NCBI RefSeq assembly: GCF_001618385.1
Contig: NZ_BDCR01000001.1
Span: forward strand, 992,001 to 1,056,000
Direction: 5' to 3'
Origin: Paludibacter jiangxiensis
GTDB lineage: Bacteria; Bacteroidota; Bacteroidia; Bacteroidales; Paludibacteraceae
Length of the DNA stretch: 64,000 bases
Part shown: positions 1 to 64,000 of the stretch, in pieces
Layout: the number at the start of each line of letters is the position of its first letter
Numbering within the stretch: the first letter of the stretch is position 1
Notes under the pieces: generated by a model
What the model was told of the DNA's origin: nothing
The model's input: only the letters and a program-made list of their open reading frames with translations
The model's database searches: none
Made by a program: the position numbers and the translations under genes

Positions 1-3000
1 CACCCTGATTGGTGACCCCGGCTCCGCCATCGGCAATAATCTCTCCGCCACCGCTTGCCGAGATACCGTTGGCCGAAGCAGCTATACTGTCGGTTGTTAC
101 TGTCGGAACTGTCAATGTTGTGAAGCTTAGTTCGTTTCCGTAAGCCACGCCGACTTTATTGATAGCAAACGCTCTGATATAGTAAGTCGTACCCGGCTTC
201 AGGCTGCTCAATGCCGTGGTGAAGTAACCATTGCCGGTACCTGTTTGGGATACTTTGTTGACAACTACGGTATCGGCACGGAATCCTGAAACAGTGCTCC
301 ACATCATACCACGGGTGGTAACAGGTTCACCTCCGTCGTCAGAAATGTAGCCTCCGCTGTATGCTGTTGTTCCTCCGATAGACCATGCATCGCGCGTAGT
401 GAGCTTGGCAAGGGTAGCCGGATCGGTAATGAAGCTAAGCAGATTTCCATATGCTGTTCCTGCAACGTTGGTAGCATAAGCCATTATGTAATAGGTAGTG
501 TTGCCTTTCAAACCTGTAATGTTACTGATAAACGAGCCGATACCTCCTCCGTTGTATGTTTTATGGACGGTTACCGTGTCGGGGTTGAACGACGCAATTG
601 TGCTCCAAACTACACCACGAGATGTAACATATGAACCTCCGTCGTTGGCAATGTCACCACCGCTCGAAGCTTTTGTGCTTCCGGTTGCTGTAGCATAAGC
701 AGTGGTCAGGCTCGGTACTGCCGGTGTTGTAAAGCTGACTTCATCGCCGTAAGCAATTCCTGCACTGTTGATTACGTAAGCCTTTACATAGTACGTGGTA
801 TTGGGCTTCAGGCCATCCATCGAATGAGTGAAGCTTCCTACGAAATAACCGGTTTCAGCCGTCTTATTATGAATTATCGTATCTGTATTGAAGTTCGGAA
901 CTGTACACCAGAACAATCCACGGGTAGTTACCACAGCGCCACCGTTAGTCACAATTGTACCACCGCCTGTAGCAGAACTTGCCGATTTCAGGGTGACCTT
1001 ATCCGTTACAATAGTGGCTATTGTAGGCGGTTTTGTTGTAAAGCTGATTTCGTTTCCGTAAGCAAGGCCGACGCCATTGACAGCATAAGCTCTGACATAA
1101 TACGTCGTACTTCCCAACAGGTTGGTAATGTTGCTCGTAAAGGCAGCTTCTCCCGGACCGTTGGTTGTATGGTCATTGTCAGTTGTCGGGTTGTGGCTTG
1201 TACTCCAGCAAACTCCGCTTGATGTAACCGACGATCCTCCATTCGTTAAAATAGTTCCTCCACTGATAGCAGAGACATTTGTGATTGTGCCCGGGTTGGG
1301 TGCTGTTGTTTGTACCATGGGCACTTCAAGAGTCGAGACACTTACTTCGTTACCGTAAGAGGTTCCGATACCATTAGTTACATAAGCCCGGATGTAGTAT
1401 GTGGTTCCTTTTTTCAATCCTGAAATGACAGAAGTAAAGCTTCCTGTCGTCGAAAGTGAGTTTCTGTTAGCTACCACGGTGTCGGGTTTAAATCCGGAAA
1501 CGGTGCTCCAACACATACCACCTGTTGTAATAACAGAGCCACCGTTGCTCGAAACATTACCACCCGAAGTGATACTTCTTCCGTCGCTGCCACTGGTGCC
1601 ATTAACTGTAGTCAGTGTGGCCAGTTCGGGAGCTCCGGTCATAAACATTACAGGATCACCGTAAGCAATTCCTGCACTGTTGATAGCATAGGCGCGAACG
1701 TAATAAATGGTGTTACCCATCAGGCCGGTCATTGTATGAATGAAGTCTCCGATACCGATAGTACCTGTTGTATGAGGATCTGCAATGGTTGGAGAATTGG
1801 TGGTACTCCAGCACAAACCGCTTGTTGTGACAGGTGCGCCTCCGTCACTTGTAATTGATCCTCCGCCTTTGGCTGTTGCTCCGGTAGTTGCAGTTACAGC
1901 AGAGGTAGTGATGGTAGCCGGAGTAACTGTAGTAAACGTGATGTCGGATCCGTACGCTATACCTACACTGTTGATAGCATAAGCACGGGCATAATATTTT
2001 GTTTTTGGGGTCAGACCGGTTAATACACCTGAGAAGGTACCAACACCCGCTCCATTTGCAACGTGATTTATATCAATTGTCGGAGAAGCGCTTGTATTCC
2101 AGCAGATACCTCTTTCAGTAACATCAGCACCTCCGTTTGCCGTTACGTTACCGCGTACTTCGGCAGTGGTTCCTCCAATATTAATAGCATCTACCGTTGT
2201 AACCGTAGGCACTAATGCAGAGGCAGTCACGAAGCTTACTTCATTACCGTAAGCCACACCGGCAGTGTTCATTGCATACGCACGAACATAGTAGCGTGTA
2301 CTTCCATACAGTCCGGTTATAGAGCTGGCAAAAGTTCCGATTCCTGAACCATTGGTGATGTATTCGCTCGTCAGAGTAGGATTAGGAGCAACACTCCAAC
2401 ATACGCCGCGTGTTGTCACAGGATCGCCACCGTCGCTGGTGATAATACCTCCGGTGGTAACCGACGAGTTGGTCACATTTGTCGGGGCAATGGTAGTAAG
2501 TGTGGGAACAACATTGGTGATAAATGTTTTATCTTCACCGTAGGTTGTACCCGCACTGTTTGTAGCATACGCTCTCACATGGTACGTTGTGCCTGCTGTC
2601 AAACTGGTAGCTTTGACGTAATAGAGGCCTAATCCGATACCGTTACTTTGGTACGAATCCGAAATTGTCGGGTTGGCGGTTGTGCTCCAACATACCCCGC
2701 GTTCGGTTACTGACGAACCACCTTCATCCATTACCTGTCCTGAAAGACGAGCCGATACTCCGTTAATTGAATCAATTGCAGCTGTAACCACAGCAGGAGC
2801 GCCCGGAGATACGGTAACCAAGCTATCCAGATTACCATACGATACTCCGGCGGCATTCACGGCATAAGCCCTTACATAATATTTTACGGCAGGAATCAAT
2901 CCTGTGATCGAACTGGTAAACGATCCGGTGCCATCGCTTCCTAAGGCTTCCGATGTCTTGGTAGAAAGAGCGGTGGTCGGATTCTTGCCAAGGCTCCAGC

Positions 3001-6000
3001 ATATACCACGGGATGTAATCACAGAGTTTCCTGTATTGCTGATAACCCCTCCGCTTTGAGCGGTTGTGTAGCCGATGTTATTCGGAGCAATGGTTGTAAT
3101 TGGCACGAATGCAGCCGTTATAAAGCTGATTTCGTTGGTATATCCGGTACCGCCTGTGTTGGTTGCATATCCTTTTGCATAGTAGGTTACACCCGGAGAG
3201 AGACCTGTAATGTCGGTCGAAAATTCTCCCAGATCATTGAGATTAACAGTAGCCGACGGAATATAGTCATAGTGAATTCTGTCGGTAGTAATACAAATAC
3301 CGCGCGAAGTGACAGGCGCACCTCCATTATTGAGAATACTGCTGTAACCGGTTCCTGTGGTGCCGGTAATATTCATTACTCGAACCAAAGGAAGATTGAG
3401 TGCCGGAGGAATTGCCGGAGGTGTCACAAACTGAATAATGTCGCCGTATGATGTTCCGTAACTGTTGACAGCATAAGCTCTGACGTAATAGATGGTGTCG
3501 CCCCACAATCCGGTGATGTTGCTTGTAAAGATACCATTCCCTGTACCGTCGTTGGTTTTTATTGCCGAAGGATCGTCAATAGGTTCACCTTTTTTGCTTA
3601 TAATAATACCTCTTGATGTGATCGGAGAAGCTCCGTTGTCGGTAATATCTCCGCCTCCGATGGCGGTCATGCTGGTCACATCATGAACCTGTAGGGTAGT
3701 CACGCTTGGAGCACCCGGAATTATCATGAACGTTTTGTCCTCGCCATACGCGTAGCCTACGCCGTTGTACGCATAAGCACGAACGTGGTAAGTCACATTG
3801 GGTTCGAGTCCTGTCAGTGTGGCCGAATACAGGCCCAATCCTGAACCTGATGCTACAGCTGATGAATAAACGGTTGGGTTTGCGGTTGTACTCCAGCATA
3901 CACCACGTGTAGTAACGGGCGAACCTCCATCCGAAAGGACATTACCACCTCCGGTTGCTGTATTGTTTACAAACGAAGAAACCGAAAGGGTTGTTACTAC
4001 CGGATAATTCAGCGTTGTCAGACTGTCCAGTTCGCCGTAGGCTGTACCTGCAACGTTTACGGCATACGCCCGTATATAATATTTCGTTCCGGGGGTCAAT
4101 CCTGTCAGTACGCTGCTGAATGTTCCCACGTCGGCGCCGTTTGTTGTGTGGCTGTCGGTTGTTGTTGGATTTTTGCTAGTGCTCCAGCATACTCCTCTTG
4201 CCGTAATGACCGCATTACCAGGATCGGAAATGAATCCACCGCTTTGAGCCGTTGCTCCTGCAATATTGGACGGGTGCGTGGTGGTTATTGTAGCCAGTGA
4301 TGCGGTAATAAAGCTCACTTCGCTGGTATAAGAGGTACCCGCACTATTGGTGGCATATCCTTTGGCGTAGTAAGTAACACCGGAGGTGAGACCTGTTATA
4401 TTGGCATAGAATGTTCCGACATCAGATCCGGTTACGGTTGTGGAAGGAACATATTCATAATGAATACGGTCGGTACTCCAGCAGATACCACGCGCTGTTA
4501 CCGGTGCTCCGCCATTGTTGAGGATAGTCATGCTTCCTTTAGCCGATTCGGATGTAACATCGGTGATGTGAATAGCAGCAGAGTTAAGTGCCGGTGGAAC
4601 AGGAGGCGGTGTGGTAAACATCAGCAGATTACCATACGATTTGCCATAACTGTTCACTGCATAGGCACGAACATAGTAGGTGGAGTTACCTAACAAGCCG
4701 TCGAGGGTACTAGGGAACAGTCCAACACCCGAACCGTCGTCGGTAATTACGTGCGAAGGATCGGACAACGGATCTCCCTTGGTGCTCCATACGATGCCTC
4801 GTTTGGTGATAGAGGCTCCGCCATTGCTGGTAATATCACCGCCACTTATTGCCGAAATACTTGTAATATCTGTAATGTCGAGCGTAATAATTGTAGGTGC
4901 TTCGGGGATAATGATAAATGTCATATCATCACCGTATGCAACGCCGACACTGTTGCGGGCGTATGCTCTCATGTGATAGGTCACATTGGCCGTCAGTCCG
5001 GTTAAGGTACTGTAGAATAAGCCCAGTCCCGAGCCATTGATTGTATGGTAGGAATTGACAGTCGGATTTTCAGCCGTATCCCAGCATACACCTCTTTCAA
5101 CCACTTCGGCACCTCCGTCCGAAAGTACTTCACCACCGCCTACACCGGTATCATTATTGAATGCTGCTGCATCAATAGTACGAACTTTAGGATAGTTCAG
5201 TGTGGTGAGGCTATCCAGATTCCCATAAGCAGTACCTGCGCCATTTACAGCATAAGCGCGCACATAATATTTTTTACCTGGTTTCAGACCGGTCATCGAA
5301 CTGTAATAGTTGCCTATTCCGCTGTCGCTGACAGGTTGAACCGTTTTGGTTGCCAAATCGGTTGTAGGATTGGGGATAGTATCCCAACAAACACCTCGCA
5401 CGGTAATTACCGAGTATCCGACGTCAGCAATCGTTCCTCCGCTTAATGCCGTGGAACCTGTTACATTGCTTGGAGGAATGGTGGTGATATGTACCAGCGC
5501 TGCTGTACAGAAGCTTGTTTCGCTGCTGTAACCTGTACCGGCACTGTTTTTCGCGTAACCTTTGATGTAGTAGGTAGTTCCCTGATCAAGGCCAGTCAGG
5601 TCAGTGATAAAGGTGCCGATGTCAGTAGGAGTAACAGTAGACGATGGTATGTAACTATAGGTTAAATGATCGGTTGTGTAACAGATACCACGTTCGGTTA
5701 CCAATGCGCCGCCATTGTTTTGGATAGTGCTGGTGCATGTGGCCGACGAGCCTGTTACATTCTTAACCGTCACGATAGGGTTCAGTACCGGAGGAACCGG
5801 TGCCGGTGTAGTAAACTGTACCAGGTTGCCATAAGCTTTACCTGCACTGTTTACGGCATATGCACGGACATAGTAAACTGTATTGCCTAACAGTCCGTCG
5901 AGCGTACTTGGATATTGTCCAACACCTGAACCGTCGTCTGTTATTATGTGCGATGGATCGGAAAGAGGATCTCCCAAAGCACTCCAAATGATGCCGCGAT

Positions 6001-6400
6001 GAGTAACGGAAGCGCCTCCGTCGGCAGTGATGTCGCCGCCACTTTCGGCTGAAATGCTGGTAATATTTTTGGCATCCAAAGTGATGATGGAGGGCGTTGA
6101 TATCGGGGTAATGAATAACCGGTCTTCGCCGTATTCAACACCTTGTGAATTTACTGCATAGGCACGAACGTGATAGGTGGTATTCGGAAGCAATCCTGTA
6201 ATATTGCTGGCAAACAATCCTAATCCGGAACCTGTTACCGGTTGCCGTGTTTTTGAAGTAAGCAGCGTGTCCGGGTTGATATTCGGACTCCAGCAGACAC
6301 CTGTGAGCCAAATGTTAGCTCCGCCATTCGATAAAACGTTTCCACCTCCGGTTGCCGTATAAGCGGTTATATTCGTAGGAATAGCCGTGATGACGATCGG
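1..6400 (-). repeat. 21 tandem ~297-bp coding repeats with a higher-order ~1.19-kb period
   Basis: The conserved CWS core recurs on the minus strand near 6290, 5980, 5680, 5385, 5075, 4785, 4475, 4180, 3890, 3595, 3290, 2995 and onward to 300, a spacing of about 295-300 bp. Between about 2.9 and 6.4 kb the modules are arranged as a four-module block repeated three times. The 'HYDYIPS' variant recurs near 3290, 4475 and 5680, and the 'DPSxxI' variant near 3595, 4785 and 5980. Modules left of 2.9 kb are more uniform and do not show the four-part rhythm. Confidence 0.85.
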
Positions 6401-6988
6401 GTGGCACATAACGTCCTGCCAGTCGGTACCGTTATAAAAGCGTATGGTTTTGGATGTTGAATTGACATAGAAAGCTCCGGCAGAGAGTCCTGTGGGTGCA
6501 GGATTGTTGCTGATTACAGGCAGTTTGTATGTTTTTACGGCCGAACCGGAAATGAAACTGTTATTGTCAGAGATGCTGCCCATTAATAAGTCGGTCATTT
6601 TCGACCAGGTAGTGCCGTTATACACCATCACCGATTTGGTAATCGTAGAGTAGTAAACAGAACCGGATTGCGGGTTTAGAGGAGCATCACTCAACGACGG
6701 CAGGAAAGGAATTCCGTTTTTGACTACAAAATAATCCTGCGCAGTTGATGCGGTTATATTATTGGTACATAAAGTTTCCCATCCTGTACCGGTGTAAATA
6801 AGCGGTTGAGAGTCGGTGCTGCTGAAGATAAGCATCCCGTTTTCGGGAGACGAAATAGACGACGGATTAATTACAGGAAGATGCGGAATTCCTCCGATCA
6901 CCCTGAAATAGTTCTGCCCGTAAGCCATGCTGAAACCAGCAAGCAGTAATACAATCCTGAAAACCGATATGTAGATAAGTCTTTTCAA
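1..6988 (-). CDS. Giant secreted fibronectin-III-like repeat protein, C-terminus beyond the left edge
   Basis: About 2,329 codons are visible and the frame is still open at base 1. I checked that the frame at the start and at the left edge agree. The start is TTG at 6988, because the only early in-frame ATG falls at the end of the signal peptide; an AAGGAAA lies just upstream. A signal peptide ends near ...SMAYGQ. A head of roughly 190 residues follows, containing 'YY/FY...K...YNGTxW' modules like those in the upstream fibre genes. Then come 21 tandem modules of about 98 residues, each with an RGxCWS-like core, a GLxPGTTYYVRAYA-like strand and a YGNE.SFTT-like end, which is an FN3-type beta-sandwich. 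It is the last visible gene of the operon, 16 bp after its neighbour. It probably forms an extended surface stalk or adhesin. Any sorting domain would lie outside the window. The general class is clear; the ligand is unknown. Confidence 0.85.
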   Translation of the reverse strand, partial: MKRLIYISVFRIVLLLAGFSMAYGQNYFRVIGGIPHLPVINPSSISSPENGMLIFSSTDSQPLIYTGTGWETLCTNNITASTAQDYFVVKNGIPFLPSLSDAPLNPQSGSVYYSTITKSVMVYNGTTWSKMTDLLMGSISDNNSFISGSAVKTYKLPVISNNPAPTGLSAGAFYVNSTSKTIRFYNGTDWQDVMCHPIVITAIPTNITAYTATGGGNVLSNGGANIWLTGVCWSPNINPDTLLTSKTRQPVTGSGLGLFASNITGLLPNTTYHVRAYAVNSQGVEYGEDRLFITPISTPSIITLDAKNITSISAESGGDITADGGASVTHRGIIWSALGDPLSDPSHIITDDGSGVGQYPSTLDGLLGNTVYYVRAYAVNSAGKAYGNLVQFTTPAPVPPVLNPIVTVKNVTGSSATCTSTIQNNGGALVTERGICYTTDHLTYSYIPSSTVTPTDIGTFITDLTGLDQGTTYYIKGYAKNSAGTGYSSETSFCTAALVHITTIPPSNVTGSTALSGGTIADVGYSVITVRGVCWDTIPNPTTDLATKTVQPVSDSGIGNYYSSMTGLKPGKKYYVRAYAVNGAGTAYGNLDSLTTLNYPKVRTIDAAAFNNDTGVGGGEVLSDGGAEVVERGVCWDTAENPTVNSYHTINGSGLGLFYSTLTGLTANVTYHMRAYARNSVGVAYGDDMTFIIIPEAPTIITLDITDITSISAISGGDITSNGGASITKRGIVWSTKGDPLSDPSHVITDDGSGVGLFPSTLDGLLGNSTYYVRAYAVNSYGKSYGNLLMFTTPPPVPPALNSAAIHITDVTSESAKGSMTILNNGGAPVTARGICWSTDRIHYEYVPSTTVTGSDVGTFYANITGLTSGVTYYAKGYATNSAGTSYTSEVSFITASLATITTTHPSNIAGATAQSGGFISDPGNAVITARGVCWSTSKNPTTTDSHTTNGADVGTFSSVLTGLTPGTKYYIRAYAVNVAGTAYGELDSLTTLNYPVVTTLSVSSFVNNTATGGGNVLSDGGSPVTTRGVCWSTTANPTVYSSAVASGSGLGLYSATLTGLEPNVTYHVRAYAYNGVGYAYGEDKTFMIIPGAPSVTTLQVHDVTSMTAIGGGDITDNGASPITSRGIIISKKGEPIDDPSAIKTNDGTGNGIFTSNITGLWGDTIYYVRAYAVNSYGTSYGDIIQFVTPPAIPPALNLPLVRVMNITGTTGTGYSSILNNGGAPVTSRGICITTDRIHYDYIPSATVNLNDLGEFSTDITGLSPGVTYYAKGYATNTGGTGYTNEISFITAAFVPITTIAPNNIGYTTAQSGGVISNTGNSVITSRGICWSLGKNPTTALSTKTSEALGSDGTGSFTSSITGLIPAVKYYVRAYAVNAAGVSYGNLDSLVTVSPGAPAVVTAAIDSINGVSARLSGQVMDEGGSSVTERGVCWSTTANPTISDSYQSNGIGLGLYYVKATSLTAGTTYHVRAYATNSAGTTYGEDKTFITNVVPTLTTIAPTNVTNSSVTTGGIITSDGGDPVTTRGVCWSVAPNPTLTSEYITNGSGIGTFASSITGLYGSTRYYVRAYAMNTAGVAYGNEVSFVTASALVPTVTTVDAINIGGTTAEVRGNVTANGGADVTERGICWNTSASPTIDINHVANGAGVGTFSGVLTGLTPKTKYYARAYAINSVGIAYGSDITFTTVTPATITTSAVTATTGATAKGGGSITSDGGAPVTTSGLCWSTTNSPTIADPHTTGTIGIGDFIHTMTGLMGNTIYYVRAYAINSAGIAYGDPVMFMTGAPELATLTTVNGTSGSDGRSITSGGNVSSNGGSVITTGGMCWSTVSGFKPDTVVANRNSLSTTGSFTSVISGLKKGTTYYIRAYVTNGIGTSYGNEVSVSTLEVPMVQTTAPNPGTITNVSAISGGTILTNGGSSVTSSGVCWSTSHNPTTDNDHTTNGPGEAAFTSNITNLLGSTTYYVRAYAVNGVGLAYGNEISFTTKPPTIATIVTDKVTLKSASSATGGGTIVTNGGAVVTTRGLFWCTVPNFNTDTIIHNKTAETGYFVGSFTHSMDGLKPNTTYYVKAYVINSAGIAYGDEVSFTTPAVPSLTTAYATATGSTKASSGGDIANDGGSYVTSRGVVWSTIASFNPDTVTVHKTYNGGGIGSFISNITGLKGNTTYYIMAYATNVAGTAYGNLLSFITDPATLAKLTTRDAWSIGGTTAYSGGYISDDGGEPVTTRGMMWSTVSGFRADTVVVNKVSQTGTGNGYFTTALSSLKPGTTYYIRAFAINKVGVAYGNELSFTTLTVPTVTTDSIAASANGISASGGGEIIADGGAGVTNQG

Positions 6989-7004
6989 CCCAATTTTTTC
7001 CTTG

Positions 7005-10000
7005 TTATTTATCCAGTTTTTTCAGAATGGCATTGATCTGTTCCTGTTGTCTGTCAAGCCTGTTCTTCAGTTCGTTTATTTGCTCCTGTTGCTCTTTCAC
7101 TGCCTGGATAAGTACGGCGGTTAATTGCGTGTAGTCCACTTTCAGGAAGCCGTCAGCGCCCTTTGTCACCATCTCCGGAAAGACTTTCCGAAGTTCCTGT
7201 GCGATGACACCAATCTTAGGCCCTTTGGCATATTTCGTCTGGTCTTTATACTCGAAACGAACGCCCCGCATCCGGTCGATGGACTGAAGAGCTTTCGTCA
7301 GTGTTTCGATTTTTGTTTTCAAACGCTCATCAGAAGGCGTGTAGAAATTTCCTTTTATAGTCACATCCTGCCCAAAAGTAGCGTTGCCACTTGTTTCAAA
7401 GCTCAGCCCTTTGTTGTTTTGGCCGTCGTTGCTGATGGCATAAGTGCCCAGTTGAATGTTTTGAGAAGCCGTATGGTTACCGAGGTTATCGCCCGCCGGC
7501 ACCCAATGTGATCCGTCATAGACGTAGAGCGTTTTATCTGTTGTGTTATAATAAGTAGCCCCTGGAGTTGTTGTCGGCGGCGGAGTGGTTCCTGTCGTGG
7601 TATTCCCGGCCTTGTCGTCTACATATTTTTTATTGGCAGCTTCCAGGTCTCCGGTTGGTGTTGCCAGATTGATAATTTTGTAGTTGTTTGAACCATCACC
7701 CAGCGATACATTGGCTTTCGCATCGCCAAAACCGCTGAGGGTGATAGCGCTTTTAGGAGTGGGAACTGCCTTTCCATTCGCATCGCCCACATAAAATTCA
7801 TCCTGAGGCAGTGCATTGTCCACCGGTACCCATTTACTACCATCATACACGTAGAATGTTTTTGCGGTAGTGTCATAATAAGTATTTCCCGGTTGTGGAG
7901 TAGTGGGTTTGGTGGTTGTAACTGTTCCCGCTTTGTCATCGACATACTTTTTGGTAGCAGCATCCTGATCAGCGGCAGGCGTTGCCACGTTGATCAGCTT
8001 TTGACTACCCATATCCACATCGGCCGCGGCAGGGGCAAAACCGCTTACCGGAATTGTGTTTTTAGCTGTAGCGACAGCTTTCCCTGAAGCATCCCCGACA
8101 TACAACTGGCCTGTAGGCAACAGGTTATTTACCGGAATCCATTTCGTTCCGTCATAGACGTATAGCGTTTTGTCGGTTGTGTTATAGTACGTAGCTCCGA
8201 TAGTGGTGGTCGACGGCGGTGTGGTTCCAGTGGTAGTTGTACCTGCTTTGTCGTCTACATATTTTTTGTTGGCAGCCTCCAAATCTCCTGTCGGCGCTGC
8301 CAGATTGATAATCTTGTAGTTGCTGGATCCGTCACCCATCGAAACATTGGCTTTTGCATCGCCAAAGCCGCTGAGGGTGATGGAGCTTTTAGGCGTGGGA
8401 GCCGCTTTCCCATTTGCGTCGCCCACATACAGCTGGTCCTGAGGCAGTGTATTGTCCACCGGTACCCATTTACTACCATCATATACGTAGAATGTTTTCT
8501 CGGTAGTGTCGTAATAAGTATTTCCCGGTTGTGGAGTAGTGGGTTTGGTCGTTGTTACCGTTCCCGCTTTGTCATCCACATATTTTTTTGTGGCAGCATC
8601 CTGATCGGCGGCCGGTGTTGCCACGTTGATCAGCTTTTGACTTCCCAGATCCACATCGGCGGCAGCGGGAGCAAAACCGCTTACCGGGATTGTGTTCTTA
8701 GCTGTAGCGACGGCTTTCCCTGAAGCATCCCCGACATACAACTGGCCTGTAGGCAACAGGTTATTTACCGGAATCCATTTGGAGCCGTCATAAACATAAA
8801 ACGTTTTATCTGTCGTATTGTAGTAAGTTGCTCCAAGAGTGGGAGTTGATGGAGGCGTTGTTCCTGTGGTTGTTGTCCCCGCTTTGTCATCTACATATTT
8901 TTTTGTGGCAGCATCCTGATCGGCGGCAGGAGTAGCTACGTTGGTCAGCTTTTGACTTCCCAGATTCACATCGGCAGTAGCGGGAGCAAAACCGCTTACC
9001 GGAATTGTGTTTTTAGCCGTAGCAACAGCCTTCCCTGAAGCATCCCCGACATACAATTGGCCTGTAGGCAACAGGTTATTTACCGGTACCCAAGTGGTTC
9101 CATCGTAAACGTAAAATGTTTTATCTGTTGTGTTATAGTAAGTTGCTCCGGGTGTGGTTGTAGATGGCGGAGTGGTTCCGGTGGTAGTTCCGTTAGCTTT
9201 ATCGTCTACATATTTTTTAGTAGCGGCATCGCGATCGCCGGTTGGCGTTGCCAGGTTGATTATTTTATAGTTGTTGGAACCGTCACCCATCGATACATTG
9301 GCTTTTGCATCGCCAAATCCACTGATAGTGATTGTACTTTTCGGAGTAGCCACAGCTTTGTTTGATGCATCTCCAACATAAAACTGGCCGTTTGGCAGTA
9401 TGTTATTTACAGGTACCCAACTTGTTCCGTCGTACACATAAAATGTTTTGTCTGTTGTGTTGTAGTAGGTAGTTCCGGCAGAAGGAGATGTTGGAGGTGT
9501 AGTACCTGTGGTGATACTTCCCGTTTTATCGTCTACGTATTTCTTGGTGGCGGCATCCTGATTGTTAACTGGTTGAGCCAAATTGATCAGGTTTGTTCCC
9601 CCCATCGAGATACTTGTCGTGGCTGATCCCCAATCGCTTAAAGGAATAGACGATTTTGGGGTACCAACGGGAACATTGGTAGCGTCTCCTACAAAAATAT
9701 AATTATTGGTTAGTGAAAGGTTCTTGGAATCCACATAATTTTTGGTCGCCGCATCTTGCGCATTTATCGGGTCAAGCATGTTTTTAATGCTCTTACCTCC
9801 CATTAGGATATCGCTGGTGGGAGCTCCCCAATCGCTAAGAGGGACGGCTGATTTAAGGACGGGTGAGGCGACTCCTACTGCCGTGCCTACTAATATTTGA
9901 TTTGTGGCTAACGAAATATTAGCAGGACTAAACATTTTCGTGTCCACGTAATTTTTTGTGGCGGCATCTTGTGCTGCGGTCGGATTTGCCAAATTTGAAA

Positions 10001-11510
10001 TGTTATAATACGGACCTCCTGATGTACCCATGTTGAGGGCAGCCGTTGCCTTGCCGAAATCACTAACAGGAATAGCATTTTTTAATACCATAATGGCCCG
10101 GTTGGAAGAATTTCCGACAAACACATTGTTGTTATTCAGCCCAAGCGTAGAAGGGGTCGTAAAAAGCATATCGACCCAACCTTTGGTCGCGGCATCATCT
10201 ATAAGGGTAGGGATTGCAAGGTGTTTGATCTGGTAATTGTTGGTTCCATCCCCCATTTCGATGTGGTTTTGCGCACGGCCAAAACCACTCAAAGGAATAT
10301 TTGCTTTGTCGAGTTTTGCATTTGAGATGGCTCCGTTAGCAACCGTTAGTTGACCCATATCATTGATGGTGGCATCACCCGACATGGAAACTGCAGCAGG
10401 AACATTGGATGCATTACCCACAAATATCTTTCCGTCAGGCAACGTGTTGGTAAGGCTTACCCAGGCAGTTCCATTGTAATAATAAAACTTTTTGTCAGTA
10501 GTATTATAGAATACTTCTCCTTCCTTCACGGTCGTTGTGGATGGACTTGGGTTCATTGCTCCGGTGGGAGTTGCTCCGTTGATTGAAACCATAACCCACC
10601 GGTTCAGGGCATCATAGACATAAAGAATATTGTCTACGTTATCAAAAAAGAAATCGCCGGCTTTGGGAGATGTTGGCCGATCTGTAACGGGTCCTGCAGG
10701 GATGGAGGTACTACTGATAGACATCCATGTTCCTGTTTGCCCCATCATATACAGCTTATTATCAGTGGTCGTAAAATAAACATCCCCATATTTGTATGTC
10801 GTCGGGAGAGAAGTAACGCTTGGAACCAGAGACCATGTCGTTCCATCGCAAACATAATATTGCGAATCAAAAAAGTTCTTTACAATGGTACCACTTGCTT
10901 CCGGAGCTCTTGACGATGCCGGTGAATCATAAGAATCCTGAATGCCTGAAACTGCAGTCCATCCAGTACTTGTGAGAGTATAAACCGTTGATGTAACAGA
11001 ATTAAAAATGGCAGATCCAATCGAGTATCCGGAAGATGAAGGAAGGCTTGTACCAACATAATAATTGGGAGTCGTCCCGTCAATGGTGAGCAGTGCTGCA
11101 TTTATTGCTGTGGCTAATACATTTGAGGGAATGTCAGCTCCGGAAAGGTATAAACCCTTGGTAGTAGGGCGGAACAAGACACCGGTTCCTAGGGTAGCAT
11201 CACTTCCATCGAGGCATTTGACAGTACAATAGATAGTAGAGGTTGGATTAGGACTTATATAATCAATTTCATAGGAACGTCCATTTGAATCAACGACAAT
11301 ATCTCCAACTTGTACGCTTGAACCCTGAAAAATTTCATTCTCATTAAGGCATAGTAAAGTTAGAGCATTTTCGCTATTCGGGGTTAATGAAGTAGCTTCC
11401 ATTATATTTACGGCACCACTGAATTGTCTCTTTGTTTGAGCATAACTCAATATTGTACAAGCAAAAATGAGTGCTGTAACAATGTATATTTTGTATCGTA
11501 CAATTTTCAT
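7005..11510 (-). CDS. Secreted tail-fibre-like repeat protein with C-terminal S74 intramolecular chaperone domain
   Basis: 1501 residues. A signal peptide covers roughly residues 1-25 (ends LSYAQ). The middle holds repeated modules: a 'TYYNTTDKTFYVYDGxxW' unit seven times, six of them followed by a 'YVGDASGKAV...KKYVDDKAG' unit. The C-terminal 109 residues are a Peptidase_S74 / intramolecular chaperone domain that starts at S1393 in the SDERLK motif and ends in a coiled coil (EQQEQINELKNRL). In phage tailspikes this domain drives trimerisation and cuts itself off in front of that serine. Here the signal peptide and bacterial neighbours suggest a trimeric surface fibre. It is 57 bp downstream of the preceding gene and 16 bp upstream of the FN3 gene, so it is probably co-transcribed. 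The domain call is firm; the biological role is inferred. Confidence 0.85.
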   Translation of the reverse strand: MKIVRYKIYIVTALIFACTILSYAQTKRQFSGAVNIMEATSLTPNSENALTLLCLNENEIFQGSSVQVGDIVVDSNGRSYEIDYISPNPTSTIYCTVKCLDGSDATLGTGVLFRPTTKGLYLSGADIPSNVLATAINAALLTIDGTTPNYYVGTSLPSSSGYSIGSAIFNSVTSTVYTLTSTGWTAVSGIQDSYDSPASSRAPEASGTIVKNFFDSQYYVCDGTTWSLVPSVTSLPTTYKYGDVYFTTTDNKLYMMGQTGTWMSISSTSIPAGPVTDRPTSPKAGDFFFDNVDNILYVYDALNRWVMVSINGATPTGAMNPSPSTTTVKEGEVFYNTTDKKFYYYNGTAWVSLTNTLPDGKIFVGNASNVPAAVSMSGDATINDMGQLTVANGAISNAKLDKANIPLSGFGRAQNHIEMGDGTNNYQIKHLAIPTLIDDAATKGWVDMLFTTPSTLGLNNNNVFVGNSSNRAIMVLKNAIPVSDFGKATAALNMGTSGGPYYNISNLANPTAAQDAATKNYVDTKMFSPANISLATNQILVGTAVGVASPVLKSAVPLSDWGAPTSDILMGGKSIKNMLDPINAQDAATKNYVDSKNLSLTNNYIFVGDATNVPVGTPKSSIPLSDWGSATTSISMGGTNLINLAQPVNNQDAATKKYVDDKTGSITTGTTPPTSPSAGTTYYNTTDKTFYVYDGTSWVPVNNILPNGQFYVGDASNKAVATPKSTITISGFGDAKANVSMGDGSNNYKIINLATPTGDRDAATKKYVDDKANGTTTGTTPPSTTTPGATYYNTTDKTFYVYDGTTWVPVNNLLPTGQLYVGDASGKAVATAKNTIPVSGFAPATADVNLGSQKLTNVATPAADQDAATKKYVDDKAGTTTTGTTPPSTPTLGATYYNTTDKTFYVYDGSKWIPVNNLLPTGQLYVGDASGKAVATAKNTIPVSGFAPAAADVDLGSQKLINVATPAADQDAATKKYVDDKAGTVTTTKPTTPQPGNTYYDTTEKTFYVYDGSKWVPVDNTLPQDQLYVGDANGKAAPTPKSSITLSGFGDAKANVSMGDGSSNYKIINLAAPTGDLEAANKKYVDDKAGTTTTGTTPPSTTTIGATYYNTTDKTLYVYDGTKWIPVNNLLPTGQLYVGDASGKAVATAKNTIPVSGFAPAAADVDMGSQKLINVATPAADQDAATKKYVDDKAGTVTTTKPTTPQPGNTYYDTTAKTFYVYDGSKWVPVDNALPQDEFYVGDANGKAVPTPKSAITLSGFGDAKANVSLGDGSNNYKIINLATPTGDLEAANKKYVDDKAGNTTTGTTPPPTTTPGATYYNTTDKTLYVYDGSHWVPAGDNLGNHTASQNIQLGTYAISNDGQNNKGLSFETSGNATFGQDVTIKGNFYTPSDERLKTKIETLTKALQSIDRMRGVRFEYKDQTKYAKGPKIGVIAQELRKVFPEMVTKGADGFLKVDYTQLTAVLIQAVKEQQEQINELKNRLDRQQEQINAILKKLDK
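7500..9560 (-). repeat. Nearly identical ~285-bp coding repeats inside the S74 fibre gene
   Basis: Blocks such as the one coding VNNLLPTGQLYVGDASGKAV recur almost base for base near 8100, 8750 and 9070. Two adjacent modules (about 570 bp together) have been copied as a pair: the stretch near 7600-8220 closely matches that near 8240-8820. This points to recent unequal recombination within the gene. Confidence 0.8.
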
Positions 11511-11567
11511 ATACCTTGAGAGTAAAGATTAAAGGCCTTCCTATGACCAATTTGTTCTATGTGGTAT

Positions 11568-14500
11568 CTAAAAGTGTAGAACAGCAATAAAGCCATTCCC
11601 TGATGTATTCGTTAAATTGGCTATTCCTTGATTTTTTAGAGTAAGAGTGCCATTTCCCACAGCAGTACAATACCAAGTATAGTCAGATTTCATTGTATTT
11701 GAACCGGAAATAAGTACTGTAAATGGAGAATTCACTTTAATATCAAACATTGTAATATTAGGGAAGAGCAAATCAGTAAAATCAGTTGCTGAATTATATT
11801 CTTTTCCTGCGTAGTTAATAGAGATAAGCCAGTTGCCTTGACTTCCTAATTCTGAGTATGAAGTTTTTATTTTGAGATAATCGAGCCATACTCCGGCAGG
11901 AACAGTTACGGTGTGTGTATTGCCTGAAAGAGTTACTGTTACACCGGGTCCCGAAGCTCTGCAAAAAAATCTTGTATCACCGGATGGATTGTAAGACATC
12001 AAACTGCTACCTCCTGAAGCCGGTGTTTTCCATGTAGGAGAACCGGTTGTTGCATCTACAGTCAGCACTTTATTTGCATCGTCCGGAATAGTTGCTGTTG
12101 GTAAAGAAGAACCACTGCCTCCTGATGGAGTTGCCCATACTCCGTCACCCCGTAAGAAGGTGGTTGAGCTTGCTGTACCTGAAGAGGTGTTGATGGCAGC
12201 GACCGGTACTGTGCTGTTTCCAAATCTTCCAGCGGGAATAGATCCAGTGGTCAGTTGCGTTGCATCCAGATTAGTAATGCTTCCTGACGCATCTCTTTTG
12301 ACAAGCGAATTGGGCGTTGACAACGTTGTTGCTCCATTTGCCAAATCGACTCCGGTGCGGACTGCGGCTGCTGTGGCTCCTCCCACATAGGCAACTGTTG
12401 GTGCCGCTGCTGTTCCGCCCAAATCGTTTGCAAGCATTAAAACTCCCTTGGTTGAGTTTGTTGCATCGGCAGCAGTCGGTATTGCCCATGTTCCGTCTCC
12501 ACGCAGAAAAGTCGTTGCATCGGCCGTTCCGCTACCCAGTCGGGCTGTAGCAACGGTGCCTGATACAAGGTTCGATGCATTAAGATTTACGATATTACCC
12601 GTGGCATCTCTTTTGACAAGTGTATTTGCATTAGACGAAGTGGTTGCGTTATTTACCGCAATAGTAGCAGAATTGATAGCGGCAGCCGTTGACCCGCCAA
12701 CGTTAGTGACAGAGGGCAAAGATGCCGTTCCTCCTAAGTCGCCGGCCAACATCAGAATACCCTTCGTACTGGTAGTTGCATCCGTACCACTGCCTGCTGC
12801 AGCCCATGTTCCGTCTCCTCTCAAATAAGTGGAAGAGTTGGCAGTGCCTGTCCCCAAACGAGCAGGAGCGACAACACCTGAAGTGATATTGCTCGCATCG
12901 ATATTCCCACTAAAAGAGGATGCGGTTAATTGTCCGGTGGAGGGTACGAACTTTAGACGTGATGAGGTTACTTTTTGAGCTAAATTACCTGTGTTGGATG
13001 TTACCCATACTGGATATACTGAGGTTGCTGTTGTTCCATCATCTGTAATCGCTGTTGTTGAGGCTGATCCTGCCGACCCTGTCACGCTGCCGTTTATTGG
13101 AGCAGTTACGGTCAGTCCTGTTAATGTTCCTACCGATGTAATCGCAGGTTGAGCACTTCCTGTCACAGTTACAGCCGTTGTAGCTGTTGCCGCATTTCCT
13201 GTGGTGTTTTGATTGAGAAGAGGGATGTCGGTCGCTGATATTGCGCGGAATGTCGGGACGCCGCTACTTCCTGTAGGCGCAGCAAGGAAAGTTCCGGCAG
13301 ACTGACTGTTAAGCGTACCTGTGAGCGTACCGGAAGCTGTAACCGGAGAATTGGTAACCGTAAATATGGAAGGCAGAGATAATCCTACCGAAGTTACGGA
13401 GCCCGATCCTGTACTTGGAGTTACCCATGCTGGGTTTCCGGAAACAATGGTCAATACCTGTCCGTTTCCTCCCGTAGAAGGAACTTTTGCATCTACATAC
13501 GTTTTTACAGCTTTAGCCGATGGATATTGTGTGTCGGTAACCGAAGCAAGCGTTCCGTCGGTAGTTTTATTCGATTTATCTTCTTTGCCAACAACAGTGG
13601 CATTGGCAGAAACCAATGCATCGGAGTAATATTTTTTTGTTCCTTCGGTTACCTGGTCGGTGGTATAGTCGCCGGCTGTGGCAACAATTGCGCCGGTTCG
13701 TCCGAATACGGAACTCACGGCTCCTCCGTTTGCAACCTTGTCCCACGAGGTACCGTTTGAAATTACCCAGTCACCCACATTTAATGCCATAGGAATAGAT
13801 CCTGCGGTATTGACCACATAATAGTAGCCCTGGCTGGCACTTGCTGATGGAAGGGATGGTAATCCTGACGAAGCATTGTAAGTGCCCTTGTATGTAACGG
13901 CTCCGGTAACAGAATTCGGAAGGTAAGCCGGATCAATTTTTACGGATGCATTCAAAGGAACAACGCCATTAGCTTGTCCTTTGGTGCTTACGTCGATTTT
14001 TGATGCAAAATCGGCAATATCGGCTCCCGAAAGAGTGCGGAAAGTAGGTGCTCCATCGCTACCACTGGGAGCTGCTAAAACTGTATTGGCAGTCTGATTG
14101 TTTAAAGTTACGGTCAAATTGCCCGTAGAGGTAACCGGAGAATTGGCAACGCCAAAGATAGAAGGCATGGCTAATCCTACGGAGGTTACAGTTCCCGGGT
14201 TGGTTGACGGGATAGCCCATGTACCATCACCTCTCAGAAACCCTGAAGAATTTATTGTTCCGGCATTAAGGGCTGTCAAAGGGATAGTATTTGTTCCATA
14301 GTTGGCAGCAGGAATGGTACCGGTCAGGTTAGTTGCCGCTAATGCTCCGCTGAAGGTTGTGGCTGTAAGTGTTCCTGTAGAAGGAGCATACTTAAGCTTG
14401 GATGTACTGATGTTCAGGGGAACATTACCGCTTCCGGTGACCCAGGTTGGATATACGGTGGCTCCTGCCGAAACGTCGGTCACCGTTACTTTGGTGGATG

Positions 14501-16967
14501 TGGTAGCTGTAGTTGCAGTAGTTGCTGTGGCCGCATTTCCGGTTATGTCACCCTGAATAGGATTGACTACCGAGAGGTTTGTCAATGTTCCAACAGAGGT
14601 AATATTGGGCTGCGAAGCTCCTGTAACCGTAACAGCGGTGGTTGCAGATGTTGCTGTGGTTGCGTTGCCGGTGATATCGCCGGGAACTTTTCCGGAGCCG
14701 TCTCTGATTACAAGTGTATTCGCATCTGTTGACGTGCTGGGTAAGATTCCTCCTATACTGACGACGGATGGCGTATCGGCTGTACCGGCTAAATCTCCGC
14801 TCAGTTTGAGAATCCCCTTGCTGCTGGTGGTGGCGTCAGGTATGGTGGTCGTTCCCGGGGCTTGCCAGGTTGCAGCATTACCCAGTGCATTTATTGTTAG
14901 AACCTTGTTTGCGTCACTTGCACTGTAAGTAGGAAGACTGCTTGATCCTCCTGATGGCACAGACCAGTTGCCCGATCCGTCAAGATATGTACCTGCTGCC
15001 CGTCCCGATGCCTGGATGGCCGAAACCGGAATAGTATTGGAGGCATAACGTGCTGTTGCAATCGTTCCCGTCAGGTTGGAGGCATTCAGGCTACCCGAAA
15101 GAGTTGCTCCGGAAATGGCTCCTGTTGCTGTAACCGATGTCGGAGTGATGGCTCCGAGCGATAGCGAGATAAACGGTGTGGTTGTCTGATTGGTTATCGA
15201 ACTGATAATCCCGTTGCTGGAGCTGACAGTGACGCTAGTTACTCCCGGGGCTGACCAGGCAGGTGCTCCGCTGACCATCGTAAGAACCTGCCCTGCCGTT
15301 CCTCCGGATGGCACTTTCCCATCAACATAATTCTTTACCGCGTCAACGGTAGGATATTTTGTGTAGGTAGCGTCAGAGATAATCGAATTTACTTTGTTAG
15401 CAACGTCTTCTTTTCCTATCAAAGTGGGATTGGCATTCGCTAAAGCATCTGTATAATATTTATTGGTAGAACCCTCGGTAACCTGATCTGTATTGTAATC
15501 TCCTGCATTAGCAGTGATTGTTCCTGTTCTTCCGAATACGCTGGAAACAGCCGCGCTATTATTCACTCTTTCCCAGCTGCTTCCGTTTGAAATTATCCAG
15601 TCGCCTACATTCAGGTTGATGGGATTTGAGCCAGTTGTTGTTACAACATAATAGTGTCCTTTATTCGTTGAGGATGCCGTGGCGAGGGATGGCATGCCCG
15701 AACTTGCGTCGTATGTTCCTTTGTAGGTTACAGATCCAAGAATTGCATCTGGCAGATATGCAGATGGTATTTTCAGGCTGGCATCCAGAGGTGCCACTCC
15801 CGATGCTGCTCCAATGGAGCTGACATTGACCTTGTTGGCAAGTCCGGGAACATCAGAATCCTGTAAGGAACGAAACGTTGGTGTACCGGCAGCTCCCGAA
15901 GGTGCGGCAAAGACAGTTCCTGCCGGCTGACTGGCTAATGCGCCGGTCAGCGTTCCTGTACTGGTGACGGGCGAGTTGCTTACCGTCATGAAGGAAGGTA
16001 ATGATAATCCTACCGAAGTGACGGTTCCTGTTTGTACCCAGTTTGTGCCATCTGATACCCAGTAGGTGTGCGTTTGAGAGTTGTAGAATGTTGTTCCTGC
16101 TGGTCCTACAGCGGGTAATACTGCTCCGCTTGGAGTTGAGCCGGCTTCTGCCCATTTGAATTGATTATTACCGGCCGATACCAATACCTGACCGGCGGTG
16201 CCTGCGGTTAAAGCACTGCCTCCGGTTCCCTGAAGTTTAACGTCCGTGATGCTGCCATTTAATACACCTCCTACTGTAATCCAGTTTGTTCCATCAAATA
16301 TTTTCAATACATTTTGTGCCGGATCTGCATTTGTCAGATAGAAAACATCCCCGGTTTTTGCACTTGAAGTAGCAGGTAATATTGTTCCACTTGGTGTTGT
16401 GGATACAGCAACCCATTCAGTATCCTTGTAATAATAAAAATTCTTGGTCGTTGTGTTATAAAAAACGTCTCCGGGCGATGGTGTTGAAGGAAAAGTACTT
16501 CCGCTGGGAGTCGTTTTCATGTCATTCTGGTCTGCGATGCGAACCCATTGACCATTAGCGATATCAGAGGTGGAAGATGTATTTGCTGCGGCATTAGGAT
16601 TACTGAAATAATAATACCCCGGAGTGACACTTGTCGATTTAAGTCCTTGTCCCGAAGGAGTAGTCCCTGTCGCAATATTATAAACGATCATGCCATCATA
16701 AGCAGATGGAAATGTCGCACCATCAAGAATTCCTGTATTAAAGTTAAAAGTAGTGAGATTCGTTCTCGGAAATAGTAGACCTTTCCCTGCATTGCTGGGA
16801 TCTATACTTAAATCGAAATTACTTGAAGCGTCGAAGAATGGATTCTCTGCAGTAATATTTGCAGTAACTGTCCCATTTGAGAATACCTGTGCATAGGTAT
16901 GGCTGCAAAATGAGATAGTTATTAGAAGGGACAATCCTATTTTTGAAATATTTGATAACTTTATCAT
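11568..16967 (-). CDS. Very large secreted tail-fibre-like repeat protein
   Basis: 1799 residues. The signal peptide (residues 1-27) ends in HTYAQ. An N-terminal head of about 150 residues precedes 'FYNTTTKNFYYYKDTEWVAV'-type modules. Long Gly/Thr/Ser-rich repeats follow: 'TSVGLSLPSF...SPVTSTGTLTG', 'SSVFGRTGTITA' with a 'YTTDQVTEG' partner, 'ATARLGSGTA...TFLRGDGTWA', and 'DATTSTKGILMLAGDLGGTA'. Phage tail fibres use the same vocabulary for trimeric beta-structure. The last 130 residues, from FFCRASGPGV on, are a non-repetitive beta-rich head, possibly the binding tip. It lacks the S74 domain of its neighbour and has no recognisable T9SS sorting signal, so it may depend on partners of the operon for export or attachment. 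The next gene upstream ends 20 bp before its start. Function is not known. Confidence 0.8.
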   Translation of the reverse strand: MIKLSNISKIGLSLLITISFCSHTYAQVFSNGTVTANITAENPFFDASSNFDLSIDPSNAGKGLLFPRTNLTTFNFNTGILDGATFPSAYDGMIVYNIATGTTPSGQGLKSTSVTPGYYYFSNPNAAANTSSTSDIANGQWVRIADQNDMKTTPSGSTFPSTPSPGDVFYNTTTKNFYYYKDTEWVAVSTTPSGTILPATSSAKTGDVFYLTNADPAQNVLKIFDGTNWITVGGVLNGSITDVKLQGTGGSALTAGTAGQVLVSAGNNQFKWAEAGSTPSGAVLPAVGPAGTTFYNSQTHTYWVSDGTNWVQTGTVTSVGLSLPSFMTVSNSPVTSTGTLTGALASQPAGTVFAAPSGAAGTPTFRSLQDSDVPGLANKVNVSSIGAASGVAPLDASLKIPSAYLPDAILGSVTYKGTYDASSGMPSLATASSTNKGHYYVVTTTGSNPINLNVGDWIISNGSSWERVNNSAAVSSVFGRTGTITANAGDYNTDQVTEGSTNKYYTDALANANPTLIGKEDVANKVNSIISDATYTKYPTVDAVKNYVDGKVPSGGTAGQVLTMVSGAPAWSAPGVTSVTVSSSNGIISSITNQTTTPFISLSLGAITPTSVTATGAISGATLSGSLNASNLTGTIATARYASNTIPVSAIQASGRAAGTYLDGSGNWSVPSGGSSSLPTYSASDANKVLTINALGNAATWQAPGTTTIPDATTSSKGILKLSGDLAGTADTPSVVSIGGILPSTSTDANTLVIRDGSGKVPGDITGNATTATSATTAVTVTGASQPNITSVGTLTNLSVVNPIQGDITGNAATATTATTATTSTKVTVTDVSAGATVYPTWVTGSGNVPLNISTSKLKYAPSTGTLTATTFSGALAATNLTGTIPAANYGTNTIPLTALNAGTINSSGFLRGDGTWAIPSTNPGTVTSVGLAMPSIFGVANSPVTSTGNLTVTLNNQTANTVLAAPSGSDGAPTFRTLSGADIADFASKIDVSTKGQANGVVPLNASVKIDPAYLPNSVTGAVTYKGTYNASSGLPSLPSASASQGYYYVVNTAGSIPMALNVGDWVISNGTSWDKVANGGAVSSVFGRTGAIVATAGDYTTDQVTEGTKKYYSDALVSANATVVGKEDKSNKTTDGTLASVTDTQYPSAKAVKTYVDAKVPSTGGNGQVLTIVSGNPAWVTPSTGSGSVTSVGLSLPSIFTVTNSPVTASGTLTGTLNSQSAGTFLAAPTGSSGVPTFRAISATDIPLLNQNTTGNAATATTAVTVTGSAQPAITSVGTLTGLTVTAPINGSVTGSAGSASTTAITDDGTTATSVYPVWVTSNTGNLAQKVTSSRLKFVPSTGQLTASSFSGNIDASNITSGVVAPARLGTGTANSSTYLRGDGTWAAAGSGTDATTSTKGILMLAGDLGGTASLPSVTNVGGSTAAAINSATIAVNNATTSSNANTLVKRDATGNIVNLNASNLVSGTVATARLGSGTADATTFLRGDGTWAIPTAADATNSTKGVLMLANDLGGTAAAPTVAYVGGATAAAVRTGVDLANGATTLSTPNSLVKRDASGSITNLDATQLTTGSIPAGRFGNSTVPVAAINTSSGTASSTTFLRGDGVWATPSGGSGSSLPTATIPDDANKVLTVDATTGSPTWKTPASGGSSLMSYNPSGDTRFFCRASGPGVTVTLSGNTHTVTVPAGVWLDYLKIKTSYSELGSQGNWLISINYAGKEYNSATDFTDLLFPNITMFDIKVNSPFTVLISGSNTMKSDYTWYCTAVGNGTLTLKNQGIANLTNTSGNGFIAVLHF

Positions 16968-16987
16968 ATTCTTCCTCTATATTATTA

Positions 16988-19900
16988 TTAAAAACCAGCG
17001 ACTACATACCAGCTTGTTCCGTCAGAGATCATCATTTCTCCTCTGGATGCTGCTATCGAGGTGTTATTAACAGGTGCGTAAGTGATGTATGTGTAGGTAC
17101 CCGAAGTTCCTGCTTGTACGCTATTGTTTCTTATCATCAAGACGCGACCCGGGCAGGTAACTGGATTTGGCAAAGTAATATTTCCTGCTCCCGCAATCTG
17201 AATGTTGATTATATAGTCATCATCATTGACTGTAAATCCGGCAAAGGTGCCTGTATAGGTTCTTATCTTTGCATATACTGCACCATTCATTTGAACGTTC
17301 CCGTTAAAGATTGTCCTTCCGGCCGATCCTGTAAGTCCTGTATTTGAGAATGTCAGGGTATTTGCTCCTTGGTCTACAGTCGTGTTTTTTGTTAAAGTAC
17401 CGCCTAACGCAACATCGCTACTGGTTACGGTCAAACCATTGCTGGCTGTCGATATACCAGAACCGCCTCCGCTTGGTGTTTGCCAGGTGGCCGATCCTGA
17501 TGCATTTGCCGTAAGAACTTTCCCGGCATCTGTACTCGCAGGAGTTGGCGCAACGGTGTTCAATGTTGATCCCGAATAACTCAACCCACTGCCGAGTGTA
17601 ATTTCAGAAACGGCTGTTCCGGTTAGCCCTGATCCTAAAAGTTTATTTGCCGTCATGGTTTGCATTTTGGTATAAGTAACGGCGTTTGATGCTATTTTGG
17701 CAGTAGTAACAGCATTGTTTGAGATGGTTCCGGCAGCAGTCACATTCGTGCTACCATCGAATGCCGGAGATGTGTAAGTAAGGTCTCCGGAGATTGAAAT
17801 TGTTTTTCCCGTTTGTAGTTTGGTTGCCGAAGCGGCATTATCAGTAGGGGTTAAATAATCGGTACCGGCTGTTGCTGCTGTAATGGCTCCTGACGTTGCA
17901 TTACCTTTTAACAAACCTGTAACTGTGGTTCCAAGAGAAATATCAGGTACAGCAGCTGAGGTGGCAGTACCTTTAAATCCATTTGTGGTCGCAACCGTCA
18001 CTCCGGTTACAGTTCCGCTACCACCTGAAGATACAATAGAGGAGATTTCTCCCTGTAAATTTTCTAATGCCGTTTGGACTGTGGTTGCCGTTGATGGCAG
18101 TCCGTTTTGTACTACAACCGGTACGGTTGCCGCTGTGGCAGAAGTGGTTGGTGTAGCCCATGTTACTCCTGTTCCGGCTGCGTTTACAGAGAGCACCTTG
18201 TTCGCATCAGTGGTTGCATAAGTGGGAACTTTATCATCCACGTATGTTTTTACTGCTTTCTCGGATGGATATTTGGTGTCTGAATTTGATGACAGTGTTC
18301 CATCTGTGCTTTTATTGGCTTTGTCTTCCTTAAGGTTCAGTGCTGTTTGAGTAGCAGTACTGATAGGTTTGTTTGCGTCACTTGTATTGTTAACGTTTCC
18401 TAGTCCTAAATCGGTTGGAGTGAGTGCAAGCATTGTCTTTAACGAGGTGGCAGACAGCGCAGTTGGAGCAGAGGCGGAGCCTGAGTTATTCCCCAGAACC
18501 GTATTGTTTGCAATGCTGTTCAACCCAAGAGTTACAGATCCGGAAGTACCTCCTCCGACTAAGCCTGTTCCGGCTGTTACGCCAGTGATGCTCCCGCTCC
18601 CCGAGCCACTTCCGCTCCCGGTGGCAGATAGAACACCGGCGACTAATGAAAGACCCGATCCGATTGATATAGATTCAGGACTTCCGTTTCCGCTGCTTGT
18701 GCGTCCGATAAGCGAGCTGGATGCAATATCAGCCATTTTTGAATATGTAATTGCCTTGTCGGCAACCGACAATAGTGAGCTGGAAGTTCCGCTTCCGGTC
18801 AGGGTTGCATCGTGCGATACAGTGGAAGAACCGCTTCCTCCAGAGGAAACTTTTGCATCTACATAAGTCTTTACTGCTTTTTCGCTGGGATATTTGGTAT
18901 CCGAATTTGAGGAAAGCGTTCCGTCCGTGCTTTTGTTCGCCTTGTCTTCTTTAAGATCTAATGCTGTTTGTGTCGCGGTACTGATTGGTTTATTCAAATC
19001 AGATGTGTTGTCAATATTGTTTAGTCCGACGTCAGACTTTGAGAGCGAAAGCAAGGTTTTTACCTGTGAGGCAGATAATGCTGTAGGTGTTGATGACGAC
19101 GACGAAGCATTTCCCAATATTGAGTTTCCAGCAATACTTCCTAATCCGAGCGTTACACTTCCGGATGTTCCGCCTCCGGTCAAGCCGCTTCCAGCATTGA
19201 CTGCAGTAATTGTGCCCGATCCACTTCCTCCTCCTGATGAGCCGGTTGCGGAGAGAACTCCTCCGGTAAGCGATAGGCCCGATCCTATCGTAATTGCTTC
19301 AGCAGCTCCAGTTCCGCTGCTTGAGCGTCCAATTAAAGTGTTTGAGGAAATATCGGCCAGTTTTGGTAGTGTTACAGCTTTATCAGTCAGTTTGGATGAG
19401 GACACACTGTAATCAGCAAGGCTTAAAGGGGATGACGAAATTCCATTTCCGCTAAAGCTCGAGTCGTGATACACGGTGGTGAGTCCTCCTCCGGCAGCTG
19501 TTCCTATTTGTTGTTGGAGAACGCGTAAGGCATCCTGAACATTAGTGGCATAAAGACCCGGAATTTGGGGCGATATTTGAACATTTTCCGCGTATAAAAA
19601 TTCAGGAATCCATGCAACTCCGTTGAAACGTAACGTTTGGCCGCTGGCAGGAGCTGTTGGCGCTACCGGAATGTTCTGGATCTGTGTGACTTTTGTGGCT
19701 GTATATGCTCCGTTCACATCTCCGGATAAAGTTAAAGTTTTTGGAGTCCAGAAGACGCCATCATATAGTAAAGTTTGACCTACTAACGGAATATTTGCTA
19801 CTATGGGATATCCCTGTAATTTTTCAATTTTTGTAACAGAGCCGGCAGAAGTTACGTCTCCTGTAAGGTTTGAGGTGCCTGTAGTTGTTCCTCCTGTGGT

Positions 19901-20473
19901 ACCCCCTGTAGTTCCGCCCGTAGTGCCTCCTGTTGAAGTATTGATACCATCAATCATATCTTTCAGTAACTTACCCTGATATGCAGATAAAGCAGATGTG
20001 GTTGAGGTGGAAGTCAGATTGTCGATTACCGTAGTTGGAGAGGAAGGGCTATTACTGCTATTGCTGCTGTTCCCACTGGTAACTGCGTAGAGCGCATATG
20101 GAACACTTAATAACTGGCTTACACCTGAAATCGTATAGTTGGTACCTCCGGTTGGATCGGTTTCGGTCTTGATGTAATAAGGTCCTTTAGACCAGTCAAT
20201 TGAATTGAAAAAGGATACCTGGGCAATGCCGCCTCCCACTTCAAGAGAAACCAACCCGTTCGTATTAGTCGGAACTATATGGTTTTCAACATATACCGCT
20301 GGACCGGTTGAAGTGCCCTGTAAAATACTGATTCGTATACCAACAGTTTTGTTTTGAATGAGATTCGAATTGGCATCTCGAATAATGGCCTGATAAGTCA
20401 TTCTTTGCGGTGCCTGAGCATACAAAATTGTTGTAATGAACAGTGCAATGGTTATGTGTAGCAGATGTTTCAT
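16988..20473 (-). CDS. Large secreted tail-fibre-like repeat protein with conserved Bacteroidota N-terminal head
   Basis: 1161 residues. A signal peptide (about 1-20, LYAQ) precedes a compact N-terminal domain of about 110 residues, beginning QRMTYQAIIRDANSNLI and ending near SVPYALYA. This head is common in front of Bacteroidota tail-fibre-like and collagen-like proteins. Next is a low-complexity Ser/Asn stretch and a (GGTT)4 linker near residue 190. Repeats follow of the kinds 'LKEDKANKSTDGTLSSNSD', 'YPSEKAVKTYVD' and 'TGGGTSGSVTLGL'. The tail (from about residue 1060) ends in a short beta-domain. Its ATG overlaps the stop of the gene before it by 4 bp (ATGA), so translation is probably coupled to the T9SS-sorted protein. 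Probably a surface fibre subunit; partner and ligand are unknown. Confidence 0.82.
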   Translation of the reverse strand: MKHLLHITIALFITTILYAQAPQRMTYQAIIRDANSNLIQNKTVGIRISILQGTSTGPAVYVENHIVPTNTNGLVSLEVGGGIAQVSFFNSIDWSKGPYYIKTETDPTGGTNYTISGVSQLLSVPYALYAVTSGNSSNSSNSPSSPTTVIDNLTSTSTTSALSAYQGKLLKDMIDGINTSTGGTTGGTTGGTTGGTTTGTSNLTGDVTSAGSVTKIEKLQGYPIVANIPLVGQTLLYDGVFWTPKTLTLSGDVNGAYTATKVTQIQNIPVAPTAPASGQTLRFNGVAWIPEFLYAENVQISPQIPGLYATNVQDALRVLQQQIGTAAGGGLTTVYHDSSFSGNGISSSPLSLADYSVSSSKLTDKAVTLPKLADISSNTLIGRSSSGTGAAEAITIGSGLSLTGGVLSATGSSGGGSGSGTITAVNAGSGLTGGGTSGSVTLGLGSIAGNSILGNASSSSSTPTALSASQVKTLLSLSKSDVGLNNIDNTSDLNKPISTATQTALDLKEDKANKSTDGTLSSNSDTKYPSEKAVKTYVDAKVSSGGSGSSTVSHDATLTGSGTSSSLLSVADKAITYSKMADIASSSLIGRTSSGNGSPESISIGSGLSLVAGVLSATGSGSGSGSGSITGVTAGTGLVGGGTSGSVTLGLNSIANNTVLGNNSGSASAPTALSATSLKTMLALTPTDLGLGNVNNTSDANKPISTATQTALNLKEDKANKSTDGTLSSNSDTKYPSEKAVKTYVDDKVPTYATTDANKVLSVNAAGTGVTWATPTTSATAATVPVVVQNGLPSTATTVQTALENLQGEISSIVSSGGSGTVTGVTVATTNGFKGTATSAAVPDISLGTTVTGLLKGNATSGAITAATAGTDYLTPTDNAASATKLQTGKTISISGDLTYTSPAFDGSTNVTAAGTISNNAVTTAKIASNAVTYTKMQTMTANKLLGSGLTGTAVSEITLGSGLSYSGSTLNTVAPTPASTDAGKVLTANASGSATWQTPSGGGSGISTASNGLTVTSSDVALGGTLTKNTTVDQGANTLTFSNTGLTGSAGRTIFNGNVQMNGAVYAKIRTYTGTFAGFTVNDDDYIINIQIAGAGNITLPNPVTCPGRVLMIRNNSVQAGTSGTYTYITYAPVNNTSIAASRGEMMISDGTSWYVVAGF

Positions 20474-20970
20474 TGTTGAATGTAATCCTTTATAATTTTG
20501 ACAATTCGAAGAATATTTTTCTTAGGGTTCATTACTGTCAGCAGGTAAGTCCCGGTTGGAAGATCTACCAGTGAAACAATAGTGTTAGCTGTTTGTATAT
20601 CGTTTTGTGTAATTAATTTTTTGCTGGAGTCATACAACAGGTATTTCAGATCGTTGTAATTGGAGTTCTTGATAGTAAGCGTTACATAGTTCGTAGTCGG
20701 ATTTGGAAATACGACGCAATCGATAGTCAAATCGCTTGATGATGTTTCTCCGGGAATGATGATGCCGGATGTTTTGTCAAAGGCTTGCTGCACTCCCTCT
20801 CCGAATATTATGTCAGACACAGAAATACTTGTATATGATACTTGTCCTAATGTATAGCTTACAGATCCCCCTTTGCCTGAAATGTTTCCACCGGCACTTG
20901 ATGTTGCCTCCTGTGCAAAGAGCGCAAGAGGAAACAGTATAGAGAGAAATATAAATGCAAAAAATCTCAT
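20470..20970 (-). CDS. Small secreted protein with T9SS type A C-terminal sorting domain
   Basis: About 166 residues from the ATG at 20970; a longer reading to 21096 would bury the signal peptide, which begins MRFFAFIFLS and ends LFAQE. Residues ~20-70 form a short beta domain (GGNISGKGGSVSYTLGQVSY, then GEGVQQAF). The C-terminal ~80 residues match the T9SS type A sorting domain: VFPNPTTNYVTL, a middle LYDSSKKLI, LPTGTYLLTV, and a basic tail. This domain sends cargo through the type IX system to the cell surface, where it is normally removed and the cargo anchored. It heads the fibre operon and is stop/start-coupled (ATGA) to the next gene, so it could be the anchor or baseplate for the fibres. 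That role is inferred; the sorting domain is clear. Confidence 0.85.
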   Translation of the reverse strand: MRFFAFIFLSILFPLALFAQEATSSAGGNISGKGGSVSYTLGQVSYTSISVSDIIFGEGVQQAFDKTSGIIIPGETSSSDLTIDCVVFPNPTTNYVTLTIKNSNYNDLKYLLYDSSKKLITQNDIQTANTIVSLVDLPTGTYLLTVMNPKKNILRIVKIIKDYIQQ

Positions 20971-22164
20971 ATATAAGTAAAATAAGATTAAAATATAATT
21001 TTTAAAATATTGTTCAGTTTGGGTTTCCCGTTTATTGAATAGCCAACATGTTTCGAACCTTTGTTGATAATTCTTTTTTTTGATGGAATACAACAAGTCG
21101 CAATTAACTCATAATATATTGCAAAACAATATAAATGACGAATATGCGTCCCTCTTCATACTGTAATATATCGATTGTCGATGTATTGTCAGCAGAGACG
21201 TTTTTTGACATGAAAACTAAAGTTGTGTATGCTCCGGAATGGGCATGACATGTCAAATAGATTAAAAAAATAATGGATTTCTCTTTTTGGATTATTTAAG
21301 AAAAATACTTCAAGCGCGTTTAGCGATGAAGTAAGTTTGGAAATGAAAGGATAGTTTCACTTCCTTGAATGATTTTGTCAGCCAAAAAATGTAAGAATAA
21401 TTAAATAATCTTGTTGTAAAATTACAGCCATTCAACTCAAGCGGTATCTTTCTCTCTGATTATAAATGCCTGATTATGATTTATGTTAGGCATAAAATAA
21501 GGCTGGTTCTCTTTAGATAGGACAAATATGATTGTGGTTTTTTTGAATGTTGCGTTTAATAATTACATATAAAGCAACACTTCCATTCAAAAATAATTAA
21601 ATTTGATGAATATCGCAACAGCAACGCATATTTTTTGCGTTAAAATACATTTTTTGCATTGGGTTGTTATTGGATTAACCTATAATGGTATACTATCTCG
21701 GAATTTTGTTCGTTAAACTTTTGTCTTTTAATAAGCAAGGATTTATTTGTGTTTGCATAATGTAAAGATTGACAATGTGATGGTCATAAAAACATTTGTT
21801 ATTTATTCGAATGAAAAATTGGATGGAGAATTCAACTTGTAGTCAATCTATCATTAATTAATATGTTAAAATCAAATCCCAAATGTAACAGGCATATCCA
21901 TTTTTTTCTTTGTTGAAGCACAATTTTCAAAAAAGACAATAAAAGTGTAAATTGTAAAAAATATATTAAACAAACGCGTGGACTGTAAAGCCAGATTACT
22001 CCATTAATATAGGGTGTAGAAATCCGTTGTTCTTGGTGGGAAAGTCTTTTTTGAGACGAAGATTAGGTTTGCGAATGCCTTCTCAAAAGACAATTATGGC
22101 TATTGCTGATAGCAAAGTTGTAAAAATAGAGGATAATTCTTTTTATTTATTGCCGATAATTATG
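20971..22164. other. Long AT-rich intergenic region between divergent transcription units
   Basis: About 1.2 kb with no convincing gene on either strand. It should hold the promoter of the minus-strand fibre operon. The best match I see is a reverse-complement TAnnTTTG element at 21588-21595 with CAA about 19 nt further right, which would give a leader of some 600 nt; this is weak. Near 21623-21660 a word resembling CATTTTTTGCRTT occurs twice, about 19 bp apart, and the first copy lies in an AACGCA/TGCGTT inverted repeat. These may be regulatory sites. Confidence 0.4.
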
Positions 22165-22172
22165 TATTTTTG
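22165..22172 (+). promoter_or_regulatory. Bacteroidota-type -7 element for the TPR gene
   Basis: TATTTTTG fits the TAnnTTTG consensus and lies 41 bp before the ATG at 22214. The -33 element is only a T-rich stretch. Confidence 0.5.
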
Positions 22173-22213
22173 CGCACCAAATAGAATTTTCATCTTATAA
22201 ACATTCCATTTTT

Positions 22214-22906
22214 ATGGCAACAAAAAAAGAAGCGCAAGAACCTGATAATCTGAAAACCGTTGAAAACGTGTTAAGTAAGTCAGAAGCTTTCATTGAAAAA
22301 TACCAAAAACAAATTTTATACGGTGTCGGCGTATTCGTGTTGGTTGTATTGGCCATCCTTGCTTTCCGAAACTGGTATCTTGTTCCTAGAGAGAATAATG
22401 CCGAAACCAAGTTGGCGGCATGTCAAAATTATTTTGCTGTTGACTCGTTTAGAGTTGCTCTTAATGGAGATGGAACAGAAAACTGTATTGGTTTCAAAGG
22501 TGTGATTGACGAATATGGCATGACAAAATCGGCCAATCTTGCTAATGCATACGCTGGTGTTTGTAGCTATAAATTGAAAGATTACAATAACGCAATCAAA
22601 TATCTCGAAAAATTCAGCGGAAAGGATGTTAATATTGCTCCTTCTATTACAGGTCTTATTGGTGACTGTTATGTTGAATTGGGTAAAGTCGAAGACGGGA
22701 TTAAGTACTTCATGAAAGCTGCCGATTCAGAAAATGAAATGATCAGTCCTATTTATCTTAAAAAGGCAGCAATTGCATATGAAAGCAAAGGCGATTACAA
22801 AAAGGCGATAGAAGTTTACACTAAGATTAAAGATGAATATGCAAGAAGCCAGGAAGCTTCGGACATTGATCGTTATATCGCCCGTGCACAAACTTTTGTG
22901 AAATAA
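22214..22906 (+). CDS. Single-pass membrane TPR protein (YfgM-like)
   Basis: 230 residues. A short charged N-terminus is followed by one membrane helix at about residues 34-54 and then by a C-terminal region of tetratricopeptide repeats (for example NAYAGVCSYKLKDYNNAIKY, GDCYVELGKVEDGIKYFMKA and AAIAYESKGDYKKAIEVYTK). The layout matches the TPR_21/YfgM group, whose E. coli member accompanies the SecYEG translocon; whether that holds here is not shown. The TPR part would face the periplasm. It lies in front of ribH, but a terminator between them suggests mostly separate transcription. Confident as a TPR membrane protein, unsure of function. Confidence 0.85.
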   Translation: MATKKEAQEPDNLKTVENVLSKSEAFIEKYQKQILYGVGVFVLVVLAILAFRNWYLVPRENNAETKLAACQNYFAVDSFRVALNGDGTENCIGFKGVIDEYGMTKSANLANAYAGVCSYKLKDYNNAIKYLEKFSGKDVNIAPSITGLIGDCYVELGKVEDGIKYFMKAADSENEMISPIYLKKAAIAYESKGDYKKAIEVYTKIKDEYARSQEASDIDRYIARAQTFVK

Positions 22907-22942
22907 AACATTCTCTCCTTCCTTTACGGAGAATAAAGTATA

Positions 22943-22973
22943 ACTGCTTCAAAATAGTTGGAGCAGTTTTTTT
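22943..22973 (+). terminator. Rho-independent terminator after the TPR gene
   Basis: The 8-bp stem ACTGCTTC/GGAGCAGT (22943-22950 with 22960-22967, one G-T pair) is followed by a run of seven T. Confidence 0.8.
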
Positions 22974-22995
22974 ATAACAATTTCAAAACAATCTT

Positions 22996-23484
22996 ATGTC
23001 AACTGCAAATCATAATCTGTCTGACTACGAAAGTGATAAACTCCCATCAGCCAGCGATATGCGTTTTGGTGTTGTAGTATCGGAGTGGAATCCGAATGTT
23101 ACGGAGGGTTTATTGGAAGGTGTGCTGCAAACATTGCAGAACCAGGGCGCTGCACCTGATCAAATTGTTGTTCAGTATGTACCCGGAAGCTTTGAATTAG
23201 TTTACGGAGCTAAATTTTTAGCCGAAAATGCAAAAGTAGATGCTGTAATTGCTCTTGGGTCTGTGGTTCGTGGTGATACTCCTCATTTCGACTATGTATG
23301 CCAGGGCGTAACACACGGCATTTCTTATCTTAATGCGACGCAAACAGTGCCCATTATCTTTGGTGTTCTTACCACAGATAATATGGAGCAGGCAACCGAT
23401 CGCGCAGGTGGCAGGTATGGCAACAAAGGCGATGAAGCCGCAGTTACTGCCATTAAAATGGTTGCTTTGAAGCGTGGCCTGTAA
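22996..23484 (+). CDS. ribH: 6,7-dimethyl-8-ribityllumazine synthase
   Basis: 162 residues, a normal length. It condenses 5-amino-6-ribitylaminouracil with 3,4-dihydroxy-2-butanone 4-phosphate, the next-to-last step of riboflavin synthesis, in the cytoplasm as a large oligomer. Visible family motifs are [14 protein letters not shown] near the N-terminus, [30 protein letters not shown] with the catalytic His of the PHFDYV segment, and [20 protein letters not shown] followed by NKGDEAA. No other rib genes are in the window, which is usual for Bacteroidota, where ribH stands apart. A strong terminator follows. Identification is firm. Confidence 0.97.
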
Positions 23485-23495
23485 ACAGACGTTTG

Positions 23496-23533
23496 AAGAG
23501 GAACCTGCATGCGTGTGCGGATTCCTCTTTTTT
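23496..23533 (+). terminator. Rho-independent terminator after ribH
   Basis: AAGAGGAA (23496-23503) pairs with TTCCTCTT (23522-23529), with CC/GG extending the stem inward, followed by a T run. The convergent DUF6132 gene ends 6 bp further on. Confidence 0.85.
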
Positions 23534-23538
23534 GTGGT

Positions 23539-23718
23539 TTATAATGTAAAAAGCAATCCTAAAATAGCTCCGTAGATCGTGGATATGTATTTATTTGACG
23601 TGATGGGGCAGCTTCCTGAGGCACACCCGATAAAGCGGTAGTATAAATATCCGATAACAGCTCCGGATACCGTTCCCAAAATGACTTTGAGAAAATGATG
23701 GGAAAGAATATTTTCCAT
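23539..23718 (-). CDS. Small membrane protein, DUF6132 family
   Basis: 59 residues, read directly from the sequence: ATG at 23716-23718, TAA at 23539-23541. It has two predicted membrane helices (about residues 10-30 and 46-59) joined by a hydrophilic segment with the motif GCASGSCPITSNKYIST. That Cys-x(4)-Cys-Pro-Ile-Thr-Ser-Asn signature with a following YG is characteristic of the DUF6132 family, a widespread small Bacteroidota protein that often travels with rhodanese or thioredoxin genes. No such partner is next to it here. The two cysteines could bind a metal or take part in sulfur or redox transfer; this is not shown. It converges on ribH and has its own intergenic region on both sides. 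Confidence 0.8.
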   Translation of the reverse strand: MENILSHHFLKVILGTVSGAVIGYLYYRFIGCASGSCPITSNKYISTIYGAILGLLFTL

Positions 23719-23833
23719 GTTTTAATGTATTGTTTTTGCCGTTTTTCCTTGTTTCAGGCAACAAAAATAGCGAAGGAAGATGAATTATAATAATATCACC
23801 TGATAAGTTATAATAACATCACTTTTTTATTAC

Positions 23834-23841
23834 TATTTTTG
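23834..23841 (+). promoter_or_regulatory. Probable -7 element for the zinc-ribbon gene
   Basis: TATTTTTG (TAnnTTTG type) lies 25 bp before the ATG at 23867. No clear -33 box is seen. Confidence 0.45.
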
Positions 23842-23866
23842 CATACTGAATAAGAATCATTATTTT

Positions 23867-24295
23867 ATGTTGTTCAAAAAATCAATAACCCCGGAACTGG
23901 CTCAGGAATTGTTTGATGACAGCGAAAAGACGCTGCGTTTTATCGCTGATATTAAATGGGAAGAGGGATTTGTGTGCCGCAAGTGCGGAAACACCAACTA
24001 TTGCGATGGTAAGTCTCCATCCTCGCGTCGTTGTACGAGGTGCAAAACAGAAGAATCTGCCACAGCGCATACTCTTTTTCATAATTGTAAATTCCCAATT
24101 AACAAGGCATTCTATATCGCATATACGGTGTGTGTCGAAGGCAAGCCTCTTTCTTCCTACTGTTATGCCGATCAGCTGAGTCTGAATCAGATGACGTGCT
24201 GGAAATTTCGCAAACGTATTGAGAACTGCCTTAGCAAGCACAAAGAGAAGGCAGAAGAATCATCGCTGCAATCAATTTTGATGACACAAGATTAG
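23867..24295 (+). CDS. Stand-alone transposase-type zinc-ribbon protein (IS1595-like N-terminal domain only)
   Basis: 142 residues. A zinc ribbon is formed by CRKCGNTNYC (CxxC, near residue 38) and RRCTRCKTEES (CxxC, near residue 57), followed by an ISATAHTLFHNCK-like segment and a helical region with KPLSSYCYADQLSLNQMTCW. This is the N-terminal zinc-binding/HTH part that precedes the catalytic DDE domain in IS1595-family transposases. The catalytic domain is absent and I find no terminal inverted repeats, so it is not an active element. It has its own promoter-like sequence and an intact reading frame, which fits a retained single-copy DNA-binding protein. It could also be a decayed remnant. 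Confidence 0.7.
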   Translation: MLFKKSITPELAQELFDDSEKTLRFIADIKWEEGFVCRKCGNTNYCDGKSPSSRRCTRCKTEESATAHTLFHNCKFPINKAFYIAYTVCVEGKPLSSYCYADQLSLNQMTCWKFRKRIENCLSKHKEKAEESSLQSILMTQD

Positions 24296-24302
24296 GATAG
24301 TC

Positions 24303-24333
24303 TTTGTTTTATTGCAAATAATTCTTATCTTTG
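24303..24333 (+). promoter_or_regulatory. Promoter of tRNA-Tyr (possibly also of yhhQ-queF)
   Basis: TTTG at 24303-24306 and TATCTTTG at 24326-24333 (perfect TAnnTTTG), 19 nt apart, as expected for the primary sigma factor of Bacteroidota. The tRNA starts 16 bp after the -7 box. Confidence 0.8.
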
Positions 24334-24349
24334 CACCCGCTTTAAGGAA

Positions 24350-24432
24350 GGGCAGTTACCAGAGTGGCCAAATGGGGCAGACTGTAAATCTGCTAGCTTA
24401 CGCTTACGGTGGTTCGAATCCATCACTGCCCA
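24350..24432 (+). tRNA. tRNA-Tyr(GUA)
   Basis: The acceptor stem GGGCAGT/ACTGCCC spans 24350-24356 and 24425-24431, with discriminator A at 24432. The anticodon loop CTGTAAA carries anticodon GTA. A long variable arm follows (class II, as expected for bacterial Tyr). The T arm is GGTGGTTCGAATCCATC. CCA is not fully encoded. tRNA-Tyr is one of the four tRNAs that receive queuosine at position 34, which is notable given the downstream genes. Confidence 0.97.
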
Positions 24433-24471
24433 CCTTCTTTTATTTTATGTTGCTCAATTATAAATCCGGGC

Positions 24472-24505
24472 ACGTGTTCTTGGTAACCACGTAAAAAACA
24501 AGATT
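24472..24505 (+). promoter_or_regulatory. preQ1-I-type riboswitch in front of yhhQ-queF
   Basis: Stem P1 is ACGTG (24472-24476) with CACGT (24488-24492). The loop begins TTCTTGG, carrying the C that contacts the ligand in known preQ1-I aptamers. The A-rich tail AAAAAACAAG (24493-24502) follows at once, and its CAAG can pair with CTTG of the loop to form the H-type pseudoknot. The tail ends three bases before the ATG at 24506, so ligand binding would hide the start region (translational control). The downstream genes are queuosine salvage genes, as expected. Recognised by eye, not by covariance search. Confidence 0.85.
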
Positions 24506-25186
24506 ATGAAACAGAATATTTCTCCCCTTTACCTCCTTTTGACGGTGGTTTTCACCACCTGTTTGTTGATTTCCAATCTAGTTGCATCAAAAATTGTCGT
24601 TATTGCATCTGTTGCAGTACCGGTCGGTATTTTTTTATTCCCGATAACGTACATTATCAACGATGTGATTGCTGAAGTTTGGGGTTTTCGTAAAGCCAGA
24701 CTGATGATTTGGCTGGCGTTTGCAATGAACTTCTTTGCGGTGCTGTTTTATCAGTTTGCCGTAGCATTGCCACCGGCTCCTTTTTGGTCGGGGCAGGATG
24801 CATTCAGTACCATATTGTCTCAAACTCCGCGTATTGCTATTGCCAGCTTGTTGGCTTTCCTGGCCGGATCGTTTCTGAATGCTTACGTGATGAGCAAGAT
24901 GAAGGTGGCTATGAATGGAAATAAATTTTCCGTACGTGCAATCGCTTCTACGATGGTTGGCGAAGCTGCCGATTCTGCCATTTTCATTTCAATCGCTTTT
25001 TGTGGTATTCTTACAACTTATCAACTGGTGATGATGATGATTACTCAGGCATTACTCAAAACGTTGTATGAAATTATTATATTGCCTATAACACAGCGGG
25101 TTGTGGTGTATATAAAGAAAAAAGAACAAACAGATGTTTTCGATACTGACGTGTCGTACAGTATCTGGAAAGTCAAAGAAGTTTAG
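24506..25186 (+). CDS. yhhQ: Queuosine precursor transporter (VUT/YhhQ family)
   Basis: 226 residues with about six membrane helices. Family features include the N-terminal [31 protein letters not shown], the [14 protein letters not shown] segment and the late [15 protein letters not shown] motif. Members import queuosine precursors such as preQ0/preQ1 across the inner membrane. It follows a preQ1-type riboswitch and is 4 bp in front of queF, so the two are one salvage operon. A cell with this pair can take up a precursor and reduce it; the de novo genes queD, queE and queC are not in the window. The C-terminal tail (after KKKEQTDVF) is cytoplasmic. Identification is firm. Confidence 0.93.
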
Positions 25187-25190
25187 AATT

Positions 25191-25634
25191 ATGTCATTGC
25201 ATCACTTAGGAAATAAAACCAATTACCCAACCGACTACGCTCCCGAACTGTTGGAAACATTTGATAATAAACACCCCGGAAATGATTACTGGGTGCGTTT
25301 CAACTGTCCAGAGTTCACGTCATTGTGCCCGATAACAGGGCAACCGGATTTTGCTACCATAGTTATCGATTATATTCCGGCTCAAAAAATGGTGGAGAGT
25401 AAAAGCCTGAAACTTTATTTGTTCAGCTTCCGCAATCGTGGTGATTTTCATGAAGATTGCGTGAATATTATTATGAAGGATTTGATTCGGTTAATGGAAC
25501 CGAAATATATTGAAGTGACCGGTCTGTTTACTCCGCGCGGAGGCATAAGCATTTATCCTTATGCCAACTACGGAATGCCGGGGACTGAGTTCGAAGAGAT
25601 GGCAAAATACAGGTTGAAAAACAAAAACCTGTAA
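25191..25634 (+). CDS. queF: NADPH-dependent 7-cyano-7-deazaguanine (preQ0) reductase, unimodular type
   Basis: 147 residues from the ATG at 25191, 4 bp after yhhQ. An earlier in-frame start at 25134 would overlap yhhQ and adds residues unlike the family. It reduces the nitrile of preQ0 to preQ1 in queuosine synthesis. The catalytic Cys46 sits in [13 protein letters not shown] with the catalytic Asp53. The NADPH-binding and substrate region is [19 protein letters not shown], and [15 protein letters not shown] closes the T-fold. Length and motifs fit the short type I enzyme. preQ1 made here is the likely ligand of the upstream riboswitch, giving feedback control. Confidence 0.97.
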
Positions 25635-25657
25635 GGGCTTCCATCACTAACCAAAAT

Positions 25658-26878
25658 CTAAAGGTATCCGGGTGTTTGAGAAAAATATTCGGATACAAAT
25701 TGGTTTATCCAACGGTATAATTCGTCCATTTCCTGATAGTTTATTCCACGGCTTCTCCAGCCATTCAGGTTCGTCTCCGACCGGGAAATGATTCCTTTTT
25801 CTACTGCAGAATTCTTTTGCAGTATTCCCTTATTTTCTTTGTTGATTAAAGCCGAAAGGTTCAGGTAGTCATTGCCTTCTCCTTTTGTTATCGGGAAAAG
25901 TTGCTTCTTGAGCTGCAATGACCATTCGCAAAGCGGAGCGTTTCCGGTTTCGTTCGGGAGTAGTATTGGAGGGAAGTATCCTTTTGGGTTCATCCATACC
26001 GGTATTGCAACAGAAGTGAGGGGCGAACCGAGGATTGTCCACATGGTTGTCAGGGCAGAGGATTCCTGTTCTTTCGTCCCCTGAATAAGCACAGTTGCAG
26101 ATGTTAGATGGCGGGGAATAAAATCTCTGAAAGGGACAAAAACAGGTGTCTCTCCATTAGATGGCATTGCATCATACAGGTTGGTTTTCGTGAGGCCGTG
26201 CGTGAGACAACGGGCAACTGTATGCAGGAAAAAATCGCACGAAAGCGATTGTGTTGCTGACGCCTTAGTGAAAAGCTGTTCGGCTTCCAAATAGCGACTG
26301 ACTCCTTTATCCTGACTGCGGTCGCCGGAAAAGGAAAAATTGGTGCGGATGATATATCCTTTAGGCGCAATTGCCGGATCATTCACATCGTACTTCACAT
26401 AACGGGAATTCCCGGTTTCAAAATAGGCGCCACCTCCTTTGGCGTCGATTACCCCAAAATTCGCTTCAACGCCCAACGGTTTGGGTAACGAGTCGAGTAA
26501 ATGCTCAAAATCGCTGACTGTGGTGCATCGTTGCAGCGCCATTCTCATGAGTTTACCTTCACTGTCTTTTATGGGTGAGGGATCGTTGCTGTTAAGATTG
26601 TAGGATGCGGAGTTAATTATGGCAAATCCTGCATTGTTGTATCCTCCCCAAACGGCTTGTGACGGATCGTTGCTGTTCACCAAACCTACATAATCGAATT
26701 TCCCGTCTTTGAAGAATTCTATTTTGTTGTGCAGTTCGTCAGTGTCGCGTTGTTTGAAAAGCAGCGGGCGCCCATCGGGAGTGGCTTTGCCTGATACAAT
26801 TGCGGTGGTGCAGGCGATACTTTCGTTGATTCCGGCTGCAAAAAAGAGAGCTACAAGAAAAATGATGAGTTTGTTCAT
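25658..26878 (-). CDS. Secreted Ntn-type linear amide C-N hydrolase (C45/choloylglycine-hydrolase-like)
   Basis: 406 residues. The signal peptide is residues 1-22, and cleavage would expose Cys23 (CTTAIVSGKATPDGRP) as the N-terminal nucleophile, the hallmark of Ntn hydrolases. FKQRDTDE follows, with the Arg/Asp that assist catalysis, then an NNAGFAIINSASYNL region. Relatives cleave linear amides: bile-salt conjugates, N-acyl amino acids, penicillin V, or acyl-peptide intermediates. The substrate here cannot be told from sequence. It is the last gene of a same-strand cluster starting at gcvH, 7 bp after its neighbour, and converges on queF with only 23 bp between their ends. Family assignment is good; substrate is open. 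Confidence 0.82.
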   Translation of the reverse strand: MNKLIIFLVALFFAAGINESIACTTAIVSGKATPDGRPLLFKQRDTDELHNKIEFFKDGKFDYVGLVNSNDPSQAVWGGYNNAGFAIINSASYNLNSNDPSPIKDSEGKLMRMALQRCTTVSDFEHLLDSLPKPLGVEANFGVIDAKGGGAYFETGNSRYVKYDVNDPAIAPKGYIIRTNFSFSGDRSQDKGVSRYLEAEQLFTKASATQSLSCDFFLHTVARCLTHGLTKTNLYDAMPSNGETPVFVPFRDFIPRHLTSATVLIQGTKEQESSALTTMWTILGSPLTSVAIPVWMNPKGYFPPILLPNETGNAPLCEWSLQLKKQLFPITKGEGNDYLNLSALINKENKGILQKNSAVEKGIISRSETNLNGWRSRGINYQEMDELYRWINQFVSEYFSQTPGYL

Positions 26879-26885
26879 TGTTCTA

Positions 26886-27290
26886 TTATTCAGTTGGTGA
26901 ATCGTTTAATAGGGCTAAGACTTTATTTTTGATTGCCTGTTGTTCCGGGTCAAAGGTTTTGGTCTTGTGTTCCCACATATTCCATACAAATATCGCCTTT
27001 TTTAACGATAAACGATCTGTGGCGGATAACGGAGCTTCGGGCAAAGTAGATGCGTAAAGCAGGTTGCCAAGATATTCGAGCAAAGAGGTGTTTTTCCCCT
27101 GAATAAAGCACTCGAAATCTTTCTCAGACATTTGTTGCAATCGGGGCAGGGTAATGTCAAAGTAGTGCAACAGTTCGGTGGATATAATCTCTTGTGCTTC
27201 CTCCTCTTTGTCGACACGCAACCGCAGAATCTTCTGAAGGACAGCACGCATTTTTTCAATTTCCCTCTCCAAGTAATCGCGACGCTCCAT
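26886..27290 (-). CDS. Small mostly helical protein of unknown function
   Basis: 134 residues, no signal peptide, predicted cytoplasmic and almost all helical. The N-terminus MERRDYLEREIEKMRAVLQK resembles the start of small DUF6483-type proteins, which I cannot confirm. The start overlaps the 3' end of the upstream metallopeptidase gene by 35 bp; a Met 13 codons later (27251) would remove the overlap, but the MERRDYLE start looks conserved. It sits between the membrane metallopeptidase and the Ntn hydrolase in a tightly packed same-strand cluster. No motif hints at a reaction. Confidence 0.65.
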   Translation of the reverse strand: MERRDYLEREIEKMRAVLQKILRLRVDKEEEAQEIISTELLHYFDITLPRLQQMSEKDFECFIQGKNTSLLEYLGNLLYASTLPEAPLSATDRLSLKKAIFVWNMWEHKTKTFDPEQQAIKNKVLALLNDSPTE

Positions 27291-28032
27291 GGCAGGTTTC
27301 TTTAATTTTTTTGTATGAGGCTACAAAATTATCTCCTTTGTTCAGATTCTCAATAATTTGCTTTATTCCTTCGATGCCGCAAGAGTTTAGAAACTGCTTA
27401 ATTTCAATCCGGGCAATGATATAGTTTTTCTTCATTAGCGGCCAGCCGCCTTTGTAGAACTGTTCCGGAGTTTCGATGTTTCGAAGATTATCGTAGTTTG
27501 TTATGTAGGTCTTCTCTAAGGCCGAATCGTTAAGAAACGAACGGTAATCGAGCTGGGAAGCAAGCCCTTCGTCAAACCATGTCGGGATTTTCCGTTTATC
27601 GAAATAGCTTAACTGTGACCAAAAATAAGAGTGGCAGAGTTCGTGACTGATAACATCAACGTTGAACCCTTCCCTGCCTATTACAGTGAATGTTCCCAGT
27701 AACAACGTGCGGCGGCTCACCGTATGAAACTGATCATTCCCTGAATACCTGCCGACTTCATTATTGTTGGCACAGAAAATTATTTTGTATTTGTGGTCGT
27801 TAATTCCCCAGAATGCAATATTCCGTTGCTCGGCCTTTTGCACTAAGGTGCTTAGGCTGTCTTGTAATGATGTAGGCAGTAAAGGGCTGAAATATACTTT
27901 ATTGTCTTTTGAAATAAACCCTGATTGATTGATAAAAACGTTGCGTAAGACAAACGAGAATTGCCAGGTCACAATGACTATAATCAAAATGCAAAACATG
28001 GCAACAAACAACATAAGTTTCTTTCGACTCAT
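27256..28032 (-). CDS. Membrane-anchored zinc metallopeptidase-like protein (gluzincin type)
   Basis: 258 residues from the ATG at 28032. A longer reading to 28188 overlaps the upstream lipoprotein and precedes the obvious membrane start MSRKKLMLFVAMFC. One N-terminal membrane helix (about residues 6-27) anchors a periplasmic domain. HELCH (H130, E131, H134) is a HExxH zinc site and WFDEGLASQ (E155), 21 residues later, would give the third ligand, as in M1/M61-like gluzincins. Such DEGLA proteins in Bacteroidota are mostly uncharacterised. It lies 26 bp after a lipoprotein gene and overlaps the next gene. The protease fold is likely; the substrate is unknown. Confidence 0.72.
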   Translation of the reverse strand: MSRKKLMLFVAMFCILIIVIVTWQFSFVLRNVFINQSGFISKDNKVYFSPLLPTSLQDSLSTLVQKAEQRNIAFWGINDHKYKIIFCANNNEVGRYSGNDQFHTVSRRTLLLGTFTVIGREGFNVDVISHELCHSYFWSQLSYFDKRKIPTWFDEGLASQLDYRSFLNDSALEKTYITNYDNLRNIETPEQFYKGGWPLMKKNYIIARIEIKQFLNSCGIEGIKQIIENLNKGDNFVASYKKIKETCHGASRLLGEGN

Positions 28033-28058
28033 AATTATCTGTTTTTTAGATTTTTCGT

Positions 28059-28511
28059 CTAATAAGTAACGTAAAGATAATTCCCTGACGGGTATATATG
28101 GTATTGTTTCAATTTTTCTTTTGAAGGCCCGGTTATTACCCAACCCGAACCGTCGGTTATACGGTATCTCGATCCACATTCCGGACACTTTACCGACAAA
28201 TCAGTCTGGACTTCCACCCGTACGGTGTTTTTTACTTCGTATGGGCATGCTAGATCGAATGCGCAGTAGCTGTCATCAAAAGTGTGCACTAAAAGAATGC
28301 CTCCGAATCCCAATGATTCGAGGCCCGTGGACACTTTCGTGTATGTTTTTGTGGCTCCTAATGAAAGCAGTGTTGGTTCCTGTAGCAGGTTGATCTGCAT
28401 GCTCACCGGCATGGGAGGGATGGATGTCTTGTTGTCGCCGCAAGATACCAGTATAAGCGCTAAAACAAGAACGCTAGCCCGGAGAGTTAATATGAAAAAT
28501 TTGAAACGCAT
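28059..28511 (-). CDS. Lipoprotein with degenerate Rieske-like domain
   Basis: 150 residues. The lipobox LVSC puts the lipidated Cys at residue 24, followed by a periplasmic domain. The C-terminal half has the Rieske layout: a first loop (SYCAFDLACPYE), a second loop (CPECGSRYRITDG), then GSGWVITGPSKEKLKQY, which matches the G-x-GP-PL-Y end of Rieske proteins. The two His that bind the Fe-S cluster in true Rieske proteins (CxH, CxxH) are missing; only Cys pairs remain. It may therefore bind another metal or have lost the cluster. It is 26 bp upstream of the metallopeptidase gene and 77 bp downstream of the DUF5686 gene on the same strand. Confidence 0.72.
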   Translation of the reverse strand: MRFKFFILTLRASVLVLALILVSCGDNKTSIPPMPVSMQINLLQEPTLLSLGATKTYTKVSTGLESLGFGGILLVHTFDDSYCAFDLACPYEVKNTVRVEVQTDLSVKCPECGSRYRITDGSGWVITGPSKEKLKQYHIYPSGNYLYVTY

Positions 28512-28588
28512 GCGAAATAGATTGAACCGTTGGGTAGATAACGTTGCGAAGGTAGAGATTATTTTTTCTTTTCCGATGGAAGGGCGTA

Positions 28589-31003
28589 TTAAAATGCGAC
28601 GTAGAATAGCACCCGCATTCCCCAGTTGTTCGCTTTGGGGTCGTTTCTGTGAGTTAATCTCCAGACCGATTGGATTCCCAGACAGCTCAATATATTATAG
28701 ACACCGGCAGCGGCTTCTACATAAGGAGTGTTGAGAGTTTGGGAGCCGGAGGGTAGAGCCATTACTTCAAGGTGTTTTTTGCTGAGTCCGTTTTCAGCCA
28801 CTCTGAGCGAAAACATTTCTTTGAAGTTCAGCCGTCGTATCAGCGGAATTTTCTTCAGCAGCAAACCACAGGAATAGTAGTCCACATAAAGGTTGGCATA
28901 TTTATCCCCAACATATTCCAGATTGTTCATCAGGTTGAAGTTGCAATCGGAAAAAAACAATGTTTCGTTTCCTCGCGAAAAAGAGAGCAATGGGAACGGG
29001 ACTTTGCCCAGTATGCAACCGGTCTCTCCGGTATAGTAAATCATTCCTCCGATAAAATCTACCGATTGTTTCACTGTCGCCTGAATTTTACCGTAGTTTC
29101 GGGTTGCCTTATTCATAGAGTATTGGCCTCCTTCAACCTGAAAATGGAAAACCGGGAAGTGGTTTGAAAGAAACCGTCTTCCGAAAAATTCGTCCCAAAT
29201 CAATTGGTCGTTCGAAAGCCTGAAATCAAGTTTGCCCCCGTAATGCAAAATGCTTTGAACGGGCTCATCCTGGCTCACAAAGCTCACATACTGGTTCGAA
29301 AAATAACGGTTATCGAAGAGCGTAAGTGTTGTTTTAAATTCTCGTCTCCATTCTTTTTCATACTGAAACTTCCACGTACTTACTTCGTTTACTGCATAAT
29401 TGGGTTTGAACCGCAAAAGGGTAGAGAAGAGGTTGTCGTCGCTGAGGAACACTTTTCTTTCGTTCACCAGCATAATGTCTTCGCTAAAGCCTGTTCTGTA
29501 GGCGTTTTTGCTGTATGAAAACTGCATTTGCTGGAAATTTTCCGAAGGAAACCGGTATAAGACCTGTCCTCCGAGTTTCCACGTGTGATTATCGAATGCG
29601 TACCCAAGGGTTGCTCCCACGCTAAAGTTTTTCCACAAGCTCTCTCCTGTCCTGAAACTGAAAGCTCCGGTTGGACCGTCCAGTACATTTTTATGATACA
29701 GCGAGTTAATTGGCCCAACGTCAATCTTACCGACATGAGCATACTGATACATCAAAAGATCGGTTACCCATTTCACATCACGCATAAATCGTGTTTTGTT
29801 GAGTTGTGTCACCCCCGAGTAGATAGAATCACTGGTGGGTTTACTCTCTTTTTGGCGCATAAGTGCAATTTGTTGCAAATCGCCGTCGTCGTGTTTGGGT
29901 GAAGAAAAAAGCAACTCTTTATCAATAACCCCAAGTACGGGTTTTTGATGGGGACCGACGGGAAGCGGCAGGTTTAACACCAAAAGGGTATTGATGCTGC
30001 TGTAGTCCCATTTGTCCTTATTTAGGGTAAACTGTTGTTTGATGTTGAAGGAGTGCGCAAAATTGATAGGGAGCGTTTTAGGAATGCTTGCATCGATAGT
30101 GACTAACCCGTATGTCAATGAATCTATTGTCATACTACCGGTCAGAAGTAGCGCATCTCTTTGTTTCGGACGAAAACCTATTGTGTAACATTTGCGTTTG
30201 TTGACAATACTGCTGTCTTGCAAGAAAAATGCATAATGTTTGAAAGCCTTCTTTGCGAGAGGACTCAAAAAATATTTGCCCAGTATCTCAACATGCTCTT
30301 TGTAGAAATTTTGTTGTAAGGTTAACAACAAAAGCATTTTTTCCACATATTCCTTCTCAAGCGGTAAAATGGTTATCTGATTGTTCCGTACCATGCTTTT
30401 GTCGAGCCTTACCGACGGGAAGCTGGGTTGGCGGTAGATTTTGTCGGAAATGAACAGAGGAACGGTAAACAGAGAGTCGGGAGACCATACGGAGGCTTTT
30501 CGTGCATTGACGTCGTTCATCCAATTTGGAGGCACATTATATGCGTAGGCTTTCAGTCGATCGGATACGGTGGATGGGTTACGTCCCGAAGGTGGGCTGT
30601 TGTTTGTACGTTTCAGAATTGAATTTTGAACAATTCTGTGAGAAGCAGAATCTTCGTTTACTTTCTCCAAAGGGATTGCGGCAGGCCCTATCGGAGATAA
30701 CCAGACTTCAACCCCGAGAGTGGAGTTGCGCTTTATGCGAATTTGGAAAGGTTTGTATCCGTTTGCAAACACCATTAGTTTTGCAGCGGGATTGTTGGTT
30801 TTAATTAAAAAATACCCCTCATTTCCGGTAATGGTGGAAATGGAGGTATTTTTAAACTGGACGGTAGCACCGGCAACCGGCTGTTGTGTGAATCTATCAA
30901 ACACCTGCCCGATAACCAGTGTTTCCTTTTGCGCGGAAACCACAAACGATAACATCGTCAGTAACGAAAAAAGAATGATTCGTCTTGCAAAAGAGGTTTC
31001 CAT
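28589..31003 (-). CDS. Outer-membrane DUF5686 family protein with N-terminal carboxypeptidase-regulatory-like domain
   Basis: 804 residues. A signal peptide (about 1-24, SFVVSAQ) is followed by a CarboxypepD_reg-like beta-sandwich at about residues 28-105 (VIGQVFDRFTQQPVAGATV, GNEGYFLI). A long DUF5686 region comes next, with a predicted beta-rich C-terminal half ending in an aromatic residue (VLFYVAF), typical of outer-membrane barrels. The family is widespread in Bacteroidota and probably forms a barrel; its cargo or function is not established. It is 31 bp after gcvH on the same strand, a common pairing by transcription and not an obvious metabolic one. Family assignment is good. Confidence 0.8.
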   Translation of the reverse strand: METSFARRIILFSLLTMLSFVVSAQKETLVIGQVFDRFTQQPVAGATVQFKNTSISTITGNEGYFLIKTNNPAAKLMVFANGYKPFQIRIKRNSTLGVEVWLSPIGPAAIPLEKVNEDSASHRIVQNSILKRTNNSPPSGRNPSTVSDRLKAYAYNVPPNWMNDVNARKASVWSPDSLFTVPLFISDKIYRQPSFPSVRLDKSMVRNNQITILPLEKEYVEKMLLLLTLQQNFYKEHVEILGKYFLSPLAKKAFKHYAFFLQDSSIVNKRKCYTIGFRPKQRDALLLTGSMTIDSLTYGLVTIDASIPKTLPINFAHSFNIKQQFTLNKDKWDYSSINTLLVLNLPLPVGPHQKPVLGVIDKELLFSSPKHDDGDLQQIALMRQKESKPTSDSIYSGVTQLNKTRFMRDVKWVTDLLMYQYAHVGKIDVGPINSLYHKNVLDGPTGAFSFRTGESLWKNFSVGATLGYAFDNHTWKLGGQVLYRFPSENFQQMQFSYSKNAYRTGFSEDIMLVNERKVFLSDDNLFSTLLRFKPNYAVNEVSTWKFQYEKEWRREFKTTLTLFDNRYFSNQYVSFVSQDEPVQSILHYGGKLDFRLSNDQLIWDEFFGRRFLSNHFPVFHFQVEGGQYSMNKATRNYGKIQATVKQSVDFIGGMIYYTGETGCILGKVPFPLLSFSRGNETLFFSDCNFNLMNNLEYVGDKYANLYVDYYSCGLLLKKIPLIRRLNFKEMFSLRVAENGLSKKHLEVMALPSGSQTLNTPYVEAAAGVYNILSCLGIQSVWRLTHRNDPKANNWGMRVLFYVAF

Positions 31004-31034
31004 TTTGATGATACAATTCTATTTGGTAGAGTTG

Positions 31035-31412
31035 TTATCCTATCAGCGCCTGATATTTTTCTGCTGTCAGCAGTTGAGCTGTTTGTGCCGGATCAGCCAC
31101 GGTAACTTTAATTATCCAGCCTTGTCCGTACGGATCGTCGTTTACCCATTCAGGATGGTCGTTCAATTCTTCATTGAACGCTTCTACTTTGGCATCAATG
31201 GGCAAAAAGAGGTCGGAAACCGTTTTTACGGCTTCAATAGATCCGAAAGTTTCACCTGCTTTGAGAGTTTCACCTGCTGTTGCTACATCTACAAAGACGA
31301 TTTCGCCCAGTTCACTTTGTGCATAGTCGGTAATTCCTACGTACGCAGTTTCACCTTCGAGACGAATCCATTCGTGTTCCGCGGTGTAAAAAAGATTTTC
31401 AGGAACGTTCAT
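31035..31412 (-). CDS. gcvH: Glycine cleavage system H protein
   Basis: 125 residues, full length. It carries the lipoyl arm that shuttles the aminomethyl group between the P, T and L proteins of the glycine cleavage system in the cytoplasm. The lipoylation site is Lys63 in GSIEAVKTVSDLF, and the family frame is clear in YTAEHEWIRLEGETAYVGIT near the start and WVNDDPYGQGWIIKV near the end. It is the first gene of a six-gene minus-strand cluster; gcvT and gcvP are not in the window. The 580-bp region upstream is shared with the divergent GntR regulator. Confidence 0.96.
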   Translation of the reverse strand: MNVPENLFYTAEHEWIRLEGETAYVGITDYAQSELGEIVFVDVATAGETLKAGETFGSIEAVKTVSDLFLPIDAKVEAFNEELNDHPEWVNDDPYGQGWIIKVTVADPAQTAQLLTAEKYQALIG

Positions 31413-31819
31413 AATAATTTGTAATTAAGAGTGATAAGTATTTATATGAATTTGAGTTATTGCGCGCTTGTATAATATTATGCATTTCTCTGAATGAACC
31501 ACAAAAGTAATATAAAAAACGTGTATCGTATATATATTCTAAACACGAATCGGGATATTTTGACTTCATATAATCATTTTTTCTGATTATGACAATGGTT
31601 GTTTTAGGAGGAAACTTTTCTTTTGCAGGCATCCTCTTTTCGGGACAGGCAAATGTTGTTTTATATGTGTATTTATTCTTTCATTTATTTACTAATACCT
31701 TTCATTTTGTTCTTAATTCACAATAATGGGTTGTTTATTTGAAATAAAAATATTGTTTATGACAACCAATTAAAGATTTAACATTGTGTAAATAGCAGAA
31801 ATACAGATATATAAATAAT

Positions 31820-31873
31820 GTTTTCTGATTTTAGAAAACAAAATACCAAAAACATGTTGCATAACATGTTTTT
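31820..31873. promoter_or_regulatory. Two adjacent palindromes upstream of the GntR regulator (candidate operators)
   Basis: Palindrome 1 is GTTTTCT-6 nt-AGAAAAC (31820-31839), with perfect 7-bp arms. Palindrome 2 is AAAAACATGTT-GCAT-AACATGTTTTT (31848-31873), with perfect 11-bp arms. They lie just upstream of the -7 element at 31901, about where a regulator would act. A terminator is unlikely, as no plus-strand gene ends before them. Confidence 0.55.
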
Positions 31874-31900
31874 TTAAGATAGAAAGCAAATAAAAGCCTC

Positions 31901-31908
31901 TATTTTTG
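31901..31908 (+). promoter_or_regulatory. -7 element of the GntR regulator gene
   Basis: TATTTTTG (TAnnTTTG type) gives a leader of about 75 nt before the ATG at 31991. No good -33 box is seen, so an activator may be needed. Confidence 0.5.
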
Positions 31909-31990
31909 TCAGCACAGTACAGTACAGTATAATATTTTTTAATGCGCTGTAATTCAAATATATAATATAAAGCATCCTAATTTTATTCAA

Positions 31991-32980
31991 ATGTTTGAAA
32001 TAGAATTCTCTCAACAGACTACTAAGGTGAAGCAGCTGGCGAATGCAATTCAGGATGCAATTACTATTGGCGAATACCCGGAAGGCAGCGCACTACCTTC
32101 AATAAACGATCTGAGTAAGACATGCCGTGTGGCACGTGATACTGTTTTCAAGGCATTTCAGACGCTAAAAGAATCCGGAGTTATAGAATCGACTCCTACC
32201 AAAGGATATTATGTTGCAACAGCGACAACCCAGATATTAGCTATGTTTGATATTTTCAGTCCGTATAAAAATGACATGTATCATGCATTGACTAATAATT
32301 TGCCGGCAAATTATAAAGTTGATCTCTATTTTCACCACTACAATAAAAAGTTTTTTGAGTCTATCATAAAAGAGAGTATTGGTAAATACAACTTATACAT
32401 CATCATGAATATTTCTAACGATGTTTATTCGGATGTATTGGATGAGTTGGATAGTAACCGTGTTTTATTGCTGGACTTCGGAAAGTTCGAAAAAGATAAA
32501 TATGCTTATGTTTGTCAGGGTTTTGACAAGACATTGTATGATTGCCTGATGTCGGGAGCTGAATTGTTCAGAAAGTATAAGAAGGTCACGATGGTTTTTC
32601 CGGAGAGTTCTGAACACCCCAGAAGTTGCATCCCATATTTTGAAAAATTCTGTGATGAAAACGCTTTGGAACACGCTCTGATAACACGTGAAAATATTTT
32701 GGAGTCGGACGTGAACGTACACGAAGCTTATCTCATTGTCAAACATTCTGACTTGATTGAATTTACAAAGATTTGTCGTAGCAAAGGATTTAACATGGGC
32801 ACAGATATTGGTGTGGTGACCTTTAATGATGCTCCAATGCTGGAGGTTATTGAGAATGGAATCACTTCTATATCAGCCGATTTTAAGAAAATGGGGAGTC
32901 TTGCATCCGAGTTTATTCAGACTAAACAAAAAATACAAACATATATTCCTACAAAGTTGATTGTTAGAGGATCCCTCTGA
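31991..32980 (+). CDS. GntR-type transcriptional regulator with LacI-like sugar-sensor domain
   Basis: 329 residues. An N-terminal winged helix (about 8-76) has GntR features: IQDAITIGEYPEGSALPSIN, LSKTCRVARDTVFKAFQTLK and the wing GVIESTPTKGYYV. The rest (about 85-329) resembles a periplasmic-binding-protein/LacI sensor (VTMVFPESSEHPRSC, GTDIGVVTFNDAPMLEV, ISADFKKMG). Such hybrids control sugar-use genes in Bacteroidota in response to a released mono- or disaccharide. It is the first gene of the PUL, 69 bp before the aldolase gene. No hybrid two-component or ECF/anti-sigma regulator is seen in the visible PUL, so this may be the main local regulator. The palindromes at 31820-31873 are likely targets. 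The inducer is unknown. Confidence 0.85.
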   Translation: MFEIEFSQQTTKVKQLANAIQDAITIGEYPEGSALPSINDLSKTCRVARDTVFKAFQTLKESGVIESTPTKGYYVATATTQILAMFDIFSPYKNDMYHALTNNLPANYKVDLYFHHYNKKFFESIIKESIGKYNLYIIMNISNDVYSDVLDELDSNRVLLLDFGKFEKDKYAYVCQGFDKTLYDCLMSGAELFRKYKKVTMVFPESSEHPRSCIPYFEKFCDENALEHALITRENILESDVNVHEAYLIVKHSDLIEFTKICRSKGFNMGTDIGVVTFNDAPMLEVIENGITSISADFKKMGSLASEFIQTKQKIQTYIPTKLIVRGSL

Positions 32981-33049
32981 TTTTTTATGCAAAATAGGTG
33001 TTTACGTACACGGTAAGAAAGATTGTAGTAGTTTTTAGAAATTAATAAA

Positions 33050-33988
33050 ATGGAAATGGAGTCACAAACAAAGACTTATAGCAAGTTGAGCGGAATTATC
33101 CCCCCGATGATTACGCCGTTATTAGGTTCGGACAAACTGGATACCATTGGAGTCCGGAATCTCGTAGAACACCTTATTAAAGGTGGTGTAAGCGGCATCT
33201 TTATTCTGGGAACCACAGGAGAAACGCAACACCTGAGTATTAAACTGAGAGAAGAGCTTATCAGAGAAACATGTCAGGCGGTGGATGGTCGTTTGCCTGT
33301 ATTGGTAGGCATTACCGACACTTCGATGAGCGAAAGCCTTTATTTGGCAAATGTTGCGGCAGAATGCAAGGCCAATGCTCTTGTAGCAGCTCCTCCTTAC
33401 TATTTTGCTTTGGGACAACCCGAATTGTATGAATACTATCAGGCTCTGAGCGAAAAATGCCCGTTGCCATTGTATTTGTATAACATGCCTTCTCATACAA
33501 AAGTGATGATTGAGCCGGATACTGTGAAACGCCTTTCGGAACTTCCCAATATTGTAGGGTTGAAAGATAGCTCGGCAAACGGGGTTTACTTTCATAAATT
33601 ATTGCATATTATGAAGGATGATCCTGATTTTGCTTTGTTTGTGGGACCTGAAGAGATGATGGCCTCGGTAGTGCTTATGGGAGCTGATGGCGGTGTAACC
33701 GGAGGTGCAAATCTATATCCTGAATTGTTTGTTGACTTGTACAACGCTGCGGCTGCAAAAGACCTGAACAAAATTGCCGAACTGCAGGAAAAAGTAATGC
33801 AGGTAGGTGAGGCTTTGTATGGCATAGGCCGTTTCGGCTCCAGCTATATAAAGGGGCTTAAGACGGCCCTGGCACTGAAAGGCATCTGTTGCGACAGCCT
33901 TGCACAACCTTTCAATACATTCCAGATGCCTGAAAAACAAAAAGTTCAGGTGGCTTTGATGCAACTGGAAACCTTGTTAAAGAATTAA
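33050..33988 (+). CDS. DHDPS/NAL-family pyruvate-type class I aldolase (first of two)
   Basis: 312 residues, TIM barrel. The family motifs are intact: LGTTGETQHLS (pyruvate carboxylate site), Tyr144 in YLYNMPSHT, and the Schiff-base Lys172 in VGLKDSSANG, 28 residues later as in dihydrodipicolinate synthase. The family makes or breaks C-C bonds next to pyruvate in 2-keto-3-deoxy acids. Its place between the regulator and the DUF5123/susC genes of a pectin PUL argues for a catabolic retro-aldolase and against dapA. Kdo (giving pyruvate and D-arabinose), Dha, or 2-keto-3-deoxy-gluconate-type acids are candidates. No signal peptide, so cytoplasmic. Fold and chemistry are firm; substrate is inferred. 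Confidence 0.83.
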   Translation: MEMESQTKTYSKLSGIIPPMITPLLGSDKLDTIGVRNLVEHLIKGGVSGIFILGTTGETQHLSIKLREELIRETCQAVDGRLPVLVGITDTSMSESLYLANVAAECKANALVAAPPYYFALGQPELYEYYQALSEKCPLPLYLYNMPSHTKVMIEPDTVKRLSELPNIVGLKDSSANGVYFHKLLHIMKDDPDFALFVGPEEMMASVVLMGADGGVTGGANLYPELFVDLYNAAAAKDLNKIAELQEKVMQVGEALYGIGRFGSSYIKGLKTALALKGICCDSLAQPFNTFQMPEKQKVQVALMQLETLLKN

Positions 33989-34040
33989 TTTGATATCTAA
34001 AAATAATTGGTGAGTTTGTTTAATTTTTAAAATTTAATCT

Positions 34041-35525
34041 ATGAAGATGAGAAGCAAAATCAGAACAGTCCTAAGTCTGATTTGTATCGGAGTCGCTCTG
34101 TCTGTTACATCATGTATAGATGGATTCAAGGATGACTTGACTTGGGCTCCCAGTGTGCAAAATGCACAGCTGGAGTCACCGGCGGCAGATCAAATCGTGG
34201 TAACTCCTAGTGCTGACGGCTCTAAACTTACAGTTAAATGGCCGGTAGTGTATGGAGCAGGAGGATACCAGTTTTCTCTTTATATTGTTGATGATCCTTC
34301 CAAACCGGTGTTAGTCGGTACAGAGAATGAAGTGATTGATGGTTGTAGTGCAGTGCGTCCTATGCAGGAAGATACACACTATAAAGTTGTTGTTAAAACG
34401 TTGGGAAATACGAAGTACAATAATAAAGAGGCAACCACTGCATCCGAAAAACTGTATGATAACCTGTTAGCTGTTACGGCAACTATCCCAAGCGGAACTA
34501 ATTTGACGGATTATTTTACTGCAAATCCAATGCCCTCCAGTTCAACCGAATTGTGTTACCAGTTGGAAGCGAATGGGAATTATACTATGAGTGGTGATGT
34601 CGCTATCGGATCGCAGGTAACTTTCCGTGGAGACAAAATTCATCATGCTAAGATTACCATGACCAATGGTTCATTTGTCAATAATGGAGTTGGATTCAAA
34701 ATGAAATTTATGGATATAGACTATTCCGGTTTTGCGGGAACAGCCAGCAATTCAATAATCCTTATGAGCGCCACGCCAAATCCTGCTATTCCATTGACTT
34801 CTGCCGGTTATACTGTAGTTCCGACTACAGCTCCGATTGCCATTCAGTCATGTAAGATAACAGGTCTTAAATATTACCTTTTCTACGATAACAGTAAGAA
34901 ATATGGTATAGGCACTTTCCTTATTAAAGATTGTATTATCGGACAAAACACCAATACTTTCAATCAGGCTACGATCCGTTTCGGAGCAGGTATGGTAAAA
35001 GATATGACGATAACAAACAGTACCTTCTATAATGAAGTGACCGGTAATAGCAGCAATCGTATTTGCCAGATTTCTTCAGGAAATGCAGGTAGCGTGAAGC
35101 CGTTGACTGAAACCTGGGCAAATGGAAGTGTTACCATAACCAACTCTACATTCTACCATTGCGCAGAAGGTGCCCAATCCTTTAACTCGAATGGTGCTAT
35201 GGGTCAGGTTGGCGATAAAATCACCATACAAAAATGTGTTATAGTCAATTCAGCAGAGAATGCTACTACTTCGGGTAGTAATGGCTTCGTAAGACGTTTC
35301 CGCAGGGGAAGTGCCAGCGCTACATTTACAGGTGGCGGAAACTCATATTGGTACAACGGTGTCTTCCCGATAGGAGAAGTACAGGGAACAACTTGTGATA
35401 CCAGTGGTGATTATATTCAAACCGATCCAAAACTGACTTACCAGGGTAATGGAGTATTTACTATGGCCGGTGCAGATCAGATTGCACGTGGTTCCGGTGA
35501 TCCACGCTGGTTACCTACTCATTAA
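34041..35525 (+). CDS. Surface lipoprotein, DUF4957/DUF5123 type (PUL glycan-binding-like)
   Basis: 494 residues. The lipobox VTSC puts the lipidated Cys at residue 25, followed by an acidic stretch (DGFKDDL) typical of surface-exposed Bacteroidota lipoproteins. An FN3-like beta domain (about 40-140) precedes a right-handed beta-helix-like region, DUF4957 then DUF5123 (about 150-494), with ladder-like repeats such as KITMTNGSFVNNG and VTITNSTFYHCAEG. Proteins of this layout sit next to susC/susD in pectin PULs and probably bind glycan at the cell surface; no catalytic residues are obvious. It lies 52 bp after the aldolase and 33 bp before susC, probably in one transcript with them. Confidence 0.8.
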   Translation: MKMRSKIRTVLSLICIGVALSVTSCIDGFKDDLTWAPSVQNAQLESPAADQIVVTPSADGSKLTVKWPVVYGAGGYQFSLYIVDDPSKPVLVGTENEVIDGCSAVRPMQEDTHYKVVVKTLGNTKYNNKEATTASEKLYDNLLAVTATIPSGTNLTDYFTANPMPSSSTELCYQLEANGNYTMSGDVAIGSQVTFRGDKIHHAKITMTNGSFVNNGVGFKMKFMDIDYSGFAGTASNSIILMSATPNPAIPLTSAGYTVVPTTAPIAIQSCKITGLKYYLFYDNSKKYGIGTFLIKDCIIGQNTNTFNQATIRFGAGMVKDMTITNSTFYNEVTGNSSNRICQISSGNAGSVKPLTETWANGSVTITNSTFYHCAEGAQSFNSNGAMGQVGDKITIQKCVIVNSAENATTSGSNGFVRRFRRGSASATFTGGGNSYWYNGVFPIGEVQGTTCDTSGDYIQTDPKLTYQGNGVFTMAGADQIARGSGDPRWLPTH

Positions 35526-35558
35526 TATAAAGAATATAAACGTTTAAAATATAGCAAG

Positions 35559-38500
35559 ATGAAGAAATTTTTAATTCTTGGTCTAATCCTAACGCTCATC
35601 CAGGCATTTGCTTTGCCGGTTTATGCTCAGCAATCGCGCACGGTCAAAGGAACCGTTGTGGGTGAAGATGAAAAACCCATTATCGGAGCTACTGTTAAGG
35701 TAAGCGGGAGTAATATAGGGACGATTACAGATATTGACGGACAATTTTCGCTGCAGGTTCCGGCTAATGGTAAATTGGCAGTATCTTATCTGGGGTATAT
35801 CAGCCAGACAATCACCGATCTTAAAAATCCACGCATTGTATTGAAAGAAGACGTGATGAAGCTGGATGAAGTTGTAGTTGTAGGTTACGGTACTCAAAAG
35901 AAAGCTCATTTGACGGGTTCGGTAGCTTCGGTTGCCACTTCTGACATTAGCGATCTTTCGGTTACCAATTTATCTTCGGCATTGACCGGCCAGATTAATG
36001 GTGTGAGTATAAGTGAGTCCGGTAGTCGTCCTGGCGATGCTGCCTCTATCGTGATCCGAAACAGTAATTTAAGTGTAAGTGCACCGTCTTCCAGTACCGG
36101 TCTTTTAGTTCCGTTATATGTGATTGATGGTTTTGTATATTCACCGGAAGCCGGACAGGCAGCATTCAATAATCTGGATGCCAGCATGGTTGAAAGTATG
36201 TCTGTGTTAAAAGATGCTGCAGCAGCCATTTATGGTGCTCGTTCTGCGCAAGGGGTTGTTCTCGTAAGAACCAAACATGGTCAGGTAGGGAAGCCAAAAA
36301 TTACTTACAACGGACAGTTTGGTTACACTGATGAAGCGTATCGTTCCAAAATGCTGGATTCTTATAATTTTGGTTTGATTTGGAATGGCATACGTGCTGC
36401 AGACCCTACGAGTCCATATGATAAGAAAAATGATTTATTTCAGAGTGACGAATTGAATGCAATGAAGTCGCTTAATTATGATTTGCTTGACAAATACTGG
36501 AGTTCTGCGATGACACAAAAACATAGTGTCAATGTAAGCGGAGGTACAGATAATGCTACATATTTTGCAGGTATGTCGTATGTTACACAAGACGGTAACC
36601 TGGGCAAAATTGACTATAACCGATGGAACTACAATGCAGGCGTAGATACTAAAATCAATAAATGGACAAAAGCGTCTTTGCGCGTATCGGGAGACTATGG
36701 CAGTACAACAAAAGCAAACGTTAAAGTCGGGGGATCAAATGCTGATAAAGACTATGTGGCATTATTGACTCATCCCCGCTACATTCCTGAATATGTAAAT
36801 GGCATGCCAATTGCGGCTTATGGCATTACAAACGGAACAATTGAACAATCGCAGCTGTACAATTACAATGTTGTCGAAAATCTGGGTAACTTTGTTAAGA
36901 ACATGCCTCAAAACATGGTCATTAATGCTTCTTTGGAATATGATTTCGGTTGGAACAAAATTTTACAGGGATTGAAACTGCAAGCTACTTATTCTAAGAG
37001 TATCAGCACAACAAAAGATAACGAATTCGGTTCTGATTATTCGCTCTATAAATTTGCCGACGGAGCTCGCGGTGGTAGTGGTTCACACTTGTATACCGAC
37101 ACAGAAGAACAGGCTATGAACTTTACAGGAATGACAACTGTTCCTGTTTCCAATGGAAACTATCTTAAAAGAAATACGAGCCGCAGCGATAGTTATCAGT
37201 TGAACTTTATTGCTAACTATTCACGTAAATTCGGACAACATGATGTAAGCGGATTGTTTACAATTGAAAAAGCTGAAAATGAATCTGAATATGTATGGGG
37301 AAATGTTACCGGACCTTATTCATTTACTAATTATCAATCCAATGGAGCAGGAGGAAATCAAACAACAGCTTTCTCACGTTCTGAAGGTGGAGTGTTATCA
37401 TACATTGGTCGTTTGAATTACTCCTATGCCAACAAATATTTAGCAGAATTCTTAATTCGTTCGGATGCAAGTACCAAGTTCGCTCCTGAAAATTACTGGG
37501 GAGTTTTCCCATCTTTGTCTCTTGGTTGGGTCATCTCTGAAGAACCTTGGTTTAAGAAAAATGTGAGGTTTGTTGATTACATGAAAATTCGTGGATCTTA
37601 TGGTTTACTTGGCCGCGATAATGTAAAAGCCTGGGCTTGGGCACAATTCTATGGATCGGAAACTGTTAAGGGTCCTATCTTTGGAACAGATCCTAATGCA
37701 ATTGCAGGACCACACTTCCAAATACCGAATGCAGTGCCTAACCGCGATTCACATTGGGATAAAAGCTATAAGAGTAATTTAGGTTTGGATTTGGCTTTCC
37801 TGAATAATCGTTTATCAGTTACATTGGATGGTTATTATGACAGAAACCGTGAGGTATTTATGGCTATTACTGATGCTCCTGATTATCCAAGTACAGTAGG
37901 TGCTGTAGCTTCTGCTTCAAATTACGGTTCTATTGATAATTACGGTATAGAAATTTCATTGGGATGGAGAGATAAGATTGGAAAGGATTTCAAATATTAC
38001 GTAAAACTCAATACCGGATATACCGACAATAAAATCCTGAAGGCACCTTGGAAGGATGCGGGATCAAGAGAACTTGATGATATTGTTCCGAATGGACGTG
38101 CCGACCGTGGATTGTGGGGCTACCAATCAATAGGAATGTTCCATAGCTATCAGGAAATTGCCGAGTATTTTGCTTCGAATAAGATTGTAACCTATATGGG
38201 AAAAACTCAGGCAGATGTTCATCCCGGTATGTTGATCTATAACAACGTAAGAGGTTCTCAGAAAGCTGACGGTACATATTATGCGGCAAATGACCCGAAT
38301 GATCCTGCCGGAAATGTAATTGATAAAAATGACCGTGTACAGATATCTAAATTCCGTAGTAACCCTTATGGCTTTACTCTCAATTTTGGTGGAGACTGGA
38401 AGAAACTGTCATTCAGCGCTCAATTAGGTGCCAGCTGGGGTAGTTATACCATGATGCCGACACAGGCGATTAGTAATTCAAGTATTATTTCTACAGCTTC

Positions 38501-38900
38501 TGGTTATGACGTAATGCAGTATACCAATCTACCTTCATTCTGGGCAGGAAACATGTTTGTTTATAATGATGTTCTCGATAATCAGGGAAGAGTGGTTTCA
38601 CCTCAGAACCTCGAAGGAAAATATCCTAACCTGCGTTTCTCGGATGTTAATAGTGTAGCTTCTACTTTCTGGAAAGTTAGCAATACGAATGTTACCCTGC
38701 GTAACATCACGCTCGCCTATACTCTCCCGAAGGCTTGGGTAAGCAAAGTGGGTGTTGAAAGTTGTCGCTTAAATGTTACCGGACAGAATATGATAAGTTT
38801 CTATAACCCTTATCCGGATCATTTTATGAGCACAATGTCAAATTACAGCACATATCCTACATTACGGAAAATCACTATGGGGATCAATGTTACATTCTAA
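35559..38900 (+). CDS. susC: SusC-type TonB-dependent outer-membrane transporter
   Basis: 1113 residues. The signal peptide ends near residue 24 (LPVYAQ). A CarboxypepD_reg-like domain follows (about 27-105: VKGTVVGEDEKPIIGATV, DIDGQFSLQV). Then comes the TonB-box/plug region with LDEVVVVGYGTQKKAHLTG and the plug end AAAAIYGARSAQGVVLV. A 22-strand barrel fills the rest and ends in ITMGINVTF with the terminal Phe needed for insertion. It imports oligosaccharides captured with SusD, powered by TonB. It is 12 bp upstream of the SusD gene. In this PUL the substrate is probably an RG-II or pectic oligosaccharide, judged from the neighbouring enzymes. Confidence 0.96.
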   Translation: MKKFLILGLILTLIQAFALPVYAQQSRTVKGTVVGEDEKPIIGATVKVSGSNIGTITDIDGQFSLQVPANGKLAVSYLGYISQTITDLKNPRIVLKEDVMKLDEVVVVGYGTQKKAHLTGSVASVATSDISDLSVTNLSSALTGQINGVSISESGSRPGDAASIVIRNSNLSVSAPSSSTGLLVPLYVIDGFVYSPEAGQAAFNNLDASMVESMSVLKDAAAAIYGARSAQGVVLVRTKHGQVGKPKITYNGQFGYTDEAYRSKMLDSYNFGLIWNGIRAADPTSPYDKKNDLFQSDELNAMKSLNYDLLDKYWSSAMTQKHSVNVSGGTDNATYFAGMSYVTQDGNLGKIDYNRWNYNAGVDTKINKWTKASLRVSGDYGSTTKANVKVGGSNADKDYVALLTHPRYIPEYVNGMPIAAYGITNGTIEQSQLYNYNVVENLGNFVKNMPQNMVINASLEYDFGWNKILQGLKLQATYSKSISTTKDNEFGSDYSLYKFADGARGGSGSHLYTDTEEQAMNFTGMTTVPVSNGNYLKRNTSRSDSYQLNFIANYSRKFGQHDVSGLFTIEKAENESEYVWGNVTGPYSFTNYQSNGAGGNQTTAFSRSEGGVLSYIGRLNYSYANKYLAEFLIRSDASTKFAPENYWGVFPSLSLGWVISEEPWFKKNVRFVDYMKIRGSYGLLGRDNVKAWAWAQFYGSETVKGPIFGTDPNAIAGPHFQIPNAVPNRDSHWDKSYKSNLGLDLAFLNNRLSVTLDGYYDRNREVFMAITDAPDYPSTVGAVASASNYGSIDNYGIEISLGWRDKIGKDFKYYVKLNTGYTDNKILKAPWKDAGSRELDDIVPNGRADRGLWGYQSIGMFHSYQEIAEYFASNKIVTYMGKTQADVHPGMLIYNNVRGSQKADGTYYAANDPNDPAGNVIDKNDRVQISKFRSNPYGFTLNFGGDWKKLSFSAQLGASWGSYTMMPTQAISNSSIISTASGYDVMQYTNLPSFWAGNMFVYNDVLDNQGRVVSPQNLEGKYPNLRFSDVNSVASTFWKVSNTNVTLRNITLAYTLPKAWVSKVGVESCRLNVTGQNMISFYNPYPDHFMSTMSNYSTYPTLRKITMGINVTF

Positions 38901-38912
38901 AAAGACACAACA

Positions 38913-41066
38913 ATGACAAAGATATATAAATCAATTTTAAACGTCGCTTGCTTATTGAGTATATTCCTTTGGATGGGATGTAGCGACCAATTCTTGAAAG
39001 ATAAAAAGAATTATGATAATCTCAGTCCCGAGATCTATAACGATTATGCGGGTGCTTCGTTGAGGGTACAAGACCTTTATCTGAGATTGTTGCCGGATGT
39101 AAATTCCGGATTGTCCTACAGAAGTACAAGTTCTGGAAAAAATGACATTCAGTCCCAGTCGACCGAAGAATTTAGCGGTCTTTCTAATTTTGTAAGTCCT
39201 GATGTTACATTGACCTCATCAAGTACTTTGAATGATTGGTTTTACGTAAACAAGGCAACGAATGCCGGTCCATGGGGTGAGATTCGTAACTGTAATGATG
39301 TGATTGAAGGTGTTACCGGAAGCACATTGTCTGAAACACAGAAAAAGACGTTACTTGGCCAGGCCTACTTCTTTCGTGCATGGCAATATTATTTGCTGGT
39401 AAAAACCTATGGCGGTGTACCTATTGTCGATCATGTGCAGGTAACTGATGTGAATCAGGCAAAAGAACTGGAAGTGCCGCGTTCAACAACCAAACAATGT
39501 ATTGATTTCATTTGCAAAGATCTGGAAACAGCTGCCGGCATGCTGCCTGCACGCTGGGACGATGCAAATTTTGGACGTATTACCCAAGGTGCAGCCCTGG
39601 CTTTGGCCGGACGTGCTCGTTTGCTTTATGCAAGTCCATTGTTTAATCGTGCCGATAATGCCGAACGTTGGCAAGCAGCTTACGATGCAAACAAAAAAGC
39701 TATTGATGCACTGACTACTGGTGGATTTGGGCTGGCCTACAAAGATGCACCGGGCGTTAATGCTGCCGGTTGGGCAAAAATGTTTTATGAATTTAATAGC
39801 AATGAGGCTGTATTTGTGACACTTTATAATAAAGTTCACGATGACAATGCAGCTAATGAGATTTATAGAAATAACCACTGGGAACAGACCATCCGTCCAG
39901 CAAATGCACACGGTGGCGGTGGTATGAGTGCAACCTCTTTGATGGTGGATTTATTCCCGATGGCAGATGGTAAGAAACCGACCGAAGTAGGAACTTACAA
40001 CTACAACCCATTGACATTCTTTGCGAATCGCGATCCACGTTTCTATAGAACTTTCGGATTCCCGGGTGTATCCTGGAGATTTGATGCTGCAAGCGATCCA
40101 ACTTCGTTAGGTGTTGACTATCCCTACTCAGGAGCTAACTATATGCTTTGGAACTATTCATGGTATGCTAATTCAACCAAACAGGCGGATGCGACACTTA
40201 GTGGTTATGGGGCTGATGGTCTGGGTTTGAATTACAAAGGTATTTATATCCGTAAACGTTCAAACGATTTCGATATGACAACTCCAACACCTGTTTGTAT
40301 GTACAGATGGAGCTTGGTGGATAACAGACAAGGTTCGTTTGCCGAAGGAGCTATGCCATGGATGGAAATCCGTTATGCTGAGGTATTATTAAACTTTGCA
40401 GAAGCTGCTTGTGGAGCAGGACACCCGGATGACGCTGTTCAGGTATTGAAAGACATCCGTAAACGTGCAGGTATTCAGGCTGGTGCCGATGGGCTCTACG
40501 GTTTGAGCTCAGACTTGTCTTCTAATAGAGCTAAATTATTTGCTGCGATTCTTTATGAACGCCAGATTGAATTGGCTTTCGAAGGAAAACGCTTCGACGA
40601 TATGCGCCGTTGGCTGCTTTGGGATGGCGGAGCTAATTTCGGTCAAATCAGCGGAGCTCCAAGCTCATGGACATTGACCGGCTTTAGCGGAAATACCTGT
40701 TCTTATCTGGGAGTCGAGCCGTTCAACGGAAAACGTCGCGATAATATTGAAATTACCGCAAAAACATTTGCCAATGAAGTACAAGGTGCAGATCCGATCA
40801 AAGCCAGCCGTCCGGCACCCATGGATTTGAAGAGCGATTTAAGCACTCAAACGAATGCTTTGGTAAGCTTTTATAATACATATCTGATGCGTAAAACACG
40901 TCAGGGAGATGAAGCTGGGAAGGTAGTTTCTTTCAAACCGCAATATTATATCATCGGTTTGACAAGCGGAGCGCAAACTAATAACATTACTCTTTTGCAG
41001 ACTATTGGATGGCAAGATGTTCTGCATGGCAATACTAATGGGACATTCGACCCGTTGGCTGAATAA
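38913..41066 (+). CDS. susD: SusD/RagB-type glycan-binding lipoprotein
   Basis: 717 residues, longer than the common 500-600. The lipobox WMGC puts the lipidated Cys at residue 23. TPR-like helices carry QAYFFRAWQYYLLVKTYGGV, the classic SusD signature, then GRITQGAALALAGRARLLYA. The C-terminal part has RYAEVLLNFAEAAC, VLKDIRKRAGI and ERQIELAFEGKRFDDMRRW. It forms the lid of the SusC transporter at the cell surface and captures the glycan. It ends 214 bp before the lyase gene, with a hairpin between them. Confidence 0.96.
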   Translation: MTKIYKSILNVACLLSIFLWMGCSDQFLKDKKNYDNLSPEIYNDYAGASLRVQDLYLRLLPDVNSGLSYRSTSSGKNDIQSQSTEEFSGLSNFVSPDVTLTSSSTLNDWFYVNKATNAGPWGEIRNCNDVIEGVTGSTLSETQKKTLLGQAYFFRAWQYYLLVKTYGGVPIVDHVQVTDVNQAKELEVPRSTTKQCIDFICKDLETAAGMLPARWDDANFGRITQGAALALAGRARLLYASPLFNRADNAERWQAAYDANKKAIDALTTGGFGLAYKDAPGVNAAGWAKMFYEFNSNEAVFVTLYNKVHDDNAANEIYRNNHWEQTIRPANAHGGGGMSATSLMVDLFPMADGKKPTEVGTYNYNPLTFFANRDPRFYRTFGFPGVSWRFDAASDPTSLGVDYPYSGANYMLWNYSWYANSTKQADATLSGYGADGLGLNYKGIYIRKRSNDFDMTTPTPVCMYRWSLVDNRQGSFAEGAMPWMEIRYAEVLLNFAEAACGAGHPDDAVQVLKDIRKRAGIQAGADGLYGLSSDLSSNRAKLFAAILYERQIELAFEGKRFDDMRRWLLWDGGANFGQISGAPSSWTLTGFSGNTCSYLGVEPFNGKRRDNIEITAKTFANEVQGADPIKASRPAPMDLKSDLSTQTNALVSFYNTYLMRKTRQGDEAGKVVSFKPQYYIIGLTSGAQTNNITLLQTIGWQDVLHGNTNGTFDPLAE

Positions 41067-41089
41067 TAAATTTTATTGTGAATAGAAAT

Positions 41090-41123
41090 ATACAACCGGG
41101 CAGATTTATTTGTCCGGTTGTAT
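41090..41123 (+). promoter_or_regulatory. Intercistronic hairpin after susD
   Basis: A perfect 10-bp stem: ATACAACCGG (41090-41099) with CCGGTTGTAT (41114-41123), 14-nt loop, no T run. It could protect the susCD part of the transcript or attenuate readthrough into the enzymes. Nothing else is recognised in 41124-41279. Confidence 0.65.
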
Positions 41124-41279
41124 TCTCAAAGTATTGATGTTTCAGGCAGAGAAGCATTGGTATTAGGTGTTAGGTTTAACAAAGCAAAGAAGATTACAAT
41201 CATCGTGGATTATTACCTGCTTGCGTGAGGCTCTGAGATATCAGGCGCAAGATGTAATACTAATTAAAAATTTATTCGT

Positions 41280-42962
41280 GTGAAAAAGTTTGTTTTAACG
41301 GCATCTGTCCTGCTTACCGTGGGAATGATGCAAACCGCAAAGGCACAATATCCGAAAGTGTCGAATGAAGACAAAGCAAAATCGGAGGCGTTGCTTAAGG
41401 CCGCCGAGCATCGTTCGGACAGCATCTGGAAACTGGTGTTGCCTATTGTTCAGGATCAGGCAAAACATGGCAGACCTTACATTCCATGGGCAGCCCGTCC
41501 TACCGACCTGCCTCAGGCTGAAATTCCTGCTTTCCCGGGTGCAATGGGTGGTGGTGAATATGCTATCGGCGGTCGTGGCGGTAAGGTAATTACTGTTACC
41601 AACCTCAATGACGATGGTCCCGGCAGTTTCCGTGCAGCATGTGAAGCCGGTGGTGCTCGTATCGTCGTATTCAACGTAGCCGGGATTATTCACCTGAAAT
41701 CACCGGTAATTATCCGTGCTCCTTACATCACTATTGCAGGTCAAACAGCTCCCGGCGACGGGGTTTGTATTGCAGGTGAAACTGTATGGGCCAACACACA
41801 CGATGTGGTTGTACGCTTCATGCGTTTCCGCAGAGGTGAAACCTGGGTAGGTCGTCGCGACGACAGCTTCGGTGGCAACCCTGTTGGTAACATTATGATC
41901 GACCACTGCTCTTGTTCATGGGGTCTGGACGAAAATATTTCATTCTACCGCCACATGTTCGATCCGGGTGCAGGTATCAAGGAAGAAAAATTACCGACTG
42001 TAAACGTAACTATCCAGAACACTATTTCGGCTCAATCGCTGGATACATACAACCATGCTTTCGGTAGTACACTGGGCGGCGAAAATTGTTCGTTCCTGCG
42101 TAACCTTTGGGCCGACAATGCCGGTCGTAACCCGTCAATCGGATGGAACGGAGTGTTCAACTTTGTGAATAACGTTATCTACAACTGGAATCACCGTTCG
42201 GTAGACGGCGGCGATTACACTGCGTTGTACAACATCATCAACAACTACTACAAACCGGGTCCTGTTACCTCGAAAGGCAATGTGGGTCACCGTATTCTGA
42301 AACCGGAATCGGGTCGTGCGAGACTGGGTTATCTGGTATTCGGTCGTGTATATGCTAACGGCAATATCATGGAAGGTTATCCTGAAATTACAAAAGATAA
42401 CTGGGCCGGTGGTATTCAGGTGGAAGAACAACCTGACACAAAAGGCTATACCGAGACTATGAAATGGGACAAACCTTTCCCTATGCCTCAGTTCCCGATT
42501 ATGTCGGCTCAGGAAGCTTTCGATTTTGTATTGGAAAATGCAGGAGCTTACCTGCCTAAACGCGACATCGTTGACCAACGTGTGTTGAAACAGGTAAAAA
42601 CCGGCGAGGTTTACTACGACAAAGAGGCTGACAAACGCGATTACTATCAGTTTGAACACCGCAAATTGCCGAAGGATTCGTATAAAATGGGTATCATTAC
42701 CGACATCAGTCAGGTGGGTGGTTATCCCGAATACAAAGGCAAAGCTTACAAAGACAGCGATGGCGACGGTATGCCTGATGCGTGGGAAAAGAAATACGGT
42801 TTGAATCCTAACGATCCTTCTGATGCCAACGGCGACATCAACGGTGACGGATACACAAACATCGAAAAGTACATCAACGGCATCGATCCTACCAAGAAGG
42901 TAGACTGGAAAGATCCGAAGAACAACAACGATACATTGAAAGGCAAAACAGGCCTGATGTAA
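41280..42962 (+). CDS. Pectate lyase, polysaccharide lyase family 1 type
   Basis: 560 residues, starting with GTG at 41280 (no better ATG fits the signal peptide, which ends near residue 22 in AKAQ). The catalytic region (about 78-400) is a PL1-like parallel beta-helix: FPGAMGGGEYAIGGRGGKV, FRAACEAGGARIVVFNVAGI, ITIAGQTAPGDGVCI, and the Ca-site/strand motif VGNIMIDHCSCSWGLDENIS. It would cut (de-esterified) homogalacturonan by beta-elimination. The C-terminus has calcium-binding Asp-rich loops (DSDGDGMPDAWEKKYGLNP and DANGDINGDGYTNIEKYING), a dockerin/thrombospondin-3-like stalk and not a sorting domain. In this PUL it would attack the pectic backbone carrying RG-II. Confidence 0.88.
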   Translation: MKKFVLTASVLLTVGMMQTAKAQYPKVSNEDKAKSEALLKAAEHRSDSIWKLVLPIVQDQAKHGRPYIPWAARPTDLPQAEIPAFPGAMGGGEYAIGGRGGKVITVTNLNDDGPGSFRAACEAGGARIVVFNVAGIIHLKSPVIIRAPYITIAGQTAPGDGVCIAGETVWANTHDVVVRFMRFRRGETWVGRRDDSFGGNPVGNIMIDHCSCSWGLDENISFYRHMFDPGAGIKEEKLPTVNVTIQNTISAQSLDTYNHAFGSTLGGENCSFLRNLWADNAGRNPSIGWNGVFNFVNNVIYNWNHRSVDGGDYTALYNIINNYYKPGPVTSKGNVGHRILKPESGRARLGYLVFGRVYANGNIMEGYPEITKDNWAGGIQVEEQPDTKGYTETMKWDKPFPMPQFPIMSAQEAFDFVLENAGAYLPKRDIVDQRVLKQVKTGEVYYDKEADKRDYYQFEHRKLPKDSYKMGIITDISQVGGYPEYKGKAYKDSDGDGMPDAWEKKYGLNPNDPSDANGDINGDGYTNIEKYINGIDPTKKVDWKDPKNNNDTLKGKTGLM

Positions 42963-42975
42963 GTACAATTAGTCA

Positions 42976-43112
42976 GCAGTCGGTGGCCCCAACTTAATGA
43001 CATTGTGTCCACCGGCTGCTAAATGACTATCATATTATTGTTTATTGTGGTTTATTTGTTGATTATTTGTCGCTTGTAAACTGGATTACAGGACTATTAC
43101 CGGTCCTGTAAT
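42976..43112 (+). promoter_or_regulatory. Two hairpins between the lyase and DUF3826 genes
   Basis: Hairpin 1 is AGCAGTCGGTGG (42976-42987) with CCACCGGCTGCT (43010-43021), 12 pairs including one G-T. Hairpin 2 is ATTACAGGAC (43085-43094) with GTCCTGTAAT (43103-43112), a perfect 10-bp stem followed by TTG-rich sequence. Neither has a proper T run. Confidence 0.65.
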
Positions 43113-43157
43113 TTGTTTGTGGCAGATATGAACCGCGACCACCAATTAAAAAAAGCT

Positions 43158-43808
43158 ATGAAGAAAAATCTAATGTCTTTATTTTTGTTGCTGATTGTGG
43201 TTGCAACCGCATCGGCTCAAAACAACGAAGACAAATACAATAAGACACTTACGGATCGTGCCGAGAAAATTGTGAAAACTTTATCGATTTCCGACTCAAT
43301 CGTCTTTAAACGTTTGACAGGAATCTTAGTCTATCAATACAAGAGCCTCGGTAAAATCCACGATGGTCGTGATGCGGCCATTAAATCTGCCAAAGAAAAA
43401 GCCGGGAATGATAAAGCTGCTTTTCAATCTGCCGAAAAAGCTTTACAAGACGAAGCAAACTCTCAATTGTACAACCTGCATTGCGAATTTATAGGGAAAC
43501 TTGCGGGTGATCTTAATGCCGAACAAATCGACAAGGTGAAGGACGGAATGGTCTTTAACCTGATTAAGGTTACTTACAGCGCGTATCTCGATATGATTCC
43601 TACGCTCAAGCCTGAGGAAAAACAACAAATCTACTGCTGGCTGGTCGAAGCCCGCGAACGTGCCATTGATGCACAGTCGTCCAACAAAAAGCACGAGATT
43701 TTTGGAAAGTACAAAGGCCGTATCAACAACTATCTCTCGAAACAGGGATACAATCTTGATAAGGAGCGTCAGGCGTGGGGCGAACGATTGAAAGCTGCTA
43801 AAAAGTAA
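43158..43808 (+). CDS. Secreted DUF3826 family protein
   Basis: 216 residues from the ATG at 43158, chosen because the signal peptide MKKNLMSLFLLLIVVATASA begins there; the frame is open further upstream but without one. The mature part is charged and mostly helical, with LTDRAEKIVKTLSISDSI, LNAEQIDKVKDGMVFN and KPEEKQQIYCWLVEARERA, which match DUF3826, a family found almost only in Bacteroidota pectin PULs. Its role is not known. It looks like a periplasmic helical binding or helper protein and not an enzyme. It lies between the PL1 lyase and the DUF6298 protein. Confidence 0.82.
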   Translation: MKKNLMSLFLLLIVVATASAQNNEDKYNKTLTDRAEKIVKTLSISDSIVFKRLTGILVYQYKSLGKIHDGRDAAIKSAKEKAGNDKAAFQSAEKALQDEANSQLYNLHCEFIGKLAGDLNAEQIDKVKDGMVFNLIKVTYSAYLDMIPTLKPEEKQQIYCWLVEARERAIDAQSSNKKHEIFGKYKGRINNYLSKQGYNLDKERQAWGERLKAAKK

Positions 43809-43810
43809 GA

Positions 43811-43850
43811 ATATTTCATCCGGTGAACCAAACGTTTGCCGGATGAATAT
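43811..43850 (+). promoter_or_regulatory. Hairpin right after the DUF3826 gene
   Basis: CATCCGG (43817-43823) pairs with CCGGATG (43839-43845). The stem extends outward through ATATT/AATAT with one bulge. No T run. The remaining 125 bp up to 43976 show nothing clear. Confidence 0.6.
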
Positions 43851-43975
43851 CTTTGTCAACGATCAGGCTTCGTCTACGATTTCCGCAACAATAGCAATCT
43901 AAATTCAACAGATGTAAATCTTGTTTCTGACAAGGTCATTTCATATGATGCTTGCAGAACAATAAATAGCAATCA

Positions 43976-46900
43976 ATGTATAACAAAGTAAAATATTCCG
44001 TTGCTGCACTTATATTGTTGCCGGTAATGCTTTTTGCCGGAAGCGCACCGAAGAAAACGACGAAGCCTCAGTTGCCTCTCGAACATACCAAAGAAGGGCT
44101 GGTTTATGCAGCCGACAGCCTGGGAAACCGTATTCCCGATTTTTCGTATAGCGGCTATATGGCCGGCGAACAGGCAATCCCCAATGTCTTCGCCAAAATA
44201 GTTGTTCCGGCTAAAACCGGCGACGCGACAGCCCGCATTCAGGCCGCTATTGATTACGTATCTTCACTTAAACCGGATAAGTTGGGCTTTAGAGGAGCCG
44301 TACTTTTACAACCCGGCGTTTTCGAAATTGACGGACAGCTTATCATCCGCACTTCAGGAGTTGTGTTGAGAGGTAGCGGTATCGGCGAAAACGGAACGAA
44401 GCTGGTTGCAACCAGCAAAGACCGTCGCACACTCATTCGCGTGGTGGGTAAAGATGATCGCACGAAAGCAGAAGCGCTGAAAGTGGCCGATGCTTATGTT
44501 CCGGTCAATGCGATGAAGCTGACGCTTAAAAATGTTGGTTCGTTGAAAGCCGGCGATAAAATAATGGTTCGCCGTCCGAGTACCCAAAACTGGATTGAAG
44601 CTCTTGGCACTGTCACTTTTGGTGGAGGAGTTTCCGCTTTGGGATGGAAACCCGGCGACCGCGACATTTATTGGGACAGAACTGTTGTTGCCCTGAATGG
44701 AAATGAAATTACACTGGATGCACCTGTCACTACCGCTCTCGATGCCAATTACGGTGGCGGCGAAGTAATTCCTTACACGTGGAATGGCAGAATTAGTCAG
44801 GTAGGTGTTGAAAATATGCAATGCACATCTACTGTTGATGCCGCCAATCCCAAAGACGAAGCTCATGCCTGGATGGCAATTACCCTCGAAAATGTAATCG
44901 ATGGCTGGGTACGTCAAATTACCTTCTCACATTTTGCCGGTTCGGCTGTGATGGCGCTCGAGTCTTCACGCCGCCTCACGGTGGAAGATTGTATCTCTAC
45001 CGATCCTGTTTCCGAATTGGGCGGTCAACGTCGCTACACTTTCTTCAATGCCGGACAGCAGTCGTTGTTCCAACGCTTGTATGCCGAGGGTGGCAATCAC
45101 GATTTCGGAATTGGCTTTTGTGCTGCCGGTCCCAATGCATTTGTGCAATGTCAATCGGTTTTGCCATACAGTTTCAGCGGTGCGATCGATAGCTGGGCTT
45201 CCGGCGTTTTGTTCGATATCGTGAATGTGGACGGCAATAATCTTCGTTTTTCGAATCGTCAACAAGATAACCGCGGAACCGGATGGAGCGCCGCCAATAG
45301 TGTGCTCTATCAATGTACGGCAGCGCTGATCGATTGTCCGAAACCGCCGACAGCGCAAAACTGGGCATTCGGATGCTGGTCGCAGTTTGGCGGCGATGGC
45401 GGCTGGTATGATTCCAACAACCAGATTCAGCCCCGCAGCCTCTACTATGCGCAATTGGCACAACGTCTTGGTAATGCGGCAGGTGATCGCGCCTTCTTGA
45501 TGTTCAATCCTTCCGAGGCCTCCAGCAGCCCGTCGGTAAAGGTGGCGCAGCAACTGACGCAAGAATCTCTGAAACCCGCTCCCTCTTTGTTACAATGGAT
45601 AAAAGAAGCCTCTTCCCGTACTCCCATTATTACCGAGGGGAAAGGGTTGAAGAGCATTGAAGAGATTGGAGTTCCTGCTCCTAAAAAAATAAATACACTG
45701 CCAACTGCCATCATCAACGGAAAATTAGTTCACGGCGATGAATTGTTGGCAGGAATGCAGCACAACACACCCTGGTGGAATGGGAGTGTTCTGCCGACTT
45801 TTCTGGATGAAGCCAAACCGGCGCTTACCCGTTTTGTGCCGGGGCGTACAGGTACAGGTCTGACTGATGATGTCAATGAAGTGGCTGCCTGGATGAAGAA
45901 GAGCAATATTGTCTCTTTCGAACAACATTACGGGTTGTGGACCGACCGCCGTCGCGATGACCACGAGCGCATTCGTCGCATCGACGGTGACGTGTGGCCT
46001 CCTTTCTACGAACAACCTTTCGCCCGTTCGGGTCAGGGCACTGCCTGGGACGGCCTGAGTAAATACGACCTTACCAAATACAATAAATGGTACTGGTTGC
46101 GTCTGAAACAATTTGCGGATCAGGCCGATCAAAACGGTTTGGTATTGCTCCACAATAACTTCTTTCAGCACAACATTATCGAAGCCGGTGCTCACTGGGT
46201 GGATTGCCCCTGGCGTACAGCCAACAATATCAACAGCACAGGTTTTCCCGAGCCCGTGAACTTTGCCGGCGACAAACGTCTGTTCTTTGCCGAAATGTTT
46301 TACGACACCACGAACGTGGTTCGCAAAGAGTTGTACAAAAAATATATCCGTCAGTGTTTGAATAACTTTACCGAAAACAGTGCTGTCATTCAACTGACGA
46401 GCGACGAATATACAGGTCCGCTTCATTTCATGCAGTTCTGGCTCGACGTGATTGCAGCCTGGGAGAAAGAGACCGGCAAACATCCGCTGATCGGGTTGAG
46501 TGCTACCAAGGATGTGCAGGACGCTATTCTGAAAGATCCGAAACGGGCGGCTGTGGTCGACGTGATTGATATCCGCTACTGGCACTATCGTGACAACGGC
46601 ACTGTGTATGCACCGCAGGGTGGTCTTAACCTTGCACCGCGCCAACACGCCCGTCTGGTGAAACCCGGCAAATCCTCTTTTGAGCAGGTATACCGTGCTG
46701 TGAGCGAATACCGCACACAATGCCCTGAAAAGGCCGTAATGTACTATTCGGACAGTTATCCGGCATACGGTTGGGCTGTTTTAATGGCCGGTGGATCGTT
46801 GCCTAACCTGCCTGCCGGATTGGAAAAAGGCTTTTTGAAAGATGCTGCTCAGATGAGTGTCATTAAATCGCAAACTGAAAATCAATACATTCTCGGAAAC

Positions 46901-47101
46901 CCGGAGAAGGGATATATTGTCTATTCCAAAAATGGAGAAGCAACAATTGACTTGGCTGCCAGCCCGAAAACATATGTTGCCAAATGGATCGATCCGGCAA
47001 CCGGATTCGGCACGCCAGCAGGAAAGGTAAAAGGAGGTAAAACCATTACGTTGAAAGCTCCGAAAGCAGGAACAACCGTACTTTGGTTATCAGCAAAATA
47101 G
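43976..47101 (+). CDS. Large secreted beta-helix plus DUF6298 protein of the pectin PUL
   Basis: 1041 residues with a signal peptide (about 1-22). Residues ~60-480 form a pectate-lyase-superfamily right-handed beta-helix (RIQAAIDYVSSLKP, GAVLLQPGVFEIDGQLIIR, GVVLRGSGIGENGTKLVA, VENMQCTSTVDAANPKDEAH). The second half (about 580-950) looks like a TIM-barrel hydrolase-type domain, DUF6298, with RLKQFADQADQNGLVLLHNN, INSTGFPEP, and DVIDIRYWHYRDNGTVYAPQ. Acidic residues suited to catalysis are present (for example in LTSDEYTG), but no activity is assigned that I know of. The C-terminus is a small beta-sandwich. Neighbours suggest action on RG-II or pectin in the periplasm or at the surface. GC content matches the other enzymes. 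Confidence 0.75.
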   Translation: MYNKVKYSVAALILLPVMLFAGSAPKKTTKPQLPLEHTKEGLVYAADSLGNRIPDFSYSGYMAGEQAIPNVFAKIVVPAKTGDATARIQAAIDYVSSLKPDKLGFRGAVLLQPGVFEIDGQLIIRTSGVVLRGSGIGENGTKLVATSKDRRTLIRVVGKDDRTKAEALKVADAYVPVNAMKLTLKNVGSLKAGDKIMVRRPSTQNWIEALGTVTFGGGVSALGWKPGDRDIYWDRTVVALNGNEITLDAPVTTALDANYGGGEVIPYTWNGRISQVGVENMQCTSTVDAANPKDEAHAWMAITLENVIDGWVRQITFSHFAGSAVMALESSRRLTVEDCISTDPVSELGGQRRYTFFNAGQQSLFQRLYAEGGNHDFGIGFCAAGPNAFVQCQSVLPYSFSGAIDSWASGVLFDIVNVDGNNLRFSNRQQDNRGTGWSAANSVLYQCTAALIDCPKPPTAQNWAFGCWSQFGGDGGWYDSNNQIQPRSLYYAQLAQRLGNAAGDRAFLMFNPSEASSSPSVKVAQQLTQESLKPAPSLLQWIKEASSRTPIITEGKGLKSIEEIGVPAPKKINTLPTAIINGKLVHGDELLAGMQHNTPWWNGSVLPTFLDEAKPALTRFVPGRTGTGLTDDVNEVAAWMKKSNIVSFEQHYGLWTDRRRDDHERIRRIDGDVWPPFYEQPFARSGQGTAWDGLSKYDLTKYNKWYWLRLKQFADQADQNGLVLLHNNFFQHNIIEAGAHWVDCPWRTANNINSTGFPEPVNFAGDKRLFFAEMFYDTTNVVRKELYKKYIRQCLNNFTENSAVIQLTSDEYTGPLHFMQFWLDVIAAWEKETGKHPLIGLSATKDVQDAILKDPKRAAVVDVIDIRYWHYRDNGTVYAPQGGLNLAPRQHARLVKPGKSSFEQVYRAVSEYRTQCPEKAVMYYSDSYPAYGWAVLMAGGSLPNLPAGLEKGFLKDAAQMSVIKSQTENQYILGNPEKGYIVYSKNGEATIDLAASPKTYVAKWIDPATGFGTPAGKVKGGKTITLKAPKAGTTVLWLSAK

Positions 47102-47128
47102 TTTTTGAGAGTTAATCGCTGATAACAA

Positions 47129-47166
47129 AAAACCGACAGGGAACCATGAGGTTGCTTGCCGGTTTT
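47129..47166 (+). promoter_or_regulatory. Terminator-like hairpin after the DUF6298 gene
   Basis: AAAACCG (47129-47135) pairs with CGGTTTT (47160-47166). An inner stem AACC/GGTT (47142-47145 with 47150-47153) extends it. The T stretch is only four bases, so it may be a partial terminator or processing site. Confidence 0.55.
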
Positions 47167-47219
47167 CAAAGTGAATAACGGATTTATAAAATACATAAAC
47201 GCACTAAGTTTCAATTTAC

Positions 47220-48137
47220 ATGAAGCAATTGATTTTTTCATTTTTATTCGTTTTTACCCTTCTGCCATTGGCAAAGGCACAGGATGCTTATCTCTTTGCT
47301 ACATTCCGTGAACCGCAGCAGGATGGTTTGCTTTTGGCCGGTAGTACCGATGGTTACCACTGGCAATCGTTGGGCGGGCCGTTCAATACACCGGGTGTAG
47401 GCACCGACAAAATCATGCGTGATCCTTCTGTTTGTCAGGGTCCCGATGGTACTTTTTACATGGTGTGGACCAGCAGCTGGACGAAGGATAAAGGATTCGG
47501 TTATGCCAGTTCCAAAGATCTGATTCACTGGACTCCATCGAAATACATTGAGGTGATGAAGTACGAACCAACAACGGTAAATACCTGGGCGCCGGAGGTT
47601 TTCTACGACGATGTACACAAGCAGTTTATCATTATGTGGGCATCTACCATTCCTTATCGTTTTGAGAAAGGGCAGGAGGCTGAAGATAACAATCACCGGA
47701 TGTACTACTGCACCACCAAAGATTTCAAAACATTCTCCAAAACAAAACTTTTCCTCGATCCGAAATTCAGTGTGATTGACTGCGTGTTGCTGAAACGTGC
47801 TCCGAAAGATTATGTGCTGATTCTCAAGGATAATACCCGCCCCGAACGTGATGTGAAAGTAGCCTTTGCTAAATCACCTCTGGGTCCGTTTACAACTCCC
47901 TCAGCTGCAATTACTCCTCATTTTACTGAAGGGCCAACTGTGACGAAAGTGGGCAATGACTATTTGGTCTATTTTGAATTTTACAAAGATAAAAAATACG
48001 GAGCCGTAAAAACCCGCGACTTCAAATCGTTTACCGATGCCACAAATGAAGTATCTTTGCCTCAGGGTCATAAACATGGGACGATCTTCAAAGTGTCAGC
48101 GAAGTTTTACGATCAATTGCTTAAGAATCTGAATTAA
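47220..48137 (+). CDS. Glycoside hydrolase family 43-like enzyme
   Basis: 305 residues with a signal peptide (1-20, AKA). A five-bladed beta-propeller of GH43 type. The likely catalytic acidic residues are Asp68 (IMRDPSV), Asp187 (FSVIDCVLL) and Glu237 (FTEGPTVTK), the normal base/modulator/acid order. Blade motifs include GFGYASSKDLIHWTPSK and VAFAKSPLGPFT. It is a single-domain, short member; the Bacteroidota subfamily is perhaps GH43_34, which I cannot confirm. GH43 enzymes of pectin PULs usually remove alpha-L-arabinofuranose or beta-linked galactose/xylose side groups. It follows the DUF6298 gene and precedes the GH143-GH142-like enzyme. Confidence 0.83.
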   Translation: MKQLIFSFLFVFTLLPLAKAQDAYLFATFREPQQDGLLLAGSTDGYHWQSLGGPFNTPGVGTDKIMRDPSVCQGPDGTFYMVWTSSWTKDKGFGYASSKDLIHWTPSKYIEVMKYEPTTVNTWAPEVFYDDVHKQFIIMWASTIPYRFEKGQEAEDNNHRMYYCTTKDFKTFSKTKLFLDPKFSVIDCVLLKRAPKDYVLILKDNTRPERDVKVAFAKSPLGPFTTPSAAITPHFTEGPTVTKVGNDYLVYFEFYKDKKYGAVKTRDFKSFTDATNEVSLPQGHKHGTIFKVSAKFYDQLLKNLN

Positions 48138-48138
48138 A

Positions 48139-48172
48139 AGCCCCTCCCAACCTCCCCTCAAGGGGAGGCTTT
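48139..48172. repeat. GC-rich palindromic intergenic element
   Basis: CCTCCCC (48151-48157) pairs with GGGGAGG (48162-48168) around TCAA, with flanking CCCCTCCCAA and CTTTAA. From memory, very similar AAGCCCCTCCC...GGGGAGGCTTT elements recur between genes in many Bacteroidota genomes, like REP sequences. It may terminate or stabilise the transcript. Confidence 0.55.
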
Positions 48173-48230
48173 AATCGGCATTAGAGAAAGGGGATTCGTA
48201 ATACTATTTTTAATTTTCATATATCTATAA

Positions 48231-51200
48231 ATGAAACAGTTGCTTTTTATTTTATATATCATTCTTGCAATAAATGCCACAGCTCAGGAGGGTGTTTACT
48301 ATACCGGCAAAACCTTGTCGAATTCCGATTATCACCACGGGCAACTGGCTCCGGCTGTCGGTGTGCATAATATTCAGGTGTTGCGTGTCAATCGCGAACA
48401 TCCGGCTAACCTGGCCGAAGGCTGGACCTACAATCACCAGCCGATGTTGTGTTACTGGAACAACCGGTTTTACATGGAATATTTGTCCGATCCCGTGGGC
48501 GAACACGAAGCTCCGGGGCGAACTTTGTTGATGAATTCTCAGGATGGTTACAACTGGAGCGAACCGACGGTGGTTTTTCCCGAATACAAAGTGCCCGATG
48601 GTACCACCAAACCCGATTTTCCGGGTGTAGCTAAAGATTTGATGGCGGTGATGCATCAACGCATGGGTTTTTATGTATCTGCGAAAAACCGTCTGCTCGT
48701 TTTGGGTTTCTACGGCATTGCTTTTGCCGCTAAAGACGATCCCAACGATGGGAACGGCATTGGCCGTGTGGTGCGCGAAGTGCTGCCCAACGGCAAGTTC
48801 GGTCCGATCTATTTTATCCGTTATAACCATGCTTTCAACGAGAGTAATACCTCTTATCCGTTTTATACAAAAAGCAAGGATAAAGGGTTTGTGGCTGCCT
48901 GCAACGAACTATTAGCCAATCCGCTGATGATGCTTCAATGGAACGAGGAATCCGACCGTAACGATCCGCTGATTCCCATTCATAAAGATTACAAAGCGTT
49001 TAATTTCTATCATTTGCCCGATGGCCGTGTGGTGGGTTTGTGGAAATTTGCACTGACAACCATCAGTCCCGACGGTGGTAAAACCTGGCCGGTGATGCCG
49101 CAGCGAGGCAAAGGTTTTGTGAACAGCAATGCCAAAATCTGGGGGCAACGTACCTCCGACGGTCGTTACGCTACGGTTTACAATCCTTCCGAATACCGCT
49201 GGCCGCTGGCCATTTCCACCAGCGACGATGGCTTGGAATACAAAGACTTGCTGCTTGTTCATGGCGATATTACTCCGATGCGTTACGGCGGTGCCTACAA
49301 AAATCTGGGGCCGCAATATGTGCGTGGAATTCTGGAGGGCAATGGTACGCCGCCCGATAAAAACCTCTGGGTCACTTACAGCATGAACAAGGAGGATTTG
49401 TGGATCTCGCGTATACCTGTGCCGGTAACGGGTAAAGCTACAGCACAGGCCGACGACGTTTTCGATCGTTTTAACTCCATTCAGGAGATGACAAAATGGA
49501 ATATTTACAGTCCGTTGAAGGCCCCGGTAAGCCTCGAAAAACGGGCAGATGGTAAACGCTGGCTGACACTCAAAGACAGCGATCCGTTCGATTATGCCAA
49601 AGTGGAACGCGTCGTTCCAGAATCCAAGAAACTGACGGCTGAATTTACGGTTGTTCCCGGTCAGAACGGGAATGGACAGCTCGATATCGAATTTCAAAAT
49701 CCGAAAGGAGAAGCTTGCATTCGTTTGACCTTCGACAAAGACAGCGTCTTCAAGTCGAAGAGCGGAGCCCGTTATTCCGGTATTTTGAAATATAAAGCCG
49801 GCGAAACGTATCACGTCAAAGTGATGCTGGATGTAACCACTCGTAGCTATAAGATGGTGGTGAATGGCAAAGAGATTGCTACCCGCATCTTCTTCAATCC
49901 GGTGGAGGCTGTTTCTCGCATTGTCTTCCGCACCGGCGAATTGCCTATCGAGCCAACGCCCAATACTCCTGCCGATCGTTTTACCGATCTTGCCAATCCG
50001 GGTGCTTCCGACAAAGAAGCGGTTTATTATCTGGAAAACTTCAAAACCTCCAGTCAGGATGACGATAATTCTGCTGCCGTGTTGAAAGCGGACGATTTTA
50101 AGCACTACGTGGACAATTTCAACACGATGGAGAACGAAAATATTGCTCAGGCAATTCCGAATTCCGAGTCGTGGAGCTGGATGAAAAAGAATGTTCCTTT
50201 GTTTGAATGTCCGCAGCAAAATATCGAAGAGATGTTTTACTACCGCTGGTGGACATTGCGTAAACATATCAAACAAACACCGGATGGCTACGCATTTACC
50301 GAATTTTTGGTGCCCAGAACGTATGCCGATAAATACAATTTGATTAGCAGCGCATTGGGACATCACATCTACGAAGCCCGCTGGTTGCGCGACAGCAAAT
50401 ACCTGAATGACGACATTCACGTGTGGTACCGCGGTAACGAAGGAAAACCGATGCGCAAGTTGCGCAGTTTCAGCAGTTGGACCGGGAATGCGTTGTACAA
50501 TAAATTCATGGTTGACGGCGACAAAAACTTTTTGTTGGATATGTATCCCGACTTGCAGGCCGACTATGCCGCATGGGAAGGCGATCATCGCTTGCCGAGC
50601 GGATTGTACTGGCAGGGCGATGTGCAGGACGGCATGGAAGAGACCATCAGTGGCGGCCGTAAAAAGAAATATGCCCGTCCGACCATCAATAGCTACATGT
50701 TTGGCAATGCTCAGGCACTGGCGGCAATTGCCAATTTGAAAGGCGATAAAGCAACAGAAAAGAGCTACCTTCTGAAAGCCGATACATTAAAACAGTTGGT
50801 TCAAACACAGCTTTGGAACAAGGATTCGCTCTTCTTTGAAACCTTGCGCGAGCCGGGTAAACTGGCTCAGGCTCGTGAAGCGGTCGGATTTCTTCCCTGG
50901 TATTTCAATTTGCCGGATAAGGGCAAAGGATTTGAGGTTGCATGGAAACAGTTGACCGATACCAAGGGCTTTTCTGCTCCTTTCGGTTTGACAACCGCCG
51001 AACGTCGTCATCCGCAGTTCCGTACGCATGGTGTGGGCAAATGTGAGTGGGATGGTGCCGTATGGCCGTTCGCCACTTCGCAAACGTTGACCGCACTTGC
51101 CAACGCAAAAAATAATTACGATGCCAACGTGGTAAGCGATAGCGTTTACTTTGCTCTGATCAATCAGTATGTGGAAAGCATGCATTACCGTGGCCGTCCC

Positions 51201-51542
51201 TACGTGGGCGAATACCTCGACGAGGTAACCGGTTACTGGTTAAAAGGAGATCAGGAACGAAGCCGCTATTATAACCACTCCACTTTCAACGATTTGATTA
51301 TTACCGGACTGGTAGGTCTCCGTCCCCGTGCCGACGAAACCATCGAGGTCAATCCGTTGGTTCCTGCAAAACAGTGGGATTGGTTCTGTTTGGATAACGT
51401 GTCGTATCACGGTAAAACGCTGACCATTGTTTGGGACAAAACCGGAAGCAAATACAACCTTGGTAAAGGATTGATGCTGTTTGTCAACGGTGAGAAAGTG
51501 GCATCGTCCACTCAATTAAAATCGATAGTTTATAAACCGTAA
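48231..51542 (+). CDS. Two-domain RG-II enzyme, GH143-GH142 architecture (Dha hydrolase plus beta-L-arabinofuranosidase)
   Basis: 1103 residues with a signal peptide (1-18). The N-terminal ~400 residues are a sialidase-like beta-propeller with Asp-box-like turns (MNSQDGYNWSEPTV, ISPDGGKTWPVMP, STSDDGLEYKDL). A beta-sandwich follows (about 415-600, VFDRFNSIQEMTKW onward). The C-terminal ~450 residues are an (alpha/alpha)6 barrel (MFYYRWWTLRKHIKQ, DVQDGMEETISGG, GVGKCEWDGAVWPFATSQTL). This order and length match the B. thetaiotaomicron enzyme that founded GH143 and GH142 (BT1020, from memory). In RG-II side chain D, GH142 removes L-Araf from Dha, and GH143 removes Dha from the backbone. The family call rests on architecture, not a search. 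It supports RG-II as the PUL target. Confidence 0.75.
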   Translation: MKQLLFILYIILAINATAQEGVYYTGKTLSNSDYHHGQLAPAVGVHNIQVLRVNREHPANLAEGWTYNHQPMLCYWNNRFYMEYLSDPVGEHEAPGRTLLMNSQDGYNWSEPTVVFPEYKVPDGTTKPDFPGVAKDLMAVMHQRMGFYVSAKNRLLVLGFYGIAFAAKDDPNDGNGIGRVVREVLPNGKFGPIYFIRYNHAFNESNTSYPFYTKSKDKGFVAACNELLANPLMMLQWNEESDRNDPLIPIHKDYKAFNFYHLPDGRVVGLWKFALTTISPDGGKTWPVMPQRGKGFVNSNAKIWGQRTSDGRYATVYNPSEYRWPLAISTSDDGLEYKDLLLVHGDITPMRYGGAYKNLGPQYVRGILEGNGTPPDKNLWVTYSMNKEDLWISRIPVPVTGKATAQADDVFDRFNSIQEMTKWNIYSPLKAPVSLEKRADGKRWLTLKDSDPFDYAKVERVVPESKKLTAEFTVVPGQNGNGQLDIEFQNPKGEACIRLTFDKDSVFKSKSGARYSGILKYKAGETYHVKVMLDVTTRSYKMVVNGKEIATRIFFNPVEAVSRIVFRTGELPIEPTPNTPADRFTDLANPGASDKEAVYYLENFKTSSQDDDNSAAVLKADDFKHYVDNFNTMENENIAQAIPNSESWSWMKKNVPLFECPQQNIEEMFYYRWWTLRKHIKQTPDGYAFTEFLVPRTYADKYNLISSALGHHIYEARWLRDSKYLNDDIHVWYRGNEGKPMRKLRSFSSWTGNALYNKFMVDGDKNFLLDMYPDLQADYAAWEGDHRLPSGLYWQGDVQDGMEETISGGRKKKYARPTINSYMFGNAQALAAIANLKGDKATEKSYLLKADTLKQLVQTQLWNKDSLFFETLREPGKLAQAREAVGFLPWYFNLPDKGKGFEVAWKQLTDTKGFSAPFGLTTAERRHPQFRTHGVGKCEWDGAVWPFATSQTLTALANAKNNYDANVVSDSVYFALINQYVESMHYRGRPYVGEYLDEVTGYWLKGDQERSRYYNHSTFNDLIITGLVGLRPRADETIEVNPLVPAKQWDWFCLDNVSYHGKTLTIVWDKTGSKYNLGKGLMLFVNGEKVASSTQLKSIVYKP

Positions 51543-51561
51543 TCTTGTGCTAATAAAGTAT

Positions 51562-51569
51562 TATTTTTG
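51562..51569 (+). promoter_or_regulatory. Possible separate promoter for the PH-like membrane gene
   Basis: TATTTTTG (TAnnTTTG type) lies 33 bp before the ATG at 51603, inside the PUL. No well-spaced -33 box is seen. Confidence 0.4.
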
Positions 51570-51602
51570 ACTGTTGTATAGAAATAACTTCAGATTAAAA
51601 TT

Positions 51603-52106
51603 ATGCGTTCAAGATTTTCTATCAAAGCTAAGGTTGAATTATTTGTAATTGTTGCCATAACAATACTTATCCCTTTTTCTATTTCATCAATCTCTGATCC
51701 AACGATGAATGTGGATTCAAAGATAGGGATGGTTCTGAGTTTGATATTTTTTACATTGGTAATAATTTATTACGCTGTTGTTGTTTTCAGATTTAAGTGG
51801 CTTAGATTCTTTATTGATGAGAATAAAATAACATTAAGTCGATATGCAGGACTAAAGAAAGCAACAGAATTTAAATTCTCTTATTTTGATTGCTTTAAGA
51901 CAGCTCACAATACCAGTCGAATAGGTACGTTTGAAAATTTATTATTGATAAAAGATAATAAGGTGATTCTTACAATTTCAGAATTTTATCATGCGAACTA
52001 TAAAGAGATGAAGCGAACAATAAGCAACAACCTTACAGACGAAGGAGATGTTGTTTATGATTTTATGGATGAAATATTAGATATATTGAAAATAAAGAAG
52101 GATTGA
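51603..52106 (+). CDS. Small two-helix membrane protein with PH-like domain, out of place in the PUL
   Basis: 167 residues. Two membrane helices (about residues 12-30 and 40-61) are followed by a cytoplasmic beta-rich domain (FFIDENKITLSRYAGLKKAT, FENLLLIKDNKVILTI) resembling bacterial PH-like (bPH) domains, and a short helix at the end. No signal peptide, no link to sugar use. The gene is clearly richer in A+T than the enzyme genes on both sides and seems to have its own promoter, so it looks like an insertion into the PUL. Its cellular role is unknown. Confidence 0.65.
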   Translation: MRSRFSIKAKVELFVIVAITILIPFSISSISDPTMNVDSKIGMVLSLIFFTLVIIYYAVVVFRFKWLRFFIDENKITLSRYAGLKKATEFKFSYFDCFKTAHNTSRIGTFENLLLIKDNKVILTISEFYHANYKEMKRTISNNLTDEGDVVYDFMDEILDILKIKKD

Positions 52107-52146
52107 GATTATTCTTTAAAAGGGAGTGGCATTTATATGATAAAGG

Positions 52147-54897
52147 ATGAGAAAACGAGTATTTATTTGGTTTTTTTGCATTTGTAATTTACTGATAACA
52201 AATATTGCTTCGGCTATCACCGTTTCCAAACTCACTTGTGAGATGGCTGTTAATCCGGTGTCGGTAAATACGACGACACCTCGTTTGGGATGGCAGTTGC
52301 AGTCGGTTGTCAACGGCGATCGACAGACGGCCTACGAATTGGTTGTTACTGCCGAAGCAAGTAAAACCGTTGTTTGGCAAAGCGGGAAGGTAAAATCGGA
52401 TGGCAGTCAGTTGATCGATTATGCCGGTAAGTCTTCGCTTGAAAAAGGGAAAGCATACAGTTGGAAAGTTCGTGTGTGGGACGCCAAAGGCAAAGCTTCG
52501 GCGTGGAGTGCTCCGGCTCGTTTCTCAATAGCGCCTGCCGATGATTTTCTCGATTCCCAATGGATTGGTGGGCTGACCAAGGCCGACTCTCATCTACCGA
52601 TAGGAAAGAGCTATCACATGCCTTCCAAAAAATCGCCCGAGAATATTGCTATGCTCAAAAACCTCGACAGCATGGCGTTGCGCAGCATCATGCTTCGGAA
52701 AGATTTCAAAGCAGAAACATCCGTAAAAAAGGCAACGGTCTATGTCTGCGGACTGGGTCATTATCAGCTATCTATCAATGGAAAGAAAGTTGGGAACAGT
52801 GAGTTTGCGCCACTCTGGAGCGACTATTCAAAGACGGTTTATTACAATACGTACGATGTTTCCGACAGGATTCAAAAGGGTGAAAATGCGATCGGTGTAA
52901 TTCTTGGCAATGGTTTTTACAACACCATTGGCACCCGTTACAGCAAATTGTGGCGCACCTACGGTCCTCCGACCTTGTTTTTCAAAATGGTGGTGGAGTA
53001 TGTTGATGGCAAAAAAGAGATCCTTCGTTCTGATAAAAGCTGGAAGTATGCGCCGAGCCCCATCACGTTCAATAGTATTTATGGCGGCGAGGATTATGAT
53101 GCCACTCTGGAGCAACCGGGCTGGAATATTGCCGGTTTTAACGATTCCAAATGGCGAAATGTTGTGTTGCAGGAGGCTCCGGAAGGGAAACTGACAGCTC
53201 AGACAGCCCCGCAGGTTCAGATCAACAAACAATACGGAATCAAAGAACTGAAGCATCTTTCTGACTCGGTTTATGTGCTCGATATGCGACAAAACCTGTC
53301 GGGTTTCCCGTCCATTAAAATTCATGGTAAAAAAGGACAAACCGTTCGCATGTGGGTGGGCGAATCGCTCGATAAGGACGGAAAGGTAAGCCAGAAACGA
53401 ACCGGTGCACCGTACTATTTTCAGTACACGCTCAAAGGTGGAGGGGAGGAAGAATGGCAACCGATGTTCAGCTATTACGGCTACCAGTATATCCAGGTGG
53501 AAGGTGCCGATGTACAGAAATCCCCGACAGGAAGCACATTGCCGCTGATAACCGACATCAAATCGAATTTTGTCTACTCCTCGGCAACCGAAGTGGCCAC
53601 TTTCGATTGCTCGAACGAGATTTTCAATAAGACGCACTGGTTGATTAACAATGCCATCAAGAGCAATTTTCAGGGCGTGATGACCGATTGTCCGCAGCGC
53701 GAAAAGCTGGGATGGGTAGAAGAGTTGCATCTCAACGGTCCGGGCTTGTTGATGAACTACGACATGACTGCCATGTTCCCGAAAATTTTGCGGGATATGA
53801 GCGATGCCCAGCATGCCGACGGTCTGGTGCCGAGTATTTGTCCCGAGTATGTCTCTTTCGGTGGCGATTTTACCGATTCTCCCGAATGGGGTTGCGCCTC
53901 CATCGTGGTGCCGTGGATGTATTATTGGCATTACGGCGACAGTTCGTTGATACGGACATATTACTCTGTGATGACGCGCTATGTCGACTATCTCGGGACG
54001 AAAGCAACCGGGCATATTTTGTCGCATGGCTTGGGCGACTGGTACGATTACGGGTTGAAACCGGCAGGATATTCACAGAACAGTTCCATCGCAATTTCGG
54101 CTACGTCACATTATTACCTCTCGGCAATGCTGGTAGCCAAAGCTGCTGCGATGCTGGGTATTGCGCAGGATACACTCAAATACGAACAGTTGGTTCGTGA
54201 CATTAAGAAATCTTACAACGAACGTTTTTTCAATAAATCGACCCGGCAATACGACATCGGTAGCCAGTTCGCCAACGCTGTCTCTTTGTACCTCGGTTTG
54301 GTGGAACCGCAATACCGTCAGGCTGTTTTGAAAAACCTTACCGATGACATCGCTTATCACGACGATCGTCTTACGACCGGCGATGTGGGCAATCGTTACC
54401 TTTTCCAAACATTGGCCGATAACGGACAGAACGAACTGATGTACAAAATGGTGAATCACTACGATGCTCCGGGTTATGGTTTTCAGTTGAAATATGGACT
54501 GACTACGCTGACCGAACAGTGGGATCCACGCAAGGGTAATTCGTGGAACCACTTTATGATGGGGCAAATCGAGGAGTGGTTCTTCAATACGCTGGCTGGA
54601 ATTCGTTACGATGAAAAACAACCCGGGTTCAAGCATATTATTTTGCGACCGACACCGGTAGGCGATCTAAAAAATGTATCGGCTTTAACCGAAACGCTTT
54701 ATGGAAAACTATTCGTTGCATGGACAAAGACAGAAAAGGAATTCAATCTGAATGTGACAATTCCGGTCAATACAACAACGACGGTGATGTTGCCTTTTAC
54801 TGCGACTTCGGTACGAATTAACGGTAAAACAGTGGCTGTGAAAGATAATTCAGTCGAACTGGGTTCGGGGAAATGGGAGATTACAATTGAATTCTAA
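52147..54897 (+). CDS. Alpha-L-rhamnosidase, GH78
   Basis: 916 residues with a signal peptide (about 1-22). Domains in order: an FN3-like N-terminal sandwich (about 25-130, AYELVVTAEASKTVVW), a Bac_rhamnosid_N carbohydrate-binding sandwich (about 180-370), a second sandwich, the (alpha/alpha)6 catalytic barrel (about 485-830) and a C-terminal sandwich. The catalytic motif MTDCPQREKLGWVEE (about residues 510-524) carries the conserved Asp and general-acid Glu. Inverting hydrolysis of alpha-L-rhamnosides is expected in the periplasm. In RG-II the target could be Rha-Kdo of side chain C or Rha in chains A/B; in RG-I, backbone ends. The linkage cannot be read from sequence. Confidence 0.92.
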   Translation: MRKRVFIWFFCICNLLITNIASAITVSKLTCEMAVNPVSVNTTTPRLGWQLQSVVNGDRQTAYELVVTAEASKTVVWQSGKVKSDGSQLIDYAGKSSLEKGKAYSWKVRVWDAKGKASAWSAPARFSIAPADDFLDSQWIGGLTKADSHLPIGKSYHMPSKKSPENIAMLKNLDSMALRSIMLRKDFKAETSVKKATVYVCGLGHYQLSINGKKVGNSEFAPLWSDYSKTVYYNTYDVSDRIQKGENAIGVILGNGFYNTIGTRYSKLWRTYGPPTLFFKMVVEYVDGKKEILRSDKSWKYAPSPITFNSIYGGEDYDATLEQPGWNIAGFNDSKWRNVVLQEAPEGKLTAQTAPQVQINKQYGIKELKHLSDSVYVLDMRQNLSGFPSIKIHGKKGQTVRMWVGESLDKDGKVSQKRTGAPYYFQYTLKGGGEEEWQPMFSYYGYQYIQVEGADVQKSPTGSTLPLITDIKSNFVYSSATEVATFDCSNEIFNKTHWLINNAIKSNFQGVMTDCPQREKLGWVEELHLNGPGLLMNYDMTAMFPKILRDMSDAQHADGLVPSICPEYVSFGGDFTDSPEWGCASIVVPWMYYWHYGDSSLIRTYYSVMTRYVDYLGTKATGHILSHGLGDWYDYGLKPAGYSQNSSIAISATSHYYLSAMLVAKAAAMLGIAQDTLKYEQLVRDIKKSYNERFFNKSTRQYDIGSQFANAVSLYLGLVEPQYRQAVLKNLTDDIAYHDDRLTTGDVGNRYLFQTLADNGQNELMYKMVNHYDAPGYGFQLKYGLTTLTEQWDPRKGNSWNHFMMGQIEEWFFNTLAGIRYDEKQPGFKHIILRPTPVGDLKNVSALTETLYGKLFVAWTKTEKEFNLNVTIPVNTTTTVMLPFTATSVRINGKTVAVKDNSVELGSGKWEITIEF

Positions 54898-54944
54898 TTA
54901 CAATAATAAATCAGGCTATTTTTTAGAAATAAACGCGTCAAAAT

Positions 54945-55586
54945 ATGCTAAGCAAAGAATTGCAATCTATTTTAGCTGAAACTAAAGGCGAAGGAGAGAT
55001 CTCATCCTTTTTAGCTCACAATCCCAATTTGATAAGATGGGCTGTTTGTAGAACAGGAGGTCATAGTACCTATGTTTTAAAAGAATTTCCGTTTGGATCA
55101 AAATATAAGGCTGATTTTGTTGTCCCGATGTCATATTCAGGTGCATGGGAAGTTAATATCATTGAACTTGAACCGCCTGATGATATAGTAATTACAAAAG
55201 AAGGACTTCCTTCGAATCGTTTGAACAAGGCAATTTCCCAAATAAATGATTGGAAAGAATATATTGCGAGAAACCCTTTGGAGTTTCGCATGGATTTATC
55301 TAATTGGTGTATAAAAAAAGATTTACTGGGATTTTTTAATGACAAGAAAACGCCTACTAATAATACTGGTGATTTACTTAATTCTCCAGAGACGGCAATT
55401 TTTTATAACTACTACATTTTTATAGGGAATAGAGAAAATGTTGATAATGAAAAGCGTAGGAGGGTTAATCAATTGCGTAATGAGATAGAAATTTTCACTT
55501 ATGGTAGATTTTTGGATATTGCAAAAAATTTTGATAAGGCAGAAATGAATCCAAATGAAACTATTTTTTTTACGCGACTCAGATGA
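54945..55586 (+). CDS. Shedu/PD-(D/E)XK nuclease-like protein inside the PUL
   Basis: 213 residues, cytoplasmic, A+T-rich. SSFLAHNPNLIRWA near the start, then GSKYKADFVV (Asp57) and NIIELEPPDD (Glu74, Glu76), then LNKAISQINDWKEYI, form the D...ExE...Q pattern of the Shedu (SduA/DUF4263) branch of restriction-endonuclease-like folds. SduA proteins are anti-phage nucleases. This one is short and has little beyond the nuclease domain, so it may be a minimal or partial version. It lies 47 bp after GH78 and 62 bp before the second aldolase, all on the same strand, with no metabolic logic for its place. Fold call fairly likely; defence role is inference. Confidence 0.65.
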   Translation: MLSKELQSILAETKGEGEISSFLAHNPNLIRWAVCRTGGHSTYVLKEFPFGSKYKADFVVPMSYSGAWEVNIIELEPPDDIVITKEGLPSNRLNKAISQINDWKEYIARNPLEFRMDLSNWCIKKDLLGFFNDKKTPTNNTGDLLNSPETAIFYNYYIFIGNRENVDNEKRRRVNQLRNEIEIFTYGRFLDIAKNFDKAEMNPNETIFFTRLR

Positions 55587-55616
55587 ATAGAAACTTTTAA
55601 AAACCTCATATACACG

Positions 55617-55635
55617 ATAGGAATTCTATTCCTAT
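55617..55635 (+). promoter_or_regulatory. 19-bp palindrome 13 bp before the second aldolase start
   Basis: ATAGGAAT-TCT-ATTCCTAT has perfect 8-bp arms. Its place just before the ATG at 55649 fits an operator for a cassette-specific repressor or an mRNA hairpin controlling translation. Confidence 0.5.
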
Positions 55636-55648
55636 AAAATAATTAGCA

Positions 55649-56554
55649 ATGCAAAAAAGATTTTCAGGTGTAGTGGTGCCGATGATTACACCGCTCAAAA
55701 AAGACTTTACGGTAGATGTGGACGCGGTTGCCGTTATTATGAAACGTTTTGCCCAATATGGCATTCATCCTCTGGTTTTGGGAACAACCGGCGAATCAAG
55801 TTCAGTAGATGAAAAAGAGAGCCTTCGTTTTGTAGAGGCCGCTGTCAAGGCAAAGAGTCCCGGACAGTGTGTGTATGCCGGTTTGGTAGGCAATCAGGTA
55901 GCCGAACTGATCAAACGAGGCAATCAGTTTATCGAACTGGGTGCCGATGTGGTCGTGGCTACATTGCCTTCGTATTACATCCTTACGCCGGATCAGATGG
56001 TGACATTTTATACGCAGTTGGCCGACAATGTGAAAGGGCCGGTGATGATGTACAACATCAAAGCTACCACGCAGATGTCTATTCCTTTGGACGTGGTTGC
56101 CAAACTGAGCAATCACCCCAATATCTGGGGCTTGAAGGATTCGGAACGTGATGCCGATCGCATGAAAGCATGCATCGAGGCCTATATGGAGAGAGCAGAT
56201 TTCGCTTATTTCTGTGGCTGGGGAGCACAAAGCTTCGGCAGTTTGCAATTGGGTGCCGACGGCGTGGTACCGAGTACCGGAAACATCGTGCCTGAACTGT
56301 ACGGTAAACTGATGGATGCTGCGAAAGTTGGCGATTGGAAAACGACTCAACATTATCAGGAGCTGACCGATAAGGTAGGTGCAGTTTACCAGAAAGATCG
56401 TACGTTGGGCGAATCGCTGGCTTCGTTGAAGGTGTTGATGAACCATGAGGGCATTTGCGGTACTACGATGATGCCTCCGTTGACAGAGCTGACTGCCGAA
56501 CGTAATCAGCAGATTATCGACAGTTTCGAAGCATTGAAAAAAGAATTGAAATAA
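55649..56554 (+). CDS. DHDPS/NAL-family pyruvate-type class I aldolase (second; proposed Dha aldolase)
   Basis: 301 residues, TIM barrel, cytoplasmic. LGTTGESSSVD binds the pyruvate end; Tyr135 lies in MMYNIKATTQ and the Schiff-base Lys163 in WGLKDSERD, 28 residues later. The usual YNxP proline is replaced (YNIK), and the segment after Lys163 (SERDADR) is richer in charge than in the first aldolase (SSANG). This would suit a different, more acidic acceptor half. It heads a tight cassette with a symporter (9 bp gap), an Fe-type alcohol dehydrogenase, PdxA2 and a DUF1537 kinase. I propose it splits Dha into pyruvate and a four-carbon aldehyde acid. Alternatives: a 2-keto-3-deoxy-aldonate aldolase or Kdo aldolase. 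Fold firm, substrate inferred. Confidence 0.82.
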   Translation: MQKRFSGVVVPMITPLKKDFTVDVDAVAVIMKRFAQYGIHPLVLGTTGESSSVDEKESLRFVEAAVKAKSPGQCVYAGLVGNQVAELIKRGNQFIELGADVVVATLPSYYILTPDQMVTFYTQLADNVKGPVMMYNIKATTQMSIPLDVVAKLSNHPNIWGLKDSERDADRMKACIEAYMERADFAYFCGWGAQSFGSLQLGADGVVPSTGNIVPELYGKLMDAAKVGDWKTTQHYQELTDKVGAVYQKDRTLGESLASLKVLMNHEGICGTTMMPPLTELTAERNQQIIDSFEALKKELK

Positions 56555-56563
56555 CACGGATAA

Positions 56564-58105
56564 ATGAACCAGGAACCTATTCATTGGATTGATGGACTGA
56601 TTGTTGCTGCCTCGGTGGTATTTACAATCGGTACCGGATTTTATTTTGCGCGACGTCAGAAGAGTTCGGATCGTTATTTTTCGGGAAGTAAAAATATTCC
56701 TTCCTGGGCGATTGGTATCTCCATCTTTGCCACGTTGTTGAGCAGTGTTACATTTTTGGCCTATCCGGCAGCGGCCTATAAGTCGAACTGGATATTACTG
56801 GTGCAGGGTCTGATGGTGCCGGTGGTACTGGTCGGCCTGATCGGATTTATCGTGCCGCTGTTCAGAAAAGCAATTAAATTAAGTACGTACGAATATTTTG
56901 AACGTCGTTTCGGCGTGTTTGCCCGTATGTACAGTTCCGTAGCGTTTTTGCTGACCCACTTTTCGAAGATGGGAACGGTACTTTACCTGGTCAGTATTGC
57001 GCTGAGCAGTTTCACCCATTTCCCGGTGCTGACCGTGATGCTGGTGCTTTCCATCGCAATTATCACCCTGACGGTTTTGGGCGGAATGGAAGCCGTAATC
57101 TGGATGGACGTGATTCAGGGAGGTCTGTTGATTGGTGGCGGATTGCTCTGTCTGGGAATCCTCTTGTTCCGTCCCGAAGGCGGACCAACAGTGGCTTTGA
57201 GTCAGGCTTTCCAAGTGGGAAAGATTGATGTCGGACCGTTCAATTTCAGCTTTTCCGAGCTCACTTTTTGGGTAATGGTAGTTAACGGAGCCTTTTATGC
57301 GCTGCAAAAATATGGTACCGATCAAACCATCGTGCAACGTTATCTGGCTGCAAAATCCGACAAAGACGCGAAACATGCGGCGTTGATCGGGGTGATTATG
57401 AGTGTGGCTGTCTGGACATTGTTTATGTTGATCGGTTCGTTGCTGTATGTCTATTATCACAACGGAACGGCAACATTGCCCGAAGGCATTTCGGCCGATA
57501 AGGTTTTCCCTCTTTTTATCAGTACACAGTTGCCGGTAGGCGCTGTTGGCTTGGTACTGGCTGCATTGGTTGCTGCTGCACTTGCCAGTTTGCAATCCGA
57601 TCTGAACTGTATCTCGGCTATTGGAATCGCCGACTATTATCTCCGTTTTAAGCCTAATAGCACGGATAAACAGCAGTTGCGGATGGGGCGGATTTTGGTG
57701 TTGGTTGCCGGTATCCTGATGATGACGGTTGCTTACCTTTACGTTACCTGGGAAGGCGAAGGCGTCCTCGGGGTTGTCTTTGGATTGTATGCCATCTTCT
57801 CGGCCGGTATCGTGGGAATCTTTCTGTTGGGATTGCTCTCCCGTCGTGCTAACTGGCAGGGTTTGTACATCGGAATTGCGGTATGTATTCTGTTTACCGC
57901 TTATGCTGTGCTGACAACAACTAAAATCGACGATACGCCGATTCTCGATCTGGGAAAATTCAATTTCCCGCATCACAAATATATGTTGGGTGTTTATAGC
58001 CACATCATCGTGTTGGTGGTGGGTTACATTGCCAGCCTGTTCTTCAAATCGGAACCGGCAGACGAACACCTGACCATTTATGGGTATATTAAAAGCAAAA
58101 AATAA
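56564..58105 (+). CDS. Sodium:solute symporter (SSS family)
   Basis: 513 residues with about 13 membrane helices, normal for the family. The start IDGLIVAASVVFTIGTGFYF, then ARRQKSSDRYFSGSKNIPSW (typical after helix 1), TLLSSVTFLAYPAAAYKSNW, and the conserved GGMEAVIWMDVIQGGLLIGG, ALQKYGTDQTIVQRYLAAK and ALVAAALASLQSDLNCISAI motifs are all present. It moves an organic solute (sugar or sugar acid) inward with sodium across the inner membrane. It lies 9 bp after the second aldolase and in front of the alcohol dehydrogenase, so its cargo is probably the acid that this aldolase uses. Relatives in Bacteroidota uptake loci often carry sialic acid or uronates. Confidence 0.93.
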   Translation: MNQEPIHWIDGLIVAASVVFTIGTGFYFARRQKSSDRYFSGSKNIPSWAIGISIFATLLSSVTFLAYPAAAYKSNWILLVQGLMVPVVLVGLIGFIVPLFRKAIKLSTYEYFERRFGVFARMYSSVAFLLTHFSKMGTVLYLVSIALSSFTHFPVLTVMLVLSIAIITLTVLGGMEAVIWMDVIQGGLLIGGGLLCLGILLFRPEGGPTVALSQAFQVGKIDVGPFNFSFSELTFWVMVVNGAFYALQKYGTDQTIVQRYLAAKSDKDAKHAALIGVIMSVAVWTLFMLIGSLLYVYYHNGTATLPEGISADKVFPLFISTQLPVGAVGLVLAALVAAALASLQSDLNCISAIGIADYYLRFKPNSTDKQQLRMGRILVLVAGILMMTVAYLYVTWEGEGVLGVVFGLYAIFSAGIVGIFLLGLLSRRANWQGLYIGIAVCILFTAYAVLTTTKIDDTPILDLGKFNFPHHKYMLGVYSHIIVLVVGYIASLFFKSEPADEHLTIYGYIKSKK

Positions 58106-58114
58106 CAGTTACAG

Positions 58115-58189
58115 GTTTAATGTTCAATGTTTCAAGTTGAAAGTTGTTGAAAACATTGAACATTAAACATTAAACATTGAACATTGAAA
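58115..58189 (+). repeat. 18-bp inverted repeat plus heptanucleotide array before the alcohol dehydrogenase gene
   Basis: GTTTAATGTTCAATGTTT (58115-58132) is the exact reverse complement of 58151-58168, with an 18-nt loop. The right arm continues as five tandem ACATTRA heptamers (about 58153-58187) up to the ATG at 58189. The transcript would form a strong hairpin just before the start codon. Confidence 0.85.
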
Positions 58190-59337
58190 TGAATTCTGTA
58201 GTTTTACAACAACCGGGAACCATTGTTTTCGGCGAAGATAGCATACAACAACTGGCCGAATGCCGGTTTATCACATCATCCGAGCAAATATTAATGTTGG
58301 TTGCCACTCCTCTTTTAGAGGCGCTGGCACCTTCTGTTGAGGCTATTAAAGCTTCCGGCAAAAAGGTGGAATTGGTGGAATATAACTTTCCCGGAGAACC
58401 TACCTTTGCACAATTCGATACATTACTGGCAATTTCGGAAAAGTTCAACCCCGATTGCATTATCGGCGTAGGAGGCGGTAGCGTTCTCGATTGCTCAAAA
58501 TTGTTGGCGGCACTTACCGGCAATACTCAAAAACTGGCGGAAGTAGTAGGTATTGGTATTCTTAATGGCCGTAACCGTAAACTGATCTGCGTGCCGACTA
58601 CATCGGGAACCGGCAGCGAAATGTCGCCCAATGCCATTTTGCTCAACGAAGCAACTTTGGCAAAAAGCGGTATCATTAGTCCGTATCTGGTTCCGGATGC
58701 CTGCTTTATCGATCCGGCGTTGACGGTGTCTCTTCCGGCAAAACTGACTGCCGAAACGGGTATGGATGCTCTTTCGCATTGCATCGAGGCATTTACCAAT
58801 AAATTTGCCCATCCGGCAGTCGATACGTATGCATTGAAAGGAATTGAGCTGATAGCGGCAAACCTTCAACGTGCCTGCGAAAACGGCAAGGACATGGAAG
58901 CCCGTGCCGCTTTGGCGCTGGGATCGATGTACGGAGGCTTGTGTCTGGGGCCGGTCAATACTTCGGCTATCCATGCTTTGTCGTATGGTTTGGGAGGTAA
59001 ATTCCATGTACCGCATGGCCTGGCCAATGCCATACTGATGCCCGAAGTCTTGCGATTCAACAGGATTGCGTCTCCGGCTCGTCATGCGCAGCTTGCACTG
59101 GCGTTGGGCGTAGAAAAACAATCGACTGATGAGGCTACAGCGTTGGCAGGTATCGAAAAGATTGCCGCTATATCAAAAGCATGCGGCATTCCGCAACATC
59201 TGACAGAGATTGGTATCGGTAAAGAAGACTTGTCGGAACTGGCTGATATTGCCATGAACGTCACCCGATTGCTGAAGAACAATCCGCGTGAAGTGACCAA
59301 AGCGGATGCAATAGAAATTTATACGAAACTATTATAA
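58189..59337 (+). CDS. Iron-containing (group III) alcohol dehydrogenase (proposed aldehyde-acid reductase)
   Basis: 382 residues from ATG 58189; an in-frame TTG at 58177 lies inside the heptamer array and is less likely. The nucleotide site is GVGGGSVLDCSK (about residue 93) with CVPTTSGTGSEMSP. All four metal ligands are present: Asp193 and His197 (GMDALSHCIEAF), His262 (AIHALSYGLGG) and His276 (FHVPHGLANA), with spacing as in lactaldehyde reductase FucO. The family interconverts alcohols and aldehydes with NAD(P)H. In this cassette it would reduce the four-carbon aldehyde acid released by the aldolase to D-threonate. That role is inferred; other sugar-derived aldehydes are possible. Confidence 0.9.
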   Translation: MNSVVLQQPGTIVFGEDSIQQLAECRFITSSEQILMLVATPLLEALAPSVEAIKASGKKVELVEYNFPGEPTFAQFDTLLAISEKFNPDCIIGVGGGSVLDCSKLLAALTGNTQKLAEVVGIGILNGRNRKLICVPTTSGTGSEMSPNAILLNEATLAKSGIISPYLVPDACFIDPALTVSLPAKLTAETGMDALSHCIEAFTNKFAHPAVDTYALKGIELIAANLQRACENGKDMEARAALALGSMYGGLCLGPVNTSAIHALSYGLGGKFHVPHGLANAILMPEVLRFNRIASPARHAQLALALGVEKQSTDEATALAGIEKIAAISKACGIPQHLTEIGIGKEDLSELADIAMNVTRLLKNNPREVTKADAIEIYTKLL

Positions 59338-59340
59338 CGT

Positions 59341-59420
59341 GTAATCGTTGAATCGAATAATCGTTAAATCGCGAAACAGCAGATTGACGATTAAACGATC
59401 AACAATTGAACAATTAAACA
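59341..59420 (+). repeat. Inverted short-word repeats between the alcohol dehydrogenase and pdxA2 genes
   Basis: The left half (59341-59371) repeats words of the type AATCGTTRAATCG. The right half (59382-59419) carries the same words on the other strand (CGATTAAACGAT, CAATTGAACAATTAAAC). The arms ATCGTTAAATCG and CGATTAAACGAT pair with one mismatch. Same design as the spacer at 58115 but different words. Confidence 0.7.
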
Positions 59421-59428
59421 AAGGTTTT

Positions 59429-60457
59429 ATGACCCCGATTATAGGAATTAGCATGGGCGATCCCGCCGGGATTGGTCCTGAAATATGTATCAAAGCGCTA
59501 TCGGATGCGACTGTTTACGAACGTTGCCGTCCGGTGGTGATTGGTGATGCGGCTGTGATGGCGCAGGCTGCCACGCTGTTGAATGCTCCGCTCAAGGTAA
59601 ATGCAATCGAAAAGATTGCCGATGCAACCTTTGCTTTCGGCACGGTGGACGTGTACGATCTGAAGAACGTTACTCTTTCGGAACTCAAGCCGGGTGAAGT
59701 GTCGGCTATGGCGGGGAATGCCGCTTTTGAGGCCGTGCATAAGGTGATTGAGCTGGCTTTGGCCAACGAAGTGGATGCTACGGTTACGGCTCCTATCAAC
59801 AAAGAGTCGATTCACAAGGCAGGGCACCATTTTTCGGGACATACCGAAATTTATGCTCATTATACCAATACAGCAAAATATGCCATGTTGCTGGCCGATG
59901 ATAACCTGCGCGTGATTCATGCCACTACGCACGTTTCGCTTCGTCAGGCGTGTGATTTGTGCAAGAAAGAACGTGTGCTGGAGGTTATCTCATTGTTGAA
60001 CGATGCGTGTGTGCAGTTTGGTTATGAAAAGCCGCGTATCGCTGTGGCGGGCCTCAATCCGCATGCCGGCGAAAACGGGCTGTTTGGAGACGAAGAAATC
60101 AACGAAATAATACCCGCCATCAAAGAGGCGAATGCCAAAGGCTACAATGTGGAAGGCCCGATTCCTCCCGACACTATTTTTGTGAAAGCCGTTCAGGGAA
60201 AATATGACGGTTGCGTGGTGATGTACCACGACCAGGGGCATATTCCTTTCAAACTGGAAGGTTTTCAGTGGGACAACGAAAAGCAAACCATGAAAAGCGT
60301 GAAGGGTGTGAATATTACCCTTGGTTTGCCGATCATCCGTACCTCGGTCGATCATGGTACGGCGTTTGAAATTGCAGGCAAGGGCATTGCTTCGCCTGAC
60401 GCCATGCTGGTAGCTTTGGATTATGCAATCTTGATGGCTAAAAACAGAACAAAATGA
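59429..60457 (+). CDS. pdxA2: PdxA2-type 4-phospho-D-threonate/D-erythronate dehydrogenase
   Basis: 342 residues from ATG 59429; an upstream in-frame TTG falls inside the spacer repeats. PdxA-fold motifs: GISMGDPAGIGPEICIKAL at the start, VTAPINKESIHKAG, GHHFSGHTEIYAHYTNT (His138), VIHATTHVSLRQ (His168), GLNPHAGENGLFGDEE and VMYHDQGHIPFK (His267), which supply the metal site. PdxA itself acts in vitamin B6 synthesis, but the pairing with a DUF1537 kinase marks PdxA2, which oxidises 4-phospho-D-threonate or -erythronate and loses CO2 to give dihydroxyacetone phosphate. Its last codons overlap the kinase gene by 4 bp (ATGA), so the two are translated together. Confidence 0.88.
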   Translation: MTPIIGISMGDPAGIGPEICIKALSDATVYERCRPVVIGDAAVMAQAATLLNAPLKVNAIEKIADATFAFGTVDVYDLKNVTLSELKPGEVSAMAGNAAFEAVHKVIELALANEVDATVTAPINKESIHKAGHHFSGHTEIYAHYTNTAKYAMLLADDNLRVIHATTHVSLRQACDLCKKERVLEVISLLNDACVQFGYEKPRIAVAGLNPHAGENGLFGDEEINEIIPAIKEANAKGYNVEGPIPPDTIFVKAVQGKYDGCVVMYHDQGHIPFKLEGFQWDNEKQTMKSVKGVNITLGLPIIRTSVDHGTAFEIAGKGIASPDAMLVALDYAILMAKNRTK

Positions 60458-61632
60458 TAACGGTAATTGCAGACGACTTGACGGGTGCCGCCGAAATAGC
60501 CGGTGTATGCCTTCGCTACGGACTCAAAGTGGCTTTCGGGCTCGACTCTGTTCCCGAAGAGCCGGCCGATGTGGTAGTAATTGCTACCGATAGCCGGTCG
60601 GGCACAATCGATGGAGCCTATCGTATTCACCGCCTGATGGCAACAAAAGCGTCGACATCAGACGATACGCTTATTTTCAAGAAGGTGGATTCCGTGCTGC
60701 GAGGGTATATCGTGCAGGAAATCAAAGCTGTGATGTCGGTAACGGGTAAATCGAAAGTTTTACTTCAGCCGGCAAACCCTGCGGCAGGTCGTTGCATCCG
60801 TGATGGAAAATATTTTGTGGGAGATACATTGCTGGAAGAGACCGGTTTTTCTGCCGATCCTGATTTTCCGGCAGGAACCTCAGAGGTGGCTGAGCTCTTG
60901 AATGAAAGAGCCCTGGTGGGAGATAAGGCCAACCAGTTTCCAATCATTACCGGCGATGTTCGGGAGTTTCAGGAAAAGGCAATCTATCTTCCTGATTGCA
61001 GTTCTGAAAACGAACTCGGATTGCCTCTTGCAAATTGGGAGCCGGATACATTGCTGGCCGGAAGTGCCGCATTTTTTGAGCAGGTGTTGCTCAGGATTAC
61101 TGGAGCAAAGAAGGCAGTGGCAAACAAATCGATAGATATTTCGTCCTCTTTTCTTATCGTTTGCGGAACAGCGCACCCTCAGGGACAGCGATTTCTCGAA
61201 CGTCTTAAGACCGAAGCCGGTTGTCCGATTCGTTATTTTCCGTCACAATTCTTGCAGGAAAAAATCTCGGAAGGCGAATTTTCACGTTGGGCAAAATCTT
61301 TGATTCCCGACTGGAAATGGAGCAATAAAATGGCGATTTCCGTTTCTCAGTCTAAGGTCTCGTTTCCGGGAAGCTCTTCTTTGTTGCGTTTGCGCATGGA
61401 TGAGGTGGTTGCCGAACTGGTGAAGAATTGTCCGGTGCAGGAGTTGTTGATCGAAGGAGGAGCAACTGCTTACAGTGTACTGAATTACCTGAAGTGGAAA
61501 ACGCTGATTCCCGAACAGGAACTCGAACCCGGCGTTGTGCGTATGCGGGTAGGACGGAAGCCTTCACTGTATCTCACCATCAAACCGGGAAGCTATTCCT
61601 GGCCGTCGGGAATTGCGGGAATCAAAAACTAA
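60454..61632 (+). CDS. Four-carbon acid sugar kinase (DUF1537 family)
   Basis: 392 residues, a little shorter than the usual ~420. The N-terminal sugar-binding domain has VIADDLTGAAEIAGVC, IATDSRSG and FKKVDSVLRGYIVQE. The C-terminal nucleotide-binding domain has LIVCGTAHPQGQRFLE and LLIEGGATAYSVLNYL. DUF1537 enzymes phosphorylate D-threonate, D-erythronate, L-threonate or related acids at O4. The 4-bp overlap with pdxA2 argues for D-threonate or D-erythronate, since L-threonate clusters normally use other partners. The product would pass straight to PdxA2. Within an RG-II PUL the threonate would come from Dha (inference). The next gene starts 47 bp on, behind a TTGAA-rich spacer. Confidence 0.87.
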   Translation: MITVIADDLTGAAEIAGVCLRYGLKVAFGLDSVPEEPADVVVIATDSRSGTIDGAYRIHRLMATKASTSDDTLIFKKVDSVLRGYIVQEIKAVMSVTGKSKVLLQPANPAAGRCIRDGKYFVGDTLLEETGFSADPDFPAGTSEVAELLNERALVGDKANQFPIITGDVREFQEKAIYLPDCSSENELGLPLANWEPDTLLAGSAAFFEQVLLRITGAKKAVANKSIDISSSFLIVCGTAHPQGQRFLERLKTEAGCPIRYFPSQFLQEKISEGEFSRWAKSLIPDWKWSNKMAISVSQSKVSFPGSSSLLRLRMDEVVAELVKNCPVQELLIEGGATAYSVLNYLKWKTLIPEQELEPGVVRMRVGRKPSLYLTIKPGSYSWPSGIAGIKN

Positions 61633-61679
61633 GTATGGCAAAACGGAATCTTGAACTTTGAAATTTTGAATTTGAATTA

Positions 61680-63266
61680 ATGAAAAAACTATTGACAATT
61701 TGCCTGTTGGCCTTGTCTGTGCAATGGGCTGTTGCCGAGGTTGTAGACATGCAGAAAGCCGGTGCCGTAGCAGATGGTAAAACCTTGAATACGGCTGTGA
61801 TTAAGAAAACCATCGATCGGTTGTCGGCTCATGGCGGCGGAACGCTCTTCTTTCCGGCAGGAACCTATCTGACCGGTCCCATTGTGTTGAAAAGCAATAT
61901 TACCATAGATATAGAATCGGGAGCAACAATCCAATTTTCAACAAACTACGACGATTATCTTCCTTTTGTCGAAATGCGTTACGAAGGGGTGGTGATGAAG
62001 AGTTTTTCTCCGCTGTTTTATGCTTACGGTCAGGAGAATATCACTATCAAAGGACGTGGTAAAATCGACGGAAACGGACAGGCGTGGTGGAATGCCGTTT
62101 GGGCGCTTGAAGGTGCCAAAAAAGATGAGGCGCTGGCAGCCCGCGTGCAAAAATACCGTGCGCTTTGGGATAAAGAAAATCCTGATTTCCAGATTGAAGC
62201 TAATTCCGATTGGAAAGGAACGCTGGCAAAGAAATTCTTCCGTCCGTCGTTTATCCAGTTTTACAAAAGCAAAGATATTCGCATCGAGGGGATTACGTTG
62301 GTCAACTCTCCTTTTTGGACCGTCAATCCCGAGTTTTGCGAAAATGTGACGGTCGATGGTATTACCATCAATAACCCATATTCTCCCAATACCGACGGAA
62401 TCAACCCGTCGTCGTGCAAAAATGTACACATTGCCAACTGTCATATCAGCGTGGGCGACGACTGCATCACCATCAAATCGGGTCGCGATGCGCAGGGTCG
62501 CAAATACGGAGTCCCCTGCGAAAACGTTACTGTGACTAATTGCACCATGCTGGCCGGTCATGGCGGAGTGGTTATCGGCAGCGAGATGTCGGGCAGCGTG
62601 CGCAAAGTGACCATCTCTAACTGCGTGTTCGACGGTACCGACCGGGGCATCCGCATCAAATCGGTTCGTGGTCGTGGTGGCTATGTGGAAGAAGTGCGGG
62701 TGAACAATATTGTGATGAAAGACATTAAAAAAGAGGCAATTGTGCTGAGTTTGTTCTACGGAAAAGCTCCGCTCGAACCGCTTTCCGAACGTACTCCTAT
62801 CTTCCGGAATATCCATATTTCGGGAATGACCGGTAGTAATGTAAATGCTGCATGTTTGGTAGAGGGAATCGAGGAGATGCCGGTGTCGGATGTCTCATTC
62901 GAAGATATCAACATGGATGCACAGAGTGGTTTTGATATTAGTCGTGCAAAAGATATCCGACTGAGCAATGTGAAGGTAAATGCTCAGATGGGAGCTGCAT
63001 TTAAGCTTTCGGATGTGTCGAATGCTTACCTTAGCAATGTTTCTACGTTGAAACCTATTGCCGATAAATCGGTGATCGAAGCCACCAATGTCTCCGACCT
63101 GTTTATCACCGGCTGTTTTCCACAGGCAGGTAGCCGTTCGTTCCTGTCGCTGAACGGAGAAAAGAGTAACAATATCATCTTGTCGGGCAATTATCTGATT
63201 CGGGTTACGAATCCGGTTGAAAGACAGGAAGATTTGAACAAGAATGTCGTTATCGTTGAAAAATAA
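61680..63266 (+). CDS. Glycoside hydrolase family 28 (polygalacturonase-like)
   Basis: 528 residues with a signal peptide (1-19, AVAE). A right-handed beta-helix with all GH28 catalytic motifs: NTDGIN (about residue 237), GDDCITIKSG (about 258, the two catalytic Asp), AGHGGVVIGSE (about 293) and RIKSVRGRGG (about 323). It starts with the usual GAVADGKTLNTAVIKKTID. It would hydrolyse alpha-1,4-linked galacturonic acid, exo-acting more likely than endo given the insertion at about residues 140-180 and the Bacteroidota context. It follows the kinase by 47 bp and precedes the esterase by 9 bp. In the PUL it would trim the galacturonan backbone left after RG-II side chains are removed. Confidence 0.93.
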   Translation: MKKLLTICLLALSVQWAVAEVVDMQKAGAVADGKTLNTAVIKKTIDRLSAHGGGTLFFPAGTYLTGPIVLKSNITIDIESGATIQFSTNYDDYLPFVEMRYEGVVMKSFSPLFYAYGQENITIKGRGKIDGNGQAWWNAVWALEGAKKDEALAARVQKYRALWDKENPDFQIEANSDWKGTLAKKFFRPSFIQFYKSKDIRIEGITLVNSPFWTVNPEFCENVTVDGITINNPYSPNTDGINPSSCKNVHIANCHISVGDDCITIKSGRDAQGRKYGVPCENVTVTNCTMLAGHGGVVIGSEMSGSVRKVTISNCVFDGTDRGIRIKSVRGRGGYVEEVRVNNIVMKDIKKEAIVLSLFYGKAPLEPLSERTPIFRNIHISGMTGSNVNAACLVEGIEEMPVSDVSFEDINMDAQSGFDISRAKDIRLSNVKVNAQMGAAFKLSDVSNAYLSNVSTLKPIADKSVIEATNVSDLFITGCFPQAGSRSFLSLNGEKSNNIILSGNYLIRVTNPVERQEDLNKNVVIVEK

Positions 63267-63275
63267 AAGATAGAA

Positions 63276-64000
63276 ATGAAAAAATTACTGACAGCATTTT
63301 TGGTGCTTCTGTTTGCAGCACCGCTTTTTGCCCAAACAGCCGACGAAGGCTACAGTCGTCCGTTGGCAGATGTACTGCAATCGATCGAAAAGCAGTTTCA
63401 TATTCAGTTCAAGTACGACAAAAAAATGATCGATGGCAAGCAATTGCAGGGTGCCGACTGGCGTATTCGTCCCTGGAGCCTCGAAAAAACATTACAGGCA
63501 GTGCTCTCCCCGTTCGATTACACTTATGTGATGGATCATGGCAAGTACAAAGTTAAAGCGTACGAGTATGCCCGCACCACCGATGAAGAGGGGAAGGAGT
63601 TTCTCGATTATCTGAAAACACTTTACAACGATAAAGATAGTTGGGAAAAACGGAAAGCCGAGCTGAAATCGTGTATGCGTGAGGCGTTGCGTTTCCCGGC
63701 GCTGGTTCCGGCCAAGCCCGATTCGAAGGTTATTCTCACGCCGAAGCGGAAATACGACGGTTACACGGTCGAAAATTTTGCCATCGAAACACTTCCGAGC
63801 GTTTATGTGTGCGGATCAATCTATAAACCGCTAAAGATGAAGGGTAAATGCCCCGTTATGCTCAATCCGAACGGTCACTTTGGTGACGGACGTTACCGTG
63901 CCGATCAGCAAAAACGTTGTGCCATGGAGGCTCGTATGGGAATTATTGCTGCCGACTGGGATCTCTTTGCCTGGGGTGAAAGCCTTTTGCAATTCGATGG
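63276..64000 (+). CDS. Secreted STN-domain plus alpha/beta-hydrolase (acetylxylan-esterase-like) protein, cut by the right edge
   Basis: About 241 codons are visible from ATG 63276; the 3' end is outside. A signal peptide (1-20, PLFAQ) is followed by an STN-like domain at about residues 26-90 (RPLADVLQSIEKQFHIQFKY, SLEKTLQAVLSPFDYTYV), as in secretins and TonB receptors. The rest begins an esterase-type alpha/beta hydrolase (VYVCGSIYKPLKMKGKCPVM, LNPNGHFGDGRYRADQQKRC, MGIIAADWDLFAWGES). The nucleophile Ser motif would lie past the edge. Pectic esters (acetyl or methyl) are the likely target, as the gene is 9 bp after GH28. The STN fusion is unusual for a soluble esterase and may serve binding. 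Confidence 0.75.
   Translation, partial: MKKLLTAFLVLLFAAPLFAQTADEGYSRPLADVLQSIEKQFHIQFKYDKKMIDGKQLQGADWRIRPWSLEKTLQAVLSPFDYTYVMDHGKYKVKAYEYARTTDEEGKEFLDYLKTLYNDKDSWEKRKAELKSCMREALRFPALVPAKPDSKVILTPKRKYDGYTVENFAIETLPSVYVCGSIYKPLKMKGKCPVMLNPNGHFGDGRYRADQQKRCAMEARMGIIAADWDLFAWGESLLQFD

Follow-up and report, generated by a model that had tools for sequence, protein, structure and literature searches.

Gene content of the locus

The window (the whole stretch of 64,000 nucleotides analysed) carries at 55649-61632 a cassette of five open ORFs, all on the plus strand; the sequence-only reading had described five genes on one strand with the last two overlapping, and both this layout and the families it named agree with the ORFs and Pfam matches. 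The cassette opens with a class-I pyruvate aldolase of the NAL/DHDPS superfamily (55649..56554, +; PF00701 1.1e-40), a putative Dha aldolase that would yield pyruvate and D-threuronate. It is followed by an SSS-family sodium:solute symporter (56564..58105, +; PF00474 (SSF) 1.6e-37, TIGR00813 above cut-off), a putative Dha importer, and by an Fe-type alcohol dehydrogenase (58189..59337, +), a putative D-threuronate reductase in which both N- and C-terminal Fe-ADH domains are found (PF00465 7.4e-34; PF25137, ADH_Fe_C, 9e-55). The last two genes encode a probable PdxA2-type dehydrogenase (59429..60457, +; PF04166 9.8e-111), putatively a decarboxylating D-threonate 4-phosphate dehydrogenase, and a DUF1537 four-carbon acid-sugar kinase (60454..61632, +; PF07005, SBD_N, 2.9e-33; PF17042, NBD_C, 1.2e-6), a putative D-threonate kinase. 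The PdxA ORF (59348-60457) and the kinase ORF (60454-61632) overlap by 4 bases. The most probable start codons of the Fe-ADH and PdxA genes are ATG 58189 and ATG 59429, in place of the listed TTG codons (58177 and 59348), which fall in AT-rich intergenic DNA.

Upstream lies a BT_1020-like protein of GH143-GH142 type (48231..51542, +; PF24067 2.4e-121, PF22585, PF22422), a putative source of Dha and L-arabinofuranose. Its Pfam domains are the BT_1020-like propeller (PF24067), a CBM and a C-terminal hydrolase domain of MGH1-like type (PF22422); they are taken here to be GH143 and GH142. GH143 is the enzyme type known for Dha release. The cassette had been placed downstream of this enzyme, which holds, yet the two are not next door: a small ORF (51603-52106), a GH78 rhamnosidase (52147..54897, +; PF17389 4.7e-100) and an SduA_C-like ORF (54945-55586) intervene. 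A GH43-like arabinosidase (47220..48137, +; PF04616, PF22847) belongs to the same locus, and the order GH43-GH143/142-GH78 is found again in L048, L057, L059 and L061. Directly 3' of the cassette is a GH28 galacturonidase-like enzyme (61680..63266, +; PF00295 1.3e-47). It is followed by the 5' part of an ORF truncated by the window end (63276..63998, +), which has no Pfam match and is presumably esterase-like by its position and synteny with BT1017; its homologues come after GH28 in L053, L055, L061, L071, L072 and L079. At the head of the locus stands a second DHDPS-family aldolase, ALD2 (33050..33988, +; PF00701 4.1e-61), perhaps for Kdo. The locus around the cassette is RG-II-type.

The cassette enzymes

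Across the cassette, NCBIfam cut-offs are reached only by general SSS and PdxA models. No equivalog reaches its cut-off on the aldolase, which also stays below the DapA model (TIGR00674 137.7 against a cut-off of 206.15). K163, T46 and T47 are present in 53/53 cassette aldolases and Y135 in 52/53 (alignment A5), and a wider alignment of 73 rows, one of them (L083) an ALD2 copy, gives the same result for these catalytic residues. K163 is presumably the Schiff-base lysine, Y135 the catalytic tyrosine and T46-T47 the carboxylate-binding Thr-Thr motif. The AF2 model (pLDDT 96.4) has the (beta/alpha)8 superfamily fold, and the 50 PDB fold matches listed all belong to the same superfamily (query TM 0.85-0.92). 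Residues and modelled fold together identify the protein as a class-I NAL/DHDPS aldolase.

In three ALD2 sequences, E-E takes the place of the A/G-A pair of cassette aldolases (52/53 at either position), and A that of R167 (49/53, N in 4). By analogy with D191/E192 of NAL, the E-E pair is assumed to suit a polyol tail. ALD2 homologues neighbour GH143 in L058; in L082, L083 and L185 they have cassette genes nearby. The sole aldolase above DapA level in genome G509 is ALD2-type and sits beside Fe-ADH, PdxA and kinase genes, so ALD2 might serve the cassette's route as well.

Among PDB sequences the window PdxA scores highest with 2hi1 (314 bits), 6e85 (310) and 4jqp (303), the next being 1ps6 (205); 6e85 is named D-threonate 4-phosphate dehydrogenase and 4jqp PdxA. 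These scores favour PdxA2 and set the protein nearer PdxA2-type than 1ps6-type entries, but the NCBIfam models rank the other way: PRK03371 (D-threonate 4-phosphate dehydrogenase) gives 356 against a cut-off of 583, below PRK03743 (PdxA) with 395 against 470. H168, H212 and H267, which we take to be the catalytic histidines, are invariant across 10 aligned rows. A second, divergent PdxA is encoded away from the cassette.

The kinase exceeds both Pfam cut-offs (SBD_N 116 bits against 25; NBD_C 29.6 against 28.3). Its best NCBIfam model, D-threonate kinase NF047819, gives 111.6 bits, below the cut-off of 450 and over residues 2-155 only; at 392 aa the protein is divergent and shorter than the models of 418-422 positions. 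Its AF2 model (pLDDT 92.5) has 8 PDB fold matches at E <= 0.001, all of them DUF1537-family chains that sequence comparison finds too; six carry DUF1537 in their title, and two, chains of 3dqq, are titled putative tRNA synthase.

Co-occurrence with GH143

GH143 was scored as PF24067 in four partly overlapping genome sets (an order, named species, a Prevotella-type genus and a second order). The sequence-only reading had named a lack of association between cassette and GH143 genomes as evidence against it; an association was found in each set, which supports that reading. The order set (295 genomes) has the cassette in 9 genomes and strong GH143 in 15; all 9 cassette genomes are GH143-positive (7 family labels; Fisher p 1.2e-13, relatedness ignored), and the cassette occurs in 0/280 genomes without strong GH143. 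Searching named species by the aldolase alone found 80 loci, 64 with aldolase, PdxA and DUF1537 and 59 with all five genes; among the 64 full loci the symporter is present in 64 and Fe-ADH in 59, leaving 5 without a local Fe-ADH, and GH143 is encoded in 49/50 cassette genomes tested. Within the Prevotella-type genus (200 genomes) GH143 occurs in 68 overall and in 36/38 genomes with DUF1537 (p 1.8e-18, relatedness ignored), and in the second order 2/2 cassette genomes are GH143-positive. The cassette, which thus recurs in other Bacteroidota, is conserved as a unit and nearly exclusive to GH143 genomes. Cultured species that carry it include Echinicola pacifica and Niastella yeongjuensis.

As a control, 46 strongly apiosidase-positive genomes were compared: the cassette is present in 9/14 with GH143 against 0/32 without (p 1.8e-6, relatedness ignored), which, within the limits of the apiosidase model, sets GH143 apart from general RG-II use. 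RG-II genes travel together, so co-occurrence by itself does not speak against Kdo as substrate.

The reverse relation does not hold. GH143 without the cassette is seen in 6/15 strong-GH143 genomes of the order set and 8/10 of the second order, and 32/68 GH143 genomes of the Prevotella-type genus lack DUF1537; GH143 presence does not imply the cassette. The many cassette-less GH143 genomes, like the second aldolase of the locus, had escaped the earlier reading. Tight physical linkage is likewise the exception. Cassette and GH143 share a contig in four order-set genomes (G000, G064, G108, G208) and lie on separate contigs in the other 5/9 (G006, G111, G211, G219, G282), and GH143 was within the retrieved locus DNA in 8/64 full named-species loci, none being seen there in 56/64. 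Several lineages nonetheless have the cassette inserted within GH143 loci. Its genes occur in two orders and it is inserted at several positions, which speaks for function.

Several candidates were set aside. A fucose-isomerase/FGGY pair does not replace the missing Fe-ADH, neither gene being found in the examined locus DNA of L090, L136 and L139. In L118 and L124, Fe-ADH, PdxA and DUF1537 of 90-94% identity stand beside an aldolase of 49-52%; each identity refers to whichever query version (window, L047 or L052) matched best and is no measure against the window alone. A mosaic origin or recent swap with the window was rejected, DNA comparison giving only short matches of 65-70% to it. The genes after GH78 in the cassette-less GH143 genome G133 (L057), namely an aldo-keto reductase, amidohydrolase, MFS transporter and Zn-ADH, were also rejected and look, on our reading, more like a rhamnose/fucose route. 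Loci of cassette-less GH143 genomes in the second order gave no match to cassette genes. Second-type DUF1537 genes (G014, G118, G223, G228), extra copies in G208 and G211, and the DUF1537 genes of L181-L184, L190 and L196 lie outside cassettes. On the 6.6-kb contig of L195 (G447) a cassette-type kinase is the sole cassette gene, and no cassette gene lies within 1.5 kb of the other DUF1537 sites in the second order.

A proposed route for Dha and its alternatives

The five genes probably form a Dha catabolic route, to which a probability of about 0.8 is given. GH143 with GH142 would set free Dha and L-arabinose, and the SSS symporter would import Dha. The class-I aldolase would split it at C3-C4. 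Of the two products, pyruvate and D-threuronate, the latter is an aldehyde acid of four carbons and would be reduced to D-threonate by the Fe-ADH. The DUF1537 kinase would then form D-threonate 4-phosphate, and PdxA2 would oxidise this at C3 with loss of CO2, giving DHAP. Every substrate, the order of steps and the transport role of the symporter are inferred, and 'complete pathway' is a prediction. Stereochemistry, re-derived by hand, agrees with the earlier claim that the reduced C4 product is D-threonate: in the D-lyxo series C5 points left and C6 right, and C3-C4 cleavage, reduction at C4 and a 180-degree turn give D-threonate.

Dha is among the rarest plant cell-wall sugars. When a pyruvate aldolase stands together with PdxA2 and a kinase for four-carbon acid sugars, the substrate should be a C7 2-keto-3-deoxy diacid, and the chemistry, of the RG-II sugars, fits Dha only. 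Going by a sugar list within PMC6353982, Dha is the only such diacid in RG-II. The sequence-only reading knew of no described Dha breakdown pathway, and none was found in the open-licence literature searched; among the matches listed for papers naming Dha in full, no title concerns its breakdown.

It is unlikely that Kdo, RG-II's second ulosonic acid, is the main substrate of the cassette or of its aldolase and symporter, with pyruvate and D-arabinose as products and the tetronate genes serving something else. Kdo and Dha do share one polymer, RG-II (passages of PMC12282258 and PMC12168206). Some Prevotella-type loci (L086, L087, L096, L097 and L107) have upstream of the aldolase an FGGY kinase gene and an ORF resembling fucose isomerase, a pair that could handle D-arabinose; the isomerase alone is seen in L088 and L095. 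Kdo, however, would supply no four-carbon acid for DUF1537 and PdxA2, two genes by which the 64 full loci are defined and which keep the same order with the aldolase, and ALD2 with its E-E pair is at hand in the same window locus, although G509 argues against a clean division of roles. Another 2-keto-3-deoxy diacid, or D-threonate of other source, could also be the substrate, the tie to RG-II then reflecting a plant-matter lifestyle. Aldolases of this superfamily are promiscuous, and three possibly incomplete genomes (G302, G507, G509) have cassette genes with GH143 not detected. The absence of the cassette from all order-set genomes without strong GH143, including the 32 with apiosidase, and its position inside GH143 loci in several lineages make this improbable.

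A DUF1537-family kinase belongs to the known apionate route, L083 has an apiosidase-family gene ~5 kb upstream of its cassette, and the G064 RG-II locus has another. Service to the apiose of RG-II is nevertheless very improbable: apiose yields no pyruvate, a PdxA-type enzyme should be unable to oxidise apionate at C3, where the alcohol is tertiary, and the role was rejected on the apiosidase-positive, GH143-negative genomes, none of which has the cassette. Scarcely credible is the reading in which PdxA is a vitamin B6 gene within a chance grouping. PdxA2 can catalyse the PdxA reaction, as a passage of PMC9997740 has it, but the genome has its second PdxA elsewhere and the window copy is, by PDB sequence scores, nearer 2hi1/6e85. 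Chance grouping is refuted because the group recurs (64/80 loci), a recurrence that on the sequences compared is beyond chance.

Taken as a whole, the Dha reading holds that the cassette is the first complete Dha catabolic pathway, in which a C7 ulosaric acid would give pyruvate and D-threuronate and join the D-threonate route; that RG-II loci in several Bacteroidota lineages received the module whole, at several positions; and that the sister ALD2 and, in some Prevotella, the isomerase-kinase pair may handle Kdo. All of this jointly is still considered likely.

RG-II is a highly complex plant polysaccharide, and its depolymerisation by gut bacteria is said to have been worked out by Ndeh et al. 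in 2017. The searched open-licence literature held nothing on the fate of the released Dha. A defined Dha pathway would close a gap in carbon flow through gut, rumen and soil, and would point to functions for five genes that carry vague annotations in many Bacteroidota. D-threonate, if the route is true, gains an origin in plant cell walls. Such a pathway would also offer enzymes with which Dha could be made or measured; standards for this sugar are lacking according to a passage of PMC12168206.

Comparison with known systems

The cassette aldolase resembles class-I aldolases of the NAL/DHDPS group (4xky, YagE, 5c54, NanA) in fold, Schiff-base lysine, tyrosine and TTGE motif; its subgroup is set apart by the A/G-A pair and R167, where ALD2 sequences have E-E and A. 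The glucarate/galactarate route employs an aldolase, tartronate semialdehyde reductase and glycerate kinase, and shares the logic by which a 2-keto-3-deoxy diacid gives pyruvate and a semialdehyde acid, followed by reduction and phosphorylation. In contrast, the substrate proposed here is C7 and not C6, the route would end in oxidative decarboxylation, and a NAL/DHDPS-type aldolase, Fe-ADH and DUF1537 kinase are used instead of GarL/GarR/GarK.

The D-threonate pathway, reportedly described by Zhang et al. in 2016, converts D-threonate to DHAP and CO2 by a DUF1537 kinase and PdxA2. The cassette likewise has adjoining kinase and probable PdxA2-type genes, with a PdxA closest among PDB sequences to 2hi1 and 6e85, but its kinase is divergent and shorter than the models of 418-422 positions, and it adds a pyruvate aldolase and Fe-ADH within an RG-II-type locus, so that D-threonate would be an intermediate and not a nutrient.

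The comparable RG-II genes of Bacteroides thetaiotaomicron include BT1019 and BT1020. BT1017, BT1018 and BT1021 are treated as RG-II genes in a passage of PMC7939467. Bacteroides ihuae, the Bacteroides control genome, has PF24067 and no match to PF07005. The window shares with B. thetaiotaomicron the order GH43, BT_1020-like, GH78, GH28 and further ORF, and differs from it in carrying the cassette between GH78 and GH28.

The cassette and its locus in the window

All five genes described in the sequence-only reading are present at 55649-61632 (+), and Pfam places them in the DHDPS/NAL aldolase, SSS symporter, Fe-ADH, PdxA and DUF1537 families. NCBIfam cut-offs are passed by general models only (sss, 200 vs 184; pdxA, 363.6 vs 290); dapA is below cut-off for the aldolase (137.7 vs 206), as is the D-threonate kinase model for the kinase (111.6 vs 450, spanning residues 2-155). 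The predicted kinase structure is confident (pLDDT 92.5), and its eight significant PDB fold matches are DUF1537-family chains (TM 0.47-0.78). The PDB sequences closest to the PdxA are 2hi1, 6e85 and 4jqp; another PdxA is retained elsewhere in the genome. Likely starts are ATG 58189 for Fe-ADH and ATG 59429 for PdxA, each preceded by an AT-rich intergenic stretch (58106-58188, which holds imperfect inverted repeats, and 59338-59428).

The locus starts with a GntR regulator (near 31991), behind which lies a second DHDPS-family aldolase, ALD2 (33050-33988). There follow, in order, a DUF4992 protein, SusC-like and SusD-like proteins, a 560-aa protein, DUF3826, DUF6298, GH43, GH143-GH142, a small ORF, GH78, an SduA-like ORF, the cassette, GH28 and an ORF running off the window. 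The SduA-like ORF (54945-55586; SduA_C, Shedu-type similarity), between GH78 and the cassette, is an unexpected member of a sugar locus. On the minus strand, 2-21096 holds very large ORFs (1161 to >2300 aa); a scan of 7005-11510, 16988-20473 and the small 20470-21096 found tail-fibre-like repeats, a Peptidase_S74 domain and a Por secretion tail in some of them.

Conservation and placement of the cassette

Named genomes were scanned with an alignment of nine cassette aldolases, giving at least 578 confirmed candidates, the best 80 of which were examined as loci (L-numbers). Aldolase, PdxA and DUF1537 occur together in 64 of these 80, and all five genes in 59 of the 64, Fe-ADH being absent from L090, L095, L107, L136 and L139. 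In the other 16 loci the aldolase is joined by at most three of the remaining four genes and sometimes by none; many of these loci, not all, lie at contig ends (L129 and L142 do not). Titles among the 80 include Paludibacter, Prevotella, Alistipes, Phocaeicola, Echinicola, Anditalea, Belliella, Pleomorphovibrio, Niastella and Xylanibacter, and two MAGs are labelled Bacillota and Paenibacillus (L123, L137). Closest to the window among the named matches listed are L071 (Bacteroidota MAG) and L072 (Paludibacter MAG).

The order aldolase-SSS-(FeADH)-PdxA-kinase is kept in 62 of the 64 loci. FeADH-aldolase-PdxA-kinase-SSS is found in the other two (Niastella L122, L133), in genomes G006, G064 and G606, and, over the length of its contig, in G282. 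GH78 and GH28 flank the cassette in the window, L071 and L072, and GH142 and GH28 do so in L053, L055 and L079; in L084, L085, L093 and L147 it follows GH78 or GH143, and GH28 is upstream. A GH78-like gene precedes it in both Niastella loci; in G064, and probably G006, it has a LacI regulator on one side and SusC on the other. In most of the fetched Prevotella-type loci no GH143 is near it. In some Prevotella-type genomes the surroundings of the aldolase include an FGGY kinase (GlpK-like), an ORF resembling fucose isomerase and a 582-aa protein that matches no Pfam family (L107:5302-9982; also L086, L087, L096, L097, L101), possibly a D-arabinose branch for Kdo.

Association with GH143

The marker for GH143 in all counts was PF24067, the BT_1020-like propeller, which we take to be GH143. 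Set 1 comprised 295 genomes from the order of the window, counted as positive at E < 1e-80. PF24067 matches occur in 19, 15 of them strong; the weak four (G008, G014, G195, G291) were excluded, and in two of the strong (G022, G176) the match is solely to a divergent type with a single domain and about 40-45% identity. DUF1537 (PF07005) is found in 14 of the 295, and every such place was fetched. Nine genomes under seven family labels carry the cassette (G000, G006, G064, G108, G111, G208, G211, G219 and G282, whose 4.1-kb contig is too short to hold Fe-ADH and SSS in full). Every one of them belongs to the 15 GH143-positive genomes (Fisher p 1.2e-13, uncorrected for kinship). G176 has the kinase-PdxA pair only, and no cassette gene lies beside the fetched DUF1537 genes of G014, G118, G223 and G228. 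The cassette starts about 4 kb after GH142 in the window, within 1.2 kb of GH142 in G108 and G208, and in G064 it precedes GH143, encoded on the same strand, by ~15 kb; in the other five, cassette and GH143 are on different contigs.

L064, L065, L066, L068, L217 and L218 hold a GH143-like protein of one domain that has diverged to about 40-45% identity with that of the window; the DNA fetched there shows neither GH142 nor cassette genes, and the protein may act on a different substrate.

The association recurs in three further, overlapping samples. Set 2, 50 of the 64 full named loci (omitting L071, L091, L095, L104, L109, whose genome is that of L108, L118, L131, L134, L139, L141, L143, L145, L148 and L149), has PF24067 at E < 1e-80 in 49, some single matches perhaps of the divergent type; the exception is G302, a 2.5-Mb Dysgonamonadaceae MAG. 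In set 3, 200 genomes of a Prevotella-type genus (ten of the GH143-positive also in set 2), GH143 is found in 68, DUF1537, counted in place of full cassettes, in 38, and both in 36. Sixteen of these loci were fetched: nine hold all or most of the cassette (L185-L189, L191-L194), L195 a cassette-type kinase alone, and six a second DUF1537 type (L181-L184, L190, L196). This second type lies outside the cassette, and DUF1537 is present twice in several of these genomes. G507 and G509 have cassette genes with GH143 undetected. In set 4, 148 genomes from the order of Echinicola, strong GH143 occurs in 10 (G544 and G583 divergent only; weak G585 excluded) and DUF1537 in seven; the full cassette is confined to G304 (the genome of L084, thus also in set 2) and G606, both GH143-positive. 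The proposal of a Dha (3-deoxy-D-lyxo-2-heptulosaric acid) pathway, for which the sequence-only reading had named lack of such an association as a refuting outcome, survives this check.

GH143 without the cassette is common (6/15 in set 1, 8/10 in set 4; 32/68 in set 3 lack DUF1537), which means that either the use of Dha is optional or there are other routes for it. When the aldolase profile was run on ten Prevotella-type genomes that have GH143 but no DUF1537, it gave a cassette-type aldolase in one (G386), an ALD2-like score in two (G353, G374) and DapA-level matches only in seven.

Substrate of the cassette

A link to RG-II in general was weighed through apiosidase, strongly matched (E < 1e-45) in 46 of the 295 set 1 genomes (67 at 1e-3). 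Among apiosidase-positive genomes the cassette occurs in 9/14 with GH143 and 0/32 without (p 1.8e-6, kinship ignored), a control that is only partial because PF13204 is broader than true apiosidases. Beyond it the enzymes decide: a pyruvate aldolase, a four-carbon acid-sugar kinase and PdxA2 call for a C7 2-keto-3-deoxy diacid. Kdo or apiose might be the substrate instead of Dha; however, Kdo cleavage would yield D-arabinose, and apiose no pyruvate. That the Dha cleavage product reduces to D-threonate was borne out on deriving the stereochemistry by hand: D-lyxo is C4 left, C5 left, C6 right, and a C3-C4 split leaves CHO-C5(L)-C6(R)-COOH, which, with the aldehyde reduced and the projection turned, is COOH-C2(L)-C3(R)-CH2OH, D-threonate.

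Catalytic residues are intact in the aligned cassette aldolase. Beside the active site, cassette aldolases have A/G192 and A193 (52/53 each) and R167 (49/53), whereas three ALD2 sequences have E-E at the 192/193 positions and A at that of R167. In NAL, D191/E192 hold a polyol tail; by analogy, the cassette residues would suit a carboxylate end and the E-E pair a polyol such as Kdo, of which ALD2 is a possible aldolase. Against a clean division of roles stands G509, where the only aldolase above DapA level is ALD2-type, adjoining Fe-ADH, PdxA and kinase; ALD2 may replace the cassette aldolase there. ALD2 homologues are also seen near cassette genes in L082, L083 and L185, and in L058 close to GH143, where an SSS gene adjoins and a BNR-repeat protein is encoded a few genes away.

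Predicted from genes, the cassette is in our estimate a Dha pathway with a probability of roughly 0.8. Its parts belong to known families; the combination and its proposed substrate are, as far as our searches of the open-licence literature reach, new.
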